Of a DNA stretch of 55,251 nt, positions 1 through 55,251 are shown in pieces. The position numbers were made by a program, and so were the translations under genes. Position 1 is the stretch's first letter; each line of letters starts with the position of its first letter. This stretch comes from Bacteroidota bacterium (GTDB lineage: Bacteria; Bacteroidota; Bacteroidia; Palsa-948), in contig JACRAM010000061.1 of assembly GCA_016213405.1 (NCBI GenBank), forward strand, positions 1 to 55,251, given 5' to 3'. The notes under the pieces are model-generated. The model was not told the origin of the DNA. It made no database searches and was given only the letters and a program-made list of their open reading frames with translations.

Positions 1-135
1 ATTGCGAGTGTTACTAATAAAATCAAACCGTTCAAATTGACAATGGTTGCGCTTTGGGGACGATTAATGAAAGTATTTGAAAAACAATATTTTACTTTAT
101 TCTTCCACATACTTGTCAATGGCAGTCCCGCTGTC

Positions 136-190
136 ATGCTGAACTTGTTTCAGCATCTGCAGAAAAAACTCCGTGAAGCAATCTCACAGA
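136..190. repeat. Palindromic repeat overlapping the glycosyltransferase 3' end
   Basis: An 8-bp inverted repeat (ATGCTGAA at 136-143 and TTCAGCAT at 149-156) is followed by a stretch ending in GAAGCAATCTC, a word that recurs in the repeat at about 25.6 kb. The stop codon of the minus-strand glycosyltransferase (150-152) lies inside the right arm, so the last residues of that protein are written by the repeat. The first 135 bases of the window contain no gene that I can support. Confidence 0.6.
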
Positions 191-1241
191 AAGAATCTAC
201 CGCGCTTTTAAATTCCTCTCCCGAATACTTTTCTATAAATCCGGAATAGTTTTCTGATTCCTTCAGCGCAATTTGTACATCAAATTCTTTCTGCGAAATC
301 GAATAAGCAATTTTCTTTTCTGAAAAATACTTTGCCAGATACTCTTGTTCCGTTTGTCCGGGCGTTGGAACAAAGATTGCTTTCTTGCCAAGCACAGCTA
401 AATCCATCACGGATGAATACCCCGGTCGGCATAAAATAATTTCCGAAGAGAGAATTTCTTTCTGCAATTCAAGAGAAGTTAAGTGCGAAACTATTTCAGC
501 ATTCTGGGAAATCTTTCTGCGCTCAGCTTTTTCTGTAATGCCTTGCACAATCAGAACTCTTTTCTTAATAGAAGAAGCTTGCTCCGTTATTTTTTTTTCA
601 AAAAGAGTCCGCTGCGGTTCGGGGCCTGACAACACAACGAGAAATTTGTATTTATTTTCCACATGTAAAGTGGAGCTATGGGGGATTTGAAATCGTGAAA
701 GCACTCCAATATATTTTGCGTTCTTCGGCAGAGGAAACTTATGGGCTAAATCTCCTGACAAATTATTTTTCTCAGCAACATCAGGAATCCAGCATTCAGA
801 ATATTTTGAAATATATTTTTTGTTAAGCTTATGAATCAGGTTTTCACCAAACGGGGACTTCACCATCAACTGGTGAGTCATAATCACACAAGGAATTTCT
901 TTTGACCACAAACCAAATCTGTTATCAGAAATTACTGCATCAATCTTTTTCTCTTTAATTATTTTTTTCAGAAGTTTATGTTCGCGTTTAATGCCTGAAA
1001 GTATTTTCGGAATCTGGGAAGCCATTTTCAATACCATTGAACTGTTCTTCGGGTAGGAAATATTGTAACCGGACATTACTACAAATTCACACGATGGGAA
1101 TTCTTTTTGCAGAAGTTGAATCGGTCTGCCGTCTGAGCCAATAATTACTTCACATTTTTTTTCAAGTAGATACCTTATTATAGGAATACATCTAGTGGCA
1201 TGTCCGAGTCCCCAGTCGAGTGGTGCGATTAAAATTTTCAT
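150..1241 (-). CDS. MurG-like / GT28-type glycosyltransferase
   Basis: A 363-residue protein related to the UDP-sugar transferases of the MurG fold. The start MKILIAPLDWGLGHATRC contains the N-terminal glycine-rich loop (GLGHATR, residues 11-17) typical of these enzymes. The C-terminal half has a Rossmann domain with CRPGYSSVMDLAVLGKKAIF (about residues 272-291), the usual sugar-nucleotide site in which a conserved Gly/Ser/Glu-type region contacts the donor. No membrane segment or signal peptide is seen, so it is probably cytoplasmic or peripheral. It is longer and more divergent than true MurG, and Bacteroidota commonly carry such a stand-alone copy of unknown acceptor. It is transcribed divergently from trmB. 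The C-terminal residues IASRSFFCRC are encoded by a repeat element, so the natural end may once have differed. Family is fairly sure; substrate unknown. Confidence 0.8.
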   Translation of the reverse strand: MKILIAPLDWGLGHATRCIPIIRYLLEKKCEVIIGSDGRPIQLLQKEFPSCEFVVMSGYNISYPKNSSMVLKMASQIPKILSGIKREHKLLKKIIKEKKIDAVISDNRFGLWSKEIPCVIMTHQLMVKSPFGENLIHKLNKKYISKYSECWIPDVAEKNNLSGDLAHKFPLPKNAKYIGVLSRFQIPHSSTLHVENKYKFLVVLSGPEPQRTLFEKKITEQASSIKKRVLIVQGITEKAERRKISQNAEIVSHLTSLELQKEILSSEIILCRPGYSSVMDLAVLGKKAIFVPTPGQTEQEYLAKYFSEKKIAYSISQKEFDVQIALKESENYSGFIEKYSGEEFKSAVDSFCEIASRSFFCRC

Positions 1242-1261
1242 TGGTACAGATAACTAATCAC

Positions 1262-1305
1262 TGCGAATCTACGAATTACGAATGTCTTTGATTCGTAGAT
1301 TCGCA
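1262..1305. repeat. 15-bp perfect inverted repeat between divergent genes
   Basis: TGCGAATCTACGAAT (1262-1276) pairs perfectly with ATTCGTAGATTCGCA (1291-1305) around a 14-base loop that itself repeats the word TACGAAT. It sits in the 83-bp gap between the minus-strand glycosyltransferase and trmB. It resembles the short palindromic repeats dispersed in many Bacteroidota genomes, but could also act as a transcript-end or operator structure for both genes. Confidence 0.7.
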
Positions 1306-1324
1306 ACCATCCGCTATCCGCACT

Positions 1325-1987
1325 ATGCCTAAGAATAAACTCCAGCGCTTTGCAGAACTCCGCACTTTTGAGAATGTGCATGAATTTCTTTTTACGGAAA
1401 GGAAAAATGATTTCAAACTGAAAGGAAAATGGAATAAAGAATATTTCAAAAACGAAAATCCCATTGTGCTTGAACTTGGCTGCGGAAAAGGAGAATACTC
1501 CATCGGGCTGGCAGAAAAGTATTTCAACAAAAATTTTATCGGACTGGATATAAAAGGCGCGAGGATATGGCGTGGTTCCAAGAATGCGCAAGAAAAAAAT
1601 CTGCACAACGTTGCATTTCTGAGAACACAAATTGAATTTATAGAAAGCTGTTTTGCGAAAGATGAAGTGAGCGAGATATGGCTAACCTTCCCCGACCCTC
1701 AGCCGAATAAAGAAAAAAAACGGCTAACACATATGATTTTTTTAAACCGCTACAAAAATGTTTTGAAACCAAATGGAATTGTCCATCTGAAAACCGACAG
1801 CGCTGAACTGCATGAATTCACTTTAGAAGTTATTACAGAGAATAAAATAAACTTGCTTGATTCTACAAATGATTTGTATGGTAACTCAGAACCCGCAAGA
1901 GAAGAAGTGAAATCAATTAAAACTCACTACGAAAAATTATTTACTGCGAAGGGAAAGAAAATAACTTACTTGAAATTCAGATTCTAG
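1325..1987 (+). CDS. trmB: tRNA (guanine-N7-)-methyltransferase
   Basis: TrmB methylates N7 of G46 in the variable loop of tRNAs using S-adenosylmethionine. The 220-residue length matches the family. The SAM-binding motif VLELGCGKGEYSIGLA starts near residue 48, followed by FIGLDIKGARIWRGSKNA. The family signature IWLTFPDPQPNKEKKRL (about residues 118-134) contains the catalytic Asp/Pro cluster and the basic residues that contact tRNA. The start MPKNKLQRFAEL is typical for Bacteroidota TrmB. It is followed by an AT-rich hairpin at 2019-2041. Nothing is unusual. Confidence 0.95.
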   Translation: MPKNKLQRFAELRTFENVHEFLFTERKNDFKLKGKWNKEYFKNENPIVLELGCGKGEYSIGLAEKYFNKNFIGLDIKGARIWRGSKNAQEKNLHNVAFLRTQIEFIESCFAKDEVSEIWLTFPDPQPNKEKKRLTHMIFLNRYKNVLKPNGIVHLKTDSAELHEFTLEVITENKINLLDSTNDLYGNSEPAREEVKSIKTHYEKLFTAKGKKITYLKFRF

Positions 1988-2018
1988 TTTACGTTAAGGA
2001 TGAAGGCAATTGTCATGT

Positions 2019-2041
2019 CTTTTTTACGTTTAGTAAAAAAG
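2019..2041 (+). terminator. AT-rich hairpin after trmB
   Basis: CTTTTTTAC (2019-2027) and GTAAAAAAG (2033-2041) form a perfect 9-bp stem with a 5-base loop, 31 bases after the trmB stop. The stem is weak in GC, so it may terminate in either orientation or simply be a repeat remnant. Confidence 0.4.
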
Positions 2042-2128
2042 TGACTGCTGACAAGCCTGACCCGAAGGGAAATGCCCAAGAAATTCCACGCTACTTCGTG
2101 ACACCCCTTTTAGAAGGAGGAATATTCT

Positions 2129-2136
2129 TAACTTTG
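2129..2136 (+). promoter_or_regulatory. Bacteroidota -7 box upstream of rel
   Basis: TAACTTTG matches the Bacteroidota primary-sigma -7 consensus TAnnTTTG, with its last base 18 bases before the ATG at 2155. No clear -33 TTG is seen at the expected distance, so strength is uncertain. The purine-rich AAGGAG at 2138-2143 lies at ribosome-binding distance from the start. Confidence 0.5.
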
Positions 2137-2154
2137 TAAGGAGAAAAAATATTT

Positions 2155-4395
2155 ATGTCAAAAGTTACCCATGTACCAGTTATTGATACCGAAGAAGAAA
2201 AGAAAGAACTTCTCAGGCGCTACCGCGGGTTGCTGAAATCGTGCAGGAGAAAGTTAGACAAGAACGACAAACTTCAGATACGCAAGGCGTTTGATGTGGC
2301 GATGGAAGCGCATCAGAATGCGAGGCGAAAATCTGGCGAGCCCTACATTTATCATCCTATTGCCGTGGCGCAGATCTGCGCAGAAGAAATCGGACTGGGC
2401 GCCACTTCGGTCATCTGTGCGCTGCTGCACGATGTGGTGGAAGACACCGACATGACGCTTGCCGACATGCAGGGAATGTTTGGTGAAAAGGTTGCGCAGA
2501 TCATTGATGGACTTACGAAAATAAAAGGGATGGAGGTGATTGATCCTACCAACTTTTCCATTCAGGCGGAAAATTTCCGTAAGATGCTTTTGACTTTGTC
2601 GGATGATGTGCGCGTAATCCTCATCAAACTTGCCGACCGATTGCACAACATGCGCACGCTCAACTCTATGAGCGAACATCAGCAGCGGAAAATTGCTTCT
2701 GAAACTTTATATTTATATGCGCCTCTTGCCCATCGTTTGGGATTGAACGCCATTAAAACCGAGTTGGAAGATTTAGGTTTGAAATACACTGAGCCCGAAG
2801 TGTATCACACTATTGAAACAAAATTAAAAGAGACAGAACCGGAGCGCAAAAAATACATTAATAAATTCATCGAGCCGGTTTTAGAAGCGCTGATTGAAAA
2901 CGGATTCAAGCTGCGGATTTTCGGCAGGCCCAAATCCATTTTTTCTATCTACCACAAGATGCGAACTAAAAATCTTTCGTTTGAAGAAGTGTACGACATC
3001 TTTGCCATACGCGTAATTATTGACACGAAAGAGGAAAAAGAAAAATCGGATTGCTGGAGAGTTTATTCTGTGGTGACGGATTTTTACTATCCGAACCCTG
3101 AACGTTTGCGCGATTGGATTTCGACTCCCAAAGGAAACGGCTATGAGGCGCTTCACACCACGGTGATGGGTCCTGAAGGAAAATGGGTGGAAGTACAGAT
3201 TCGCTCTGAGCGGATGGATGATATTGCCGAGCGTGGATTTGCCGCGCACTGGCGCTATAAAACCGGAGTGGAAGATGCGGTAGATAAAGAATCTCAGCTG
3301 GATGACTGGCTGAAAAAAATTCGCCACATGCTGGACAGCGCGGATGAAAACGCGCTTGATTTTTTAGACGATTTCAAACTCAATCTTTTCGCTGAAGAGA
3401 TTTTTATTTTCACTCCGAAGGGAGAAATGCGCTCTCTTCCTTCATCTGCCACTGCGCTGGACTTTGCTTTTGAAATTCATTCAAAGGTTGGTGAACAGTG
3501 TATTGGCGCGAAGGTGAATCATAAACTCGTGCCACTCAGCTACGCACTTAACAGCGGTGACCAGGTGGAAATTCTTACTTCAGCAAAACAATCTCCGAAA
3601 CAGGAATGGCTTGGATTTGTGGTGACGGCAAAAGCCAAATCAAAAATAAAATCCGCTCTCAAAGAAGAAAAAAGAAAAGTTTCTGAAAAAGGAAAAGAAC
3701 TTTTGCAAAAACGGTTCAAAACGCTGAAGCTTTCTTTCTCGACCGAGAACATAAATAAAGTGGTTTCTGGCTTCAAACTTCCGAATGTGCAGGAGCTTCA
3801 TTACCGGCTGGCGATAGGAAACATCAAGTCTGGAGAAATAAAAGATTTCAGAAAAGAAAAAAACAAACCGGTTGCTGAACTGAAGAAAGAAAATATTTCG
3901 CTCGAGCAGATGGTGAGCAATGTGCGCGGGGGAAAATCAGATGAATTACTGGTGATTGGTGATAACATGGATAAGATCGAGTACAAACTTTCTCCCTGCT
4001 GCCATCCGATTCCGGGCGATGATGTGTTCGGATTCATCACCATAAACGAAGGAATAAAAATTCACCGCGTGAATTGTTCGAACGCCACGAAGATGCTTGC
4101 CAACTATGCCTACCGTGTTGTGAAGGCGAAATGGACAAATCAGGAATTAATTTCTTTTCTGGCGGGAATAAAAGTTACAGGAAGTGACCGTGTGGGCATG
4201 GTGAACAATATCACAAAAATTATTTCTGATGAACTGAGTGTGAATATGCGCGCTCTCAGTTTTGATAGCAACGATGGCGTGTTTGAAGGAAAAATCATGC
4301 TTTTCGTTAACGACACCAAGCACCTCACCGAACTGATGACCAAACTGAAAAACGTGGATGGAGTGGTGAATGTTTCCCGATTCGATACGAATTAA
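2155..4395 (+). CDS. RelA/SpoT-type (p)ppGpp synthetase/hydrolase
   Basis: A 746-residue Rel protein controlling the alarmone (p)ppGpp. Domains in order: HD hydrolase (about residues 45-200) with intact CALLHDVVEDT and LIKLADRLHNMRTL motifs; synthetase (about 240-360) with GRPKSIFSIYHKMR, STPKGNGYEALHTTV and EVQIRSERMDDIAERG; TGS domain (about 415-480) with FIFTPKGEMRSLPSSATALD; a zinc-finger-like region with SPCCHPIPGDDVFGFI (about 620); and a C-terminal ACT domain. Both catalytic halves look intact, so a bifunctional enzyme is expected. It precedes the Fur-family gene by 23 bases and may share its transcript. Confidence 0.93.
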   Translation: MSKVTHVPVIDTEEEKKELLRRYRGLLKSCRRKLDKNDKLQIRKAFDVAMEAHQNARRKSGEPYIYHPIAVAQICAEEIGLGATSVICALLHDVVEDTDMTLADMQGMFGEKVAQIIDGLTKIKGMEVIDPTNFSIQAENFRKMLLTLSDDVRVILIKLADRLHNMRTLNSMSEHQQRKIASETLYLYAPLAHRLGLNAIKTELEDLGLKYTEPEVYHTIETKLKETEPERKKYINKFIEPVLEALIENGFKLRIFGRPKSIFSIYHKMRTKNLSFEEVYDIFAIRVIIDTKEEKEKSDCWRVYSVVTDFYYPNPERLRDWISTPKGNGYEALHTTVMGPEGKWVEVQIRSERMDDIAERGFAAHWRYKTGVEDAVDKESQLDDWLKKIRHMLDSADENALDFLDDFKLNLFAEEIFIFTPKGEMRSLPSSATALDFAFEIHSKVGEQCIGAKVNHKLVPLSYALNSGDQVEILTSAKQSPKQEWLGFVVTAKAKSKIKSALKEEKRKVSEKGKELLQKRFKTLKLSFSTENINKVVSGFKLPNVQELHYRLAIGNIKSGEIKDFRKEKNKPVAELKKENISLEQMVSNVRGGKSDELLVIGDNMDKIEYKLSPCCHPIPGDDVFGFITINEGIKIHRVNCSNATKMLANYAYRVVKAKWTNQELISFLAGIKVTGSDRVGMVNNITKIISDELSVNMRALSFDSNDGVFEGKIMLFVNDTKHLTELMTKLKNVDGVVNVSRFDTN

Positions 4396-4418
4396 TATCT
4401 TCGCTCAATATATATTCC

Positions 4419-4886
4419 ATGTCAGCAGTAAAAGATTCAGTTAAGAAAATTTTCACCGAATATTTGGAGCAGCACGGCCATCGCAAGACAAGAGAGCGCT
4501 ATGCCATTTTGGATGAAATTTATTCCGACAACGGGCATTTTGATATTGATGCGCTCTACTCAAAAATGAAAAGCAAAAAACATCGTGTGAGCAGAGCTAC
4601 TGTTTACAACACGATTGAACTCTTGCTCGACTGTGATTTAGTGGTCAAACATCATTTCGGAAAAAATATTTCACTTTTTGAAAAAGCATATGAATACAAA
4701 CAGCACGACCATCTCATCTGTGAAGATTGCGGAAATGTTATGGAATTCTGCGATCCGCGCATCCAGCAGATAAGGAATAAGATGGGAGACATACTTGCAT
4801 TTAACATCTCATCACATTCATTAAATTTGTATGCTCATTGCAGGAAACTTTCAGAAGCAGGAAAATGCGAAAACAAAAAAAAATAA
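4419..4886 (+). CDS. fur: Fur-family metal-responsive transcriptional repressor
   Basis: A 155-residue Fur-family regulator. The N-terminal winged helix (residues 1-80) includes RATVYNTIELLLDCDLV, the characteristic recognition helix region. The dimerisation half has QHDHLICEDCGNVMEFCD with the Cys pair of the structural zinc site and the His ligands of the regulatory site; a further two Cys lie near the C-terminus (HCRKLSEAGKC). It could be Fur, PerR or Zur in specificity; the sequence alone does not settle this. A near-consensus -7 box (TATCTTCG, 4396-4403) lies 15 bases before the ATG, so it may have its own promoter as well as read-through from rel. Confidence 0.85.
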   Translation: MSAVKDSVKKIFTEYLEQHGHRKTRERYAILDEIYSDNGHFDIDALYSKMKSKKHRVSRATVYNTIELLLDCDLVVKHHFGKNISLFEKAYEYKQHDHLICEDCGNVMEFCDPRIQQIRNKMGDILAFNISSHSLNLYAHCRKLSEAGKCENKKK

Positions 4887-4909
4887 AATACAAACCAAAA
4901 CCAACCACC

Positions 4910-5269
4910 ATGTTCTTTACTTATTCATCTGAGAAACAAGGCAACATTCACATCTTTATATTGAAAGGGGATTTGATTGACAAAAACCAGGCAGACAAAC
5001 TCATAGAGGAAGTGAATGAAATCATTCTGAACAACCACATTCGGTTTGTAGTTGATTTGGGGAATTTAAAATATCTCAACAGTTCCGGGCTTACTATCTT
5101 AATTCAGATTCTGACGAAAGCACGCAAAGCAGGAGGAGAAGCGGTGATAGCTAATGTTGGAAAAAGAATTAAAGAACTTCTCGTCATCACAAAACTGAAT
5201 ACTGTTTTCACAGTAGCAGATACTGTTGAACAAGGAATTGCGAAATTGAATAAGCTAGTATCAAATTGA
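4910..5269 (+). CDS. STAS-domain anti-sigma factor antagonist
   Basis: A 119-residue single STAS domain of the SpoIIAA/RsbV type. The hallmark is VDLGNLKYLNSSGLTILIQI, in which the Ser after NS is the usual site of kinase phosphorylation, so the protein probably switches partner binding by reversible phosphorylation. I chose the ATG at 4910 (MFFTYSSEKQ) because family members begin directly before the first beta strand; a longer reading from 4838 would overlap fur by 49 bases and add a basic, low-complexity stretch. No anti-sigma kinase lies next to it, so its partner must be encoded elsewhere. Confidence 0.8.
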   Translation: MFFTYSSEKQGNIHIFILKGDLIDKNQADKLIEEVNEIILNNHIRFVVDLGNLKYLNSSGLTILIQILTKARKAGGEAVIANVGKRIKELLVITKLNTVFTVADTVEQGIAKLNKLVSN

Positions 5270-5278
5270 CTTATTTCT

Positions 5279-5824
5279 GTGAAGCATTTTTGCCTATTGC
5301 TTATTGCCATTTGCTTGCTTTTCTTTTCCTGCAGGAATAAAACCGATTACTCCAAAGAAATTTTTCGTCTCGACAGCGCGAAAGTTGTTTTATTGAGTGC
5401 AGAAAAAAATCTCCTCTCAGTTGATACAAGCATGCTTCGATCTTCTTATAATTCCTGCGCTGAGAATTTACATTCCATTATGGAAAAACTTTCCAAAGAT
5501 ACAGTGAAGAAAAGAACGGCAATATTTTTGTCGGATGCTTATGAACAATCGGGCAACATTCTGAATCTGCTTGATAATAAAAAATATCTTGAACGCGCTT
5601 TAATAGAATCTCAGCAGAGAATCAGCGATCTGAAACACGATTTGACAGAAGATTTGATCGAGAAAAATAAATCAGATGCGTATGTCGTTAATGAAATGAA
5701 CGCCTCGCAGAAAATTTATGAAGCAGTAAGTAAAGTAATAGAAAAAGCAAAAAACTCCTCAGCAAAATTAGATTCATTGAAAATACAAATTTCTTTTATT
5801 GCGGATAGTTTAAAATTAAAATGA
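5279..5824 (+). CDS. Small helical lipoprotein of unknown function
   Basis: A 181-residue protein starting with GTG. The signal MKHFCLLLIAICLLFFSC ends in a lipobox (LFFSC), so Cys18 is probably lipidated. The mature part is charged and helical (coiled-coil-like), with no motif I recognise. It overlaps the following TPR gene by 4 bases (ATGA), so the two are translationally coupled and probably act together at the cell envelope. The signal-peptide DNA is built from near-tandem words (TTGCCTATTGCTTATTGCC), as in two other genes of this window. Confidence 0.7.
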   Translation: MKHFCLLLIAICLLFFSCRNKTDYSKEIFRLDSAKVVLLSAEKNLLSVDTSMLRSSYNSCAENLHSIMEKLSKDTVKKRTAIFLSDAYEQSGNILNLLDNKKYLERALIESQQRISDLKHDLTEDLIEKNKSDAYVVNEMNASQKIYEAVSKVIEKAKNSSAKLDSLKIQISFIADSLKLK

Positions 5825-7656
5825 AAAAAATCAGAAACATAATTTGCATCTTTCTTGCTTCTTGGCTCTTGGCTCTTGGCTCTGCATTCGCTCAACCGCA
5901 AACCACAGATGAAAAACTTGCTTTTCAATATCTCCAGAACAAAGAGTTTGACAAAGCGATTGTGTATTATGAAAAATTCTTCAGCAAGAAAGAGGGGATT
6001 ACTTATTATAATCCCTTCCTGCTTTGCCTTGTAAAACTTCAGCAGTATGATAAGGCGGAAAAAATGATCAAGAAAGTCATCAAACAATATCCGAAGAATC
6101 CAACTTACATTGTTGACCTCGGTACATTGTACAAAGAAAAAAAAGAAACCGACAAAGGAAATTCTCAATATGAAAAAGCAATCAGGCAATTAAATCCTGA
6201 CCAACAGCAAATCACTGCACTTGCAAATGCATTCATTCAATTGCAGGAATGGGATTTCGCAATTAGTACTTATAAAGAAGGAAGGAGATTGCTGAGAGGT
6301 TTTTACCCTTTTAGCGCGGAAATTGCGGATGTGTATTCAAAGAAAGGAGATATTGAAGGAATGGTGAATGAATATCTTTCTCTTCTTGACTATGGAGATG
6401 ATCAACTGCAAATTGTTCAGAACGGATTACAGCCATCGTTCGTGGAAGACAAGGATGAGAAGAAAAATGAAATTATCAAAACAGAACTGATGAAAAAAAT
6501 TCAGTCACAGCCCGACAAAACTGTTTTCTCTGAATTGCTGATTTGGTTTTTTATACAAGAGAAAAATTTCAATGGAGCGTATGTGCAATCAAAAGCGCTT
6601 GACAAACGAAAGCACGAAGAAGGAGAGCGCTTGATGGCGCTCGGACAATTATGCGTTTCAAACGAAGATTATGAAACTGGCGCGAAATGTTTTCAGTATG
6701 TAATTGAGAAAGGAAAAGAGAATTACAATTATATCAACGCAAGGATGGAATTACTGAATGCGTTGTACAAAAAAGTCACTACTAAATTTAATTATACGCA
6801 AGTAGATTTGCAGGAACTTGAAAAAAATTTCAATTCCACTCTGGCTGAACTCGGAAAAAGTTCCGGCACTGCCATCCTGATAAAAAATCTTGCGCACTTG
6901 CAGGGATTCTTCATGGGCAAAACAAAAGAAGCAAGCGATTTGCTGAATGAAGCCATCAAACTCCCGGGCATCAATGAAACAACACAGGCGGAATGCAAAC
7001 TCGAACTCGGAGATATTCTTTTGATGACGGGAGAAATTTGGGATGCATCTCTTTTGTATTCCCAGGTTGAATTTGATTTCAAGCACGAGCCGCTTGGCAA
7101 CGAAGCAAAATTCCGCAATGCGAAACTTTCTTATTTCAACGGAGAATTCAAATGGGCGCAGGCGCAGTTGGATGTACTCAAAGGTTCCACGGAAAAATTA
7201 ATTGCGAATGACGCTATGTTCCTCTCCCTCACCATCAGCGACAATTTAAAAGAAGAGGGCGATTCACTCGCTCTTAGTATGTTCTCACGCGCTGATTTAT
7301 TTGTTTTCAGAAATCAATTTGATAAATCTTTGCTCACACTGGATTCTATATTGCAAAAATTCCAGAACACTTCTCTCTCGGATGATATTCTCTATAAAAA
7401 ATATCAGATCAAAATAAAAGAAGGAAAGTTTACAGAAGCAGGAGACCAGTTGCAGAAAATTCTCGACAATTATTCTTTCGATATTCTTGGAGATGACGCT
7501 ATGTTCAAACTTGCTGAACTCAATGAACTTTATCTGAACAACACCGAAAAAGCAAAACAACTTTACGAAGAACTTCTCACCAAATTCCCAGGCAGTTTAT
7601 TTACTGTGGAAGCAAGGAAAAGATTCAGGATATTGAGAGGAGACAGTGTTAATTAG
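5821..7656 (+). CDS. Exported tetratricopeptide-repeat protein
   Basis: A 611-residue protein with an N-terminal signal (residues about 1-25, ending SAFAQ) and TPR-type helical pairs through most of its length, for example FQYLQNKEFDKAIVYYEKFF near residue 37 and the C-terminal AKQLYEELLTKFPGSLFTVEA, typical of envelope TPR proteins. Its start overlaps the end of the upstream lipoprotein gene. It probably forms a scaffold in the periplasm. The signal-peptide DNA contains a tandem TTGGCTC repeat (about 5862-5882). Function beyond protein binding is not predictable. Confidence 0.75.
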   Translation: MKKIRNIICIFLASWLLALGSAFAQPQTTDEKLAFQYLQNKEFDKAIVYYEKFFSKKEGITYYNPFLLCLVKLQQYDKAEKMIKKVIKQYPKNPTYIVDLGTLYKEKKETDKGNSQYEKAIRQLNPDQQQITALANAFIQLQEWDFAISTYKEGRRLLRGFYPFSAEIADVYSKKGDIEGMVNEYLSLLDYGDDQLQIVQNGLQPSFVEDKDEKKNEIIKTELMKKIQSQPDKTVFSELLIWFFIQEKNFNGAYVQSKALDKRKHEEGERLMALGQLCVSNEDYETGAKCFQYVIEKGKENYNYINARMELLNALYKKVTTKFNYTQVDLQELEKNFNSTLAELGKSSGTAILIKNLAHLQGFFMGKTKEASDLLNEAIKLPGINETTQAECKLELGDILLMTGEIWDASLLYSQVEFDFKHEPLGNEAKFRNAKLSYFNGEFKWAQAQLDVLKGSTEKLIANDAMFLSLTISDNLKEEGDSLALSMFSRADLFVFRNQFDKSLLTLDSILQKFQNTSLSDDILYKKYQIKIKEGKFTEAGDQLQKILDNYSFDILGDDAMFKLAELNELYLNNTEKAKQLYEELLTKFPGSLFTVEARKRFRILRGDSVN

Positions 7657-7691
7657 TTTCTTATAAAAATCTACCTTAATATTTTTTCTTT

Positions 7692-8465
7692 ATGATAAAT
7701 AATAAACAGTTTTTATTGGCCGTACTATTTCTCCTGATGGTTTTAAATTCTCATAGCCAAACCAAGCATATCAAGCATCTGTTTTATTTTTCATGGGGAT
7801 ATAATAAAGAATGGTATGCAGATAATAATATCCGCATCAACCAGCCATCTCTTCAAAACAAGTACACATTTGAGAAAGTAAAGGGAGTTGACAAACCGGG
7901 ATGGAACACCGGGATATTTAATAAAGATTTAACCATCCCTCAATACAATTACCGACTTGGTTATCGCATCAATAAAAAATGGAGCGCAGAATTAAATTTC
8001 GACCACACAAAATATCAGGTGCCTGACCAAACACTTCATATCACCGGAACATACCATAGGTCAACCATTGATTCTTCTTTTGCACGCACAGGTGATAATC
8101 TCACTTATCAATTGAACAATGGCGCGAATTTCTTTTTATTCAACGCAGTGAGGCTGGTAAATCTTTTAAAAACCGACTCTTCAAAAATAAATATAAACCT
8201 ACTGCTGAAAGGCGGAATTGGGTTTGTTTATCCTCATGTAGAAAATACAATCATGAGTCAGAAAAATAATTCAGGTTTTCAGTTTGGCGGCTTTGATGCT
8301 GGAACAGAAGCGGGAATACAAATTACTTTTTTTAAATATGTTTACTTAGAGTACACCAACAAAGTTGTTTTTTCCAGATACCGCAACCTTCAATTATATG
8401 AAGGCACTGCAAAGCAAAATCTCTCCTGTTATGAGATGATTTTTTCTTTGGGAGTTTGGTTTTAG
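7692..8465 (+). CDS. Putative outer-membrane beta-barrel protein
   Basis: A 257-residue protein with a signal peptide (LLAVLFLLMVLNSHSQ, cleavage near residue 23) and alternating hydrophobic strands rich in Tyr, Phe and Asn, for example YNYRLGYRINKKWSAELNFD. It ends in an aromatic residue (SLGVWF), as many outer-membrane barrels do. I do not recognise a named family. It is 35 bases after the TPR gene and on the same strand, so may be the last gene of that transcript. Confidence 0.6.
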   Translation: MINNKQFLLAVLFLLMVLNSHSQTKHIKHLFYFSWGYNKEWYADNNIRINQPSLQNKYTFEKVKGVDKPGWNTGIFNKDLTIPQYNYRLGYRINKKWSAELNFDHTKYQVPDQTLHITGTYHRSTIDSSFARTGDNLTYQLNNGANFFLFNAVRLVNLLKTDSSKININLLLKGGIGFVYPHVENTIMSQKNNSGFQFGGFDAGTEAGIQITFFKYVYLEYTNKVVFSRYRNLQLYEGTAKQNLSCYEMIFSLGVWF

Positions 8466-8668
8466 CCTCCGTTATTATCTCCGCAATTTTCCCAACAAGA
8501 ATTCATTCGAACAAAAACCTGAGTAATCTCAGCATAATATCCCATCACTTTTAAAAAAGAAAAAAAAATTCATATTTTACTTATTATATTAATGACATTT
8601 ATCATAGTTTAATATGACGGTTAAAGGTTATTTTACAAAAATATTTCAAAAAAAACTTATCCTATATT

Positions 8669-8761
8669 GAGATTACTCCGATTTCCGAAAAGACAAATAC
8701 AGATTACACCGATGAAAGGCATAAACATAATCGGTGTAATCTTTCTAAAATCTGTGTAATC
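8669..8761. repeat. GATTACA-type nested palindrome upstream of korA1
   Basis: The 341-base gap before korA1 holds no gene. Its 3' part is a nested palindrome: a perfect inner pair AGATTACACCGAT (8701-8713) and ATCGGTGTAATCT (8729-8741), and an imperfect outer pair starting GATTACTCCGATTT (from 8670) and ending AAATCTGTGTAATC (to 8761). Closely similar elements occur at 15301-15394 and 20560-20643, also just upstream of genes of this operon. The remaining upstream part (8466-8668) is AT-rich with nothing recognisable. Confidence 0.75.
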
Positions 8762-8806
8762 ATATTATATAATTCCAGTAGCAACAATTTTTCTTAACAA
8801 AAATAA

Positions 8807-10699
8807 ATGAGTATGAGCACCACACAAAGTATTCCGGTTGCAAAGAAAAGTAAAGGCAGTGCCGTTACTGTAAACCAGCATGTCGTTGAAATTGTAAGCG
8901 ACTCCGGAGAAGGGGCACAAAAAGCCGGACAAAGTTTCGGTTCTATTTCTGCCAAGATGGGAAATGGAGTTTGGACGGTAGAGATTATTCCTGCCGAAAT
9001 TCAGCCACCCGCAAGGTCAAGAGCAGGCGCTTCTGGTATTCGCATCCGTGTGGGCTCGGAGAAGGTTACAAACATGGGCGACCATGCCAATATTGTTGTC
9101 GCTCTGAACGAGCAAGTACTTTACGGACGAATATCTCAGGATGCTTATACTGAAGGCACGGTGATTTTACTGGAGAACAAATGGGCAAACAGCGATATTG
9201 ATTCCATAAGAAAAGAATACGCAACGGCTCTGGCTGATTTTAAGTCCAAAGGATATAAAGTCATCGGAATTCCGATGGAAGAAGAATGTATGAAATTTGT
9301 TTCCGATGCGCGGAAAGGAAAAAACATGTGGGTGCTTGGTATGCTTTGCCATATCTACAACCGTGATTTAACAAAAGCGGAAGAGCAAATCAGATATATC
9401 TTCAAGAAGAAAGCGGAAAAAGTTTTTGAAGCGAATGTGAACCTTTTAAAAGGCGGATACAATTGGGCAAAAGAAAATTTAGAGCTCAATTTTGAAATTC
9501 CTCCCTTAGAGAATGCCGGTGACCAGGTTGTGATGAACGGAAACGAAGCCATTGCATTGGGCACCTTGGCAGCCGGAATCGAAGTATGCGCAATGTATCC
9601 GATTACTCCAGCAACTTCTGCTTCTCACAAACTTGCCGAGTGCATTGAAAATGCCGGAGGAATTCTTCATCAAGCCGAAGATGAAATTGCTGCGATTGGT
9701 TTCGCCATTGGTTCTTCCTACGCAGGAAAAACGGCCATTACAATTACTTCCGGACCCGGTCTTGCTTTGAAAACAGAATTTATCGGATTGGCTGTGATGG
9801 CTGAAGTTCCCTTAGTAATCGTAAATGTACAAAGAGGTGGCCCCTCAACAGGTTTACCTACCAAAGTTGAACAGGGTGATTTGTTAGCTTCCTTATACGG
9901 AGAAGCCGGAGATGCTCCGAAAATAATTATTGCTCCCGCAACTATTGAAGAATGTTTTCAGTTTGTAATTCTGGCACGAAAACTTGCTGAGGCGTTTCGC
10001 ACTCCGGTTATTATACTGACTGACGCAAATCTTGCTACCGGTGTTTCACCTTTCCCTCGCCCGAAAATAAATGCAGAATGGCTTGCGGCTCCCATTGACC
10101 AAAGCCGCTGGAAAAAAGAAATCGCTCCTTACAACTGGGATCCTGAAACCGGGATAAGTCCTCGGCCAATCCCCGGACAGAAAGACGGCATGTACCGATT
10201 GACCGGACTAGCGCATGACCATAACAGCAAAGTGGCTTACGATCCGGAAATAAATCAGAAATCAAGTGAAGCCAGAAGCAGAAAGATGGCTGCTGTGCTG
10301 CAAACATTGAAACCGCCCAAAGTGAATGGTGATGAGAGCGGAGATTTACTGGTTGTTGGATGGGGTTCTACAAAAGGCGCAATTGAAGAAGCCGTTGCCT
10401 CAGCCAGAAAATCGGGACTTAAAGTAAGCAGTTTGCATATACATTTCTTAAGTCCGCTTGAGCCGGGATTAGAGGAAATATTTAAAAAATTTAAAAAGAT
10501 AAAAACGGTTGAACTGAATTACAGCGATAAGATTGGCGATCCGCTTATCACCAAAAAGAGCAGACGATACGCTCAGTTAGCTTGGCTTCTCAGAGCACAA
10601 ACACTTGTGGATGTGGATTGTTACAGCAACGTTTTCGGACAGCCAATTAATCCAAGCAAAGTACTGGACATGATAAAAGAAGAATTGAAAGCAAAATAA
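8807..10699 (+). CDS. korA: 2-oxoacid:ferredoxin oxidoreductase, gamma-alpha subunit (copy 1)
   Basis: A 630-residue KorA-type subunit. Residues about 25-210 form the gamma domain (VEIVSDSGEGAQKAGQSFG, with the acidic-glycine loop). Residues about 240-480 form the alpha pyrimidine-binding domain (GNEAIALGTLAAGIEVCAMY, then YPITPATSASHKLAE and QAEDEIAAIGFAIGSSYAG), followed by the domain II region (LLVVGWGSTKGAIEEA). It pairs with KorB to oxidise a 2-oxoacid (2-oxoglutarate or pyruvate-like) with CoA, yielding CO2, acyl-CoA and two reduced ferredoxins. It is the first gene of the array leading into rnf. Substrate cannot be fixed from sequence. A paralogue lies at 34250-36166. Confidence 0.92.
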   Translation: MSMSTTQSIPVAKKSKGSAVTVNQHVVEIVSDSGEGAQKAGQSFGSISAKMGNGVWTVEIIPAEIQPPARSRAGASGIRIRVGSEKVTNMGDHANIVVALNEQVLYGRISQDAYTEGTVILLENKWANSDIDSIRKEYATALADFKSKGYKVIGIPMEEECMKFVSDARKGKNMWVLGMLCHIYNRDLTKAEEQIRYIFKKKAEKVFEANVNLLKGGYNWAKENLELNFEIPPLENAGDQVVMNGNEAIALGTLAAGIEVCAMYPITPATSASHKLAECIENAGGILHQAEDEIAAIGFAIGSSYAGKTAITITSGPGLALKTEFIGLAVMAEVPLVIVNVQRGGPSTGLPTKVEQGDLLASLYGEAGDAPKIIIAPATIEECFQFVILARKLAEAFRTPVIILTDANLATGVSPFPRPKINAEWLAAPIDQSRWKKEIAPYNWDPETGISPRPIPGQKDGMYRLTGLAHDHNSKVAYDPEINQKSSEARSRKMAAVLQTLKPPKVNGDESGDLLVVGWGSTKGAIEEAVASARKSGLKVSSLHIHFLSPLEPGLEEIFKKFKKIKTVELNYSDKIGDPLITKKSRRYAQLAWLLRAQTLVDVDCYSNVFGQPINPSKVLDMIKEELKAK

Positions 10700-10743
10700 G
10701 TGTCAATGTTAGTATTACGGAGATATACAACACCAACTTTGCT

Positions 10744-10785
10744 TTCTGCAACACTATTTCATAGCCATGAAGTAGTGTTGCAGAA
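10744..10785. repeat. 19-bp stem hairpin between korA1 and korB1
   Basis: The sequence from 10744 to 10762 pairs with 10767-10785 around the 4-base loop AGCC; the only imperfection is one T-G pair. The outer 13 bases (TTCTGCAACACTA) match perfectly. It is unrelated to the other repeat families in the window. No T-run follows, so it is a poor terminator; it could be a transcript-stabilising or processing structure between the two subunit genes. Confidence 0.7.
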
Positions 10786-10845
10786 GCGAATTTTGGATAA
10801 AATAAGTAGAATTTTGAATAAAACGAGTAAAAAAAATAAATAAAT

Positions 10846-10892
10846 AAGCCGATTGAAAGTCCTTCCCTTCGGGAAGGATTTAGGATGGGCTC
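10846..10892. repeat. Partial copy of the 84-bp palindromic element
   Basis: About 35 bases (10857-10892) are identical to the 3' part of the element inside the 1266-aa gene (16197-16231), including the hairpin CCTTCCCTTCGGGAAGG and the word GGATGGGCT. The first hairpin of the full element is absent here; only AAGCC at 10846-10850 remains of the left arm. It lies 16 bases before the korB1 start and so probably falls in its leader. Confidence 0.75.
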
Positions 10893-10907
10893 TTAACCAA
10901 TTACCAT

Positions 10908-11864
10908 ATGTTCGGATTAAAACCAGACCTCTGCAATGTTCCGCTCAGTGATGAACATTATTCATTGGAAGATTATGAAGGTGGTGTAGCCCGTTGGTGC
11001 CCCGGCTGTGGCGACCATGGCATTCTCACCTCTGTGCAAAAGTTGTGCAGAGAAAAACAATTAGTGCCTGAGAAAACTGTTTTCGTAAGCGGAATTGGAT
11101 GCAGCAGCCGTTTCCCTCATTACATGAACACTTATGGTTTCCACGGCTTGCATGGAAGAGCGTTTCCTGTTGCTTCAGGCGTAAAATTCCGCAGACCTGA
11201 TCTGAATGTGTTTGTTGTCACAGGTGACGGAGATTGTTGTTCCATCGGCACGGCACATTGGATTCATGCAATCCGATACAATATGAATATGACGGTTCTG
11301 CTGTTGGACAATAGCATTTATGGTCTCACAAAAAAACAAACCAGTCCGACAAGCGCTAGAGGAACTAAATCAAACACACATCCTGCCGGCTCTATTCTAC
11401 CTCCGATAAATCCAATCCAAACGACCCTGGGCGTATCCAATGTTTCTTTTGTTGCACAAACTGCCGATTGGAATCCCGCTCATGTTTACGAAACCATTAA
11501 AGCGGCATATGAGCATCCCGGATTTTCATTTGTACGCGTGGTTCAGCGATGCCCTGTATACATGCGCGATTTATACGATGCGGCTGTGACAGATCCCACT
11601 GCATTGACATTGCTTACGCATGAAAATGGAATTAAGCTTCATGAGAAGGTGGAAAAAAGTTTTAAAAATATTATTAAGCACGATCCAAGCGATATTAATA
11701 AAGGAAGAGAATATGCTGAATTGAAAGACAGTATTCCAATCGGGCTTTTCTATCAGAATAAGAATGCCCCCCGTTACGATGAGTACGGAGCACACAACAT
11801 TGGAATGCCTGTGGAAGAACGCCTTGACGCTATTAATAAAGAGCTAGATAAATATGCAGTGTAA
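10908..11864 (+). CDS. korB: 2-oxoacid:ferredoxin oxidoreductase, beta subunit (copy 1)
   Basis: A 318-residue KorB, the thiamine-diphosphate-binding subunit. WCPGCGDHGILTSVQ (about residues 31-45) gives two of the cluster or TPP-loop Cys residues, and [19 protein letters not shown] the next. The TPP/Mg signature VVTGDGDCCSIGTAH is intact (about residues 103-117), with the Mg-ligand Asn about 25-30 residues downstream in LLLDNSIYGLTKKQ. The final 70 residues include GLFYQNKNAPRYDEY, a common KorB tail. It is separated from korA1 by 208 bases that hold two palindromic elements, which is unusual for subunits needed in equal amount. Catalytically it appears complete. Confidence 0.92.
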   Translation: MFGLKPDLCNVPLSDEHYSLEDYEGGVARWCPGCGDHGILTSVQKLCREKQLVPEKTVFVSGIGCSSRFPHYMNTYGFHGLHGRAFPVASGVKFRRPDLNVFVVTGDGDCCSIGTAHWIHAIRYNMNMTVLLLDNSIYGLTKKQTSPTSARGTKSNTHPAGSILPPINPIQTTLGVSNVSFVAQTADWNPAHVYETIKAAYEHPGFSFVRVVQRCPVYMRDLYDAAVTDPTALTLLTHENGIKLHEKVEKSFKNIIKHDPSDINKGREYAELKDSIPIGLFYQNKNAPRYDEYGAHNIGMPVEERLDAINKELDKYAV

Positions 11865-11881
11865 ATAAACCTATTAATCAT

Positions 11882-14398
11882 ATGGTGAAATCAAAAAACA
11901 CTTCAAAAGAATTACTGTTTAATGAATTCCTGAAGGAAGAAGCACTTACATCCGCACAAGAAGTTGAAGTTGCTTTAGAGATTGACAAAACAGAAACCAT
12001 AAGCTACAAGTTTCCTGCTCCTTCAGCAGCAACAGAAGATGAAATAAAAAACCAGTGGCGCACCATAAGAAATTATTTCCGCACGGGTGAAAAACCCAAA
12101 GGCGCTGAATCCGCGGGACTCATGCCCGTTTTACTCGCACCATATCTTACCAGTGAAGAGTTAACCACCGATTATCCTGTTTTTCTATCCGAGGAAAATG
12201 AGATTGCAAATTGCTGCTTTTCTGATTTACTTGGCCGCACTTTCAAAAAAACATTTAAAGAAAAAGAAGCAGCAATCTTATTGAAATACTTTCCCAAGAT
12301 CGAAAGTTCCGTCAGGAAACATGTTTCCAAAGCAAATAATTTCTGTTCGTTGAAATCCGCTGTTGATAACGCTCTCCATGAGCTTTCCAAAATAAAAGTA
12401 AATGGCGAAGACGGAATTAATTTCTTAAAAGACATTGAAAAGTTCAAAATCAATCTTCCGACAACAGGAAATCTGCTGGGATTTTCACAACAGACACCGA
12501 TACACTTGCTCGTTCATTTACTAAAGTATCAGTTTCATCAAAAGAGAAAAACCTTCCTGTTAGAAATTCACCGCTTAAAGTCCGGGCTGCAGGATTTAAT
12601 AGCAGTTGAAAAGGGCAATGTTTCAAAAGATGAAACTTTTGATTTTGCTGATTCGCTTATTGAATTTAAAAAACTGGACACGCTTATGCCCGAAAGCGCT
12701 TCGGTGTCAATGCCAAAGAAAAGAACGGAACGTATTGTTAATTGCATCAACGCTCTGGACTCCGCGGAAAATTTATTGTTAAACAATGAGAGTATCATAT
12801 ATATAGGTAAAGCTTTATCCGAAAATTCAAATTTCAAATGGAAAGAACTGCTACAGAGTCTTGATGTGCGAATTGCCGCTGCCAATGAAAGTTGCTCATC
12901 CGCGGTCGATAGTTTCAAAACACATATTTCCAAGCTTGCTAAATTAATTGGGCAAGTGAGGATTGCTGAGTTAGAAGTTAAAAATAACTATGACGAAGAA
13001 ATCCACTCGGATTATTTTACACGATTCAACTGGCATTATTTCACCGAAGAAGAAACAGCACTTTGTCCTCCGGTTGTTTTAATCGAGGAAACTCAAAATC
13101 TTTTAAGAAAAGAGTTGCCGCATTTTTCTGCATTGATATCTTCAAACAAACCAATAAAAGTGTTGGCAATTAACAGGCCTACTCCTTTTAAAATAAATAA
13201 GAACGGAAATGAATCGGATGAATTACTTTCTTTTCAGCAGGAACTGAGCGCACTGGCTGTTTCTCACAGAAATGCTTTTACACTTCAAAGCGCTTCACAT
13301 AATCCAATTCATCTTTTATCAGGAATGGAATCGGGACTTGCTTCATCCGCTCCTGCTTTGTTTCATGTTTTAATTTCTTCCGGTTTAAATAATACTGAGA
13401 GTCAGAATTTTCTTGACATCAGTTCAGCAGTGGAAGGAAGGCAGTTCCCTTTATTCACGTACAATGCAAAAGATAAAAGGTGGGGAAGCAGATTTAACAT
13501 TAATGCTAATCCTCAACCCGATAAAAACTGGCCAAAATATTCTTTTGAATTAAAAACCGATAAAGAAAAAAATGAAAAACTTGAGCTGGCATTCACCTTC
13601 GCGGATTTCTATGCCGTGAATACTGTCAACAATAAAAATTTATTTATTGTTCCTCCTTCCTGCTGGTCAGAAGATTTAATTCCTTTGAGTGAATATCTTG
13701 AACAGTCTTCCGAGAAATTGTATTCTAAAGTTCCGTTCATCTGGCTGGCAGATAACGAAAACACTTTGCATAAAGCTGCAGTGCCCTATTCACTTGTGAT
13801 TGCCGCAAAAGAACGTTTGGATTTCTGGAATTTCATTCAGGAATTAGGCGGAGTAAACAGTTATCATGTTGAACAGGCAGTGAATCGCACACATCAGGAG
13901 TTGCAGGAACAAAAAGAAAAAGAGATTAAGGAAATTGAAAGCAAGTTTGAAAAACAAATAGAAGAAGTCCGGTCAACTGCTGCCGGAGAAGCAATGGATA
14001 AACTGGCAGGAATTCTGCTTGATCTTGACAGCATTTCCACTTCACCAGCAACAAAAATTTCAAAAAAATCTTCTTCCTCCGAAACCAAAGAAATAAAACC
14101 GGGAGAAACTTCTCCTGCTGTTACCACAATCGAAAAAGAAGTTTCAGTTTCTACCGAACCCTGGATTGAAACTTTCAGATGCACTTCCTGCAATGATTGC
14201 ACAGATAAATATCCGAGAGCATTCAAATATGATGGAGAGAAACAGGCATACGTGGATGACCCCACAACCATAACTTACGCTCAAATGGTAAAGGCGGCAG
14301 AAGCTTGTCCCGCAAAATGTATTCATCCCGGCATGCCGTTAAATCCAAACGAACCGGGACTGGAAGAATTAATCGCAAGAGCGAAACCATTTAACTAA
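11882..14398 (+). CDS. Degenerate PFOR-like protein with C-terminal [4Fe-4S] ferredoxin domain
   Basis: An 838-residue protein, 17 bases after korB1. The first 300 residues carry GLMPVLLAPYL (from about residue 79) and long helices. Residues about 355-690 resemble the beta region of long PFOR-type enzymes and the C-terminal third of the 1266-aa protein at 15401-19201: a RIAELEVKNNY block, then WHYFTEEETALCPPVVLI. At this point family enzymes read GGDG for TPP/Mg; here it reads VLIEETQNLLR. A coiled coil follows (HQELQEQKEKEIKEIESKFE), then a ferredoxin domain with Cys767, Cys770, Cys773 and Cys809 (CTSCNDC, then CPAKC; Cys813 is extra). It appears to be a non-catalytic electron carrier. Comparison with PFOR is from memory, not alignment. 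Confidence 0.65.
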   Translation: MVKSKNTSKELLFNEFLKEEALTSAQEVEVALEIDKTETISYKFPAPSAATEDEIKNQWRTIRNYFRTGEKPKGAESAGLMPVLLAPYLTSEELTTDYPVFLSEENEIANCCFSDLLGRTFKKTFKEKEAAILLKYFPKIESSVRKHVSKANNFCSLKSAVDNALHELSKIKVNGEDGINFLKDIEKFKINLPTTGNLLGFSQQTPIHLLVHLLKYQFHQKRKTFLLEIHRLKSGLQDLIAVEKGNVSKDETFDFADSLIEFKKLDTLMPESASVSMPKKRTERIVNCINALDSAENLLLNNESIIYIGKALSENSNFKWKELLQSLDVRIAAANESCSSAVDSFKTHISKLAKLIGQVRIAELEVKNNYDEEIHSDYFTRFNWHYFTEEETALCPPVVLIEETQNLLRKELPHFSALISSNKPIKVLAINRPTPFKINKNGNESDELLSFQQELSALAVSHRNAFTLQSASHNPIHLLSGMESGLASSAPALFHVLISSGLNNTESQNFLDISSAVEGRQFPLFTYNAKDKRWGSRFNINANPQPDKNWPKYSFELKTDKEKNEKLELAFTFADFYAVNTVNNKNLFIVPPSCWSEDLIPLSEYLEQSSEKLYSKVPFIWLADNENTLHKAAVPYSLVIAAKERLDFWNFIQELGGVNSYHVEQAVNRTHQELQEQKEKEIKEIESKFEKQIEEVRSTAAGEAMDKLAGILLDLDSISTSPATKISKKSSSSETKEIKPGETSPAVTTIEKEVSVSTEPWIETFRCTSCNDCTDKYPRAFKYDGEKQAYVDDPTTITYAQMVKAAEACPAKCIHPGMPLNPNEPGLEELIARAKPFN

Positions 14399-14401
14399 TC
14401 T

Positions 14402-15295
14402 ATGGTTAATGAAATAATCATAGCCGTAGTTATTCTCACGGGACTTGGTCTTTTGTTTGCCGCTATTCTTGCTATCGCCTATAAGAAACTTAAAGTGTGG
14501 GAAGACCCGCGCATTGATGCTGTTGAAGGAATGCTTCCGAAAGCAAATTGCGGTGCCTGCGGTGTGCCCGGATGCCGCGCTTTTGCGGAAATGGTAGTTA
14601 ACAAAACAATTAATCCGGGAAAATGTACAGTGAGTTCACGTGTTGCAGTTGATAGCATTGCAAGTTACATAGGTGTTGAAGCAAGTATCGGAGAAAAAGT
14701 TGTCGCGCGCCTTTTATGTGCGGGTGGAAAAAATGAAGCTCATAACATAGCGGATTACAAAGGAGGTTTAAGCACTTGCCGCGGTGAAGCGCTTGTTGCT
14801 GGCGGACCAAAACAATGTTCGTGGGGATGTTTAGGATTAGCAGATTGTGAAAAGGTTTGCGCTTTTGATGCTATAAAAATGAATGACAACGGACTTCCTG
14901 TTGTGGACATTGTCAAATGCACCGCGTGTAATGATTGTGTTGAAATTTGCCCCAAGGGAATATTTGTTTTGATGCCTATTGGACAGAAATTAATTGTTCA
15001 ATGCAAATCGCTGTTGGAAGGAGATGATGCGGAAGATAAATGCTCAGTTGCCTGTACTGCCTGCGGAAGATGTGTTGCCGATGCTGCACCCGGATTGATA
15101 GAGATAAAAAATAATCTGGCCGTGATTAATTACGAATTAAACAAGCTTTCTTCTCCCGAAGCAATCAAACGCTGTCCGACAGATGCAATAGTATGGCTGG
15201 AAAATTCCAAACAGTTTGACATAACAGAAAAATCAGAACTGCCTATAGGAAAAGTGGAAAGTTTATCTGATTTAGAAAATGTTTATTATCAATAA
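14402..15295 (+). CDS. rnfB: Rnf complex subunit B (Fe-S entry subunit)
   Basis: RnfB receives electrons from ferredoxin at the cytoplasmic face. The 297-residue protein has one N-terminal membrane helix (residues about 4-27), then the RnfB-specific motif NCGACGVPGC (about residues 49-58) with a further Cys downstream in GKC, which together hold one [4Fe-4S] cluster. More cluster motifs follow: CSWGCLGLADCEKVCAFDAI, CTACNDCVEICPKGIF, CSVACTACGRC and RCPTDAI, giving several more clusters. It starts 3 bases after the 838-aa gene, so the two are closely coupled. In most Bacteroidota rnfC follows directly; here a 3.8-kb PFOR-like gene lies between. Confidence 0.93.
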   Translation: MVNEIIIAVVILTGLGLLFAAILAIAYKKLKVWEDPRIDAVEGMLPKANCGACGVPGCRAFAEMVVNKTINPGKCTVSSRVAVDSIASYIGVEASIGEKVVARLLCAGGKNEAHNIADYKGGLSTCRGEALVAGGPKQCSWGCLGLADCEKVCAFDAIKMNDNGLPVVDIVKCTACNDCVEICPKGIFVLMPIGQKLIVQCKSLLEGDDAEDKCSVACTACGRCVADAAPGLIEIKNNLAVINYELNKLSSPEAIKRCPTDAIVWLENSKQFDITEKSELPIGKVESLSDLENVYYQ

Positions 15296-15300
15296 ACAAA

Positions 15301-15394
15301 GATTACAATGATTTCAGAAAAACAAAAACGAGATTACAGAGATGAAATAGTACATAATCACCGTAATCTTTTTTTCGAAAATCTTGTAATCTCA
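15301..15394. repeat. GATTACA-type nested palindrome, second copy
   Basis: An imperfect nested palindrome fills the 105-base gap between rnfB and the 1266-aa gene: outer arms starting GATTACAATGATTTC (15301) and ending AAATCTTGTAATCTC (15394), inner arms AGATTACAGAGAT (15331-15343) and ATCACCGTAATCT (15357-15369). Related copies lie at 8669-8761 and 20560-20643. Confidence 0.75.
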
Positions 15395-15400
15395 GTATAA

Positions 15401-18400
15401 ATGAATATGAAAACAAATTATCATAATCTATTGGGGAAACAAATCAGCATGTCAGCAAAAAATGCTGCATGGTATCTTTCCTCTTCAATTTGCGAAAGTA
15501 TTTTGTCTTCTGAAAGCAGCAAGTCAGCCGATAAAAATATTTTCGGACGGCCGTTAGCTTTTTCAACTTCAAGTGATATTTCTTTTTCAATTGGTTTTGC
15601 TTCAACAGGATTGAGAGCAGGGACTATTTTGAATTCAAGTGAAATATCATCCAATATTGAAAGCATTGCGAATGCAGTCAGATTGCATATTCCGCTTGTA
15701 ATTTTTTCCAGCGTTGAATCTCAGTTTCAGGTAAATCAGTTTTCGCAAACAGGAGCAGTGGTTTTTTCTGCAGTCACTTCTCAGGAAGCTTTGGATTTGT
15801 TGCTTGTCTCTTATCGAATAGCTGAATTGTCACTCATTCCTGTTGTGGTTTGCATGGAAGAATCAATTAGTAATACAGAAGAAAATATTTTATTTCCCGA
15901 AAAAGAAACTCTGATAAATTTTGCAGGAAGCACAGACATTCTGATTTCAAGCCCTACTCCTTCTCAGCAAATGATTTTCGGCAAAAGCAGAAAAAGAATC
16001 CCAAACTGGTTCAATATTGACAATCCTGTTTCCATCGGTGCTGGAAAACAACTGAACGAAGCAGGACTCGAAACAGCTGCGCAGCAGGAATATTTTTATA
16101 ATCATCTGGAAGCAATTATTAATGATTCATTTCAGGAACTTAATAAAAAAGCCCATCCCCCAACCCCTTCCCAAAGGGAAGGGGAGTGGTGTATGCAAGT
16201 CCTTCCCTTCGGGAAGGATTTAGGATGGGCTTCTTATCTGGTAATTAGTTATGGCGGTATTTCTCCTGCAGTGGTGAAAGCTATTGACGAATATAATTCG
16301 AAGAATAAAATTAAAACCGCTTCCGCGCGACTTGTTCAGATAAATCCATTCCCAGCTAAAGCAATCAAGACGATTCTTGCAGGGAAAAAAGTTATTACTA
16401 TTCTTGAGCAGGCAACCGAAGGAATTAATCATTCGAATATTTTTAAAGAAGTTTCTTGTTTATCCGAAGCGAAACAATTAAAAGTTTTTTCAGGAAATTA
16501 TGGCTCTATTCCCACTTCAAATACTTTGCTTGAGGTAATAGCGAACATGTTGCCAGGTGGAAAAGGAAAATCAAAATTCTGGATTGATATTGATTTCACA
16601 CATTCCAATTCCAATTATCCCAAACATCAGGTATTGATGCAGGCGATTGACAGGGAATATCCCGACATTCAAAATAAAATAATTACTGCGGAAAATAAGT
16701 TCCAAATCCCAAGTTCCAAATCCCAAGCTCCAAATATCACAACTAAAATCAGGAGATATAACGATCAGGGTCCTGCCTATACAAAATTGTCGAGGTTCTA
16801 TGATGACACTGCAAGTTTCTTTCATACAAATCCAGAAGAACTTGTTGCAGATCCGTTTCAGGCAATTCCTGTAATGCCCCCGTCAACTGCGAATTTCAAT
16901 TATGCCGCTTCAGAGAAAAAACTTTTGCCCGTCTTCCTTTCGGATAAATGTACCGGATGCGGAGATTGTTTTCTGCATTGCCCGCATTCAGCAATAAATC
17001 CTTTAGTGATGGGCGTAGAAAATTTAATTAAAGCGGGTATTGCTATTTCAAGTTCTAACGGAGTTAAGATTACCCAACTCACTCCTTTAGTAAAAAATAT
17101 TGCTAAAAATATTCACGAAGTAATAAAACAAAACAAAGGAAAGATTTATTCTGTATCCGATTTCATTCCGACTGCCTTTGAAAATGTCGCTCAACAAATG
17201 AAATTGGAGGGCGATAAGTTGCAGGCAGCAAAACAAGATGCTGAATCAGTAACCTCCGCTTTAAAAAAATTGCCCATATCGGTTACTGATATTTTTTACA
17301 ACACTCCCGAACTCATTAAAAAAGGAAGTGGAGAATTATTTTCATTGACGATTGACACTAATTCTTGTACCGGTTGTTCCGTTTGTGAAACTGTTTGCAA
17401 TGATGATGCTCTGAAAATGACAGAACAAAATTCCGGAATCATTTCCGTGCATCAGGAAAAGTATTCTTTGTGGGAGCAAATGCCCGATACCAGCGGTGAA
17501 ACTATTTTACGGCTGCTGGATGAAAAAAAATACAATTCATTCTCTGCAATATTGCTGAGCAGATATTTTAATCAAGCGTTGAACGGGAAAAGCAGTACCA
17601 AAGATGGTGACGCAAGCAAATCAATAATTCATCTGGTGACAGCAGTTGCCGAAGCAACAATTCAACCGAAGATAAAAGAGGCAATAAAGACCATTGACGA
17701 ATTGATTACAGGATTGTCCCAGAACATTCACGATCAGCTTGGTTCTGCGTTGCCATCACAGGACTTTGAAGCACTTTCAAAAGTTCTTTCGGAAATAAAG
17801 GAAGACCGAAAACCTTTTGAAGAGGTGATTGAAAAACTCGGAACTGGAGATCGCCTTAAACTGGTGGATACAAAAAGTTTAAAAAGAAAAGTCGACCTGA
17901 CTGAAGCACTAAAAAAATTAAAATGGCTTACCAGCGATGGTTCTACAGGAACAGGCAGGGCAAGAATGGGAATTGCATTAGATGCTTCTTTAGATTGGAG
18001 CAATTCATATCCATGGAATAATTTTACTTCTCCTGTGTTAATTCAACTGGGTGGCAGCACTCCGGAACTTGCAAAAGGAATTGTGCAGGGACATATCCGG
18101 CAAGTTCTCGACAATATCAAAATTTTACGAAGAGCAGAACTTGAAATTAACGGCAAGTACGAGCCGGGCATTAACGATGCACAGATTGCTTCGCTAACAT
18201 GGAATGACTTAACAGAAAAAGAAAAAAATCTTGTCCCTCCGATTATTCTTATTGGCTGTAGAGCCAGACTTGCAGGAAAAAATTTGAATTCACTGGGCAA
18301 CATGCTCGATTGCAATTTTCCGCTAAAGGCGATTGTACTTGATGATGCAGTTCCTTCGATAGATAATTCCGCTGCTGATATTATTGGAGGTGTCGGAGCA

Positions 18401-19201
18401 TTGCTTCCTGCATTGGCATTGCAAAATGCACATGTAATAAAAAGTTCTCTCGCGGTTCCGCAACATTTGTTTGCCGGATTGTCAGAAGCATTTCAAAGTA
18501 ACAAGCCGGCTTTAGCATGGGTGTTTGCTCCGGCACCTTCAAAACATTTAATTCCTTCCGAATCATTTCCGAAATTACATTCCCTCAGTCTGAGTTCAAG
18601 AGCATTCCCGATTTTCAATTTCAATCCACATCGGGATGGAAAATTGCTTTCGTCAAAAATTGAACTGGAAGGAAATCCTCAAAGTGAATCTTTTTGGATG
18701 CAAAGCGATTTGGTCTATAAAGAAAATGGAGAAGATAAAACGCTCTCTTACTCTTTAACATGGGCTGACTGGGCTTACACCTTGAAATCCTGGAAAGAAA
18801 ATTTTATTCTTCATAATGAGGCAATGGGAAAACCAGTTCTAGTTTCTGAATTTGTTTCATTATCAAAATCAGAACGAACAGGAAAATCTCCAGTAATATA
18901 TCGAATCAACCAAAATGCAGAGTTAATAAAATACAACGTATCGGAGAAAGTGATTGCAGCTACAGAGTCATGTATCAAAGCATGGCAGGTGTTACGGGAA
19001 ATCAGCGGTGAGTTATCGGACTTCCCTGAAAAATTGCACAAGAAAATGGAAACGGATATTTCTGATAAGTATGAAAAAAAGAATTCTGAAGCAAAAAAGG
19101 AGTTTGAAAATAAAATTACAAATCTTGAACATGAACATCTGCAGAAAATACGAATTAAACTGAAAGAGAAATTGGTAATGCTTTCAAGGAATAAGGTATA
19201 A
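15401..19201 (+). CDS. Giant PFOR-like protein with two [4Fe-4S] clusters and a degenerate TPP domain
   Basis: A 1266-residue protein with PFOR-like layout. Residues 1-245 resemble the pyrimidine-binding domain (FSQTGAVVFSAVTSQEALDL, then WFNIDNPVSIG). Residues 280-390 match the next domain (LVISYGGISPAVVKAI, ARLVQINPFPAKAIKTILA, GNYGSIPTSN). A bacterial-ferredoxin-like part has Cys517/520/523/527 and Cys656/659/662/666, so two [4Fe-4S] clusters. The C-terminal half matches the beta region (FTSPVLIQLGGSTPELAKGI, RRAELEINGKYEPGI, LVPPIILIGCRARLAGKN), but the expected Cys-rich loop, GGDG and SNTGGQ signatures are absent. Residues about 250-278 come from an inserted palindromic repeat. It ends in a coiled coil. 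I infer a non-catalytic ferredoxin-like adaptor between KorAB and Rnf. Confidence 0.7.
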   Translation: MNMKTNYHNLLGKQISMSAKNAAWYLSSSICESILSSESSKSADKNIFGRPLAFSTSSDISFSIGFASTGLRAGTILNSSEISSNIESIANAVRLHIPLVIFSSVESQFQVNQFSQTGAVVFSAVTSQEALDLLLVSYRIAELSLIPVVVCMEESISNTEENILFPEKETLINFAGSTDILISSPTPSQQMIFGKSRKRIPNWFNIDNPVSIGAGKQLNEAGLETAAQQEYFYNHLEAIINDSFQELNKKAHPPTPSQREGEWCMQVLPFGKDLGWASYLVISYGGISPAVVKAIDEYNSKNKIKTASARLVQINPFPAKAIKTILAGKKVITILEQATEGINHSNIFKEVSCLSEAKQLKVFSGNYGSIPTSNTLLEVIANMLPGGKGKSKFWIDIDFTHSNSNYPKHQVLMQAIDREYPDIQNKIITAENKFQIPSSKSQAPNITTKIRRYNDQGPAYTKLSRFYDDTASFFHTNPEELVADPFQAIPVMPPSTANFNYAASEKKLLPVFLSDKCTGCGDCFLHCPHSAINPLVMGVENLIKAGIAISSSNGVKITQLTPLVKNIAKNIHEVIKQNKGKIYSVSDFIPTAFENVAQQMKLEGDKLQAAKQDAESVTSALKKLPISVTDIFYNTPELIKKGSGELFSLTIDTNSCTGCSVCETVCNDDALKMTEQNSGIISVHQEKYSLWEQMPDTSGETILRLLDEKKYNSFSAILLSRYFNQALNGKSSTKDGDASKSIIHLVTAVAEATIQPKIKEAIKTIDELITGLSQNIHDQLGSALPSQDFEALSKVLSEIKEDRKPFEEVIEKLGTGDRLKLVDTKSLKRKVDLTEALKKLKWLTSDGSTGTGRARMGIALDASLDWSNSYPWNNFTSPVLIQLGGSTPELAKGIVQGHIRQVLDNIKILRRAELEINGKYEPGINDAQIASLTWNDLTEKEKNLVPPIILIGCRARLAGKNLNSLGNMLDCNFPLKAIVLDDAVPSIDNSAADIIGGVGALLPALALQNAHVIKSSLAVPQHLFAGLSEAFQSNKPALAWVFAPAPSKHLIPSESFPKLHSLSLSSRAFPIFNFNPHRDGKLLSSKIELEGNPQSESFWMQSDLVYKENGEDKTLSYSLTWADWAYTLKSWKENFILHNEAMGKPVLVSEFVSLSKSERTGKSPVIYRINQNAELIKYNVSEKVIAATESCIKAWQVLREISGELSDFPEKLHKKMETDISDKYEKKNSEAKKEFENKITNLEHEHLQKIRIKLKEKLVMLSRNKV
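16149..16232. repeat. 84-bp cloverleaf palindrome inserted in frame in a coding gene
   Basis: Outer arms AAGCCCATCC (16149-16158) and GGATGGGCTT (16223-16232) are perfect complements. Between them lie two further hairpins, CCCCTTCCC-AAA-GGGAAGGGG and CCTTCCC-TTC-GGGAAGG. The element is 84 bases, exactly 28 codons, so it adds residues of the type AHPPTPSQREGEW without breaking the frame. Its 3' part recurs at 10857-10892. Confidence 0.85.
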
Positions 19202-19207
19202 GAAATT

Positions 19208-20554
19208 ATGAATTCAACATTAACCTTCAGGCACGGAATCCATCCCGAAGAATACAAAGAGCTATCGGAACATTGCAGGGTGGAACGAATGCCTTTTGTA
19301 GAAGAATATATTTTACCTCTTGCACAACATTTGGGAGCGCCAAGCAAACCCCTGGTGCAAAAAGGAAATAAAGTAAAACGAGGACAAAAAATTGCAGCAG
19401 CAAACGGTTTTGTTTCTGTTGCACTTCATTCACCAGTTGACGGAACTGTTACCGGAATTTCTCTTGCTGAGAATCCGAACGGACAAATGGTTCAAAGCAT
19501 AATTATCAAAGCAGATCCTTTTTCTACACAACAACTTACTCCTTCTATTCCGAAGTCCTATGAAGAAATGAATGTGAAAGAATTTATTGCTTCGGTTCAG
19601 GACGCAGGCATTGTTGGATTGGGTGGCGCTGCATTTCCGGCTCATGTTAAATTTTCTATCCCCGAAGGGAAAACCTGTCGCTACATCATGCTGAATGGCT
19701 GCGAGTGCGAACCGTTTCTTACTTCTGACCACAGAACAATGGTTGAATATCCCGATGATGTGATGGATGGAATCAGAATCCTCCAGCATTTTTTAAAAGC
19801 AGAAAAAATATTTATAGGTATTGAAGCAAACAAACCTGATGCGATAAATATTCTTCATGAGAAAGCCAAAAACTCAGGACTTCCAGTAGAAGTAATTCCA
19901 TTAAAAGTAAAATATCCGCAGGGAGCAGAAAAGATGATGATCAACGCCATCATTGCCAAGGAAGTTCCAAGCGGAAAACTTCCATTGGATATTGAAGCCC
20001 TTGTAACAAACATCAGTTCCATTGCCGCCATCAGCCAATGGTTCCGAAAAGGACAGCCGCTCATTGAAAGGATTGTTACCGTAACGGGCACAGCAGTGAA
20101 AAGACCTGCAAATATTTTAGTTCCCTTTGGAACTCCCATGCGTGATGTAGTGGAATTGTGCGGAGGAATTACTTCCGAGGCTGCAAGAATTTTACTCGGT
20201 GGACCCATGATGGGCATGGTTCAGAAATCACTTGACATTCCTGTTGTAAAAGGAACTTCCGGAATTCTGATACTGACTTCGGATGAAGTAAAAGACCTTT
20301 CACAATATACTTGTATCCGGTGCGGCAGATGTCTGGAAGCTTGTCCCATGTATCTCAATCCTTCTCTGCTTGGCATGCTGGCAAAAAAAGGTCTGTGGGA
20401 AGAAATGGAAACGAATCATATATTGGATTGCTTTGAATGCGGATGTTGTTCTTACGTTTGCCCTTCGGGAATTCCGTTGGTGCAGAGTTTCAGAGTAGGA
20501 AAATCTATTATTCGGGAACATAATGCCAGAGAAAAGGAAAAAGAAAAAGTATAA
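19208..20554 (+). CDS. rnfC: Rnf complex subunit C (NADH/FMN-binding subunit)
   Basis: RnfC carries FMN and the NAD-binding site and passes electrons between NAD and the membrane part. The 448-residue protein has the N-terminal biotinyl-like domain, VGLGGAAFPAHVKFSI (about residues 137-152, the flavin/nucleotide glycine-rich loop) and NGCECEPFLTSDHRTM, then two [4Fe-4S] motifs, CIRCGRCLEACPMYLNP and CFECGCCSYVCPSGIP, near the C-terminus. It is close to the short form of RnfC without the long Ala/Lys-rich tail seen in gamma-proteobacteria. The start ATG at 19208 lies 6 bases after the giant gene. Confidence 0.95.
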   Translation: MNSTLTFRHGIHPEEYKELSEHCRVERMPFVEEYILPLAQHLGAPSKPLVQKGNKVKRGQKIAAANGFVSVALHSPVDGTVTGISLAENPNGQMVQSIIIKADPFSTQQLTPSIPKSYEEMNVKEFIASVQDAGIVGLGGAAFPAHVKFSIPEGKTCRYIMLNGCECEPFLTSDHRTMVEYPDDVMDGIRILQHFLKAEKIFIGIEANKPDAINILHEKAKNSGLPVEVIPLKVKYPQGAEKMMINAIIAKEVPSGKLPLDIEALVTNISSIAAISQWFRKGQPLIERIVTVTGTAVKRPANILVPFGTPMRDVVELCGGITSEAARILLGGPMMGMVQKSLDIPVVKGTSGILILTSDEVKDLSQYTCIRCGRCLEACPMYLNPSLLGMLAKKGLWEEMETNHILDCFECGCCSYVCPSGIPLVQSFRVGKSIIREHNAREKEKEKV

Positions 20555-20559
20555 ACAAT

Positions 20560-20643
20560 GATTACGAAGATTTCAGAACAGATTACAGAGATTTTGGTTA
20601 TGGTTTTTTATCGCTGTAATCTTGTAAAAATCTTTGTAATCTC
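20560..20643. repeat. GATTACA-type nested palindrome, third copy
   Basis: The 97-base gap between rnfC and rnfD is almost filled by this element: outer arms starting GATTACGAAGATTTC (20560) and ending AAATCTTTGTAATCTC (20643), inner arms AGATTACAGAGAT (20580-20592) and ATCGCTGTAATCT (20610-20622). It is the third copy in the same operon. Confidence 0.75.
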
Positions 20644-20651
20644 AAAATAAT

Positions 20652-21656
20652 ATGAGCGAAGAAAAAAAATTAACAGTTTCTACATCCCCTTTCTTACACG
20701 ACAAGGCAACTACTCCCTGGATTATGTATCAGGTTGTATTTTCTTTGATTCCAATCATCGGAGCTGCTTATTATTTCTTCGGACTGGGAGCAATGGCTGT
20801 ACTGTTTTTTTCAGTTGCGGGGTGTTTTTTTATCGAACAATTATTCAGTAAATCTTTTTTCAGTGGCGATAAAATAAAAGACGGAAGCGCATTAATCACC
20901 GGTCTTCTGCTGGGATTAACATTGCCTCCGGGCTTTCCTTTGTGGATGGCTTTTCTCGGAGGAATTGTTGCTATCGGAATGGGAAAATTAATCTGGGGAG
21001 GATTAGGCATGAATGTTTTCAATCCCGCTTTGGTAGGAAGGGCTTTTTTGCAGGCGGCATTTCCTACTGCCATCACAACATGGTCGCCACCCGATGGAAG
21101 ATATTTTAGTTTCAGAGGAACAAACATCGGCTATCCTTTTTTTCAAGCTGATAATGTAGATGGAATAACCACCGCCACTCCTTTATCCAAAATGAAATTT
21201 GACCATGTGTTTGCCAACTGGCAGGATTTGTTTTTCGGCAATACAGGAGGATCTCTTGGCGAAACCTGCGGCATACTTTTTCTGCTCGCAGGAATTTATC
21301 TTATTGCCCGTAAAATTATTCATTGGAGAATTCCGGTTGCAATTATTCTCACAGTTGTAATTTTCTCGGGTATCTTTTGGTTGATTGATCCGGCAAAATA
21401 TCCAAGTCCGGTATTCATGCTTTTTTCAGGAGGACTGATGTTGGGAACAATTTTTATGGCAACCGATTTAGTTACATCGCCCATCACTCCGAAAGGCGCA
21501 TGGATTTATGCAATCGGAATAGGAATTTTTATTGTATTGATTCGTCTTTGGGGAGGTCTCCCTGAAGGTGTGATGTATGCTATTTTGCTGATGAATGCGG
21601 CAACTCCTTTACTAAACATTTTAGTTAAAGTAAAACCATTTGGATATAAAAAATAA
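20652..21656 (+). CDS. rnfD: Rnf complex subunit D (membrane, covalent FMN)
   Basis: A 334-residue polytopic membrane protein of the NqrB/RnfD family. The segment DGITTATPLSKMK (about residues 172-184) is the family site where a Thr carries covalently bound FMN. PRESENT also are the conserved blocks DGSALITGLLLGLTLPPGFP and NVFNPALVGRAFLQ. About nine to ten membrane helices are visible. Its stop overlaps the rnfG start by one base. It requires an ApbE-type flavin transferase for its FMN, one of which is encoded at 32914-33942. Confidence 0.95.
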   Translation: MSEEKKLTVSTSPFLHDKATTPWIMYQVVFSLIPIIGAAYYFFGLGAMAVLFFSVAGCFFIEQLFSKSFFSGDKIKDGSALITGLLLGLTLPPGFPLWMAFLGGIVAIGMGKLIWGGLGMNVFNPALVGRAFLQAAFPTAITTWSPPDGRYFSFRGTNIGYPFFQADNVDGITTATPLSKMKFDHVFANWQDLFFGNTGGSLGETCGILFLLAGIYLIARKIIHWRIPVAIILTVVIFSGIFWLIDPAKYPSPVFMLFSGGLMLGTIFMATDLVTSPITPKGAWIYAIGIGIFIVLIRLWGGLPEGVMYAILLMNAATPLLNILVKVKPFGYKK

Positions 21657-22369
21657 TGGAAGAAGCTGAAAATACTGACAACAAACCTTCTGCTCAGGAA
21701 AGTACCGGAGAAAAAGAACCCAGTTCCCTTCGGCTTATTCTGACTTTGGGTATTGCGGGATTTCTTGCCGGTCTGATTATGGTGAGTACTTATCTTTATA
21801 CCAAACCATTGATTGAAGCTAACAAAGCTGCGGCTATTGAAAAAGCCATCTTTAAAGTATTACCCAAATGTACTTCCTTCAAAACGCTGGAACTTAAAGA
21901 CGGAAAACTTTCAGAGTTTGACATTAAGAATAAAACAGCAAAAGGAGAAGCGCCAAAGCTTGTTTACCAGGGATTTGATTCCACAAAGGCGATGATCGGC
22001 TTTGCAATACTCGGCAGCGAGATCGGATTTGCTGATGTAATCACTATTTTAATGGGATACGATGCCAACAAGAAAATCATTATTGGCTATGAAGTGCTGG
22101 AATGCAAAGAAACTCCCGGACTGGGAGATAAGATTTTTAAAAAAGCTGACTTCCTGAAAAACTTTACTTCTCTCTTGACTGAACCTGAAATTAAATTCGC
22201 CAAGCATGGAGAAAAGCATAACCCAAACGAAGTGGAAGCGATTACAGGCGCAACCATCAGTTCAAAAGCCGTCATTCGTCTTCTGAATAAATCAATGAAA
22301 GAATGGAAAGGACCCATAAATGATTTTATTAATTCCAACGACAATAAACCTTCTGAAGCAAAAAAATGA
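21656..22369 (+). CDS. rnfG: Rnf complex subunit G (covalent FMN, extracytoplasmic)
   Basis: A 237-residue RnfG/NqrC-family protein. A membrane anchor lies at residues about 28-48, and an extracytoplasmic FMN-binding domain follows with YEVLECKETPGLGDKI (the family ETPGLG motif) and EAITGATISSKAV, where the second Thr of GAT is the covalent FMN-phosphothreonine. An acidic, low-complexity N-terminus (about 25 residues) precedes the helix. It overlaps rnfD by one base and rnfE by four (ATGA), showing tight coupling. Confidence 0.94.
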   Translation: MEEAENTDNKPSAQESTGEKEPSSLRLILTLGIAGFLAGLIMVSTYLYTKPLIEANKAAAIEKAIFKVLPKCTSFKTLELKDGKLSEFDIKNKTAKGEAPKLVYQGFDSTKAMIGFAILGSEIGFADVITILMGYDANKKIIIGYEVLECKETPGLGDKIFKKADFLKNFTSLLTEPEIKFAKHGEKHNPNEVEAITGATISSKAVIRLLNKSMKEWKGPINDFINSNDNKPSEAKK

Positions 22370-23001
22370 GCGAAGAAAATAAAAGCCGGGCGATGGAGGA
22401 ATTCACAAAAGGATTGTGGAAAGAAAATCAGATTTTCGTTACCATACTCGGAATGTGTCCTTCGCTTGCTGTCACCAACTCTGTCATTAACGGTTTGGCT
22501 ATGGGAATTGCAACAACGTGCGTGCTTATCCTCTCAAATTTGCTGATCTCACTTTGCAGAAATATAATTCCAAACCAAGTGCGGATTACTGCTTTTATTG
22601 TAATCATTGCTACACTTGTTCAGGTCATTGATTTCTTTATGGCGGCACTTGTTCCGGATGTTCACAAAGAACTTGGCGCTTTTATCGCCCTCATAGTTGT
22701 TAACTGCATTATCCTTGGCAGAGCAGAATCATTTGCTGCAAAAAATAATCCATGGCTTTCTGTTGTAGATGGAGCCGGAATGGGATTAGGATTTACGTTT
22801 GCTCTAACTGTGATTGGAATAATCCGTGAAATCCTTGGCAACGGCTCGCTGTTTAATATTTCTTTATTCGGACCTAAATTCGAACCCTGGATAATTATGA
22901 TACTTCCTCCGGGTGGATTTATTACTCTTGGATTTTTGTTATTAGGATTCAGCTGGTATGCTCAGCGAAAAATAAATAAGTTACAACAAAAGAAAAAATA
23001 G
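22366..23001 (+). CDS. rnfE: Rnf complex subunit E (integral membrane)
   Basis: A 211-residue protein with six predicted membrane helices, of the RnfE/NqrD family. Recognisable blocks are FTKGLWKENQIFVTILGMCP at the N-terminus, IALIVVNCIILGRAESFAAK (with the conserved Cys of the intramembrane Fe-S site) and a DGAGMGLGFTFAL block. With RnfA it forms the inverted pair through which electrons cross the membrane. It overlaps rnfG by 4 bases and stops 2 bases before rnfA. Confidence 0.95.
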   Translation: MSEENKSRAMEEFTKGLWKENQIFVTILGMCPSLAVTNSVINGLAMGIATTCVLILSNLLISLCRNIIPNQVRITAFIVIIATLVQVIDFFMAALVPDVHKELGAFIALIVVNCIILGRAESFAAKNNPWLSVVDGAGMGLGFTFALTVIGIIREILGNGSLFNISLFGPKFEPWIIMILPPGGFITLGFLLLGFSWYAQRKINKLQQKKK

Positions 23002-23003
23002 CT

Positions 23004-23582
23004 ATGGAAAATTTAGTTTGGATTTTTGTTTCCGCTTTATTAATAAACAATTTTGTTCTTGCTTACTTTCTGGGGCTCTGCTCTTTTTTTGGAGTCACCA
23101 CAAAAATTGATACTGCCATTCGGCTGGGCGCAGCAAACACCTTTGTAATGATCATCACAGCTCTTAGTGTCTATGCTTTAAATAAATGGGTACTGGTGTA
23201 TGCACCCTATCTGCAGATGATTTGTTTCATCGTTGTAATTGCCAGCGCTGTTCAGTTTGTTGAAATGGTTATCAAAAAATTAAGTCCTGCATTATTTAAA
23301 GCGCTCGGTATATATCTCCCTTTGATAACTACCAATTGCGCCATACTTGCCATTGCGCTTTTTGCCACTAACAAGGGTTATGGATTGGTTGAAGGATTAG
23401 TTTATGCAATTGGTGCCGGACTGGGAATAACTCTTGCTTATGTGTTGCTTGCAGGAATCAGGGAAGAATCAAGACTGACCTACATCCCAAAATTAATTCA
23501 AGGCACTGCAATAAATATGATCATCGCAGGAATATTATCAATGGCATTCATGGGCTTTGCAGGATTATTCAGTTCTCATTAA
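23004..23582 (+). CDS. rnfA: Rnf complex subunit A (integral membrane)
   Basis: A 192-residue six-helix protein, homologous in fold to RnfE but inserted in opposite orientation. Blocks include INNFVLAYFLGLCSFFGVTT (with Cys of the Fe-S pair), YLPLITTNCAILAIALF (second Cys) and EGLVYAIGAGLGITLAYVLL. Together, RnfA and RnfE hold the membrane [2Fe-2S] centre and drive ion translocation. The standard core B-C-D-G-E-A is thus complete in this window. Confidence 0.95.
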   Translation: MENLVWIFVSALLINNFVLAYFLGLCSFFGVTTKIDTAIRLGAANTFVMIITALSVYALNKWVLVYAPYLQMICFIVVIASAVQFVEMVIKKLSPALFKALGIYLPLITTNCAILAIALFATNKGYGLVEGLVYAIGAGLGITLAYVLLAGIREESRLTYIPKLIQGTAINMIIAGILSMAFMGFAGLFSSH

Positions 23583-23583
23583 T

Positions 23584-23778
23584 ATGGAAAACTATTTAGA
23601 ATACATTTTACCTGTACTTGCACTTGCTTTATTAGCGGCAGGATGGGTGGTGGTACAAATCATCGCAAAAAAAATGGGAACTAAAAATCATTTTGATTAC
23701 GGTGGCGGATGTTGCGGTGACTGTGAGAAAAAAGATACCTGCACAAAATCAGAAAACTTATTAAAAACTTCAAAATGA
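23584..23778 (+). CDS. Small Cys-rich single-pass membrane protein at the rnf operon end
   Basis: A 64-residue protein starting 1 base after rnfA; I use the ATG at 23584 (MENYLEYILPVLALALL), since an earlier in-frame ATG would overlap rnfA. One membrane helix (residues about 6-26) is followed by a basic stretch and a C-terminal Cys cluster GGGCCGDCEKKDTC with four Cys. The layout recalls the small Cys-rich membrane proteins found beside FeoB, though position within rnf suggests a role with this complex, for example Fe-S assembly or metal handling. Function not known. Confidence 0.65.
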   Translation: MENYLEYILPVLALALLAAGWVVVQIIAKKMGTKNHFDYGGGCCGDCEKKDTCTKSENLLKTSK

Positions 23779-24215
23779 AAATAACGAAACAATCTAAAGA
23801 ATTGTATCAGCAAGCAAGCGATAAACTTTCGCTGATCAATCAAACATGGCAGAAAGCAGAGACCGATACGGCTTCGTTCATGATCTGCCATAGCGTAAAA
23901 GAATGTATGAATGATTTACTAAACTGCTATCTGCTGATGAAAAAAGGCAAGCCGGTCAGTTCAAAAAATTTAGGGGACTTAGTAAATCAATGCGCTGCTC
24001 TTGACGAACGATTCAAGCAGATAGATTTGCGCTGGCTCAATTGCAAAGAGCATGATCTGGAAACTGCAGGAGATGTATTCTGTACTTCCATACAACGCAT
24101 TCAAATCTGCACATGGATTGCCAATGGCATCAAAAAAGTCGTGGATAGCGAGATCAAAAAAATAACAGTGCTTCTTACTGCTTTATTACCTTATTTCTCC
24201 CTTATAGAACTATAA
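23775..24215 (+). CDS. Unknown all-helical protein coupled to the rnf operon
   Basis: A 146-residue soluble protein whose start overlaps the end of the 64-aa gene by 4 bases (ATGA). It appears all-helical and contains several Cys (for example ICHSVKECMNDLLNCYLL and RWLNCKEHDLE). I do not recognise the family. A HEPN-like helical bundle is conceivable but the diagnostic RxxxxH motif is not visible. Coupling suggests it is made together with Rnf. Confidence 0.55.
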   Translation: MKITKQSKELYQQASDKLSLINQTWQKAETDTASFMICHSVKECMNDLLNCYLLMKKGKPVSSKNLGDLVNQCAALDERFKQIDLRWLNCKEHDLETAGDVFCTSIQRIQICTWIANGIKKVVDSEIKKITVLLTALLPYFSLIEL

Positions 24216-24257
24216 AATTTATTCAACTAGTAAACTCACCAAACTAATCCCTTATTT

Positions 24258-25538
24258 ATGCTGAACATTTTTCTCAACTTAGGTACAAGTATAACCGAGC
24301 TGGTAAACTCATGCCCCATCCGGATTGAATTTATTTTATTTGCACTCACACTTTTGGGTGTTGCCTTGTTTCATAATCAGACCATGAGAGTGGCTTTAAT
24401 AGGGCTTTCCTCCATTTTAATTTTTAAATTACTTTTTGTCACTGATTTTAATATTGTTCACCACATCATAGGTGGAGATGGGCACGAAGGAGAGTGGCGC
24501 ACATTATTAAATCTGCTTGGATTATTATTCGGCTTTGCCATCTTAGCCAAGCTCTTTGAAGAATCAGGCATCCCGCAAAAGTTACCCGAATATCTTCCCA
24601 ATGACTGGAAAGGTGGTTTTGTGCTCCTTGTTTTGATTATGGTTATCTCTTCTTTCCTCGATAACATTGCCGCAGCCATGATCGGAGGTGCTGTTGCTTT
24701 GGTAGTATTTAAAGGGAAAGTTCATATCGGTTATCTTGCCGCTATTGTAGCAGCGAGCAACGCAGGCGGAGCAGGAAGCGTTGTGGGAGATACAACAACA
24801 ACAATGATGTGGATTGACGGAGTAAATGCGCTGGATGTTACTCATGCTTTTGTTGCCTCTTTTGCTGCCATTCTGATTTTTGGGATCATCGCTGCAAAAC
24901 AGCAAGACAAATATCAGCGGATAACCAAAGACGCGCCTGTTGGCGGTGTAACAATTGATTGGAAAAAAATTATTGTGGTCGCCATGATTCTTGCGGGCGC
25001 AATCATCACTAACTGGACGCTTGATTTTCCCGCTGCCGGTGTTTGGATTGCCATTTTGCTAGGCGCTGCATTTACAAAAACACCATGGAAAGAAGTTCCG
25101 AACGCAGTGAAAGGAACCATCTTTTTATTATCACTTGTGCTCTGCGCTTCCATGATGCCGGTGAATGAATTGCCGGGCGCTTCGTGGCATACCGCATTCG
25201 CTTTAGGATTTGTTTCTGCCGTGTTTGATAATATTCCGCTCACCAAATTATGCCTTGAACAAGGTGGTTATGATTGGGGAATCCTTGCCTATTCTGTTGG
25301 CTTTGGCGGTTCCATGATCTGGTTTGGTTCCTCAGCCGGTGTGGCGCTTTCCAATATGTATCCTCAGGCAAAATCAACTATCAATTATATTAAAGGCGGT
25401 TGGCACGTTACATTTGCTTACATCGTTTCATTCTTTATTATGCTTAGCATAGTGGGGTGGCATCCTCATGCTCCTCATAAAAAAGGAATGGTCAAGACAG
25501 AAACTGAAATGCCCGCTCCGGAAAGCGAAACACATTAG
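24258..25538 (+). CDS. NhaD-type / ion-transporter superfamily Na+/H+ antiporter
   Basis: A 426-residue membrane protein of the ion-transporter (NhaD/CitMHS) superfamily with ten or more helices. The block ISSFLDNIAAAMIGGAVALV is the first family discontinuous-helix region (with FLDN), and AVFDNIPLTKLCLEQGGYDW (FDNIPLT) is its symmetrical partner; ASNAGGAGSVVGDTTTTMMW follows the first. These two inverted repeats are the family core. Many annotations call this a citrate transporter; NhaD-like Na+/H+ exchange is my preferred reading because of the neighbouring ion-pumping Rnf. Substrate is not proved by sequence. It lies 42 bases after the 146-aa gene and may be cotranscribed. Confidence 0.75.
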   Translation: MLNIFLNLGTSITELVNSCPIRIEFILFALTLLGVALFHNQTMRVALIGLSSILIFKLLFVTDFNIVHHIIGGDGHEGEWRTLLNLLGLLFGFAILAKLFEESGIPQKLPEYLPNDWKGGFVLLVLIMVISSFLDNIAAAMIGGAVALVVFKGKVHIGYLAAIVAASNAGGAGSVVGDTTTTMMWIDGVNALDVTHAFVASFAAILIFGIIAAKQQDKYQRITKDAPVGGVTIDWKKIIVVAMILAGAIITNWTLDFPAAGVWIAILLGAAFTKTPWKEVPNAVKGTIFLLSLVLCASMMPVNELPGASWHTAFALGFVSAVFDNIPLTKLCLEQGGYDWGILAYSVGFGGSMIWFGSSAGVALSNMYPQAKSTINYIKGGWHVTFAYIVSFFIMLSIVGWHPHAPHKKGMVKTETEMPAPESETH

Positions 25539-25540
25539 TT

Positions 25541-25640
25541 GGGCGCGTCCCTGATCGAAGTGTCAGGGTCGGGCTTTCGCTACTCGCTTTTTTTTCTGTC
25601 GTCATTGCGAGGTCGTTTCTCCGAAGCAATCTCTCAGATG
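25541..25640. repeat. Composite dispersed-repeat tract after the antiporter
   Basis: The tract starts with the hairpin CCCTGA-TCGAAGTG-TCAGGG (25550-25569), continues with the word GGTCGGGCTTTCGCTACTCGC, and ends with GTCATTGCGAGG...CGAAGCAATCT. These words are typical of dispersed bacterial intergenic repeats, and the last one shares its terminal word with the repeat at 136-190. A short reading frame across it is not a gene. Confidence 0.65.
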
Positions 25641-25750
25641 AACTTCTACCTGCAAATCATTTTATGTGCGAAGCTGCTGGCTTTCCACGGAATTTATCCC
25701 TCGCCTGCCGAAGGAATCCCACACGCAAAAAAAAGAATAAAAAACTTTCT

Positions 25751-25758
25751 TATCTTTG
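25751..25758 (+). promoter_or_regulatory. -7 box (TATCTTTG) directly before the His-rich gene
   Basis: An exact TAnnTTTG match whose last base is 5 bases before the ATG at 25763. If used, transcription starts at or within a few bases of the start codon and the message is leaderless or nearly so. No convincing -33 TTG is visible. Confidence 0.5.
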
Positions 25759-25762
25759 CCCG

Positions 25763-26125
25763 ATGAAATTATTAATCCCTAAATTATTAATAGCGATTGC
25801 CGGTTCTTTTCTACTGGGGCATAATCTCTCGCCCCATCTTGACAATTCTATCGAAATCACACAACACCATCACAATGATGACGATCAAGAGCACAGCATT
25901 TTCTCTTTCGGACAATTAGACGGTAATTTCATTCCTGCAAAAAGCCCAAGTATTGTTAACCCTGATTTTATATCGCAATTATTTTTTCTTCCTAATATCA
26001 CTTTACTGACTAACCTTTCTTTTACAGAAAGAAATACAGAATACGGAACTTATCAGGAATTTCCACCGCCTGAAAATTATAATTGTTCCGCTTCTCTTCG
26101 CGCTCCCCCTGCTCTTATTGGTTAA
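25763..26125 (+). CDS. Small His-rich exported protein upstream of metal-efflux genes
   Basis: A 120-residue protein with a hydrophobic N-terminus (LLIPKLLIAIAGSFLLGHNL) and the metal-binding-looking stretch ITQHHHNDDDQEHS at about residues 33-46. The start at 25763 was chosen because the -7 box lies directly in front of it and the longer frame runs through repeat DNA. Position before the RND efflux gene suggests a metal-binding or sensing role in the periplasm. No named family recognised. Confidence 0.55.
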   Translation: MKLLIPKLLIAIAGSFLLGHNLSPHLDNSIEITQHHHNDDDQEHSIFSFGQLDGNFIPAKSPSIVNPDFISQLFFLPNITLLTNLSFTERNTEYGTYQEFPPPENYNCSASLRAPPALIG

Positions 26126-26146
26126 TCTGCTTTCCGAAAGGTAAGC

Positions 26147-26182
26147 AAGCACTTGTTACGGCTATCGCTGTAATTAGTGCTT
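26147..26182 (+). promoter_or_regulatory. Hairpin in the leader of the RND efflux gene
   Basis: AAGCACT (26147-26153) pairs with AGTGCTT (26176-26182), with an inner TTACGG / CTGTAA pairing that includes one G-T pair. It lies between the His-rich gene and the pump gene, 30 bases before the ATG, without a T-run. It may be an attenuator, operator or transcript-processing site. Confidence 0.4.
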
Positions 26183-26212
26183 ATATTATTCATATATCAA
26201 TAAGAAAAAACT

Positions 26213-29200
26213 ATGCTCAATAAAATAATTCAGTTCTCTATAAAGAACAAACTCGTCATCGGGATATTTACGCTGTTCCTCATCGGTTACGGTAGCTACG
26301 AATTCACAAAACTCCCGATTGACGCAGTGCCCGACATCACCGACAATCAGGTACAGGTAATCACCATCACTCCAGCGTTGGGTGCTCCCGATGTAGAACG
26401 GCTTATTTCTTTTCCCATTGAACAGGTGAACAGCAACATTCCCGGCTTGAAAAATATCAGAAGTTTTTCCCGCTTCGGTTTGTCGGTGGTTACGATTGTG
26501 TTTGACGATGATGTGGATATTTATTGGGCGAGACAGCAAGTTACAGAACGGCTTCAACAAGCGCAGGAACAAATCCCAAAAGGTTTTGGAACACCAACGC
26601 TCGCACCCGTTACAACAGGGCTTGGAGAAATTTATCAGTATTCTGTACGCGCAAAAAAAGGATATGAAAATAAATATGACGCGATGAAACTTCGCACCAT
26701 TCAGGATTGGATTGTAAGAAGGCAGTTGCTCGGTGTGAAAGGAGTTGCCGATGTAAGCAGTTTGGGTGGATACTTAAAGCAATATGAAATTGCCGTTGAC
26801 CCCGCAAAGTTGCTTGCAAATAATATTACTATCAATGATATTTTCACTGCGCTGGAAAATAATAATCAGAACACAGGCGGAGCATACATTGAAAAGGGTC
26901 CGACAGTTTTATTTATCCGCAGTGAAGGATTGGTTGGAACTTTTGACGACATAAAAAATATTGTGGTCAAAAATCTTCCTAACGGAACACCGCTTTTGAT
27001 TGGCAATGTAGCGGATGTTCGTTTAGGAAGCGCGACACGATACGGAGCAATGACTTACAACGGAAAAGGCGAAGTTTCAGGTGCAGTGGTAATGATGTTG
27101 AAAGGCGCAAACAGCAATGAAGTAATTGAAAGAATAAAAGAACGCATCGTGCTAATTCAAAAAACATTGCCCGAAGGAGTGGTGATTGACGCTTTCCTTG
27201 ACAGAACAAAAATGGTGAACAGCGCCATCGGCACGGTAGAAACAAATTTAATGGAGGCCATTTTGATTGTACTTTTTGTGTTGGTTTTGTTTCTCGGAAA
27301 TTTCCGCGCAGGTTTTTTAATTGCATCCGTCATTCCGCTCTCCATGTTATTCGCGGTAATCATGATGAACCTTTTTGGCGTGAGCGGAAATTTAATGAGT
27401 TTAGGTGCGCTTGATTTCGGTTTGATTGTGGACGGAGCGGTAATTCTTGTTGAAGCCGTAATGCACCGCCTCACGCACAGCAAACATTTTGTAAGCATAA
27501 ATAAATTAAGTCAGCCCGAAATGGACGGAGAAGTGGGAACATCCGTAAGCCGAATTATGAACTCTGCCGTGTTCGGACAAATAATTATTCTCATAGTATA
27601 TCTGCCGATTTTTGCGCTCGAAGGAATTGAAGGAAAAATGTTCAAGCCGATGGCGCAAACCGTTGTGTTCGCTTTGCTTGGCGCATTCATCCTTTCGCTC
27701 ACTTATGTTCCGATGATGAGCGCACTATTTCTGAGCAAAAAGATTGCGCACAAAAAAACTTTTTCAGACAGAATAATGAACCGCCTCGACCGCATCTATC
27801 AGCACACGCTTGACAAAGTTTTGAATTTTCCAAAAACAATAATTGCATCAGCAGTTTTACTTTTTCTCATTGCAATTTTTGTAATGACAAAATTAGGCGG
27901 TGAGTTTATTCCTTCATTGGAAGAAGGCGACTTCGCTGTTGAAACCCGTGTACTCACAGGGAGCAATCTCACCACTTCTATGAATGCAGTTTCAACAGGA
28001 GCGAGAATTTTATTAGAGAAATTTCCAGAGGTAGAAAAAATTGTCGGCAAAACAGGAAGCAGTGAAATTCCCACCGACCCCATGCCAATAGAAGCAACGG
28101 ATATGATGATTATTTTGAAAGATAAATCAGAATGGACATCAGCAAAAACTTTTCCCGAACTCACCGAAAAAATGAGCAAGGCACTGGAAGATGTGCCCGG
28201 AGTTACTTTTGGTTTTCAATATCCCGTGCAAATGCGTTTCAACGAATTGATGACGGGCGCAAGGCAGGATGTGGTCTGTAAAATTTTCGGAGAGAATTTA
28301 GATACGCTCGCCCGCTACGGAAAAAAATTAGGCGACATCAGCAACACCGTTCAGGGCGCAAGGGATTTATATGTAGAAGCCGTAACGGGAATGCCTCAAA
28401 TTGTAATTCAATACAACCGTTCTGCCATTGCCCAATACGGTTTGAATATTTCCGACATCAATAATGTGCTGAACACCGCATTCGCAGGACAAAGCAGTGG
28501 ATTGGTTTACGAGGAAGAAAAGCGTTTTGATTTGGTAGTGCGTTTGAGTGGAGAGCAACGGAAAAATTTACAGGATGTGCAAAATCTTTTAATCCCCACT
28601 CCGAATGGAACGCAAATTCCCTTAAATGCAGTTGCAAAAGTTGAAATCACAGAGGGTCCGAATCAAATACAAAGACAAGACGCGCAACGCAGAATCATTG
28701 TCGGTTTCAATGTGAGCGGAAGAGATGTGCAAAGTATGGTGAAAGAATTACAGGAAAAAGTTGACAAGCAAATAAAATTACCCCCTGGATATTTTATCAC
28801 TTATGGAGGAGCGTTTGAAAACCTTGAAAAAGCAAAACAAAGATTATCCATAGCAGTTCCCGTTTCGTTACTGCTTATTTTTCTTCTGTTATATTTCACT
28901 TTCAATTCTGTGAAACAGGGATTGTTGGTTTACTCCGCAATTCCGCTTTCCGCCATCGGAGGAATATTTGCGCTGGCAGTTTGCGGAATACCTTTCAGCA
29001 TTTCAGCGGGCGTTGGTTTCATTGCATTGTTCGGGGTGGCGGTGCTGAACGGAATTATTTTGATAGCGGAATTTAACCGCCTGAAAAGTGAAGGCGTTGA
29101 CGATGTAAAAAGAATAGTCATTCAGGGAACAAAAATCCGCTTGCGTTCCGTGTTAATGACAGGAGCAGTTCCCGCATTAGGATTTTTGCCGATGGCAATA

Positions 29201-30571
29201 AGTCAGGGCGCAGGCGCATCCGTGCAACGACCATTGGCAACCGTTGTAATCGGAGGTTTACTCATTGCAACATTCCTCACTCTTTTTGTTTTACCAATCT
29301 TATACATCATGTTTGAAAAAGGAATTTCATTCGGAAAGAAAAAAATAAATGTTACAGCATCAGTAATAGTTTTCTTCGCAACATTTTTGTTTGCAAATAA
29401 TTCATCTGCTCAAAACCCGATTACGCTTCAAAGTGCGATTGATACCGCTCTGAAAAATAATCTTTCATTGCGGAATGAAAAACTAAACGCAGATTATTTA
29501 CAGAAACTCAAAGGCACAGCATGGGATATTCCGCAGACAACCGTTTCATATGATTACGGACAAATCAACAGCGCATTCACCGATAATAAATTCGGAATAA
29601 CGCAAAACATAAAGTTCCCTTCGGTATATGCACGGCAAAAAACTGTTTTCAACGAAGAATGGAAAAGCGGAATATTGAATGTTGCCGTGAAGGAAAATGA
29701 ATTGAAAAAACAAGTCACGGAAGTATATTATGAATTGCTGTATTTACAGCAAAAACAAAAACTCTTACAGCATACCGACAGCATTTACGCAACCTTTCTG
29801 CAAAATGCAGAACAGCGTTTCAGCAAAGGAGAAAGCAACATTCTTGAAAAAACAACTGCCGAAACACAACGGGGGCAAATTAAAATTCAGTTATCAGAGT
29901 TGGAAAATGATTTGGCAATTCTGAAATTGCAATTCAAATTACTGCTCAATACAAATACAGATTTTATTCCCTCCGAAAGTAATTTCAAAATATCTCCGCC
30001 TGTATTAGCCGATACATCCGCAATTCAGCAAAATCCATTTATAAAACAATTAGAACAACAACAACAAATCGGATTTGCAAAATATAAATTGGAAAAATCA
30101 AAACTCCTCCCGAATCTTTTTGCTACCTATAATAATATGAGCATACAGGGAAATGGAGCGGATAATATTTTTTATACTTCTTCCAATCGTTTTCAATCCT
30201 TTCAGGTAGGTATCGGAATCCCTTTATTTTTCGGCTCGCAAAAATCAGGTATCGGGGCAATGAAAATATACTGGCAGATTTCCCAGAACAATTATTTGCT
30301 CGGAATGCAAACAATGAAAACCGAATACCAGCAAGCAGTTTTAGAATACAATAAAAATCTGCAAACAGTAAATTATTACGAAAGCACCGCCAATAAAAAT
30401 GCGGATGTAATTATTAAAACCGCCAACCTTCAGTTTCAAAATGGCGACATCAATTATTTAGAATGGGTAATGCTTACCAATAACGCCATCGCCATTCAAA
30501 GCGAATATCTGGACGCAGTAAAAAATCTGAATCAAAGTATCATCAAAATAAATTCATTAACAAACAAGTAA
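26213..30571 (+). CDS. CusA/CzcA heavy-metal RND pump fused to a TolC-like outer-membrane channel
   Basis: A 1452-residue natural fusion. Residues 1 to about 1040 are a CzcA/CusA-type RND transporter: NKLVIGIFTLFLIGYGSYEF as first helix, KLPIDAVPDITDNQVQVIT, the proton-relay block LGALDFGLIVDGAVILVEAV, and SISAGVGFIALFGVAVLNGI in the second half. Residues about 1067-1452 are a TolC/CzcC-type outer-membrane efflux protein (ITLQSAIDTALKNNLSLRNE, then long coiled-coil helices). The junction contains a hydrophobic stretch and NNSSAQ, which looks like an ordinary signal peptide with cleavage after Ala1066. The pump expels metal ions such as Cu+, Zn2+ or Co2+; exact metal not determinable. Fusions of this kind occur elsewhere in Bacteroidota. 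Confidence 0.92.
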   Translation: MLNKIIQFSIKNKLVIGIFTLFLIGYGSYEFTKLPIDAVPDITDNQVQVITITPALGAPDVERLISFPIEQVNSNIPGLKNIRSFSRFGLSVVTIVFDDDVDIYWARQQVTERLQQAQEQIPKGFGTPTLAPVTTGLGEIYQYSVRAKKGYENKYDAMKLRTIQDWIVRRQLLGVKGVADVSSLGGYLKQYEIAVDPAKLLANNITINDIFTALENNNQNTGGAYIEKGPTVLFIRSEGLVGTFDDIKNIVVKNLPNGTPLLIGNVADVRLGSATRYGAMTYNGKGEVSGAVVMMLKGANSNEVIERIKERIVLIQKTLPEGVVIDAFLDRTKMVNSAIGTVETNLMEAILIVLFVLVLFLGNFRAGFLIASVIPLSMLFAVIMMNLFGVSGNLMSLGALDFGLIVDGAVILVEAVMHRLTHSKHFVSINKLSQPEMDGEVGTSVSRIMNSAVFGQIIILIVYLPIFALEGIEGKMFKPMAQTVVFALLGAFILSLTYVPMMSALFLSKKIAHKKTFSDRIMNRLDRIYQHTLDKVLNFPKTIIASAVLLFLIAIFVMTKLGGEFIPSLEEGDFAVETRVLTGSNLTTSMNAVSTGARILLEKFPEVEKIVGKTGSSEIPTDPMPIEATDMMIILKDKSEWTSAKTFPELTEKMSKALEDVPGVTFGFQYPVQMRFNELMTGARQDVVCKIFGENLDTLARYGKKLGDISNTVQGARDLYVEAVTGMPQIVIQYNRSAIAQYGLNISDINNVLNTAFAGQSSGLVYEEEKRFDLVVRLSGEQRKNLQDVQNLLIPTPNGTQIPLNAVAKVEITEGPNQIQRQDAQRRIIVGFNVSGRDVQSMVKELQEKVDKQIKLPPGYFITYGGAFENLEKAKQRLSIAVPVSLLLIFLLLYFTFNSVKQGLLVYSAIPLSAIGGIFALAVCGIPFSISAGVGFIALFGVAVLNGIILIAEFNRLKSEGVDDVKRIVIQGTKIRLRSVLMTGAVPALGFLPMAISQGAGASVQRPLATVVIGGLLIATFLTLFVLPILYIMFEKGISFGKKKINVTASVIVFFATFLFANNSSAQNPITLQSAIDTALKNNLSLRNEKLNADYLQKLKGTAWDIPQTTVSYDYGQINSAFTDNKFGITQNIKFPSVYARQKTVFNEEWKSGILNVAVKENELKKQVTEVYYELLYLQQKQKLLQHTDSIYATFLQNAEQRFSKGESNILEKTTAETQRGQIKIQLSELENDLAILKLQFKLLLNTNTDFIPSESNFKISPPVLADTSAIQQNPFIKQLEQQQQIGFAKYKLEKSKLLPNLFATYNNMSIQGNGADNIFYTSSNRFQSFQVGIGIPLFFGSQKSGIGAMKIYWQISQNNYLLGMQTMKTEYQQAVLEYNKNLQTVNYYESTANKNADVIIKTANLQFQNGDINYLEWVMLTNNAIAIQSEYLDAVKNLNQSIIKINSLTNK

Positions 30572-30583
30572 ACTAAAAATAAA

Positions 30584-31720
30584 ATGAAGAACATAATTAT
30601 CGTATCAATTTTGTTTGCAACGCTGACCGCTTGCAACAATAACGAGCAAACAAAAAATAAAACAGAAGCAACGGTAAACGAAAACATGGTTCAACTTACC
30701 GAAGTGCAATTAAAAAATGCGAGTATTGCAACGGGAAAACTGGAACAAAAAAATATTTCCTCCATTCTGAAAGTAAATGGAATGATTGATGTTCCACCGC
30801 AAAATATGGTATCCATCAGCGTTCCATTGGGCGGATATTTGAAATCCACTAAACTTTTGCCCGGCATGCATATCAGCAAAGGAGAAACTATTGCAGTGAT
30901 GGAAGACCAGCAATATATCCAACTGCAACAGGATTATTTAACAGCAAAAGCAAAACTCATTTTCAGCGAAGCGGAATTTAATCGGCAGAAAGAACTTAAT
31001 CAAAGTAAAGCCAGCAGTGATAAAATTTTTCAGCAAGCGCAAGCCGATTACACTTCGCAGAAAGTATTGGTGAAATCGCTTTCGGAAAAACTGCAACTCA
31101 TCGGAATCAATCCCGAAACGCTGAATGAAAATAATTTATCACGAAGCATAACCATCCCTTCTCCTATTGACGGATTTGTTTCAAAAGTAAATGTCAACAT
31201 AGGTAAATACGCAAAGCCAGAAGATGTATTGTTTGAAATAGTGAACCCTGCTGACATACATCTTGCGCTCACTATTTTTGAAAAAGACATCAATAAACTT
31301 TTCATCGGGCAGAAACTTATTGCTTACACAAACAATAATCCTGAAAAAAAATATCCTTGTGAAATAATTCTTATCGGGAAAGATTTCGGGCAGGATAGAA
31401 GTGTTGAAGTCCACTGTCATTTTGAAAAATATGACGCTACGCTTATCCCCGGAATGTTTATGAATGCAGAAATTGAAGTGCAGAGCAATAACGCTTTGGT
31501 TTTGCCTTCGGAGGCTGTTGTAAGTTTTGAAAACAAGCAATATGTTTTCATAGCAAAAAACAATACTGAATTTGAAATGACAGAAATAAAAACAGGTAAC
31601 ACCGAAAACGGATTTACAGAAATTGTTTTGCCAACGGATAAAACTTTGGGAAATCGTAACTTTGTCATCAAAGGGGCATATTCCTTACTGATGAAAATGA
31701 AAAACACATCAGAGGAGTAA
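30584..31720 (+). CDS. RND periplasmic adaptor (CusB/CzcB type) lipoprotein
   Basis: A 378-residue membrane-fusion protein connecting the pump to the outer-membrane channel. The signal ends in a lipobox (TLTAC, Cys17). The barrel-sandwich domain includes VPLGGYLKSTKLLPGMHISK and PSPIDGFVSKVNVNIGKYAK, with the coiled-coil hairpin between them (about residues 105-175), and a beta-barrel domain follows (SVEVHCHFEKYDATLIPGMF). It starts 12 bases after the fused pump gene. With the pump-channel fusion it completes a tripartite efflux system from only two genes. Confidence 0.9.
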   Translation: MKNIIIVSILFATLTACNNNEQTKNKTEATVNENMVQLTEVQLKNASIATGKLEQKNISSILKVNGMIDVPPQNMVSISVPLGGYLKSTKLLPGMHISKGETIAVMEDQQYIQLQQDYLTAKAKLIFSEAEFNRQKELNQSKASSDKIFQQAQADYTSQKVLVKSLSEKLQLIGINPETLNENNLSRSITIPSPIDGFVSKVNVNIGKYAKPEDVLFEIVNPADIHLALTIFEKDINKLFIGQKLIAYTNNNPEKKYPCEIILIGKDFGQDRSVEVHCHFEKYDATLIPGMFMNAEIEVQSNNALVLPSEAVVSFENKQYVFIAKNNTEFEMTEIKTGNTENGFTEIVLPTDKTLGNRNFVIKGAYSLLMKMKNTSEE

Positions 31721-31726
31721 TGGAAA

Positions 31727-31840
31727 ATGAAAAATGAGGATGGATATATTAAAAAGTATGCGATTATCTTCTTTTCCGGAGTAATAATTATTTACGCTCT
31801 TATCATTTGGGGAATCTTGCAATTAGTAAAATGTATGTGA
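31727..31840 (+). CDS. 37-residue single-pass membrane peptide
   Basis: A short open frame starts at ATG 31727, 6 bases after the adaptor gene, and stops at 31838-31840. It encodes a charged N-terminus (MKNEDGYIKKY), a hydrophobic helix of about 22 residues (from AIIFFSGVIIIYALIIW) and a short end KCM. The hydrophobic profile and tight spacing support a real small protein, perhaps a partner of the RND pump in the manner of AcrZ; that role is inference. No family recognised. Confidence 0.45.
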   Translation: MKNEDGYIKKYAIIFFSGVIIIYALIIWGILQLVKCM

Positions 31841-31841
31841 A

Positions 31842-32846
31842 ATGAAAAGAATAATCTTTAAGCCAATTCTTTTTATTATTCCTTGCTTGATAGCAATTTC
31901 CAATTCATATTCGCAAACCGCTCAATTGATTGTATCTCCAAATGATACTGTTTGTCCTAACGATTCGGTCACAATAACAATTCAAAATTCTACAGGCACA
32001 GTTTTCTGGAGCACAGGTTCTTTTGGTCTTTCTATTATGGTGAATCCCACAATCACTACTACCTACTATGCCATTAATGATTATGGCGGAACGAATGACA
32101 CGTTATATGCGACAATAACTGTAAGGACTGTACAATCCTTTATTGATATTCATCCCGGTGGAATGTATTGTAAGGGCGATACTTTTTTTTCTATCCTTCT
32201 CATAAATCCTATAGGCAGTGTGTTATGGAGTACAGGTGATACAACAAACGTTATATTTGTCAGCCCGCCAACTACACAGACATATTGGTTTATAAACGAT
32301 GTCGGTACTAACTGTGCCGACACTGTATATGAAACTATTTCCGTATTTCCTGACGCTACACCTGTAATAACTACCACAAGCAGTATATTTTGCAATGGCA
32401 TGCCTGCAACTGTTTCCTTGAACAATCCTGTAGGAAATATTTTATGGTCAACAGGAGAAACTACTTCTTCTATTTCAGTTATACCTTCTTTCAATAGTTA
32501 CTTGTATGTGATAAATGATTATCAGGGCAACTGTCCTGATACAGGATATATTTCTATCAATGGAATACCCTCAGAAATTTGGCTTCCTAATGCTTTTTCT
32601 CCGAATGACGATGGAGAAAATGATGACTTCAAAATTTATGGCGGAACACCTTCGGAATTTAGGTTAAGAATTTTTAACCGGTGGGGAGAAAAATTATTTG
32701 ATTCAAATAATCCCAATGAGGGATGGGATGGAAAACACAAGGAACAAGAATGTCCATCGGGAGTTTATTCATGGGTGGTATCCTATTTTAATTCCTGTTC
32801 TGATAATATGCAACAAATATCGGGCAATGTAACTTTATTGAGATAA
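31842..32846 (+). CDS. Secreted protein with gliding-type (type B) T9SS C-terminal domain
   Basis: A 334-residue exported protein. A signal peptide (residues 1-25, ending SYSQ) is followed by three PKD/Ig-like modules of about 80 residues, each with a repeated core such as GTVFWSTGSFG, GSVLWSTGDTT and GNILWSTGETT. The last 90 residues form the gliding-associated C-terminal domain: IWLPNAFSPNDDGENDDFKI, FNRWGEKLFDSNNPNEGWDG, and CPSGVYSWVVSY. The cell secretes it through the type IX system. It starts 1 base after the 37-residue peptide gene but probably is functionally separate. Confidence 0.88.
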   Translation: MKRIIFKPILFIIPCLIAISNSYSQTAQLIVSPNDTVCPNDSVTITIQNSTGTVFWSTGSFGLSIMVNPTITTTYYAINDYGGTNDTLYATITVRTVQSFIDIHPGGMYCKGDTFFSILLINPIGSVLWSTGDTTNVIFVSPPTTQTYWFINDVGTNCADTVYETISVFPDATPVITTTSSIFCNGMPATVSLNNPVGNILWSTGETTSSISVIPSFNSYLYVINDYQGNCPDTGYISINGIPSEIWLPNAFSPNDDGENDDFKIYGGTPSEFRLRIFNRWGEKLFDSNNPNEGWDGKHKEQECPSGVYSWVVSYFNSCSDNMQQISGNVTLLR

Positions 32847-32913
32847 TATCGGAAATTCAATGACTGCAATGCAACCGCTTCCTTCATTTTTTACTCTAAA
32901 GTCTTAACACATC

Positions 32914-33942
32914 TTAGGGTACGACAACGCCCTTTATGGTTGAAGTCATCATAACTTTCATCTCTCCTTTTTCATCAGCATAAATCAGGTAAACATTCAG
33001 CGTAGAATCTTTTTGTAAATAGTTCAAAGTTTTTTCAAGTCCCATCACCATAAATGCTGTAGCAAACGCATCGGCTGTCATGCAATCATCGGCAATAACT
33101 GTAACGCTCAATAAATTATTCAGCGCAGGATAGCCCGTCATCGGGTCAATTTCGTGAGAGACTTTTTTTCCGTTTCGGTAATAAAAATTCCGGTAGTTGC
33201 CAGAAGTCGCCAATGATTTGTTTTCCAATTTAAGAATATCTTTCAACTCATGATTGGCTGCACTTGGGTCATCAATAGGTTTCTCAACTCCAATTCTCCA
33301 TACTTCCCCTTTTTCATTTTTCCCTTTTGCTCTCACTTCTCCGCCAATCTCTGCCATATAATTTTCAATTCCTCGTTCCTCCAGCAACATTCCCACCAAA
33401 TCAACTCCGTATCCTTTTGCAATGGCGCTGAAATCAACTTGTATCCGTTTGTCTTTTTTTCTCACAAAATACTTTTCATTTCTTTCTATTAAACCAATAT
33501 TCCTATACCCCACTAATTGCTGCAACGAATCCACAACAGCACTATCCATTCTGATTGTATCTGTATATCCAAATCCCCACCCATTGACTAAAGGCATCAC
33601 CGTTATATCAAATGCTCCATCCGTTTTTTCAGAAACATCCTGTGCTTTTCTGAAAACTTCAACAAAATATTCATCCACTTCAATCATCGTATCTGGCTTA
33701 TTCACTTTGGAAATAGTGGAAGAAGGAATATAAGTAGAAACTGAATTATTAAATTCAACAAGAAGTGAATCAATCTCAGTCTGAAAATTAGTTGAATTAC
33801 TGCTCATGTCTTTTTTATCGGAAGACAAATAGGAAATATGATAGGTCGTTCCCATTGTTTTTCCTTCCAACTTTACTAATTGCTTTTCACCTGAATTGCA
33901 AGCCAGAAAAAAAATAAGTGATAACCAGTAAAATTTTTTCAT
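32914..33942 (-). CDS. apbE: FAD:protein FMN transferase, ApbE family, lipoprotein
   Basis: ApbE attaches FMN to Thr of target proteins such as RnfG and RnfD. The 342-residue protein has a lipobox signal (FFLACNSGE, Cys16) and the family blocks GKTMGTTYHISY (about residues 27-38), DFSAIAKGYGVDLVGMLLEE and YMAEIGGEVRAKGKN, then HEIDPMTGYPALNNLLSVTV with the conserved metal/FAD Asp and His-Ile-type motif, and DCMTADAFATAFMVMG. It lies on the opposite strand between T9SS cargo and the second korA. The likely clients here are RnfG and RnfD of the operon at 19.2-23.6 kb. Confidence 0.93.
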   Translation of the reverse strand: MKKFYWLSLIFFLACNSGEKQLVKLEGKTMGTTYHISYLSSDKKDMSSNSTNFQTEIDSLLVEFNNSVSTYIPSSTISKVNKPDTMIEVDEYFVEVFRKAQDVSEKTDGAFDITVMPLVNGWGFGYTDTIRMDSAVVDSLQQLVGYRNIGLIERNEKYFVRKKDKRIQVDFSAIAKGYGVDLVGMLLEERGIENYMAEIGGEVRAKGKNEKGEVWRIGVEKPIDDPSAANHELKDILKLENKSLATSGNYRNFYYRNGKKVSHEIDPMTGYPALNNLLSVTVIADDCMTADAFATAFMVMGLEKTLNYLQKDSTLNVYLIYADEKGEMKVMMTSTIKGVVVP

Positions 33943-33952
33943 ACTTCTATTT

Positions 33953-34195
33953 TGGGAATAGGGTATAAGGTATTGGGTAAATGGAAATAGATTTCTCCTC
34001 TTATGGGCATCTCTAAAATCTATTTTGAATGAAGAACATTTGAACAGCGAACATTCGAAGTGAATGCATTTTACTTCTGATTTCGTAATTCAAATGTTCA
34101 ATTATTCTATTGTTCACCCCGTTGGATAAGTATCCTATGGGGTTCATGAGTTTTTAGAGGTTCCCTTATGCCTCATACCTTATTCCCCTATACCT
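33953..34195. repeat. Nested set of palindromic repeats upstream of korA2
   Basis: Four complementary pairs lie inside one another in the 307-base gap: an outer pair of GGTATAAGG-type words (33953-33977 with 34171-34195), a second pair with ATCTCTAAAA (34000-34019) and TTTTTAGAGG (34151-34170), a perfect third pair GAACATTTGAA (34034-34044) and TTCAAATGTTC (34089-34099), and a separate hairpin ACCCC...GGATAAGTATCC...GGGGT at 34117-34144. The order indicates successive insertion or growth of palindromes. No gene lies here. Confidence 0.65.
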
Positions 34196-34214
34196 CTATA
34201 CAAATATATTTAAT

Positions 34215-34222
34215 TACTTTTG
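34215..34222 (+). promoter_or_regulatory. -7 box for korA2
   Basis: TACTTTTG matches TAnnTTTG and ends 27 bases before the ATG at 34250. Its position makes the alternative TTG start at 34220 impossible for this promoter and supports the ATG. No clear -33 motif. Confidence 0.5.
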
Positions 34223-34249
34223 TCTGCAATTAACGATATAATAAAAAGT

Positions 34250-36166
34250 ATGACAACCCCCACTCAAGAAAACACAAAACAAAAAACGAAGAAAGAGTTA
34301 AAGGAATCAGTCGTTCTGTTTGCAGGAGATTCAGGTGACGGCATCCAGTTAACCGGAACGCAGTTCACCAACACCAACGCACTTTTCGGAAACGATATCA
34401 GCACTTTCCCGAATTATCCGGCAGAGATACGCGCGCCTGCAGGAACGCTCGCAGGAGTTTCGGGCTTCCAGTTGAACTTTGGCAGTGTGAATATTCACAC
34501 CGCAGGCGACCATTGCGATGTTCTAGTAGTGATGAATGCCGCTGCCCTGAAAGCAAGTTTGTCTTCTCTCAGACTCAACGGAATAATTATCGCTAACACA
34601 GCAGGATTTGAACCAAAAAATCTTGAACTGGCGAAATATCCGAAAGGAGTCAATCCGCTAAAAAATGGTTCGCTTGATAATTATACTGTTCACGAAATTG
34701 ATATCACAAAACTTACCCGCGCTTGCCTGGAAGGATCCGGCATGGGCGTGAAAGAAATTGACCGTTCCAAAAATATGTTTGTACTCGGTTTCATTTTATG
34801 GATGTACAACCGCTCCATGGAACCTTCAATTAGTTTTTTGAAAGAACAATTCAAAAAGCGCCCCGAACTTATTGATACCAACATAAAAGTTTTAAAAGCC
34901 GGATACAATTACGGTGACACCACCGAAACTTTCACTACACGTTACGAAGTGAAAGCCGCTCCCATGCCGAAAGGAATCTATCGGAGCATAATGGGAAACC
35001 AGGCAACCGCCATCGGGTTAATTGCCGCAGCAAAAAAATCCGGGCTCACACTTTTCTACGGAACGTATCCGATAACACCTGCATCAGATATTCTTCACGA
35101 ACTTGCCAAGCATAAAAATTTCGGAGTAAAAACTTTTCAGGCGGAAGATGAAATTGCTGCCGTGTGCTCTGCTATTGGCGCATCCTTCGGAGGAAACCTT
35201 GGCATAACAGGTTCCTCTGGTCCAGGCATTGCGCTGAAAGGCGAAGCCATCGGTCTTGCCGTAATGCTTGAACTTCCGCTCGTAATTATTAATGTGCAGC
35301 GTGGCGGTCCTTCAACCGGGCTTCCCACAAAAACCGAACAAGCCGATTTGCTCCAAGCGATGTACGGAAGAAATGGCGAATGTCCTTTGGTAGTGGTTGC
35401 CGCTTCTTCACCATCCGATTGTTTCACGATGGCGTATGAAGCATGCCGGATTTCTCTGGAGCACATGGTTCCTGTAATGCTGCTGACTGACGGATACATT
35501 GCGAATGGATCTGAGCCATGGCGTTTCCCGAAAGCTTCTGAACTTGCAGACATTAAAGTGAATTTTGCAACAAAGAAAAATTCCGTAATACAGAATGGCG
35601 CAGAAACTATTGAAAAATATCTCCCTTACCTGCGTGATGAAAAACTTTCACGCCCCTGGGCAATTCCCGGAACAAAAGGATTGGAGCATCGAGTGGGAGG
35701 AATAGAAAAAGAACATGAAACCGGAAATATTTCTTACGAGCCGGACAATCATGAATTCATGGTGAAGATGAGACAAGCGAAAGTGGATAAGGTAGAGGAT
35801 TATATTCCCGAACAGAAGATTGATAGCGGACCTGCCCCTGTTCTTTCGGGGAAAGAAAAAGGAAAAATTCTTGTTCTCGGATGGGGTTCTACTTATGGTT
35901 CTATTAAAACTGCTGTGAAAGATTGCATCGCAAGTGGCATTGATGTTTCTCACGCGCAGGTGAAGTACATGAATCCTCTTCCAAAGAATCTCGGTCGCCT
36001 TTTGAAGAACTTTGACAAAGTGCTGATGCCGGAAATCAACAACGGACAGTTTTCTAAAATCATCCGTGATAAATTTCTGATAGATGCTATTCCGTTCAAT
36101 AAAATAAAAGGAAATCCTTTTACATCAGGAGAATTGAAAAAGAAAATTGAAGAACTAAATAAATAA
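34250..36166 (+). CDS. korA: 2-oxoacid:ferredoxin oxidoreductase, gamma-alpha subunit (copy 2)
   Basis: A 638-residue KorA paralogue. Gamma domain: VVLFAGDSGDGIQLTGTQFT, FPNYPAEIRAPAGTLAGVSG. Alpha domain: GNQATAIGLIAAAKKSGLTL, YGTYPITPASDILHELAKHK, QAEDEIAAVCSAIGASFGGN, INVQRGGPSTGLPTKTEQAD. C-terminal domain II: ILVLGWGSTYGSIKTAVKDC. I use the ATG at 34250 rather than a TTG ten codons earlier because the -7 box overlaps the TTG. Its sequence is closer to the usual 2-oxoglutarate-type KorA of aerobic Bacteroidota than copy 1, but the substrate is inferred only. Its partner korB is separated by 1.9 kb. Confidence 0.93.
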   Translation: MTTPTQENTKQKTKKELKESVVLFAGDSGDGIQLTGTQFTNTNALFGNDISTFPNYPAEIRAPAGTLAGVSGFQLNFGSVNIHTAGDHCDVLVVMNAAALKASLSSLRLNGIIIANTAGFEPKNLELAKYPKGVNPLKNGSLDNYTVHEIDITKLTRACLEGSGMGVKEIDRSKNMFVLGFILWMYNRSMEPSISFLKEQFKKRPELIDTNIKVLKAGYNYGDTTETFTTRYEVKAAPMPKGIYRSIMGNQATAIGLIAAAKKSGLTLFYGTYPITPASDILHELAKHKNFGVKTFQAEDEIAAVCSAIGASFGGNLGITGSSGPGIALKGEAIGLAVMLELPLVIINVQRGGPSTGLPTKTEQADLLQAMYGRNGECPLVVVAASSPSDCFTMAYEACRISLEHMVPVMLLTDGYIANGSEPWRFPKASELADIKVNFATKKNSVIQNGAETIEKYLPYLRDEKLSRPWAIPGTKGLEHRVGGIEKEHETGNISYEPDNHEFMVKMRQAKVDKVEDYIPEQKIDSGPAPVLSGKEKGKILVLGWGSTYGSIKTAVKDCIASGIDVSHAQVKYMNPLPKNLGRLLKNFDKVLMPEINNGQFSKIIRDKFLIDAIPFNKIKGNPFTSGELKKKIEELNK

Positions 36167-36186
36167 AACTAATACAACTAAACACA

Positions 36187-37629
36187 ATGAAAAAAATCAT
36201 CTACTCCGCAGCGTTCGTTTGCATAAGCGCTATTGCTAATGCACAATCAATTCCCAACGGGAATTTTGAAGCATGGACTTCGGGTACTTATGAGTATCCT
36301 CAATACTATCCGTACACATCAAATACAGATGCGTTTTTCAGATACCAAACTCCCTTTAATTGTGTGAAGACAACAGATGCTTATCAGGGAACTTATGCCG
36401 TGCAACTTACTACCAATGCATCTGCAACCGATACAGCGGGCGCCTATTTTGTAAACCCAATCAATGGTGAAGACCCCTCCACATGGACAGGAGGAATACC
36501 CTACACTCAAAAACCGACAGGGATAAGAGGGTATTATAAATACAATGTTGCTTCTTCTGATTCAGGATTAATTATTGTGACTTTCAGTAATGGAGGAATC
36601 AATATCGGAAGTTATTTTTTCAAAGTAGGAGGTATCAAAACTACGTATACGTTGTTCAACTTTACGTTAAGTCCTGCGCTTGCTATCACTCCCGATTCGG
36701 TAGTGTTTGCTGCCACTTCAAGTGATTTTATGGTGGGCAATGGTATTCCGGGAAGTATTTTAAAAATAGACAGCATCTCTTTTACAGGAGTAACCAGCCA
36801 GCCCGCACAAATGAATGGCTCTTTTGAAACATGGCTAAGCCAAACAGTTAACAGACCTGACAATTGGTATTTGGGTGGTGGTGATGGAAATGGAATGAAC
36901 AGAACCACCGATGCTGCTGCCGGCAATTATGCAATAGAATTAACCACTTATCTTGGAAGTAGTAAGAGTGGACCCCCAACTGCCCGCTCAGGACAAGTTT
37001 CAACCGGATATTACAAAAATAATTGCAGCGGTCCTAATTGCCAAAAAGGCGGATACCCTTTTTCCAACCAACAAGATACGCTGGTGTTTTCTTATAAATA
37101 TGTTCCTTCCGGAAATGACAGCGCGCAGGTATGGTTAAATTTTAAAAAGTCTGGCTCACAAATATGGAGCACAGGAAAAAATCTTGCTGCATCTGCAACG
37201 TATCAAACAGTTCAGATTCCATTCAATGTTGGGCAAGCGCCTGATACGGTAATTGTACAAGCGCAATCTTCACTGTGGCAGGATTCTGCGCTTACGTATA
37301 TCGGATCGAATTTAAAGATTGATGAAATACATTTCAAATCACAGCCGCTGAATACATCTGTTCCGGTTTTTTCATTTGACAATCATATTTCTGTATTCCC
37401 GAATCCTTCAAACGGAAAAGCAAATGTGATAATTAGCCAATTTGAAGATTTGAAAATGAAAGACATTGAAATATATAATATGTACGGAGCAGAAGTGGCT
37501 GCTAATTTTCAAATTAACTCATCTTCAAATTTTCAAATTGATTTGAGCGAACAGCCCGATGGAATTTATTTAATTAAGATGACATCGAACGGAAAAACAT
37601 TCACAAAGAAGTTAATTGTAAATAAATAA
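36187..37629 (+). CDS. Secreted protein with type A T9SS sorting domain
   Basis: A 480-residue exported protein: signal peptide (residues 1-19, ending ANAQ), two similar carbohydrate-module-like halves (SIPNGNFEAWTSGTYEYPQ near residue 20 and NGSFETWLSQTVNRPDNWYL near residue 217), and a C-terminal sorting domain (FDNHISVFPNPSNGKANVII to KTFTKKLIVNK). The doubled FEAW/FETW modules suggest binding to glycans or surfaces. It is placed between korA2 and korB2, 20 bases after korA2, with no obvious link to their chemistry. A 22-bp inverted repeat lies within the sorting domain. Confidence 0.8.
   Translation: MKKIIYSAAFVCISAIANAQSIPNGNFEAWTSGTYEYPQYYPYTSNTDAFFRYQTPFNCVKTTDAYQGTYAVQLTTNASATDTAGAYFVNPINGEDPSTWTGGIPYTQKPTGIRGYYKYNVASSDSGLIIVTFSNGGINIGSYFFKVGGIKTTYTLFNFTLSPALAITPDSVVFAATSSDFMVGNGIPGSILKIDSISFTGVTSQPAQMNGSFETWLSQTVNRPDNWYLGGGDGNGMNRTTDAAAGNYAIELTTYLGSSKSGPPTARSGQVSTGYYKNNCSGPNCQKGGYPFSNQQDTLVFSYKYVPSGNDSAQVWLNFKKSGSQIWSTGKNLAASATYQTVQIPFNVGQAPDTVIVQAQSSLWQDSALTYIGSNLKIDEIHFKSQPLNTSVPVFSFDNHISVFPNPSNGKANVIISQFEDLKMKDIEIYNMYGAEVAANFQINSSSNFQIDLSEQPDGIYLIKMTSNGKTFTKKLIVNK
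37438..37540. repeat. 22-bp imperfect inverted repeat inside a T9SS domain
   Basis: The stretch 37438-37459 (CAATTTGAAGATTTGAAAAT...) is complementary to 37519-37540 with two differences. The same words recur before the FG-GAP gene at about 39147-39166. The element falls within coding sequence and is read as QFEDLKMK and SSNFQID. Confidence 0.5.
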
Positions 37630-37635
37630 ACAGCC

Positions 37636-38059
37636 GTCATTCATGGTCATTCTATGGTCATTCATTGTAAATACATATAAAAATGGATATTGAAGAATTA
37701 AGAGTTTATCAGCAATCAATGGCACTTGGAGAAAAAGTTTGGGATATTGTTTTGAAGTGGAATTGGTTTGCAAAAGACACGGTTGGCAAACAATTAGTAA
37801 AAGCAGTTGATTCTGTTGCATCTAATTTGAGTGAGGGCTTTGGAAGATATCACTACCGCGAAGCAGTACATTTTTATTATTACTCAAGGGGCTCTCTTTA
37901 CGAAACTAAAACATGGCTGACAAAAGCAAATAATCGCAAACTTATTTCCGATAATGATTTCAAATTTTTTATGAAAGAGATTAAAGATATTGGTGTAAAA
38001 CTCAATAATTATATTAATTCAATCGGGAAACAAAAACAACCGAATGACAACTGAATGAC
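37636..38059. mobile_element. Putative S23/IVS-type element with terminal inverted repeats
   Basis: The four-helix-bundle gene at 37683-38054 is bracketed by GTCATTCATGGTCATTC (37636-37652) and GAATGACAACTGAATGAC (38042-38059), which are inverted and nearly complementary. The right arm includes the gene's last codons and stop. Genes of this family were first found in the intervening sequences of 23S rRNA, where inverted ends form a stem. The whole unit of about 424 bp looks like one mobile or formerly mobile piece between korA2 and korB2. No transposase is present. Confidence 0.5.
37683..38054 (+). CDS. Four-helix-bundle protein of the S23 / 23S-rRNA-intervening-sequence family
   Basis: A 123-residue protein. 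The opening MDIEELRVYQQSMALGEKVW and the block KAVDSVASNLSEGFGRYHYR (about residues 40-59), followed by YYSRGSLYETKTWL, are characteristic of this family, which shares its fold with Avd proteins of diversity-generating retroelements. No reverse transcriptase or variable-repeat pair is nearby, so Avd function is unlikely. Biochemical role is not established for the stand-alone form; RNA or DNA binding is suspected because of the basic surface. It ends inside a terminal inverted repeat. Confidence 0.85.
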   Translation: MDIEELRVYQQSMALGEKVWDIVLKWNWFAKDTVGKQLVKAVDSVASNLSEGFGRYHYREAVHFYYYSRGSLYETKTWLTKANNRKLISDNDFKFFMKEIKDIGVKLNNYINSIGKQKQPNDN

Positions 38060-38099
38060 ATTTAATATGTATAAACAACAATAAACGAGAAAAGATAAT

Positions 38100-39131
38100 A
38101 TGAGTACAGCAAACCCCACATCTGAAAAAACAACACCGAAAGATTTTGTCAGCGATCAGGAAGTGCGCTGGTGTCCCGGCTGCGGAGATTATTCTATTCT
38201 CAAGCAGGTGCAAACCATCATGCCTGATTTGGGAATTCCAAGAGAGAAGATTGCGTTTGTTGCCGGTATCGGATGTTCTTCACGCTTTCCATATTATATG
38301 GATACGTACGGATTGCACAGCATTCACGGGCGTGCCACTGCTGTTGCATCGGGCTTGAAAGTAACCCGTCCTGACCTGAGCGTGTGGCTTGTTACCGGTG
38401 ATGGCGATGGACTTTCCATAGGAGGAAATCACATGATTCATCTTTTGAGAAGGAACATCAACATTAACATTCTTCTTTTCAATAATGAAATTTATGGCTT
38501 GACAAAAGGACAATATTCTCCCACTTCGCACGAAGGGGCTGTAACCAAATCAACTCCGCTGGGTTCGATTGATCATCCATTCAATCCGCTTGCGCTTACG
38601 CTGGGTGCCGGAGCAACTTTCATCGCGCGAAGCATGGATAGAGATCCGATTCATTTGCGCACCATTCTGAAAAGAGCGCACGAACATCACGGAACTTCAT
38701 TCGTAGAGATTTATCAGAACTGCAACGTGTTTAACGATGGAGCGTTTGAAGTGTTCACCGAGAAAGCCAGCAAGAAAGAAGAAACTATTTTTATGGAACA
38801 CGGCAAACCGCTTATCTTTGGAACGAACAATGATAAAGGAGTTAAACTTGATGGCTTCAAGCCTGTGATTGTAAACGTTGCTGATGTTTCGGCAAACGAT
38901 TTATGGATTCATGATGAGCGCGATGAAATGAAAGCCACCCTGCTCACACGCTTCTTTGACGATCCGAAAAAAGAAGGACATTTGCCAAGACCATTCGGAA
39001 TCTTTTACATTGAAGACCGTACTATTTATGAAGATGCGATGACCGCACAGATAAATGAAACCAAAAAATCAAGAGGCGAAGGAGATTTGGATACATTACT
39101 CAGAGGAAGAGAAACATGGACGATTAATTAG
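38100..39131 (+). CDS. korB: 2-oxoacid:ferredoxin oxidoreductase, beta subunit (copy 2)
   Basis: A 343-residue KorB with intact motifs: [16 protein letters not shown] (about residues 19-34), [20 protein letters not shown], the TPP signature [17 protein letters not shown] (about residues 98-114) and the downstream [19 protein letters not shown] with the Mg-ligand Asn. The tail carries the KorB-typical [20 protein letters not shown]. It must pair with korA2 at 34250-36166, although the genes are separated by a T9SS protein gene and the S23 element. 46 bases separate it from the S23 gene. Confidence 0.93.
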
Positions 39132-39174
39132 CAGATTAATTAATTTGAAGATTTGAAAATGTGCAGATGAGTAA

Positions 39175-41547
39175 ATGAAAAACCTTAAACACATACTTGT
39201 ATTCATCAGCATATCCGCATATCTGCTAATCAGCACATTTGCCTTTGCCCAATCCTACATCCGCACCGATACTATCCCAGTAAAAGAAAACGGCAACTGG
39301 CTGAAATTTCCCTGGGTGGGCGGGCACAATTATGTTCAACTCTCAGCTATTGATATGAACTTTGACGGCATCAAAGACCTTTTTGTTTTTGACCGAACCG
39401 GACACAAAACAACTGCCTACATTAATGGCGGCACTCCGAACACAGTAGATTATTATGATTCCACTGCAAAGTATGCATCCAAGTTTCCTCACCTCGAAGA
39501 TTGGGTTCTCATCCGCGATTACAATTGCGATGGACTACCGGATATTTTCACGTATGCAATCACTATTGGCGGAATAAAAGTATGGAGAAACACTTCTACA
39601 GCCGGAAACCTACAGTTCACCTTGCAAACAAACTATATTCAATCCGATTATACACCAACTGTTACTACTGATCCTCTGACAAATCTTTTCGTGAGCCGTG
39701 TGGATATTCCAACCATTGACGATGTGGATGGTGATGGCGATTTAGATGTGCTCACGTTTGATTTCGCCAATACTTTTCTTGAATATCACATCAACAGATC
39801 TCAGGAAAAAGGATACGCCTGCGACAGTTTGATTTTTCAATTAGATACAAACGGATGCTGGGGAAATTTTACAGAAGACCTTAGCGGATGCGGTGTAAAC
39901 CTTATTTCATGCAGGATAGGAAATTCAAGCCCCACTCCAACGAGCGATGCTCGCAACCTACGGTTGTCCATTGGGGAGGGAGAAAGTACATCCAACTCCT
40001 CCCCTAACGGGGGAGGCAGGGAGGGGGCTTTGCATGCCGGCAACTGCTCCCTCTGCATTGATTTGGATGCCGATGGCGATAAAGAAATTTTGCTCGGGCA
40101 ATTATCCTGCTGCAATTTTGTGATGCTGACCAATGGCGGTACACCAGCTTCCGCTAACATGATTGCCAAGGATACCACCTTCCCTTCCTATAATATACCC
40201 GCATCGCTCACCGCTTTTCCTTGTGGATATTTTGTTGATGTGAACAACGATAATAAGCGCGATCTGATTGTTTGCCCCAACGCCCCCAACATTTCCATTG
40301 ACAAAGCAAGCCTCTGGTATTACGAAAACACAGGTACAGACAGCGCGCCCATCTTCTCGCGTAAGAAAAGAAGTTTCCTTCAGGAAGATATGATTGATGC
40401 GGGCGAAGGCGCTGACCCTGTTTTTTTTGATTTCGATAACGATGGGCTTACCGATCTGCTCATTTCTAATTACACCATGGTTACCGATTCATGTCCTGAC
40501 ACTTATTCTTATAATGTGCATGCCTATAAAAATATCGGCACTGCTTCCGCTCCCAAGTTTGACCTTGTAAATACCGATTACGCAAATCTTTCCGCACAAT
40601 TGCCCAATGTTTCAGGAAAACACCTTACGTTCGGTGACCTTGACAATGATGGTGACGCGGATATGTTTATAGGTGAGTATGGCGGCTATATCGATTATTT
40701 TACAAACACAGGTGGAGCAGGTCCAGCTATTTTTACGCTCACCACACAATACTATCAAAATAACTTAGGCAATCCAATTGACGTTGGCGATTACGCCACT
40801 CCTCAACTGATAGATGCAGACCGTGATGGAGATTTGGATTTGATAATCGGAGAACAGTGGGGCAACCTGAACTATTACAAAAACATAGGAACGCCAACCG
40901 CAGCATCCTTTTCTCTTGCTACAACATCTTTTGGCGGAGTAGATGTATTGAAGGCATGCTGCACCGGATACAGTGTTCCGTTTATGTATGACAGTGCCGG
41001 AAGTTACAGATTGATTGTTGGCAGCGAAGCAAACAGAAATTATCCGCCACAGGGCTGGCTCTGGCAGTATAAAAATATTGACGGAAACCTTGCAGGAAAT
41101 TTCACACGCGTAGATTCCATGTATCAGAATATCTGGGAAGGAAAACGCATGACCGTGAATGGAAAAGATATGACCGGTGATGGCATGCTGGATCTGGTGG
41201 TTGGAAATTTTTGCGGTGGTGTTGCGTTTTATATGGGAGATACAAATGCTACCGGAATTCAGGAATTAAATAACGAAACCTCTTTTGACTTCAGCATTTA
41301 TCCGAATCCAACAAGCGGAAAAATAGAAGTAAGAAGTAAGATGTCAGGAGTCAGAAGGTTAGAAATCTATAATGTATTTGGTGAGTTAGTGTATTCACTT
41401 AACCCCGTAGGAAACAATTCCAACGGGGTAAATCCCCCATTCACTCAATCACTTATTGACCTGAGCGAAGCGCCCAATGGAATTTACTTTTGCAAAATAA
41501 GTGGAGAAAAGTTCTTCAAAACAAAAAAACTTATTGTACTAAAATAA
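39175..41547 (+). CDS. Secreted FG-GAP/VCBS-repeat protein with T9SS sorting domain
   Basis: A 790-residue exported protein. A signal peptide (to about residue 26, FAFAQ) is followed by FG-GAP/VCBS-type propeller repeats, each with an acidic calcium loop of the form DxDxDGxxD: DMNFDGIKDL, DVDGDGDLDVLTF, DLDADGDKEI, DFDNDGLTDLLI, DLDNDGDADMF, DADRDGDLDLII. A type A sorting domain ends it (FSIYPNPTSGKIEVRS to KTKKLIVLK). Two palindromic elements are read as protein, at residues about 251-286 and 743-752, in loops where they are tolerated. It may be an adhesin or surface-bound repeat protein. Confidence 0.85.
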   Translation: MKNLKHILVFISISAYLLISTFAFAQSYIRTDTIPVKENGNWLKFPWVGGHNYVQLSAIDMNFDGIKDLFVFDRTGHKTTAYINGGTPNTVDYYDSTAKYASKFPHLEDWVLIRDYNCDGLPDIFTYAITIGGIKVWRNTSTAGNLQFTLQTNYIQSDYTPTVTTDPLTNLFVSRVDIPTIDDVDGDGDLDVLTFDFANTFLEYHINRSQEKGYACDSLIFQLDTNGCWGNFTEDLSGCGVNLISCRIGNSSPTPTSDARNLRLSIGEGESTSNSSPNGGGREGALHAGNCSLCIDLDADGDKEILLGQLSCCNFVMLTNGGTPASANMIAKDTTFPSYNIPASLTAFPCGYFVDVNNDNKRDLIVCPNAPNISIDKASLWYYENTGTDSAPIFSRKKRSFLQEDMIDAGEGADPVFFDFDNDGLTDLLISNYTMVTDSCPDTYSYNVHAYKNIGTASAPKFDLVNTDYANLSAQLPNVSGKHLTFGDLDNDGDADMFIGEYGGYIDYFTNTGGAGPAIFTLTTQYYQNNLGNPIDVGDYATPQLIDADRDGDLDLIIGEQWGNLNYYKNIGTPTAASFSLATTSFGGVDVLKACCTGYSVPFMYDSAGSYRLIVGSEANRNYPPQGWLWQYKNIDGNLAGNFTRVDSMYQNIWEGKRMTVNGKDMTGDGMLDLVVGNFCGGVAFYMGDTNATGIQELNNETSFDFSIYPNPTSGKIEVRSKMSGVRRLEIYNVFGELVYSLNPVGNNSNGVNPPFTQSLIDLSEAPNGIYFCKISGEKFFKTKKLIVLK
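39927..40030. repeat. About 104-bp compound palindrome inside the FG-GAP gene
   Basis: Outer arms AAGCCCC (39927-39933) and GGGGCTT (40024-40030), with inner hairpins GAGC-GAT-GCTC, CAACC-TAC-GGTTG and CTCCCCT-AA-CGGGGGAG. The layout (outer AAGCCC/GGGCTT arms around smaller hairpins) matches the element at 16149-16232, suggesting one superfamily. It is translated as a low-complexity loop of the type PTPTSDARNLRLS. Confidence 0.75.
41402..41429. repeat. ACCCC/GGGGT hairpin inside the T9SS domain of the FG-GAP gene
   Basis: ACCCCGTAGGAA and TTCCAACGGGGT pair with a short loop. Related copies: 34117-34144 and 41936-41960. Here it is translated as NPVGNNSNGV between the two halves of the sorting domain. 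Confidence 0.65.
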
Positions 41548-41553
41548 GATCGT

Positions 41554-41928
41554 ATGAAAAAAGTTTATTGTTTACTGCTTATTGTTTACTGTTTACTGTT
41601 TTTCTCCTGCCACAAAGAAGGTCCGGGCGGGAAAGCCACCATTAAAGGAGTTGTAAAACATAATTCCGTGGCGATTCCGGGTGCAGCGATGTATATTAAA
41701 TACGGAGCAAAAGAATCTCCCGGAACCAATGTTACCTATTATGATGAAAGCGTGACTTCCGATGCGCAGGCAAATTATAAGTTCGCGGATCTAAGAAAAG
41801 GTTCTTACTATTTGTTTGCCGTGGGCTTTGACAGTTTGATTATTCAAACCGTGACAGGTGGCATTCCTATAGAGATAAAAAGCAAAACCGAAAATGTGGA
41901 AGCTGATGTGCCGGTGACGGGACCGTAA
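41554..41928 (+). CDS. Small lipoprotein with carboxypeptidase-regulatory-like (Ig) domain
   Basis: A 124-residue protein 6 bases after the FG-GAP gene. The signal ends in a lipobox (LFFSC, Cys19), and the mature part has a KGVVKHNSVAIPGAAMYIK strand pattern and FADLRKGSYYLFAVGFDS typical of carboxypeptidase-regulatory-like beta domains. The signal-peptide DNA consists of near-tandem TATTGTTTACTG words. It may be a periplasmic or surface anchor protein; function unknown. Confidence 0.7.
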   Translation: MKKVYCLLLIVYCLLFFSCHKEGPGGKATIKGVVKHNSVAIPGAAMYIKYGAKESPGTNVTYYDESVTSDAQANYKFADLRKGSYYLFAVGFDSLIIQTVTGGIPIEIKSKTENVEADVPVTGP

Positions 41929-41935
41929 TCCGTAA

Positions 41936-42012
41936 ATCCCGTACGAATATCCAACGGGGTAAATCCTGAATCTAAACTTTTTCAAATTAACGTATGAATA
42001 TCCCTATGGGTT
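41936..42012. repeat. Degenerate ACCCC/GGGGT repeats after the lipoprotein gene
   Basis: ATCCCGTACGAATATCC followed by AACGGGGT (41936-41960) is a degenerate copy of the hairpin at 41402-41429, and GAATATCCCTATGGGTT (41996-42012) looks like a further half copy. The rest of the 287-base gap (to 42215) is AT-rich without a supportable gene. Confidence 0.55.
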
Positions 42013-42215
42013 ACAGTGCTTGTTTCAATAGGGGTCACTATTCTCCCTTCAATAATCCAGTATTTACAAAGGTTTCCTTTCCACTTTTCCTCGTTTTTTC
42101 ACCACTTACTAAAAAAATAGCGCCACTTACTAATTACTGTTTGCGTATTCATTCTTTTCTTCTTCTCTTTGTATAGGAATCAGATACGAAACATTAACAA
42201 TTAAATCCTTCATCC

Positions 42216-42905
42216 ATGTTAAAAAAAATCTTTTTTGCCATTGCACTTCAAGGAAGTGCCATGTTGTTTGCACAGGAAGGCGTATTAAAAATAGAGCTGA
42301 CTGATAAAATCAGTAAAGAGCCTTTGGAACTGGCAAATGTACTTGTTGAAAGCGCGGGTGTTACTGCGTGTAAAGGCATTACAGACAGTAAAGGCAATCT
42401 TGTCTTTAAAAATCTTGCACCGGGAACGTATAATGTAAAATCAATTTACACTGGCTATCCGAAAAACATGATTACCGGAGTTCTCATAAGAAATAATGAG
42501 ACCACTTATCTGGAAATCAAACTTTCATCTGAAAATGTCATGGATGATTTTGTTGTAACTGAATATAAAAAGCCGCTGATAGATCCGATTACTTCCATAA
42601 AGACAATTTTTACAATTGATGATATCAAAGCAAGCCCTTATACTAACGTGAATGATTTTATGGGTTCTGTCGGTGGAGCTGTACAGCCGAAGGAAGGAAG
42701 AACTCCGAATTTCAGAGGAGCTCGTTCAGAAAGTGTTGTTTATATTCTTGATGGGCAAAGAATGATCGGCACCTACGGAATTCCTAAAGGAGCCATAGAG
42801 CAGATGTCAGTAACCCTGGGTGGAGTTCCTGCAAAGTATGGCGATGCAACCGGAGCTTTTATAGAGATAGAAACGAGAAGTGGTTTGGTAAATACAGGAA
42901 AGTAA
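42216..42905 (+). CDS. Stand-alone carboxypeptidase-like plus TonB-receptor-plug protein without barrel
   Basis: A 229-residue exported protein. A signal peptide (to about residue 20, LFAQ) is followed by a carboxypeptidase-regulatory-like domain (residues about 21-115: LANVLVESAGVTACKGITDS, NLAPGTYNVKSIYTGYPKN), then a TonB-dependent-receptor plug (residues about 135-229: NVNDFMGSVGGAVQPKEGR, RGARSESVVYILDGQRMIGT, IEQMSVTLGGVPAKYGDATG). It ends with IEIETRSG, exactly where the beta barrel would start in a SusC-like receptor; no barrel follows. It may be a truncated receptor or a purposeful plug-only protein. Confidence 0.75.
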   Translation: MLKKIFFAIALQGSAMLFAQEGVLKIELTDKISKEPLELANVLVESAGVTACKGITDSKGNLVFKNLAPGTYNVKSIYTGYPKNMITGVLIRNNETTYLEIKLSSENVMDDFVVTEYKKPLIDPITSIKTIFTIDDIKASPYTNVNDFMGSVGGAVQPKEGRTPNFRGARSESVVYILDGQRMIGTYGIPKGAIEQMSVTLGGVPAKYGDATGAFIEIETRSGLVNTGK

Positions 42906-42956
42906 GAAGAATGCCTTCTGTGTAGGAATGGGAGAGAGTACTTAGAAGATAAATTT

Positions 42957-42964
42957 TACCTTTG
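42957..42964 (+). promoter_or_regulatory. -7 box for the rhodanese gene
   Basis: TACCTTTG matches TAnnTTTG, its last base 14 bases before the ATG at 42978. A -33 TTG is not clear. Confidence 0.45.
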
Positions 42965-42977
42965 ACAAAATATTTTT

Positions 42978-43421
42978 ATGAAAAAGAAACTATTTTCTCT
43001 GATTGGATTTGTATTGGCTCCTGTAGTATTTATTTTTTTATCCTGTTTCCAGCAAAGTGATCCGTGGACGGAGAAACAATTAATGCAACCTGCTGATCTT
43101 GCAAAAATCATTTCTGATTCCACAGCAAAAAAGCCCTATATATATTCAATCGGTCCTTCAGCAACCATCCCTTATGCAATTGATATCGGTCCCGGAAAAG
43201 AAAAAGGAAACATTGAAAAACTAAAACAGCAGTTAAGCAAACTTCCAAAAGATGCGAACATTGTAATTTACTGCGGATGCTGCCCGTTTGCGCCTTGTCC
43301 GAATGTGCGCCCTGCATTTGCTCTGCTCAACGAAATGAAATTTACCAATCACAAACTTTTGAATCTTTCGCAGAATTTCAAAGCAGATTGGCTTGATAAA
43401 GGGTATCCTGTAAAGAAGTAG
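42978..43421 (+). CDS. Rhodanese-like lipoprotein
   Basis: A 147-residue protein with a lipobox signal (FLSC, Cys23). The rhodanese-like domain has the active-site loop VIYCGCCPFAPCPNVRPAFA (about residues 95-114), in which the first Cys after Tyr is the expected catalytic Cys; the extra Cys pairs recall metal or Fe-S ligands. The upper part (YSIGPSATIPYAIDIGPGK) is family-like. It probably acts in the periplasm in sulfur transfer or redox. A palindrome that could terminate the transcript follows directly after the stop. Confidence 0.7.
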   Translation: MKKKLFSLIGFVLAPVVFIFLSCFQQSDPWTEKQLMQPADLAKIISDSTAKKPYIYSIGPSATIPYAIDIGPGKEKGNIEKLKQQLSKLPKDANIVIYCGCCPFAPCPNVRPAFALLNEMKFTNHKLLNLSQNFKADWLDKGYPVKK

Positions 43422-43445
43422 AAGTTCTGCCTCGCCAGAACTTCG
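43422..43445 (+). terminator. Hairpin directly after the rhodanese gene
   Basis: GAAGTTCTG (43422-43430) and CAGAACTTC (43437-43445) form a perfect 9-bp stem with loop CCTCGC, beginning at the base after the stop codon. A weak T-rich stretch follows (GATTGTTTTACG). A terminator is likely, though a dispersed-repeat origin is possible. Confidence 0.55.
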
Positions 43446-43576
43446 ATTGTTTTACGAATAATTTCAAAACCTGTCTGCTATTTTTGTATTTCATTGTTAG
43501 TTGGAGATAATATCTTTTCTGATTTACTCCCTTGCCTCGCTTATTATGCCTACATTTCAAAAATAATAATAAATAT

Positions 43577-43592
43577 CCCGATAGTTATCGGG
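43577..43592. repeat. CCCGATAGTTATCGGG hairpin before the divergent cold-shock gene
   Basis: Six-base stem CCCGAT / ATCGGG with loop AGTT, ending 9 bases before the ATG at 43601, so it would fold over the ribosome-binding region. This word is a common dispersed hairpin in Bacteroidota; here it may affect translation. Confidence 0.6.
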
Positions 43593-43600
43593 GCTATAAA

Positions 43601-43813
43601 ATGAAAAAAGGAAAACTAAAATTTTACAACCGCTTCAAGGGCTACGGTCTTATCAAGGATTTTGAAACAGGAGAAGAATATAATGTGAGTCCTGCCGGCA
43701 TGCAGGATGCTCTTATTAAAGATGGAGACAATGTTATTTTCGAAGTCACCGAAGGCAGAAACGGAATGAATGCCGTTGATATCCGACTCGATACATTTAT
43801 ACTTAACACATAA
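43601..43813 (+). CDS. Divergent cold-shock-domain protein
   Basis: A 70-residue protein. KKGKLKFYNRFKGYGLIKD corresponds to the first cold-shock motif (RNP1, normally KGFGFI) with changes. The second motif, usually FVHxS, reads YNVSPAGM here, so the aromatic and His residues that stack on nucleic acid are absent. The C-terminal part (VIFEVTEGRNGMNAVDIRL) is canonical. Nucleic-acid binding may therefore be weaker or different from the canonical protein at 50614-50802. The start at 43601 was chosen by homology; upstream codons come from repeat DNA. Confidence 0.75.
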   Translation: MKKGKLKFYNRFKGYGLIKDFETGEEYNVSPAGMQDALIKDGDNVIFEVTEGRNGMNAVDIRLDTFILNT

Positions 43814-43958
43814 TAGTATTTTCCGCATCCTTCCTCGAAAGTCTTATTAGCTGTGGAGAGTAAACCAGTAACCAATCCCACTGTTCACAACTTGTTCATA
43901 ACTGCGCAATTTCCCCTCTTCCAGTAGATTTACATTTATCAGAGTTTAAAAAGAAAAA

Positions 43959-45158
43959 GTGACTATTGAATTTAATAAACCCCATTTGACTGGGAAGGAA
44001 GCGCATTATATGTATGAAGCTGTTCATAACCGGCATATTTCCGGTAATGGAGTTTTTACAAAACGCTGCCATCAATTCATTGAAAAAAAATATGGCATTA
44101 ATAAATGCCTGCTCACAACTTCCTGCACCGATGCGCTTGAAATGGCTGCCATCCTTTCCAATATTCGTCCTGGTGATGAAGTAATAATGCCAGCCTTCAC
44201 ATTTGTAAGCACAGCCAATGCATTTGTTCTGCGTGGTGCTAAAATTGTTTTTGCAGATAGCTATTCCCATAATCCAAACATTGATGCATCAAAAATTGAA
44301 GAGCTCATTACTGAAAAAACAAAAGCCATTATCCCTGTACATTACTCTGGAGTGGCATGCGATATGGATATGATAATGGAGCTGGCAAAAAAATATAATC
44401 TTATTGTTATAGAAGATGCAGCGCAGGCGATAGACAGCTATTACAAAGGCAGGCCGCTTGGCAGCATCGGACATTTAGGCGCCTATTCATTTCATGAAAC
44501 TAAAAATATTATTTCCGGTGAAGGCGGAGCATTGATTGTTAATGATAAGCAATATGAAAATCGTTCTGAAATAATCTGGGAGAAAGGAACCAACCGCGCT
44601 GCCTTTTTCAGGGGAGAAGTAAATAAATACGGATGGGTGGATATTGGTTCTTCTTTTTTGCCATCCGATATTACTGCTGCTTTTCTTTTTGCACAACTTG
44701 AAGAAGTAGAAAAAATTCTGGAGAAAAGAAAATGGATATGGAACCGTTATTACAAAGCACTGCTTCCATTAGCGCAGGTGGGATGTTTCCAATTGCCCTT
44801 AATTCCTGATTATGCTACCATCAACGGGCATATTTTTTATCTTACTTGCGAAAATCTGGAAGAAAGAACTTTGCTGATTAATTACTTGAACCAAAAAGGT
44901 ATCCATGCCATCTTTCACTATCTCACATTGCATCAAAGCCCGTTTTTCCTAAATCAGCACGATGGTCGTCTCCTGCCAAACGCAGAGTATTTTACTAACT
45001 GTCTTGTACGGCTTCCTTTGTATCATGATCTGGATGAATCAACAATTGACTATATCGTTGATGCTGTATTTGAGTATTATGAAAATTTTGTTCCGACACC
45101 TTCAGAACTTTTGCCTGAAAGAAGGAAAACATATTTAGACATGGTTCATAGTACATGA
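43959..45158 (+). CDS. wecE: dTDP-4-amino-4,6-dideoxygalactose transaminase (DegT/DnrJ/EryC1/StrS family)
   Basis: A 399-residue PLP aminotransferase making a 4-amino sugar for surface glycans. Residues EFNKPHLTGKEAHYM at the N-terminus and YSFHETKNIISGEGGALIV (about residues 176-194), with the PLP-binding Lys in ETKN, are WecE-like, as is VIEDAAQAIDSYYKG with the conserved Asp. It begins with GTG; no ATG lies in the right place for the family N-terminus. First gene of the glycan locus. WecE function is likely, though the exact sugar is inferred. Confidence 0.88.
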   Translation: MTIEFNKPHLTGKEAHYMYEAVHNRHISGNGVFTKRCHQFIEKKYGINKCLLTTSCTDALEMAAILSNIRPGDEVIMPAFTFVSTANAFVLRGAKIVFADSYSHNPNIDASKIEELITEKTKAIIPVHYSGVACDMDMIMELAKKYNLIVIEDAAQAIDSYYKGRPLGSIGHLGAYSFHETKNIISGEGGALIVNDKQYENRSEIIWEKGTNRAAFFRGEVNKYGWVDIGSSFLPSDITAAFLFAQLEEVEKILEKRKWIWNRYYKALLPLAQVGCFQLPLIPDYATINGHIFYLTCENLEERTLLINYLNQKGIHAIFHYLTLHQSPFFLNQHDGRLLPNAEYFTNCLVRLPLYHDLDESTIDYIVDAVFEYYENFVPTPSELLPERRKTYLDMVHST

Positions 45159-45224
45159 CTTCTTTCTTTCTCTCAGGGGAGAATTTATATTTTATCCGAA
45201 AATAATATTTATGTTTACTTTCAG

Positions 45225-45959
45225 ATGAGCCCTTCTGAAAAAACCAAAAAAGTTTTTATCTGCCAGTCAAACTACATTCCATGGAAAGGATATTTTGATG
45301 CCATTAACCTTGCAGATGAATTCATTATTTATGATGATATGCAGTTTACTAAAAACGACTGGCGCAACCGTAACCAGATTAAAACATCACAAGGCTTGCA
45401 ATGGCTTACAATACCCGTATTGATTTCAGGAAAATTCGGACAAAAAATCAATGAAACAAAAATTGCTGATCAATCCTGGCAGATAAAACATTGGAGGGCT
45501 ATTCAATTTAATTATGCCAAAGCAAAATATTTTTCAGCTTACAAGGATTTTTTCTTTGAACTATATGACGTTGTTAAAAGTGAATACCTGAGCGAAGTAA
45601 ATTATTTTTTTCTTTCTTCTCTGTGCAAGTTGTTGGGCATAACAACAAAAATCCGCAGGTCAAGCGAATTCAATCTGATTGAAGGAAGAAACGAACGATT
45701 GCTGGATTTGTGCATTCAAACAGGTACTACGGATTACTATTCGGGTCCAGCTGCAAAAAATTATATTGACGAAAGTTTGTTTCTGGAAAGCGGCATTAAA
45801 CTCCATTACATTGATTACACTAATTACCCGGCTTATACTCAGCAATGGGGAGATTTTGTTCATGCCGTTTCGGTTATTGATTTGATTATGAATGAAGGAG
45901 AAAATGCATCAAACTATATGAAAAGTTTTTCATCGGTGCCGATGAAAAAGGAAATTTGA
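45225..45959 (+). CDS. WbqC-family protein
   Basis: A 244-residue WbqC-like protein, with FICQSNYIPWKGYFDAINLA at the N-terminus and FIIYDDMQFTKNDWRNRNQI next, then LLDLCIQTGTTDYYSGPAAK. WbqC proteins occur in polysaccharide loci and have been suggested to work on amino-sugar intermediates, in some cases as N-acyl/glycyl-type transferases; direct biochemical proof is limited. Placement directly after the sugar aminotransferase fits modification of the amino group it adds. Confidence 0.85.
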   Translation: MSPSEKTKKVFICQSNYIPWKGYFDAINLADEFIIYDDMQFTKNDWRNRNQIKTSQGLQWLTIPVLISGKFGQKINETKIADQSWQIKHWRAIQFNYAKAKYFSAYKDFFFELYDVVKSEYLSEVNYFFLSSLCKLLGITTKIRRSSEFNLIEGRNERLLDLCIQTGTTDYYSGPAAKNYIDESLFLESGIKLHYIDYTNYPAYTQQWGDFVHAVSVIDLIMNEGENASNYMKSFSSVPMKKEI

Positions 45960-46002
45960 AAAATAAAATTATTTATTATTACAACAGATAAACAGCAGCC
46001 CG

Positions 46003-47961
46003 ATGGCATTTTTTGAATTGATATTTTTTTTGTTTCTTACTTTTCTTGCCTTGCTTTTTTTTGTCTTTTGTGGAAAATTAATCGCTCCGCTTTTCACAAA
46101 ATACATCGAGAAAAAGCCATTTCATAATTTTTTTATGGAAGCCCTCTTTGGGTTAATAGCTGTAATAACAATTTACTCTTGTATTTGCACCGTATTTACA
46201 ACAGTCAATGTTGTTTTTTTCATATGGGCTGGTCTTGTTATTTATGTTAATGGTATTAATCCTGCATATGCAGATGAGGTGAAAAAAAGATTGAACGACT
46301 TCTCTGTAAAAATACTGCTCTATGCTTTTATAATTTCAATTTTAGTGATGTGTTGTTCAGTGGTATTTCCCTTGTCACTGAATATTGACAGTGATATGAT
46401 ATATTATGCAGAAGTATCAAATAATTTAAGCATCAGCGGACGTGAAAACGTATATCATTATTTTAATTTTTTCATTCCGGACATTGAGGGCACTTCGCCC
46501 TACCATTACTTTGAACTCTGGGTTGGAAATATTTTTATAAGGACAACTGAACTATTTTTTCCGCACATTATTATTTTGCAGTATGGAAGTTTGGTTTTCT
46601 TTAAAATTCTTGTTTGTATCGGTGTGTTATCTCTGATTGAGAACATTCGTCAGGTTAAGATATATGATCTGTTTATTGTTGTTCTTCTTACGTTTTTTAA
46701 TTTTTCTTCCATGACTGAAATCGGCAATAATTCCTGGGATATAAAAACCAATATGTGGGGTCGCCCGGCTTTTACAATTTACATGATGTTTCTTATTCCT
46801 TTTCTTCATTTTCTAATTAACCGGCAGATTGCACTTGCATTTTATTACCTGTTATGCCTTCCTATATGTTCCATAGTTACCGCACCGGCTGTTTTTGCAT
46901 TCTCGGCTGCGTTTGTTGTTTTATATTCTTTAAGAATAAAAAATATATCAAAAGATGCGCTGAATATTTTTATTGGAAGTATTTGTATTGGAGTTGCTAT
47001 TTTTCTTTTTTATAAGTTTTCCGGAATTAAAAATGAACTCATTGCAGCTGGAGATAGCGGCATAATGGATATAATCCGCTATGACCTTACTATATGGAAG
47101 GCAATCGTATTTTTCCTTGTAACACTCCCATTGCGTGCGCTTTCTATCATTGCTCTGCCTTTATTGCTTATCCTGTTTGTTTCTTTTAAAAAAGGAATGA
47201 ATGTGATAAAGCAAAATGCTTTAGCGATTTTCTGCGTTGTGTTGTTTGTTTTTTGCGGCATCATTCTGTTTCAATGCATACCTTATTTTGATAATGCTTA
47301 TCAACTGCCTTTTGTGGCATATACTTCTTTGCACTTATTGTTTATCTGGCTTTTTTACCTTCTGATAACTGAAGCATCTTATACCGCATTTAAGAAAGTG
47401 ATATCTGGAATTTTTTCTATACTGATGATTTATTTTTTCTTTCGCGTTTCAAAATTCGATTACCCTGAAAAAACACTGGAGTTTTCGGGCTTGATGCGAA
47501 AGGGATATTCTGAAAATTATATTAAACAACTCCAGAAATTTTTTGAGGGCAATGATTCTCTGAAAGTCGGAGGATTTCTTTATGACGCTAAAGATTTGAC
47601 AACGCTGTATGATGGGCAGCGTTTTTCTTTGGTATATCAATTGGGTTCCTACATTGTGTGTTTTAATTCTGATGTAATGTTGTTGCCATTAACTCCACCT
47701 CAGGTTTTGCACGAAGGCATTCTAAATAAAACTTTTTATGATAAGGTTTTGAATTTTGATAACATGATGCCTTATTATAAGAACTACAATATACAAGATG
47801 AAGAAACCAGTCTTAAAAATTTTATAACAGAGAATCACATAAGTTTTTTGGTAGCAAGCAAGAATTTCGACATCAATAAAATCCGTAATTTGGACATCAG
47901 AAAAAGTTTCTCAGACCTTGCAAGCGGAGACCAGATAATAATTCTTAATTCCTCAAAATAA
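46003..47961 (+). CDS. Polytopic membrane protein, possible GT-C glycosyltransferase
   Basis: A 652-residue protein with about ten to twelve membrane helices in the first 480 residues and a soluble C-terminal domain. The first external loop carries SLNIDSDMIYYAEVSNNLSI, which could include the acidic catalytic residues of GT-C enzymes. It is followed after 14 bases by a GT2 protein of the GtrB/DPM1 type, a usual partner of GT-C enzymes that consume polyprenyl-phosphate sugars. I do not recognise a named family, and the role is inferred from layout. Confidence 0.55.
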   Translation: MAFFELIFFLFLTFLALLFFVFCGKLIAPLFTKYIEKKPFHNFFMEALFGLIAVITIYSCICTVFTTVNVVFFIWAGLVIYVNGINPAYADEVKKRLNDFSVKILLYAFIISILVMCCSVVFPLSLNIDSDMIYYAEVSNNLSISGRENVYHYFNFFIPDIEGTSPYHYFELWVGNIFIRTTELFFPHIIILQYGSLVFFKILVCIGVLSLIENIRQVKIYDLFIVVLLTFFNFSSMTEIGNNSWDIKTNMWGRPAFTIYMMFLIPFLHFLINRQIALAFYYLLCLPICSIVTAPAVFAFSAAFVVLYSLRIKNISKDALNIFIGSICIGVAIFLFYKFSGIKNELIAAGDSGIMDIIRYDLTIWKAIVFFLVTLPLRALSIIALPLLLILFVSFKKGMNVIKQNALAIFCVVLFVFCGIILFQCIPYFDNAYQLPFVAYTSLHLLFIWLFYLLITEASYTAFKKVISGIFSILMIYFFFRVSKFDYPEKTLEFSGLMRKGYSENYIKQLQKFFEGNDSLKVGGFLYDAKDLTTLYDGQRFSLVYQLGSYIVCFNSDVMLLPLTPPQVLHEGILNKTFYDKVLNFDNMMPYYKNYNIQDEETSLKNFITENHISFLVASKNFDINKIRNLDIRKSFSDLASGDQIIILNSSK

Positions 47962-47975
47962 TTTTTTTGTGTATA

Positions 47976-48917
47976 ATGAATCCTGAATCAAATATTGAGT
48001 TGTCGGTAGTTTCTACCATTTATAATGATGAACGAATTGTCCCCTTGCTTGTAGAAGAAATTATTTCTGCTATAAGACCAATCGAAATTTCTTTCGAAAT
48101 TATTCTTATCAACGATGGCAGCGCTGATACTAGCGATGAAGCTATAAAAAAAGTATGCGAAAAATATGATTTTGTTAAAGGACTCTCGCTCTCTAGAAAT
48201 TTCGGGCAGCAAATAGCAATGAGTGCAGGCATGCGCTATGCAACAGGTAAGTACATTTTAATTATGGACGGAGATTTGCAGAATCCTCCATCTGCAATTC
48301 CCCTGCTATATAATAAAATTAAAGATGGGTGTGATATTATTTATTGCATATCCATCCAGAGAAATAATTTTTTTGATAGAATTACTTCAACAGTGTTTTG
48401 GTTTCTCTTGGTGAAAATATTTAAGGTTGATATTATCAAAAATCAATTGATGATGAAAATTATGACCCGGAAATTTGTTGAAGAGTACAGCAGGTATGAT
48501 GAAGTGAACAGGACAGTGTCAGGCATCGTAAAGGACATTGGTTTAAAATACGACACCATTGAGGTTGAAAATAATAAAAGGTATTCCGGTAAAAGCAATT
48601 ATAATTTTTTAAAACGCTTCAACTTAATGATTGACATAATAATCAGCTTGAGTACGGCTCCTCTTAATTTCATGATTTATTTTGGTTGTTTGATTTTTGT
48701 TTTCACAGGAGTTGCATCTGTATATTATTTATTTAAATATATATTCTATGATATTACGCCTGGTTTTACTTCCATCATATTATTGCTTCTTTTCTTCGGA
48801 AGCGTTATTATTTTAATGCTCGGTTTCATTGGCAGGTATCTGTCCAATATTTATTCTGAAGTAAGGAGAAGACCTTTGTATATCATTCATAAAAAATATA
48901 ATCTTAATGGCGATTAA
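47976..48917 (+). CDS. GT2 polyprenyl-phosphate glycosyltransferase (GtrB/DPM1 type)
   Basis: A 313-residue protein that transfers a sugar to undecaprenyl phosphate. The start LSVVSTIYNDERIVPLLVEE, the nucleotide site ILINDGSADTSDEAIKK, LSRNFGQQIAMSAGM and IMDGDLQNPPSAIPLL (DGDLQ-type metal motif) are classical. Two C-terminal membrane helices (about residues 225-248 and 262-285) anchor it. I use the ATG at 47976; a TTG three codons earlier is less likely. It probably supplies lipid-linked sugar to the preceding membrane protein. Confidence 0.9.
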   Translation: MNPESNIELSVVSTIYNDERIVPLLVEEIISAIRPIEISFEIILINDGSADTSDEAIKKVCEKYDFVKGLSLSRNFGQQIAMSAGMRYATGKYILIMDGDLQNPPSAIPLLYNKIKDGCDIIYCISIQRNNFFDRITSTVFWFLLVKIFKVDIIKNQLMMKIMTRKFVEEYSRYDEVNRTVSGIVKDIGLKYDTIEVENNKRYSGKSNYNFLKRFNLMIDIIISLSTAPLNFMIYFGCLIFVFTGVASVYYLFKYIFYDITPGFTSIILLLLFFGSVIILMLGFIGRYLSNIYSEVRRRPLYIIHKKYNLNGD

Positions 48918-48922
48918 TTAGT

Positions 48923-49951
48923 ATGAAGAAAAAAAAGATTGTTGTTTTTGGTGCGGCAGGTTTTATCGGAACTTATCTGATTGATGAACTTCTGAAACAA
49001 GGGCATGATGTTGTGGCATCTGATATCAGCGCTATTGGAGAAAAATATTACCGTGAGAATAAGATTCAATACGTGTCCGTTGACATTACGAGTAAGAACG
49101 ATTTTGAAAAATTGAATAATACCGAATACGATGCTGTAATTCATTTAGCGGCTCTGCAACCCGCAAATTTTAGTTCTGATAATTATCAACCGCAGGATTA
49201 TATTAATATAAATGTTGTTGGCACATTAAATATCCTTGAGTTTTGCAGAAAAAAAAATGTAACAAAAATTATTTATGCCAGCTCGCACAGAAATACTTCC
49301 GGCTTATGGATTAATAACAAAGCCATCAAAGAAAGCGATGGAAGGTCGCTTCAATACGATGGAGAATATTCCATGTTCAGTATTTCTGAAAGCGCGGCTC
49401 AGGATTGTGTTGAATACTACCGGGCTAATTATAATCTGCAGGGAATAATATTCCGTTTGCCACCGGTATATGGCTTCGGACCCCATCTGGAAATATTTAA
49501 AAACGGCAAACCGTTAAAAACAGGTTTTCAGACATTCATTGAAAATGCCATGGCATGCTTGCCCCTTGAAATATGGGGAGATAGCAGCATAGGCAGAGAT
49601 ATAATTTATGTGAAGGATGTTGTATCCGCATTCATGAAGGCACTTGAAAACGAAAAAGCAGGTGGTTTGTATAATATCACTTCTTCTTATTGCCTTACGT
49701 TGCGCGAAGAAGTTGAAACCATTGCGAAGATTTTTTGGGGAAGCGAGTCAAAACCAATATTCATTGAACGCCCTGAAAAGATCCATACAATGGATTCTTT
49801 TCTTTATGATAACAGCAAAGCAAAGCTGGAGTTGGATTGGTGTCCGCAATATAATTTTGAAAAGATGCTGCTCGATTATAAAAAAGAAGTAGATGGCAAC
49901 AGATTTGGTTTTCTGATAGAGAAAAGGAAAAAAATGTTTAAGGAGAACTGA
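48923..49951 (+). CDS. NAD-dependent sugar-nucleotide epimerase/dehydratase
   Basis: A 342-residue short-chain dehydrogenase of the extended type. VVFGAAGFIGTYLIDELL is the N-terminal Gly-rich NAD loop. The expected YxxxK catalytic motif is not obvious: at the expected site the sequence reads YSMFSISESAAQDCVEYY, in which Lys is replaced by Ser or Glu, so activity is uncertain or a different residue substitutes. The rest (RLPPVYGFGPHLEIFKNGKP, GRDIIYVKDVVSAFMKALEN) is normal. It starts 5 bases after the GT2 gene. Confidence 0.8.
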   Translation: MKKKKIVVFGAAGFIGTYLIDELLKQGHDVVASDISAIGEKYYRENKIQYVSVDITSKNDFEKLNNTEYDAVIHLAALQPANFSSDNYQPQDYININVVGTLNILEFCRKKNVTKIIYASSHRNTSGLWINNKAIKESDGRSLQYDGEYSMFSISESAAQDCVEYYRANYNLQGIIFRLPPVYGFGPHLEIFKNGKPLKTGFQTFIENAMACLPLEIWGDSSIGRDIIYVKDVVSAFMKALENEKAGGLYNITSSYCLTLREEVETIAKIFWGSESKPIFIERPEKIHTMDSFLYDNSKAKLELDWCPQYNFEKMLLDYKKEVDGNRFGFLIEKRKKMFKEN

Positions 49952-49995
49952 TTTTTTTTATTTTTATAACACTAACCGTTTTTAAATAACTCATC

Positions 49996-50526
49996 ATGTA
50001 TAATCTTCTGGGAATAGAATTAATGGGGGATAATGTCAGAGACAAACTAAGGTCGTGCGGAGAAGGAGTGAAAATTAATCCTATGGCAAAAATTGTCCGC
50101 CCACAGGTGGTTGATTTAGGTTCTCATTGCAGGATAGGGGACTTTGTATTTATTTTTGCCGGTGAAGGAGTGAAAATAGGTGAGCACACAGATGTTCAGC
50201 CCCATACTATTTTTTGGGGAGGTGGTTTAACAATTATCGGCAGCAGGGTTTCTACTGGACCGGGAACTGTATTTTTATCCGCCACCTATTCGCATGCAAA
50301 AGGATTGAAAATGGTAGATGGCTTGGGCGAAGGTTCTGCAAAAGCAATTGGAGGAAAGTGCATCATAGGTGATGATGTTTATATTGGAGCAAGAAGTGTG
50401 ATCATGCCGGTAACCATTGGCGAAGGAGCCGTAATCGGAGCAGGAAGTTTTGTAAATAAAGATGTAGAGCCATGGGCGATATATGTAGGAAGCCCCGCCA
50501 AAAAAATAAGCGAAAGACCAAGGTGA
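49996..50526 (+). CDS. Left-handed beta-helix acyltransferase (hexapeptide family)
   Basis: A 176-residue protein of hexapeptide repeats (for example [80 protein letters not shown]). It closes with the usual [13 protein letters not shown] catalytic His may be in [11 protein letters not shown]. It probably acetylates a sugar of the surface glycan; the substrate is not determinable. Last gene of the glycan locus. Confidence 0.85.
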
Positions 50527-50549
50527 TAATCCCCGCCATTATTTTACCG

Positions 50550-50578
50550 TTGTACGAAACAAAATCATTGTATATTCG
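50550..50578 (+). promoter_or_regulatory. Promoter for the cold-shock gene
   Basis: TTG (50550-50552) is followed after 18 bases by TATATTCG (50571-50578), a near match to the TAnnTTTG -7 box. The transcript start would lie about 30 bases before the ATG at 50614. Confidence 0.5.
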
Positions 50579-50613
50579 CACTCTTAATTATTAATCGTTA
50601 ATATTTTATTATT

Positions 50614-50802
50614 ATGGAAAAAGGAACAGTAAAGTTTTTTAATGATGCAAAAGGTTTTGGTTTCATTAAAACAGAATCAGGAAAGGAACTATTCGTTCAC
50701 TCTTCAGGTCTTATAGACAAAGTGCGCGAGAATGACAACGTCACCTTTGATGTGCAGGAAGGCAAAAAAGGTCCGAACGCTGTTAACGTTAAGTTGGCGT
50801 AA
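50614..50802 (+). CDS. Cold-shock protein
   Basis: A 62-residue canonical cold-shock domain: KGTVKFFNDAKGFGFIKTES with RNP1, and KELFVHSSGL with RNP2 (FVHSS). It probably binds single-stranded RNA or DNA. It is followed by a DEAD-box helicase; this pairing is common in cold-induced loci of Bacteroidota. Confidence 0.93.
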   Translation: MEKGTVKFFNDAKGFGFIKTESGKELFVHSSGLIDKVRENDNVTFDVQEGKKGPNAVNVKLA

Positions 50803-50910
50803 CCAGCTTTTTCAGCAAAGACAAATCTTTTATCTGAGCATTCTTCTCTCTACGAATAGGGGAGGAGCATGGTGTCTTTTGCCCTATTGCTGCTGCGTGG
50901 ATAATAGTCG

Positions 50911-50918
50911 TATCTTTG
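50911..50918 (+). promoter_or_regulatory. -7 box in the 302-base gap before the helicase
   Basis: TATCTTTG is an exact TAnnTTTG match; a TTG at 50887-50889 lies 21 bases before it. If used, the helicase message has a leader of about 185 bases, long enough for a structured cold-responsive leader. The rest of the gap shows no gene. Confidence 0.5.
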
Positions 50919-51104
50919 AGCACTTTCTTTGAAGATTGTGGATTGTACCCAATCTCTTTGTGATACCCTCCTGACAAGTAAGTTCACATTACAATTTTCT
51001 TAAAAGTTATAAATTGAAAAGCTGATTGGCATTTGCCATTGAGCGATTTCATCAATAATAATTTAACCCGTTGCAATAGCTTCGGAAATAAAACAAAAAG
51101 TAAT

Positions 51105-52520
51105 ATGACATTTGAAAATTTAAACTTACTGCCTCAGATTCTTACTTCTCTGAAAGCCAAAGGATACATCATCCCCACGCCTATACAGGAAAAATCCATT
51201 CCTCACATACTGGAAGGAAAAGATATTTGTGGTTCTGCCCAAACAGGCACCGGGAAAACCGCTGCCTTCGCTTTGCCGATTCTCCAACTCCTCTTTAATA
51301 GTAAAGCGCATCAGCGAAAAGGAATCAAAGCGCTCATCCTTGCGCCAACACGCGAACTTGCCCAGCAAATCAGCGACAGCTTTCGCGATTACGGAAGAGG
51401 ACTTCATATCAAACACACTGTAATTTACGGAGGAGTGAGCCAGCGCCCGCAAACAGATGCATTGCGCACAGGAGTTGATATTGTGATTGCAACACCCGGC
51501 CGTCTGCTCGATTTAATTAATCAGGGATATGTCCGTTTGGGCACAGTAGAGTTTTTCGTTCTTGACGAAGTAGACCGCATGCTTGACATGGGCTTCATCA
51601 ACGATATCAAAAAAATCATTCACGAGCTCCCGGCAAAAAAGCAAACCATTTTCTTTTCCGCTACCATGCCAACTACAATAAAAAAACTTTCTGATTCTCT
51701 GCTTCAGCACCCCGTAATGGTACATGTGAACCCCGGCTTATCAGCCGCAGTAAGCGTAAAGCAGTTTGTTTATTTTGTTGATAAAGGAAGTAAAAAAGAT
51801 TTGCTGAAAAACTTTTTAACCCAGGAAGTCAAACCGCACGTGCTTGTTTTCACCCGCACAAAACGCGGAGCGGATAAACTGGTGAAAAGCCTGATAGCTG
51901 ACGGAATAAAAGCAGAAGCCATTCACGGAGATAAAACACAGGGCGCACGCCAGCGCGCGCTGGCAGCGTTCAAAAAAAGAACCGTCAGCATGCTGGTGGC
52001 AACCGATGTGGCTTCCCGCGGGTTGGACATCACTGATATTTCTCACGTCATCAACTTTGATTTGCCTGAAGATGCAGAAACTTATATTCACCGCATCGGC
52101 AGAACAGGCAGGGCAGGAGCAACAGGCATAGCCATTTCATACTGCTCGCAGGATGAGCGCGGCTTGCTTCGCGATATTCAGAAACTTGCCAAGAACCATA
52201 TTGAGGTGGTTTCCACACCGCCATTCGCTAAATCATTATCGCATCATGAGCCGAGGCATTATGAATCAAGACATGAATCAAGGCATGAACCGAGGCACGA
52301 ACCAAGACATGATTCCAGACACGAGCCAAGACATGAACCAAGGCGCGAACCAAGGCATCATCAATCAAACGGGAGTTCAACTCCAAGCCACAATCAGAAC
52401 CGCTCCCATAATCCCCCTGACCGAAATGGCAGTGCTGATGGAAAAAAATTCTTCCCAAAGAAAAAGCGATGGAACAATAACTGGAAAAAAAAGAGAAACA
52501 ATGAGCGCTCGTTTGATTAA
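51105..52520 (+). CDS. rhlE: DEAD-box RNA helicase (RhlE type)
   Basis: A 471-residue helicase. Motifs: Q motif GYIIPTPIQEKSIPHIL, Walker A GSAQTGTGKTAAFALP, PTRELAQQI, TPGRLLDLI, DEVD box (VLDEVDRMLDMG; DEAD varies to DEVD), SAT (FSATMPTTI), then LVFTRTKRGADKL, VATDVASRGLDI and YIHRIGRTGRAG. The start at 51105 (MTFENLNLLPQIL) is typical; upstream frame is leader. The C-terminal tail (residues 380-420) is a tandem RHEP-like repeat, then a basic KKKRWNNNWKKKR end. It resolves RNA structure, especially in the cold. Confidence 0.93.
   Translation: MTFENLNLLPQILTSLKAKGYIIPTPIQEKSIPHILEGKDICGSAQTGTGKTAAFALPILQLLFNSKAHQRKGIKALILAPTRELAQQISDSFRDYGRGLHIKHTVIYGGVSQRPQTDALRTGVDIVIATPGRLLDLINQGYVRLGTVEFFVLDEVDRMLDMGFINDIKKIIHELPAKKQTIFFSATMPTTIKKLSDSLLQHPVMVHVNPGLSAAVSVKQFVYFVDKGSKKDLLKNFLTQEVKPHVLVFTRTKRGADKLVKSLIADGIKAEAIHGDKTQGARQRALAAFKKRTVSMLVATDVASRGLDITDISHVINFDLPEDAETYIHRIGRTGRAGATGIAISYCSQDERGLLRDIQKLAKNHIEVVSTPPFAKSLSHHEPRHYESRHESRHEPRHEPRHDSRHEPRHEPRREPRHHQSNGSSTPSHNQNRSHNPPDRNGSADGKKFFPKKKRWNNNWKKKRNNERSFD
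52242..52364 (+). repeat. 12-bp tandem repeat encoding RHEP units in the helicase tail
   Basis: About ten near-copies of a 12-base unit (CGNCATGAACCA type) encode R-H-E-P or R-H-E-S units. The +1 frame is also open over this stretch and would read M-N-Q-G units. Such a repeat can change copy number by slippage, which would alter the length of the basic/histidine tail. Confidence 0.8.
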
Positions 52521-52549
52521 ACAGCTTACCTGAGTTTATTAATAGAAGA

Positions 52550-53080
52550 TTACTCTTCTTCCCAACAGAGTTTCCGTTTTCGGGACTTGGATTTGTTGTG
52601 CGCAAAAACACTCTCAAGGAGTCCTTCTGACCATTGGGTTTTCTTATTTTCTCTCGGCACTAATTCAACGGTAATGATTTTGTTCCTGAAAACCTTTGAA
52701 TGGCTTTTAATAAACAATCCGCCATTTCCGTTTATGGTTTTACGTGTTACCAAAACATGATACTTTTCTTTTTGCTCAAACCGGTGATGAAGCAGGGGTT
52801 CTTCTAATTTATATTTTGCAATCCATTTCCGTATCGTCTTCTCGCTTATTTTCCTTCGGCTTACAGATATTTCCTTTGCAATTTGCCGGTAACTCAGCCC
52901 CTCAAGAAATAATTGAAGAGCCACGAAACGGTACTCTTCAAAAGTTTCTCTCCTTTTTGTGAGCGTGAACTGACCATTACAAAGTCCGCACTTATAACGC
53001 TGGCTTTTTCTTGCAAAACCATACTTATGGCATTTTTCAGAGTCGCATTTGGGGCATCTTATCTGTTTAGCGAGTTCCAT
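52550..53080 (-). CDS. InsA-like zinc-ribbon plus helix-turn-helix protein
   Basis: A 176-residue protein. The N-terminal zinc ribbon has IRCPKCDSEKCHKYGFARKS and RYKCGLCNGQFTLTKRRETF (Cys-x2-Cys pairs), followed by a helix-turn-helix (GLSYRQIAKEISVSRRKISE) as in the InsA part of IS1-like elements. There is no DDE catalytic domain; the C-terminal half is basic. No terminal inverted repeats or target duplication were seen, so it is more likely a domesticated DNA-binding protein than an active element. A consensus-like -7 box lies upstream on the minus strand. Confidence 0.7.
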   Translation of the reverse strand: MELAKQIRCPKCDSEKCHKYGFARKSQRYKCGLCNGQFTLTKRRETFEEYRFVALQLFLEGLSYRQIAKEISVSRRKISEKTIRKWIAKYKLEEPLLHHRFEQKEKYHVLVTRKTINGNGGLFIKSHSKVFRNKIITVELVPRENKKTQWSEGLLESVFAHNKSKSRKRKLCWEEE

Positions 53081-53088
53081 ATTTATAG

Positions 53089-53096
53089 CAAATATA
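53089..53096 (-). promoter_or_regulatory. -7 box for the InsA-like gene
   Basis: Reads TATATTTG on the minus strand, 8 bases before the start codon, with a TTTTG about 22 bases further upstream. The leader would be very short. Confidence 0.45.
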
Positions 53097-53242
53097 CCAT
53101 TCTTTTATTCCCTGTCTCCAAAATGAACTTTCCACCTAAAATTTTCATGAACATGAATTAACTTTCACCCTGTAATCTAAAACACAGCAATGTTTTTTTT
53201 ACTCCAATACATAGTTACACTAACTAAAACAAAATTTATGTA

Positions 53243-53653
53243 ATGCACTCCCTTGAACACGATGCGGAAACACTCGCCTCCGTATTGCATAAAGAAGAAG
53301 AGCTTGATGCGGCACGCATCAGATACATAATGGCGTATGACAATTGCTGTTATATTTTTATGACTGACGGCAGAAAGATTTTTGATAACAAAACAGTAAA
53401 GCATTACGAAACCATTTACTGTTACAAAGAATTTTACCGCATCCATCACAAATACCTTATTAATACTGCCGGTGAAATAATAATCAAGCCGCTGAGCGCG
53501 AGAAAATACATGGTAATACTGCCCTGCAATACCGAACTTGAAATATCCTACCGCAGAAAAGATGGCTTTATATTGTATCTGGCAAACAGAAAGCGCTTGA
53601 ACTGCGACCGCATGAATGAACTTTTTGTTAATAACCGCCCTGTTTCCTGTTAA
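53243..53653 (+). CDS. LytTR-domain DNA-binding regulator
   Basis: A 136-residue stand-alone LytTR domain. YIFMTDGRKIFDNKTVKHYE and FYRIHHKYLINTAGEIIIKP (residues about 37-56 and 65-85) are the family strands with the RIHHKYLIN motif, and EISYRRKDGFILYL is the basic DNA-contact strand. There is no receiver domain, so it is not a classical response regulator; its signal is unknown. It may regulate the small and T9SS genes downstream. Confidence 0.8.
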   Translation: MHSLEHDAETLASVLHKEEELDAARIRYIMAYDNCCYIFMTDGRKIFDNKTVKHYETIYCYKEFYRIHHKYLINTAGEIIIKPLSARKYMVILPCNTELEISYRRKDGFILYLANRKRLNCDRMNELFVNNRPVSC

Positions 53654-53678
53654 CAACAACGCACTTACTATAATTTGC

Positions 53679-53708
53679 TTGACAACACCTAAACCCTAAT
53701 TACATTTG
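53679..53708 (+). promoter_or_regulatory. Consensus Bacteroidota promoter
   Basis: TTG (53679-53681), a 19-base spacer, and TACATTTG (53701-53708) match the -33/-7 consensus closely. It sits 49 bases before the ATG at 53757. Confidence 0.6.
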
Positions 53709-53756
53709 TACAATTATTTTTTTTGTAAATGCTCTCGTTGCGAAAACTACCCGAAC

Positions 53757-53957
53757 ATGAAAAAGAAAAACAAACTGCTGAAGAACCTGATGCTAAGCGA
53801 TAAAATGAAATTAATTGAAGAAATGATAATGCGAAATGAATTGATTCTTTTTGATGAAAAGGCAAGTACATTATACACACAACCTGATTTTGGAAACAAC
53901 AATTTAAAATGCGTATGCAAAAACGGAAAATCTGTTCAATTGAATCTTTGTAAATAA
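53757..53957 (+). CDS. Small basic protein of unknown function
   Basis: A 66-residue protein (MKKKNKLLKNLMLSDKMKLI start). The N-terminus is lysine-rich; the C-terminus has two Cys close together (KCVCKNGKSVQLNLCK). The ATG at 53757 was chosen because the promoter at 53679-53708 excludes upstream starts. It has no family that I recognise. Confidence 0.5.
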   Translation: MKKKNKLLKNLMLSDKMKLIEEMIMRNELILFDEKASTLYTQPDFGNNNLKCVCKNGKSVQLNLCK

Positions 53958-53965
53958 TTATGTAA

Positions 53966-53992
53966 TACATTTGAGGTAAACCAAAACCTCAA
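53966..53992 (+). promoter_or_regulatory. -7 box with a hairpin at the transcript start
   Basis: TACATTTG (53966-53973) overlaps the start of a perfect 7-bp inverted repeat, TTGAGGT (53971-53977) and ACCTCAA (53986-53992). The transcript for the T9SS gene at 53998 would begin near this hairpin, so it could be an operator or a 5' stabiliser. Confidence 0.5.
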
Positions 53993-53997
53993 ATAAA

Positions 53998-54813
53998 ATG
54001 AAAACAAAACTTTTAATCACCGCCAGCATTTTAATGTTTAACACTGCAAACATAAAAGCGCAAGTGAATTACGAGAATACATATACCGTTGTAAACGGAA
54101 GCGAAGAGTTATTTCTAACTAATCTCGGGAATAATAATTATAAATATGTATTTTGGAATTATTATCAGAATAAATTTAGTTTATATAATTTAAATCATTC
54201 TCCTTATTTATTAAATATTTCTCCTCCTCTAATATCTGATACGGCACATTTTATTGGATATATTACAACAACATTATTTGATTGTGATAGTACCAATATA
54301 GAATATGCAGTAATGACCCAATCGCCTGACATCACTAAGAAATTTTATATCTATAGGACAGATGGAACACTTGTTTTTTCAAGAGATAGTGTCACAGTTC
54401 AATATTGCTTTGGTTGCAATGTTGGAAGTGTGCAATATAATGGCATTGTAAATACTCCTGCTGGTACAAAATTATTTCTCTTCAACGGAAGCAACCAACG
54501 TTTTATTTATGGTCTTTGCGGTACTTTGCCGGAAAATATTACAGAGATAAATCAATCGAGTTCTTTTGTAAAAGTTTTTCCCAACCCTTCTTCTCACCAA
54601 ATTAATTTTCAAATTACTCCGCCAAGTAATTATCAGGAATATGAATTAACAATTTTTAATTCAGCATTTCAAACAGTTAAAACAACTGTAATTACGGGAG
54701 CAACTACTCAAATAAATATAGATAGCGAATTATTGAGTGCAGGAGTATATTTTTATTCATTGCAAAATAAAAATAAAGTATTTCAAACAGGAAAAATCAA
54801 TATTATACATTAA
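53998..54813 (+). CDS. Secreted protein with type A T9SS sorting domain
   Basis: A 271-residue exported protein: a signal peptide (to about residue 22, NIKAQ), a central beta-rich region without recognisable family, and a C-terminal sorting domain (SSFVKVFPNPSSHQINFQIT to VFQTGKINIIH). It is delivered by the type IX system; cargo function unknown. It is followed by a similar small exported protein. Confidence 0.75.
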   Translation: MKTKLLITASILMFNTANIKAQVNYENTYTVVNGSEELFLTNLGNNNYKYVFWNYYQNKFSLYNLNHSPYLLNISPPLISDTAHFIGYITTTLFDCDSTNIEYAVMTQSPDITKKFYIYRTDGTLVFSRDSVTVQYCFGCNVGSVQYNGIVNTPAGTKLFLFNGSNQRFIYGLCGTLPENITEINQSSSFVKVFPNPSSHQINFQITPPSNYQEYELTIFNSAFQTVKTTVITGATTQINIDSELLSAGVYFYSLQNKNKVFQTGKINIIH

Positions 54814-54830
54814 CAATTAACACAAATCAA

Positions 54831-55133
54831 ATGAAAAAATTAATTCAAACGATAGTAATTGTTGGAATGATGATACTATCAAATTTCAAAGTGAATGCAC
54901 AGGTTTCAGTAGGAAGTAATTCTGGCGTATCAACTGATTATGTTGGCTGGGACGCAAATCAAAATTTTCCATTAATCATAGCGCAAAAAAGAACAGCAGC
55001 ACCTCAGCCAATAGATTTTTATACAAATAATACGAAGTATCTATCCTTAACTACAAATGGCGATTTAGATCTTGTCAGTTCCAGTAAAGCATATAAAATC
55101 GCTGGCAATACTATTTTAATGACCCCGGCATGA
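54831..55133 (+). pseudogene. Truncated secreted protein ending in a palindromic repeat
   Basis: A 100-residue exported fragment: signal peptide (to about residue 24, VNAQ), then a region (SLTTNGDLDLVSSSKAYKIA) of the sort seen in the shaft of endosialidase-tail-like or S74-type proteins that normally continue for hundreds of residues. The stop TGA (55131-55133) is formed inside a nested palindrome starting at 55126. Beyond it another frame, from about 55162, is open to the window end. So the gene may be interrupted by the repeat, or by an assembly error; the window end prevents a check. Confidence 0.5.
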
Positions 55134-55183
55134 ACTCCCTGTGGTCTTGCCACAGGGATGAAATGCCGTTGCGCGAAGCGCAA
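55126..55183. repeat. Nested palindrome at the window end
   Basis: Outer arms CGGCAT (55126-55131) and ATGCCG (55163-55168) enclose CCCTGTGG (55137-55144) and CCACAGGG (55150-55157); a further hairpin TTGCGC-GAA-GCGCAA lies at 55169-55183 (approximately). It provides the stop codon of the upstream fragment. Confidence 0.75.
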
Positions 55184-55251
55184 AAGAGTATGTTTACTTC
55201 ATGGTAGACACGAGCGAGGAGATATGGTACTGGCATCACAATGTATCGGAG

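Follow-up and report, generated by a model that had tools for sequence, protein, structure and literature searches.

Genes of the locus

The window is the whole stretch of 55,251 nucleotides from a Bacteroidota bacterium that was analysed, and all the genes described here lie on its + strand. KorA, a fused gamma-alpha 2-oxoacid:acceptor oxidoreductase subunit (8807-10699), and KorB, the beta subunit (10908-11864), are followed by X, an 838-aa protein made of a degenerate PFOR domain VI and a C-terminal ferredoxin (11882-14398). RnfB comes next (14402-15295) and then Y (15401-19201), a PFOR homologue of 1266 aa without catalytic residues whose open reading frame is unbroken. Rnf subunits A, B, C, D, E and G are encoded together, at 14402-15295 and 19208-23582. 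RnfB carries the Pfam FeS (PF04060) and Fer4 domains and scored 57.8 bits over the N-terminal half of the TIGR01944 model, under its cut-off of 68.7, and RnfC (19208-20554) was recognized by its RnfC_N and Complex1_51K domains. The remaining subunits were assigned by position and sequence: RnfD (20652-21656), RnfG (21656-22369), RnfE (22366-23001) and RnfA (23004-23582) are 62, 48, 65 and 70% identical, respectively, to their orthologs in the SAR324 operon.

KorAB has the motifs of an active enzyme. KorA scored 541 bits against TIGR03710 (cut-off 482.75) and carries YPITPAT and QAEDEIAA, with its catalytic motifs intact, and the TPP motifs GDGD and NxxYGxTKxQxSPT are intact in KorB; across the homologues the TPP motifs were retained in 59/59 KorA and 66/66 KorB. 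The closest solved chain to KorA is 6n2n, the 2-oxoglutarate:ferredoxin oxidoreductase of Magnetococcus marinus, and this nearest solved relative makes 2-oxoglutarate a candidate substrate for KorAB. A 2-oxoglutarate dehydrogenase (OGDH) E1 was encoded in 13/13 genomes tested, operon-bearing ones included, leaving unsupported the idea that KorAB is the only 2-oxoglutarate oxidiser and weakening the case for a physiological need for the KorAB-Rnf link proposed below.

Y keeps the PFOR fold and lacks the thiamine-diphosphate site

Y scored 33.1 bits against POR_N and 32.9 bits against PFOR_II, both above the curated cut-offs, but reached only 34.3 bits against TIGR02176, the equivalog model of single-chain PFOR, whose cut-off is 911.35. 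Its predicted model matched the alpha part of PFOR/OOR enzymes (9bt4_A, Z 28.0, rmsd 2.6, 303 aa) and the beta part (5exe_C, Z 24.2, rmsd 2.8, 271 aa), showing that domains I, II and VI have kept the PFOR fold. By alignment, the Y of the window has lost domain III, which is the CoA domain, by deletion, and several Y have this domain deleted or decayed.

To read the catalytic positions we aligned Y with the intact PFORs of three genomes (G165, G049 and G072) and transferred the numbering of the PFOR of D. africanus via 1b0p/7plm; the roles of the numbered residues in TPP/Mg binding and in the proximal cluster are those established for PFOR. In the window, every TPP/Mg position tested is substituted (T31 to S, E64 to T, D963 to R, T991 to D and N996 to I), and R114 is changed to E. 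The equivalents of T31 and E64 are lost from domains I and II, both degenerate, which span residues 60-364 (15578-16492). Two segments that the first-pass annotation had singled out as standing in place of catalytic motifs do fall on those columns: LVPPIILIGCRARLAGKN, which begins at residue 944, aligns with the GGDG region of PFOR and has GCRA where GGDG is expected (residues 952-955, 18254-18265), and AIVLDDAVPSIDN, which begins at residue 977, aligns with the DTxVYSNTGG region and reads DDAVPSIDN in its place (residues 981-989, 18341-18367).

The same annotation had proposed that the thiamine-diphosphate site is lost, with alignment to long PFORs as the check, and that alignment bears it out beyond the window. 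Among the Y homologues covered, T31 and E64 were each retained in 0/14 and N996 in 0/12, while D963 persisted in 3/12, T991 in 1/12 and R114 in 6/14; the Y of L072 still has a TGGQ and GHDDYH remnant. The absence of T31, E64 and N996 from every Y covered confirms that catalytic death is shared and not a quirk of one genome, and the reading of Y as a pseudo-enzyme is strongly supported. An intact PFOR of 1191 aa on contig C69 of the host rules out that Y is the sole PFOR of the cell.

Iron-sulphur motifs of Y

The two four-Cys motifs of Y are intact exactly where they had been placed, motif A as CTGCGDCFLHC (residues 517-527, 16949-16981) and motif B as CTGCSVCETVC (residues 656-666, 17366-17398). 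Across the homologues, the Cys residues of cluster A in domain V were kept in 10-13 of 13 Y and those of cluster B in 11-12 of 12. At residues 732-739 (17594-17617) the sequence STKDGDAS, previously noted as standing in for a Cys-rich loop, aligns to the proximal-cluster CxxC loop of intact PFORs (ACxGCxE). This loop is only part of the loss: four of four proximal ligands are absent from the Y of the window, with C812 replaced by K, C815 by D and C1071 by A and C840 falling in a gap, and each of these Cys was retained in 0/13 Y.

The domain-V clusters are not essential everywhere, since a complete Y from Planctomycetota (L121) has lost both of them in an operon that is otherwise intact. Motif A is also missing from the Y of a second Planctomycetota locus (L125) and of a KSB1 locus (L074). 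All the remaining complete Y, from several phyla, have both four-Cys motifs at an overall identity of only ~25-30%, which therefore points to selection on the clusters.

X is a second degenerate PFOR

The protein encoded two genes upstream of Y, on which the first-pass annotation was silent, is also a dead PFOR. X matched Y by BLASTP (E=1e-26 across 392 aa), and the AlphaFold model of its residues 97-657 matched PFOR 6cio with a Z of 23.6; no NCBIfam model matched X. GGDG, SNTGG and YPITP were absent at the aligned columns of long-form X and of the window X. At the C-terminus, residues 761-815 (14162-14326) form a ferredoxin-I-type domain for a single [4Fe-4S] cluster (Pfam Fer4_13, E=6e-8; PDB relative 1dax, ferredoxin I), whose four-Cys motif was found in 81/81 X (79 by pattern and 2 by eye).

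Distribution, ancestry and selection

Members of the Bacteroidota, KSB1, Calditrichota, Planctomycetota, SAR324 and Gammaproteobacteria carry the operon korA-korB-X-rnfB-Y-rnfCDGEA, and the order from korA to rnfC was the same in every locus with a long enough contig, across several phyla. Y follows rnfB in 14/16 Rnf-type loci, the contigs of the remaining two stopping within rnfB, and among the genomes tested it is confined to Rnf operons. X also occurs in operons of the form nfnAB-korAB-X, which contain neither Y nor Rnf, and both RnfB and Y were absent from the genomes of this type.

In G165, a genome of the Bacteroidota, the set of modules is the same, but an intact PFOR stands where Y is otherwise found, before rnfC, and RnfB-KorA-KorB-X lie on the opposite side of the rnf genes from that PFOR. 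In our trees X and Y are each monophyletic (IQ-TREE support 99.9/100 for X and 93.5/93 for Y) and both cluster with this Rnf-linked PFOR. FastTree placed it basal to X and Y with a support of 0.99; because X and Y are both fast-evolving, this branching may be long-branch attraction and our argument is not built on it. The best reading is that X and Y descended from a PFOR adjoining Rnf and turned into pseudoenzyme adaptors linking KorAB to Rnf.

Between the window and the SAR324 operon, X and Y are 31-32% identical, against 48-70% for KorAB and the Rnf subunits. This fast divergence, the lost domains and a repeat inserted in frame might be expected of a decaying pseudogene carried along by its linkage to rnf and korAB. 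We reject this explanation for Y as extremely improbable: its frames are intact at 1079-1578 aa in several phyla, its dead domain I has a dN/dS of ~0.13 (X has 0.2-0.3), which indicates purifying selection, and most lineages have retained the cluster Cys.

A possible link between KorAB and the Rnf ion pump

Together these results make it probable that Y belongs, as a subunit without catalysis, to an Rnf supercomplex and that, with X, it physically joins KorAB to the Rnf ion pump. Gene order by itself does not prove a KorAB-X-Y-Rnf complex; we infer the association, and with it complex formation, electron route and direction, from gene order and co-occurrence. Electrons from a 2-oxoacid and CoA would pass through the TPP of KorAB to the [4Fe-4S] cluster of KorB and on to the ferredoxin domain of X. 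The two clusters of Y, in the lineages that have them, could serve as a parallel or onward relay, and X/Y would deliver the electrons to RnfB/RnfC and so to NAD+, coupled to ion translocation. More tentatively, the operon may encode an ion-pumping 2-oxoacid:NAD+ oxidoreductase in which KorAB sits on Rnf via X and Y, these having divided between them the clusters that an Rnf-linked PFOR ancestor once carried, so that no free ferredoxin takes part, and which apparently spread laterally as one operon among several phyla.

The first-pass annotation had described Y as a pseudo-enzyme reused as an electron bridge, with catalysis supplied by KorAB. The dead site of Y and the intact motifs of KorAB agree with this, and bridging is a plausible candidate role for Y in this genome. 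Because Y lacks clusters in L121 while the operon is kept, and the ferredoxin motif is present in all X, X is more likely than Y to be the obligatory relay, and Y more likely serves chiefly for docking or as a scaffold, with clusters of its own in most lineages. A stricter version, in which Y does nothing but hold KorAB-X against RnfB/RnfC as a structural or assembly scaffold, its clusters inherited and off the path and X the sole electron carrier, would fit the invariant ferredoxin of X, the Y lacking one or both clusters and the deletion or decay of domain III in several Y, but it is unlikely given the selection on clusters implied by the motifs of all the other complete Y.

The same chain could also run in reverse, with NADH and the ion gradient driving electrons from Rnf via Y/X to KorAB for 2-oxoacid synthesis, namely reductive synthesis of 2-oxoglutarate in a reverse or reverse-oxidative TCA cycle. 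The operon-bearing lineages include relatives of sulphur oxidisers (Ca. Sedimenticola endophacoides, L136), tubeworm symbionts of that kind have korAB, rnf and rTCA genes according to two reports (PMC6315080, PMC11636981), and the genomes tested have a conventional OGDH for oxidative flux. We consider this direction possible but somewhat doubtful; the wiring is identical both ways and the sequence gives no direction. It is far less credible that Y retains 2-oxoacid or other TPP activity through unusual ligands or a site formed in trans with X or KorAB. Its conserved fold and arrangement of domains I-VI and the remnant in L072 could be read that way, but T31, E64 and N996 are gone in all Y covered, the proximal cluster that would accept electrons from TPP is missing from all Y, and rescue in trans by X is unlikely, since GGDG, SNTGG and YPITP are missing from the aligned X too.

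Relation to known systems

Like single-chain PFOR (1b0p, 6cin, TIGR02176), Y has domains I, II, V and VI, the corresponding fold and two distal [4Fe-4S] motifs; unlike it, Y lacks the TPP/Mg residues, the proximal cluster and, in the window copy, domain III, and has a fixed place in the rnf operon. The window resembles known Rnf complexes (RnfABCDGE) in having all six core subunits in one run, but adds two PFOR-derived proteins, X ahead of rnfB and Y between rnfB and rnfC, with KorAB in front. Its KorAB shares the architecture and catalytic motifs of two-subunit KorAB enzymes and differs from them in coming with a dedicated ferredoxin-bearing pseudo-PFOR, X. The nfnAB-korAB-X operons of Rhodocyclaceae, which have neither Rnf nor Y, may be a genetic counterpart of the 2-oxoglutarate:NADP+ oxidoreductase of Azoarcus evansii. 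If X is a subunit of that enzyme, it would be a known protein whose ancestry went unrecognised.

In the literature searched we found no earlier description of the X/Y-Rnf system, no paper combining rnfB, korB and operon, and none on catalytically inactive 2-oxoacid oxidoreductase subunits; a text search of a 2025 Rnf review (PMC12174285) returned no mention of 2-oxoglutarate, supercomplex or fused. In the Riftia symbiont, expression of a PFOR-like gene drops together with that of a dimeric korAB, korAB(3) (PMC11636981). These genes are at most candidate counterparts of the operon described here, and the passages of that paper on them make no mention of lost catalysis.

If the proposed link is correct, an enzyme of central metabolism passes electrons directly to an ion pump, bypassing soluble ferredoxin, and an enzyme has been retained for its docking surface after catalysis was lost. 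It also offers a testable role for two undescribed and widespread protein families, X and Y. Annotation by homology would mislabel Y as a pyruvate oxidoreductase and leave X nameless.

A repeat element within Y

The repeat inserted in Y is an 84-bp element with two hairpins and the ends AAGCCCATCC and GGATGGGCTT (16149-16232, + strand), which lies in frame and accounts for ~28 residues. By alignment it is missing from homologous Y. We rejected matches in sister genomes to residues 247-284 of Y as homologues because they are copies of this element, which occurs elsewhere in the host genome as well as in sister genomes.

Sequence and predicted fold of Y

The ORF at 15401-19201 (+) encodes Y, a 1266-aa PFOR homologue to which Pfam assigned POR_N (60-175), PFOR_II (277-364) and two 4Fe-4S domains. 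The first-pass annotation had described four-cysteine motifs at residues 517-527 and 656-666 and three anomalous segments. Both motifs were found there, and in an alignment with intact PFORs the segments, beginning at residues 732, 944 and 977, fell in the columns of the proximal-cluster CxxC loop, GGDG and DTxVYSNTGG. It had also proposed the loss of the thiamine-diphosphate site, which was correct and goes further than was noted: with residue numbering carried over from 1b0p and 7plm, the window copy has T31 changed to S, E64 to T, D963 to R, T991 to D and N996 to I, and C812, C815, C840 and C1071 are all gone. The AlphaFold model of residues 67-1266 (pLDDT 75.8) matched PFOR/OOR alpha chains (Z 28.0, rmsd 2.6, 303 aa, 9bt4_A) and OOR beta (Z 24.2, rmsd 2.8, 271 aa, 5exe_C), so Y is predicted to retain the PFOR fold, with its catalytic residues lost.

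Y contains an in-frame insertion of an 84-bp, two-hairpin repeat element (16149-16232), which contributes ~28 codons and takes the place of ~17 native residues. Related copies are present in the window genome and in sister genomes; one that is divergent and partial occupies 10854-10894, between korA and korB.

X and the conservation of both proteins

A ferredoxin-I-type domain was the only Pfam domain above cut-off in X (11882-14398, +; 838 aa), and an NCBIfam search of this protein returned no family. X is a second dead PFOR, since BLASTP matched it to the C-terminal half of Y (E=1e-26), its model (pLDDT 79.2) matched PFOR domain VI (Z 23.6), and long X forms of other genomes retain a decayed POR_N region (E=9e-14 to the intact PFOR of the Bacteroidota genome G165).

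YPITP, E64, the proximal-cluster cysteines and N996 are gone from every readable Y of type B loci (those with X-rnfB). The motifs YPITPAT and QAEDE are present in 59/59 KorA sequences, and GDGD and NxxYGxTKxQxSPT in 66/66 of KorB. All four ferredoxin cysteines of X are kept (81/81), and both Fe-S clusters of Y are retained in most lineages. Both Fe-S motifs have been lost from the complete Y of locus L121 (13289-17914, Planctomycetota), whose operon is intact in all other respects; motif A is absent from the Y of L125 (Planctomycetota) and L074 (KSB1), both cut by contig ends. Between two near-identical loci, dN/dS was 0.13 for the dead domain I of Y and 0.21 for X, and four further pairs gave 0.23-0.27 for X; X and Y are maintained proteins.

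Operon layout and distribution

The window genes are ordered korA-korB-X-rnfB-Y-rnfC-D-G-E-A, with gaps of 17 bp (korB-X), 3 bp (X-rnfB), 105 bp (rnfB-Y) and 6 bp (Y-rnfC). When the X alignment was scanned against 84,980 species genomes, 275 encoding stretches were obtained, 80 of which were examined. Type A, with nfnA and/or nfnB beside korA-korB-X, accounts for 47 of the 80, mainly in Alpha-, Beta- and Gammaproteobacteria, Acidobacteria and Kapabacteria. Type B accounts for 16, from Rhodothermia and other Bacteroidota, KSB1, Calditrichota, Planctomycetota, SAR324 and Gammaproteobacteria. The remaining loci are cut by contig ends or have neither nfn nor rnfB, and none of the 80 has both partners beside X. 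Y comes after rnfB in 14 type B loci, whereas in the other two the contig stops inside rnfB, and neither RnfB nor Y was found in the five type A genomes searched for them.

The nfnAB-korAB-X arrangement (type A loci, L077-L149) occurs widely across Proteobacteria, Acidobacteria and Kapabacteria. No curated family name exists for X, which may be a subunit of KorAB that has gone unnoticed. Loci L029 (5793-8727), L106, L120 and L124 carry, next to these genes, a further and more distant korAB pair. The X genes of Thiotrichaceae/Thiomargarita (L126, 9695-12325; L135, 3221-5845) have no korAB, rnf or nfn close by and adjoin a long P-loop NTPase-like gene.

Ancestry and probable transfer

X and Y formed separate clades in a domain VI tree (support 99.9/100 and 93.5/93, respectively), which group with the G165 PFOR. 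That protein is intact (1637 aa), has its own C-terminal ferredoxin and is encoded in the order PFOR-rnfC-D-G-E-A-...-rnfB-korA-korB-X. Because of this gene order, the identity of KorA (69%) and KorB (71%) to those of the window, and the placement of the G165 X inside the window's X subclade (93.6/99), the same module set does exist in a form where a live-looking PFOR takes the place of Y. The Y of locus L072 (11271-16007), in which TGGQ and GHDDYH remnants are still visible, is a half-decayed intermediate. We infer that a PFOR beside Rnf was the source of both proteins, and that in the split the ferredoxin tail stayed with X and the domain-V clusters with Y.

Within the window's genus, X is present only in the window genome (1/7), and none of four sister genomes tested matched the N-terminal half of RnfB. 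Among the loci compared, the nearest relatives of most operon genes are in the SAR324 genome L146, with identities of 69% for KorA, 68% for KorB, 60% for RnfC, 32% for X and 31% for Y. The operon was most likely gained as one unit, and X and Y are diverging far more quickly than the rest of it.

Proposed role

The best supported reading is that X and Y are adaptor subunits connecting KorAB to Rnf. X would be the KorAB partner common to types A and B, and Y the Rnf-specific part of the pair. Y is not needed for catalysis, since OGDH E1 is encoded in all genomes tested and an intact PFOR lies elsewhere in the host genome. Both the route and the direction of electrons through KorAB, X, Y and Rnf are inferred. 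For sulphur-oxidiser relatives a reverse direction is plausible, in which NADH and the ion gradient would drive the reductive synthesis of 2-oxoglutarate (PMC6315080, PMC11636981).

PMC11636981 also describes a 'PFOR-like' gene co-regulated with dimeric korAB, possibly the present system. In an Rnf review (PMC12174285), no match was found to 2-oxoglutarate, fused or supercomplex. Our search of mostly open-access literature found no description of the operon or of the dead PFORs. The 2-oxoglutarate:NADP+ oxidoreductase of Azoarcus evansii may contain an X homologue.

Other observations

Locus L031 (9009-12586) encodes a PFOR as two adjoining genes (659 and 528 aa) with intact TPP motifs. The window also encodes, at 26213-30571, a 1452-aa protein in which an AcrB-type pump and an outer-membrane efflux protein domain are joined in a single chain.
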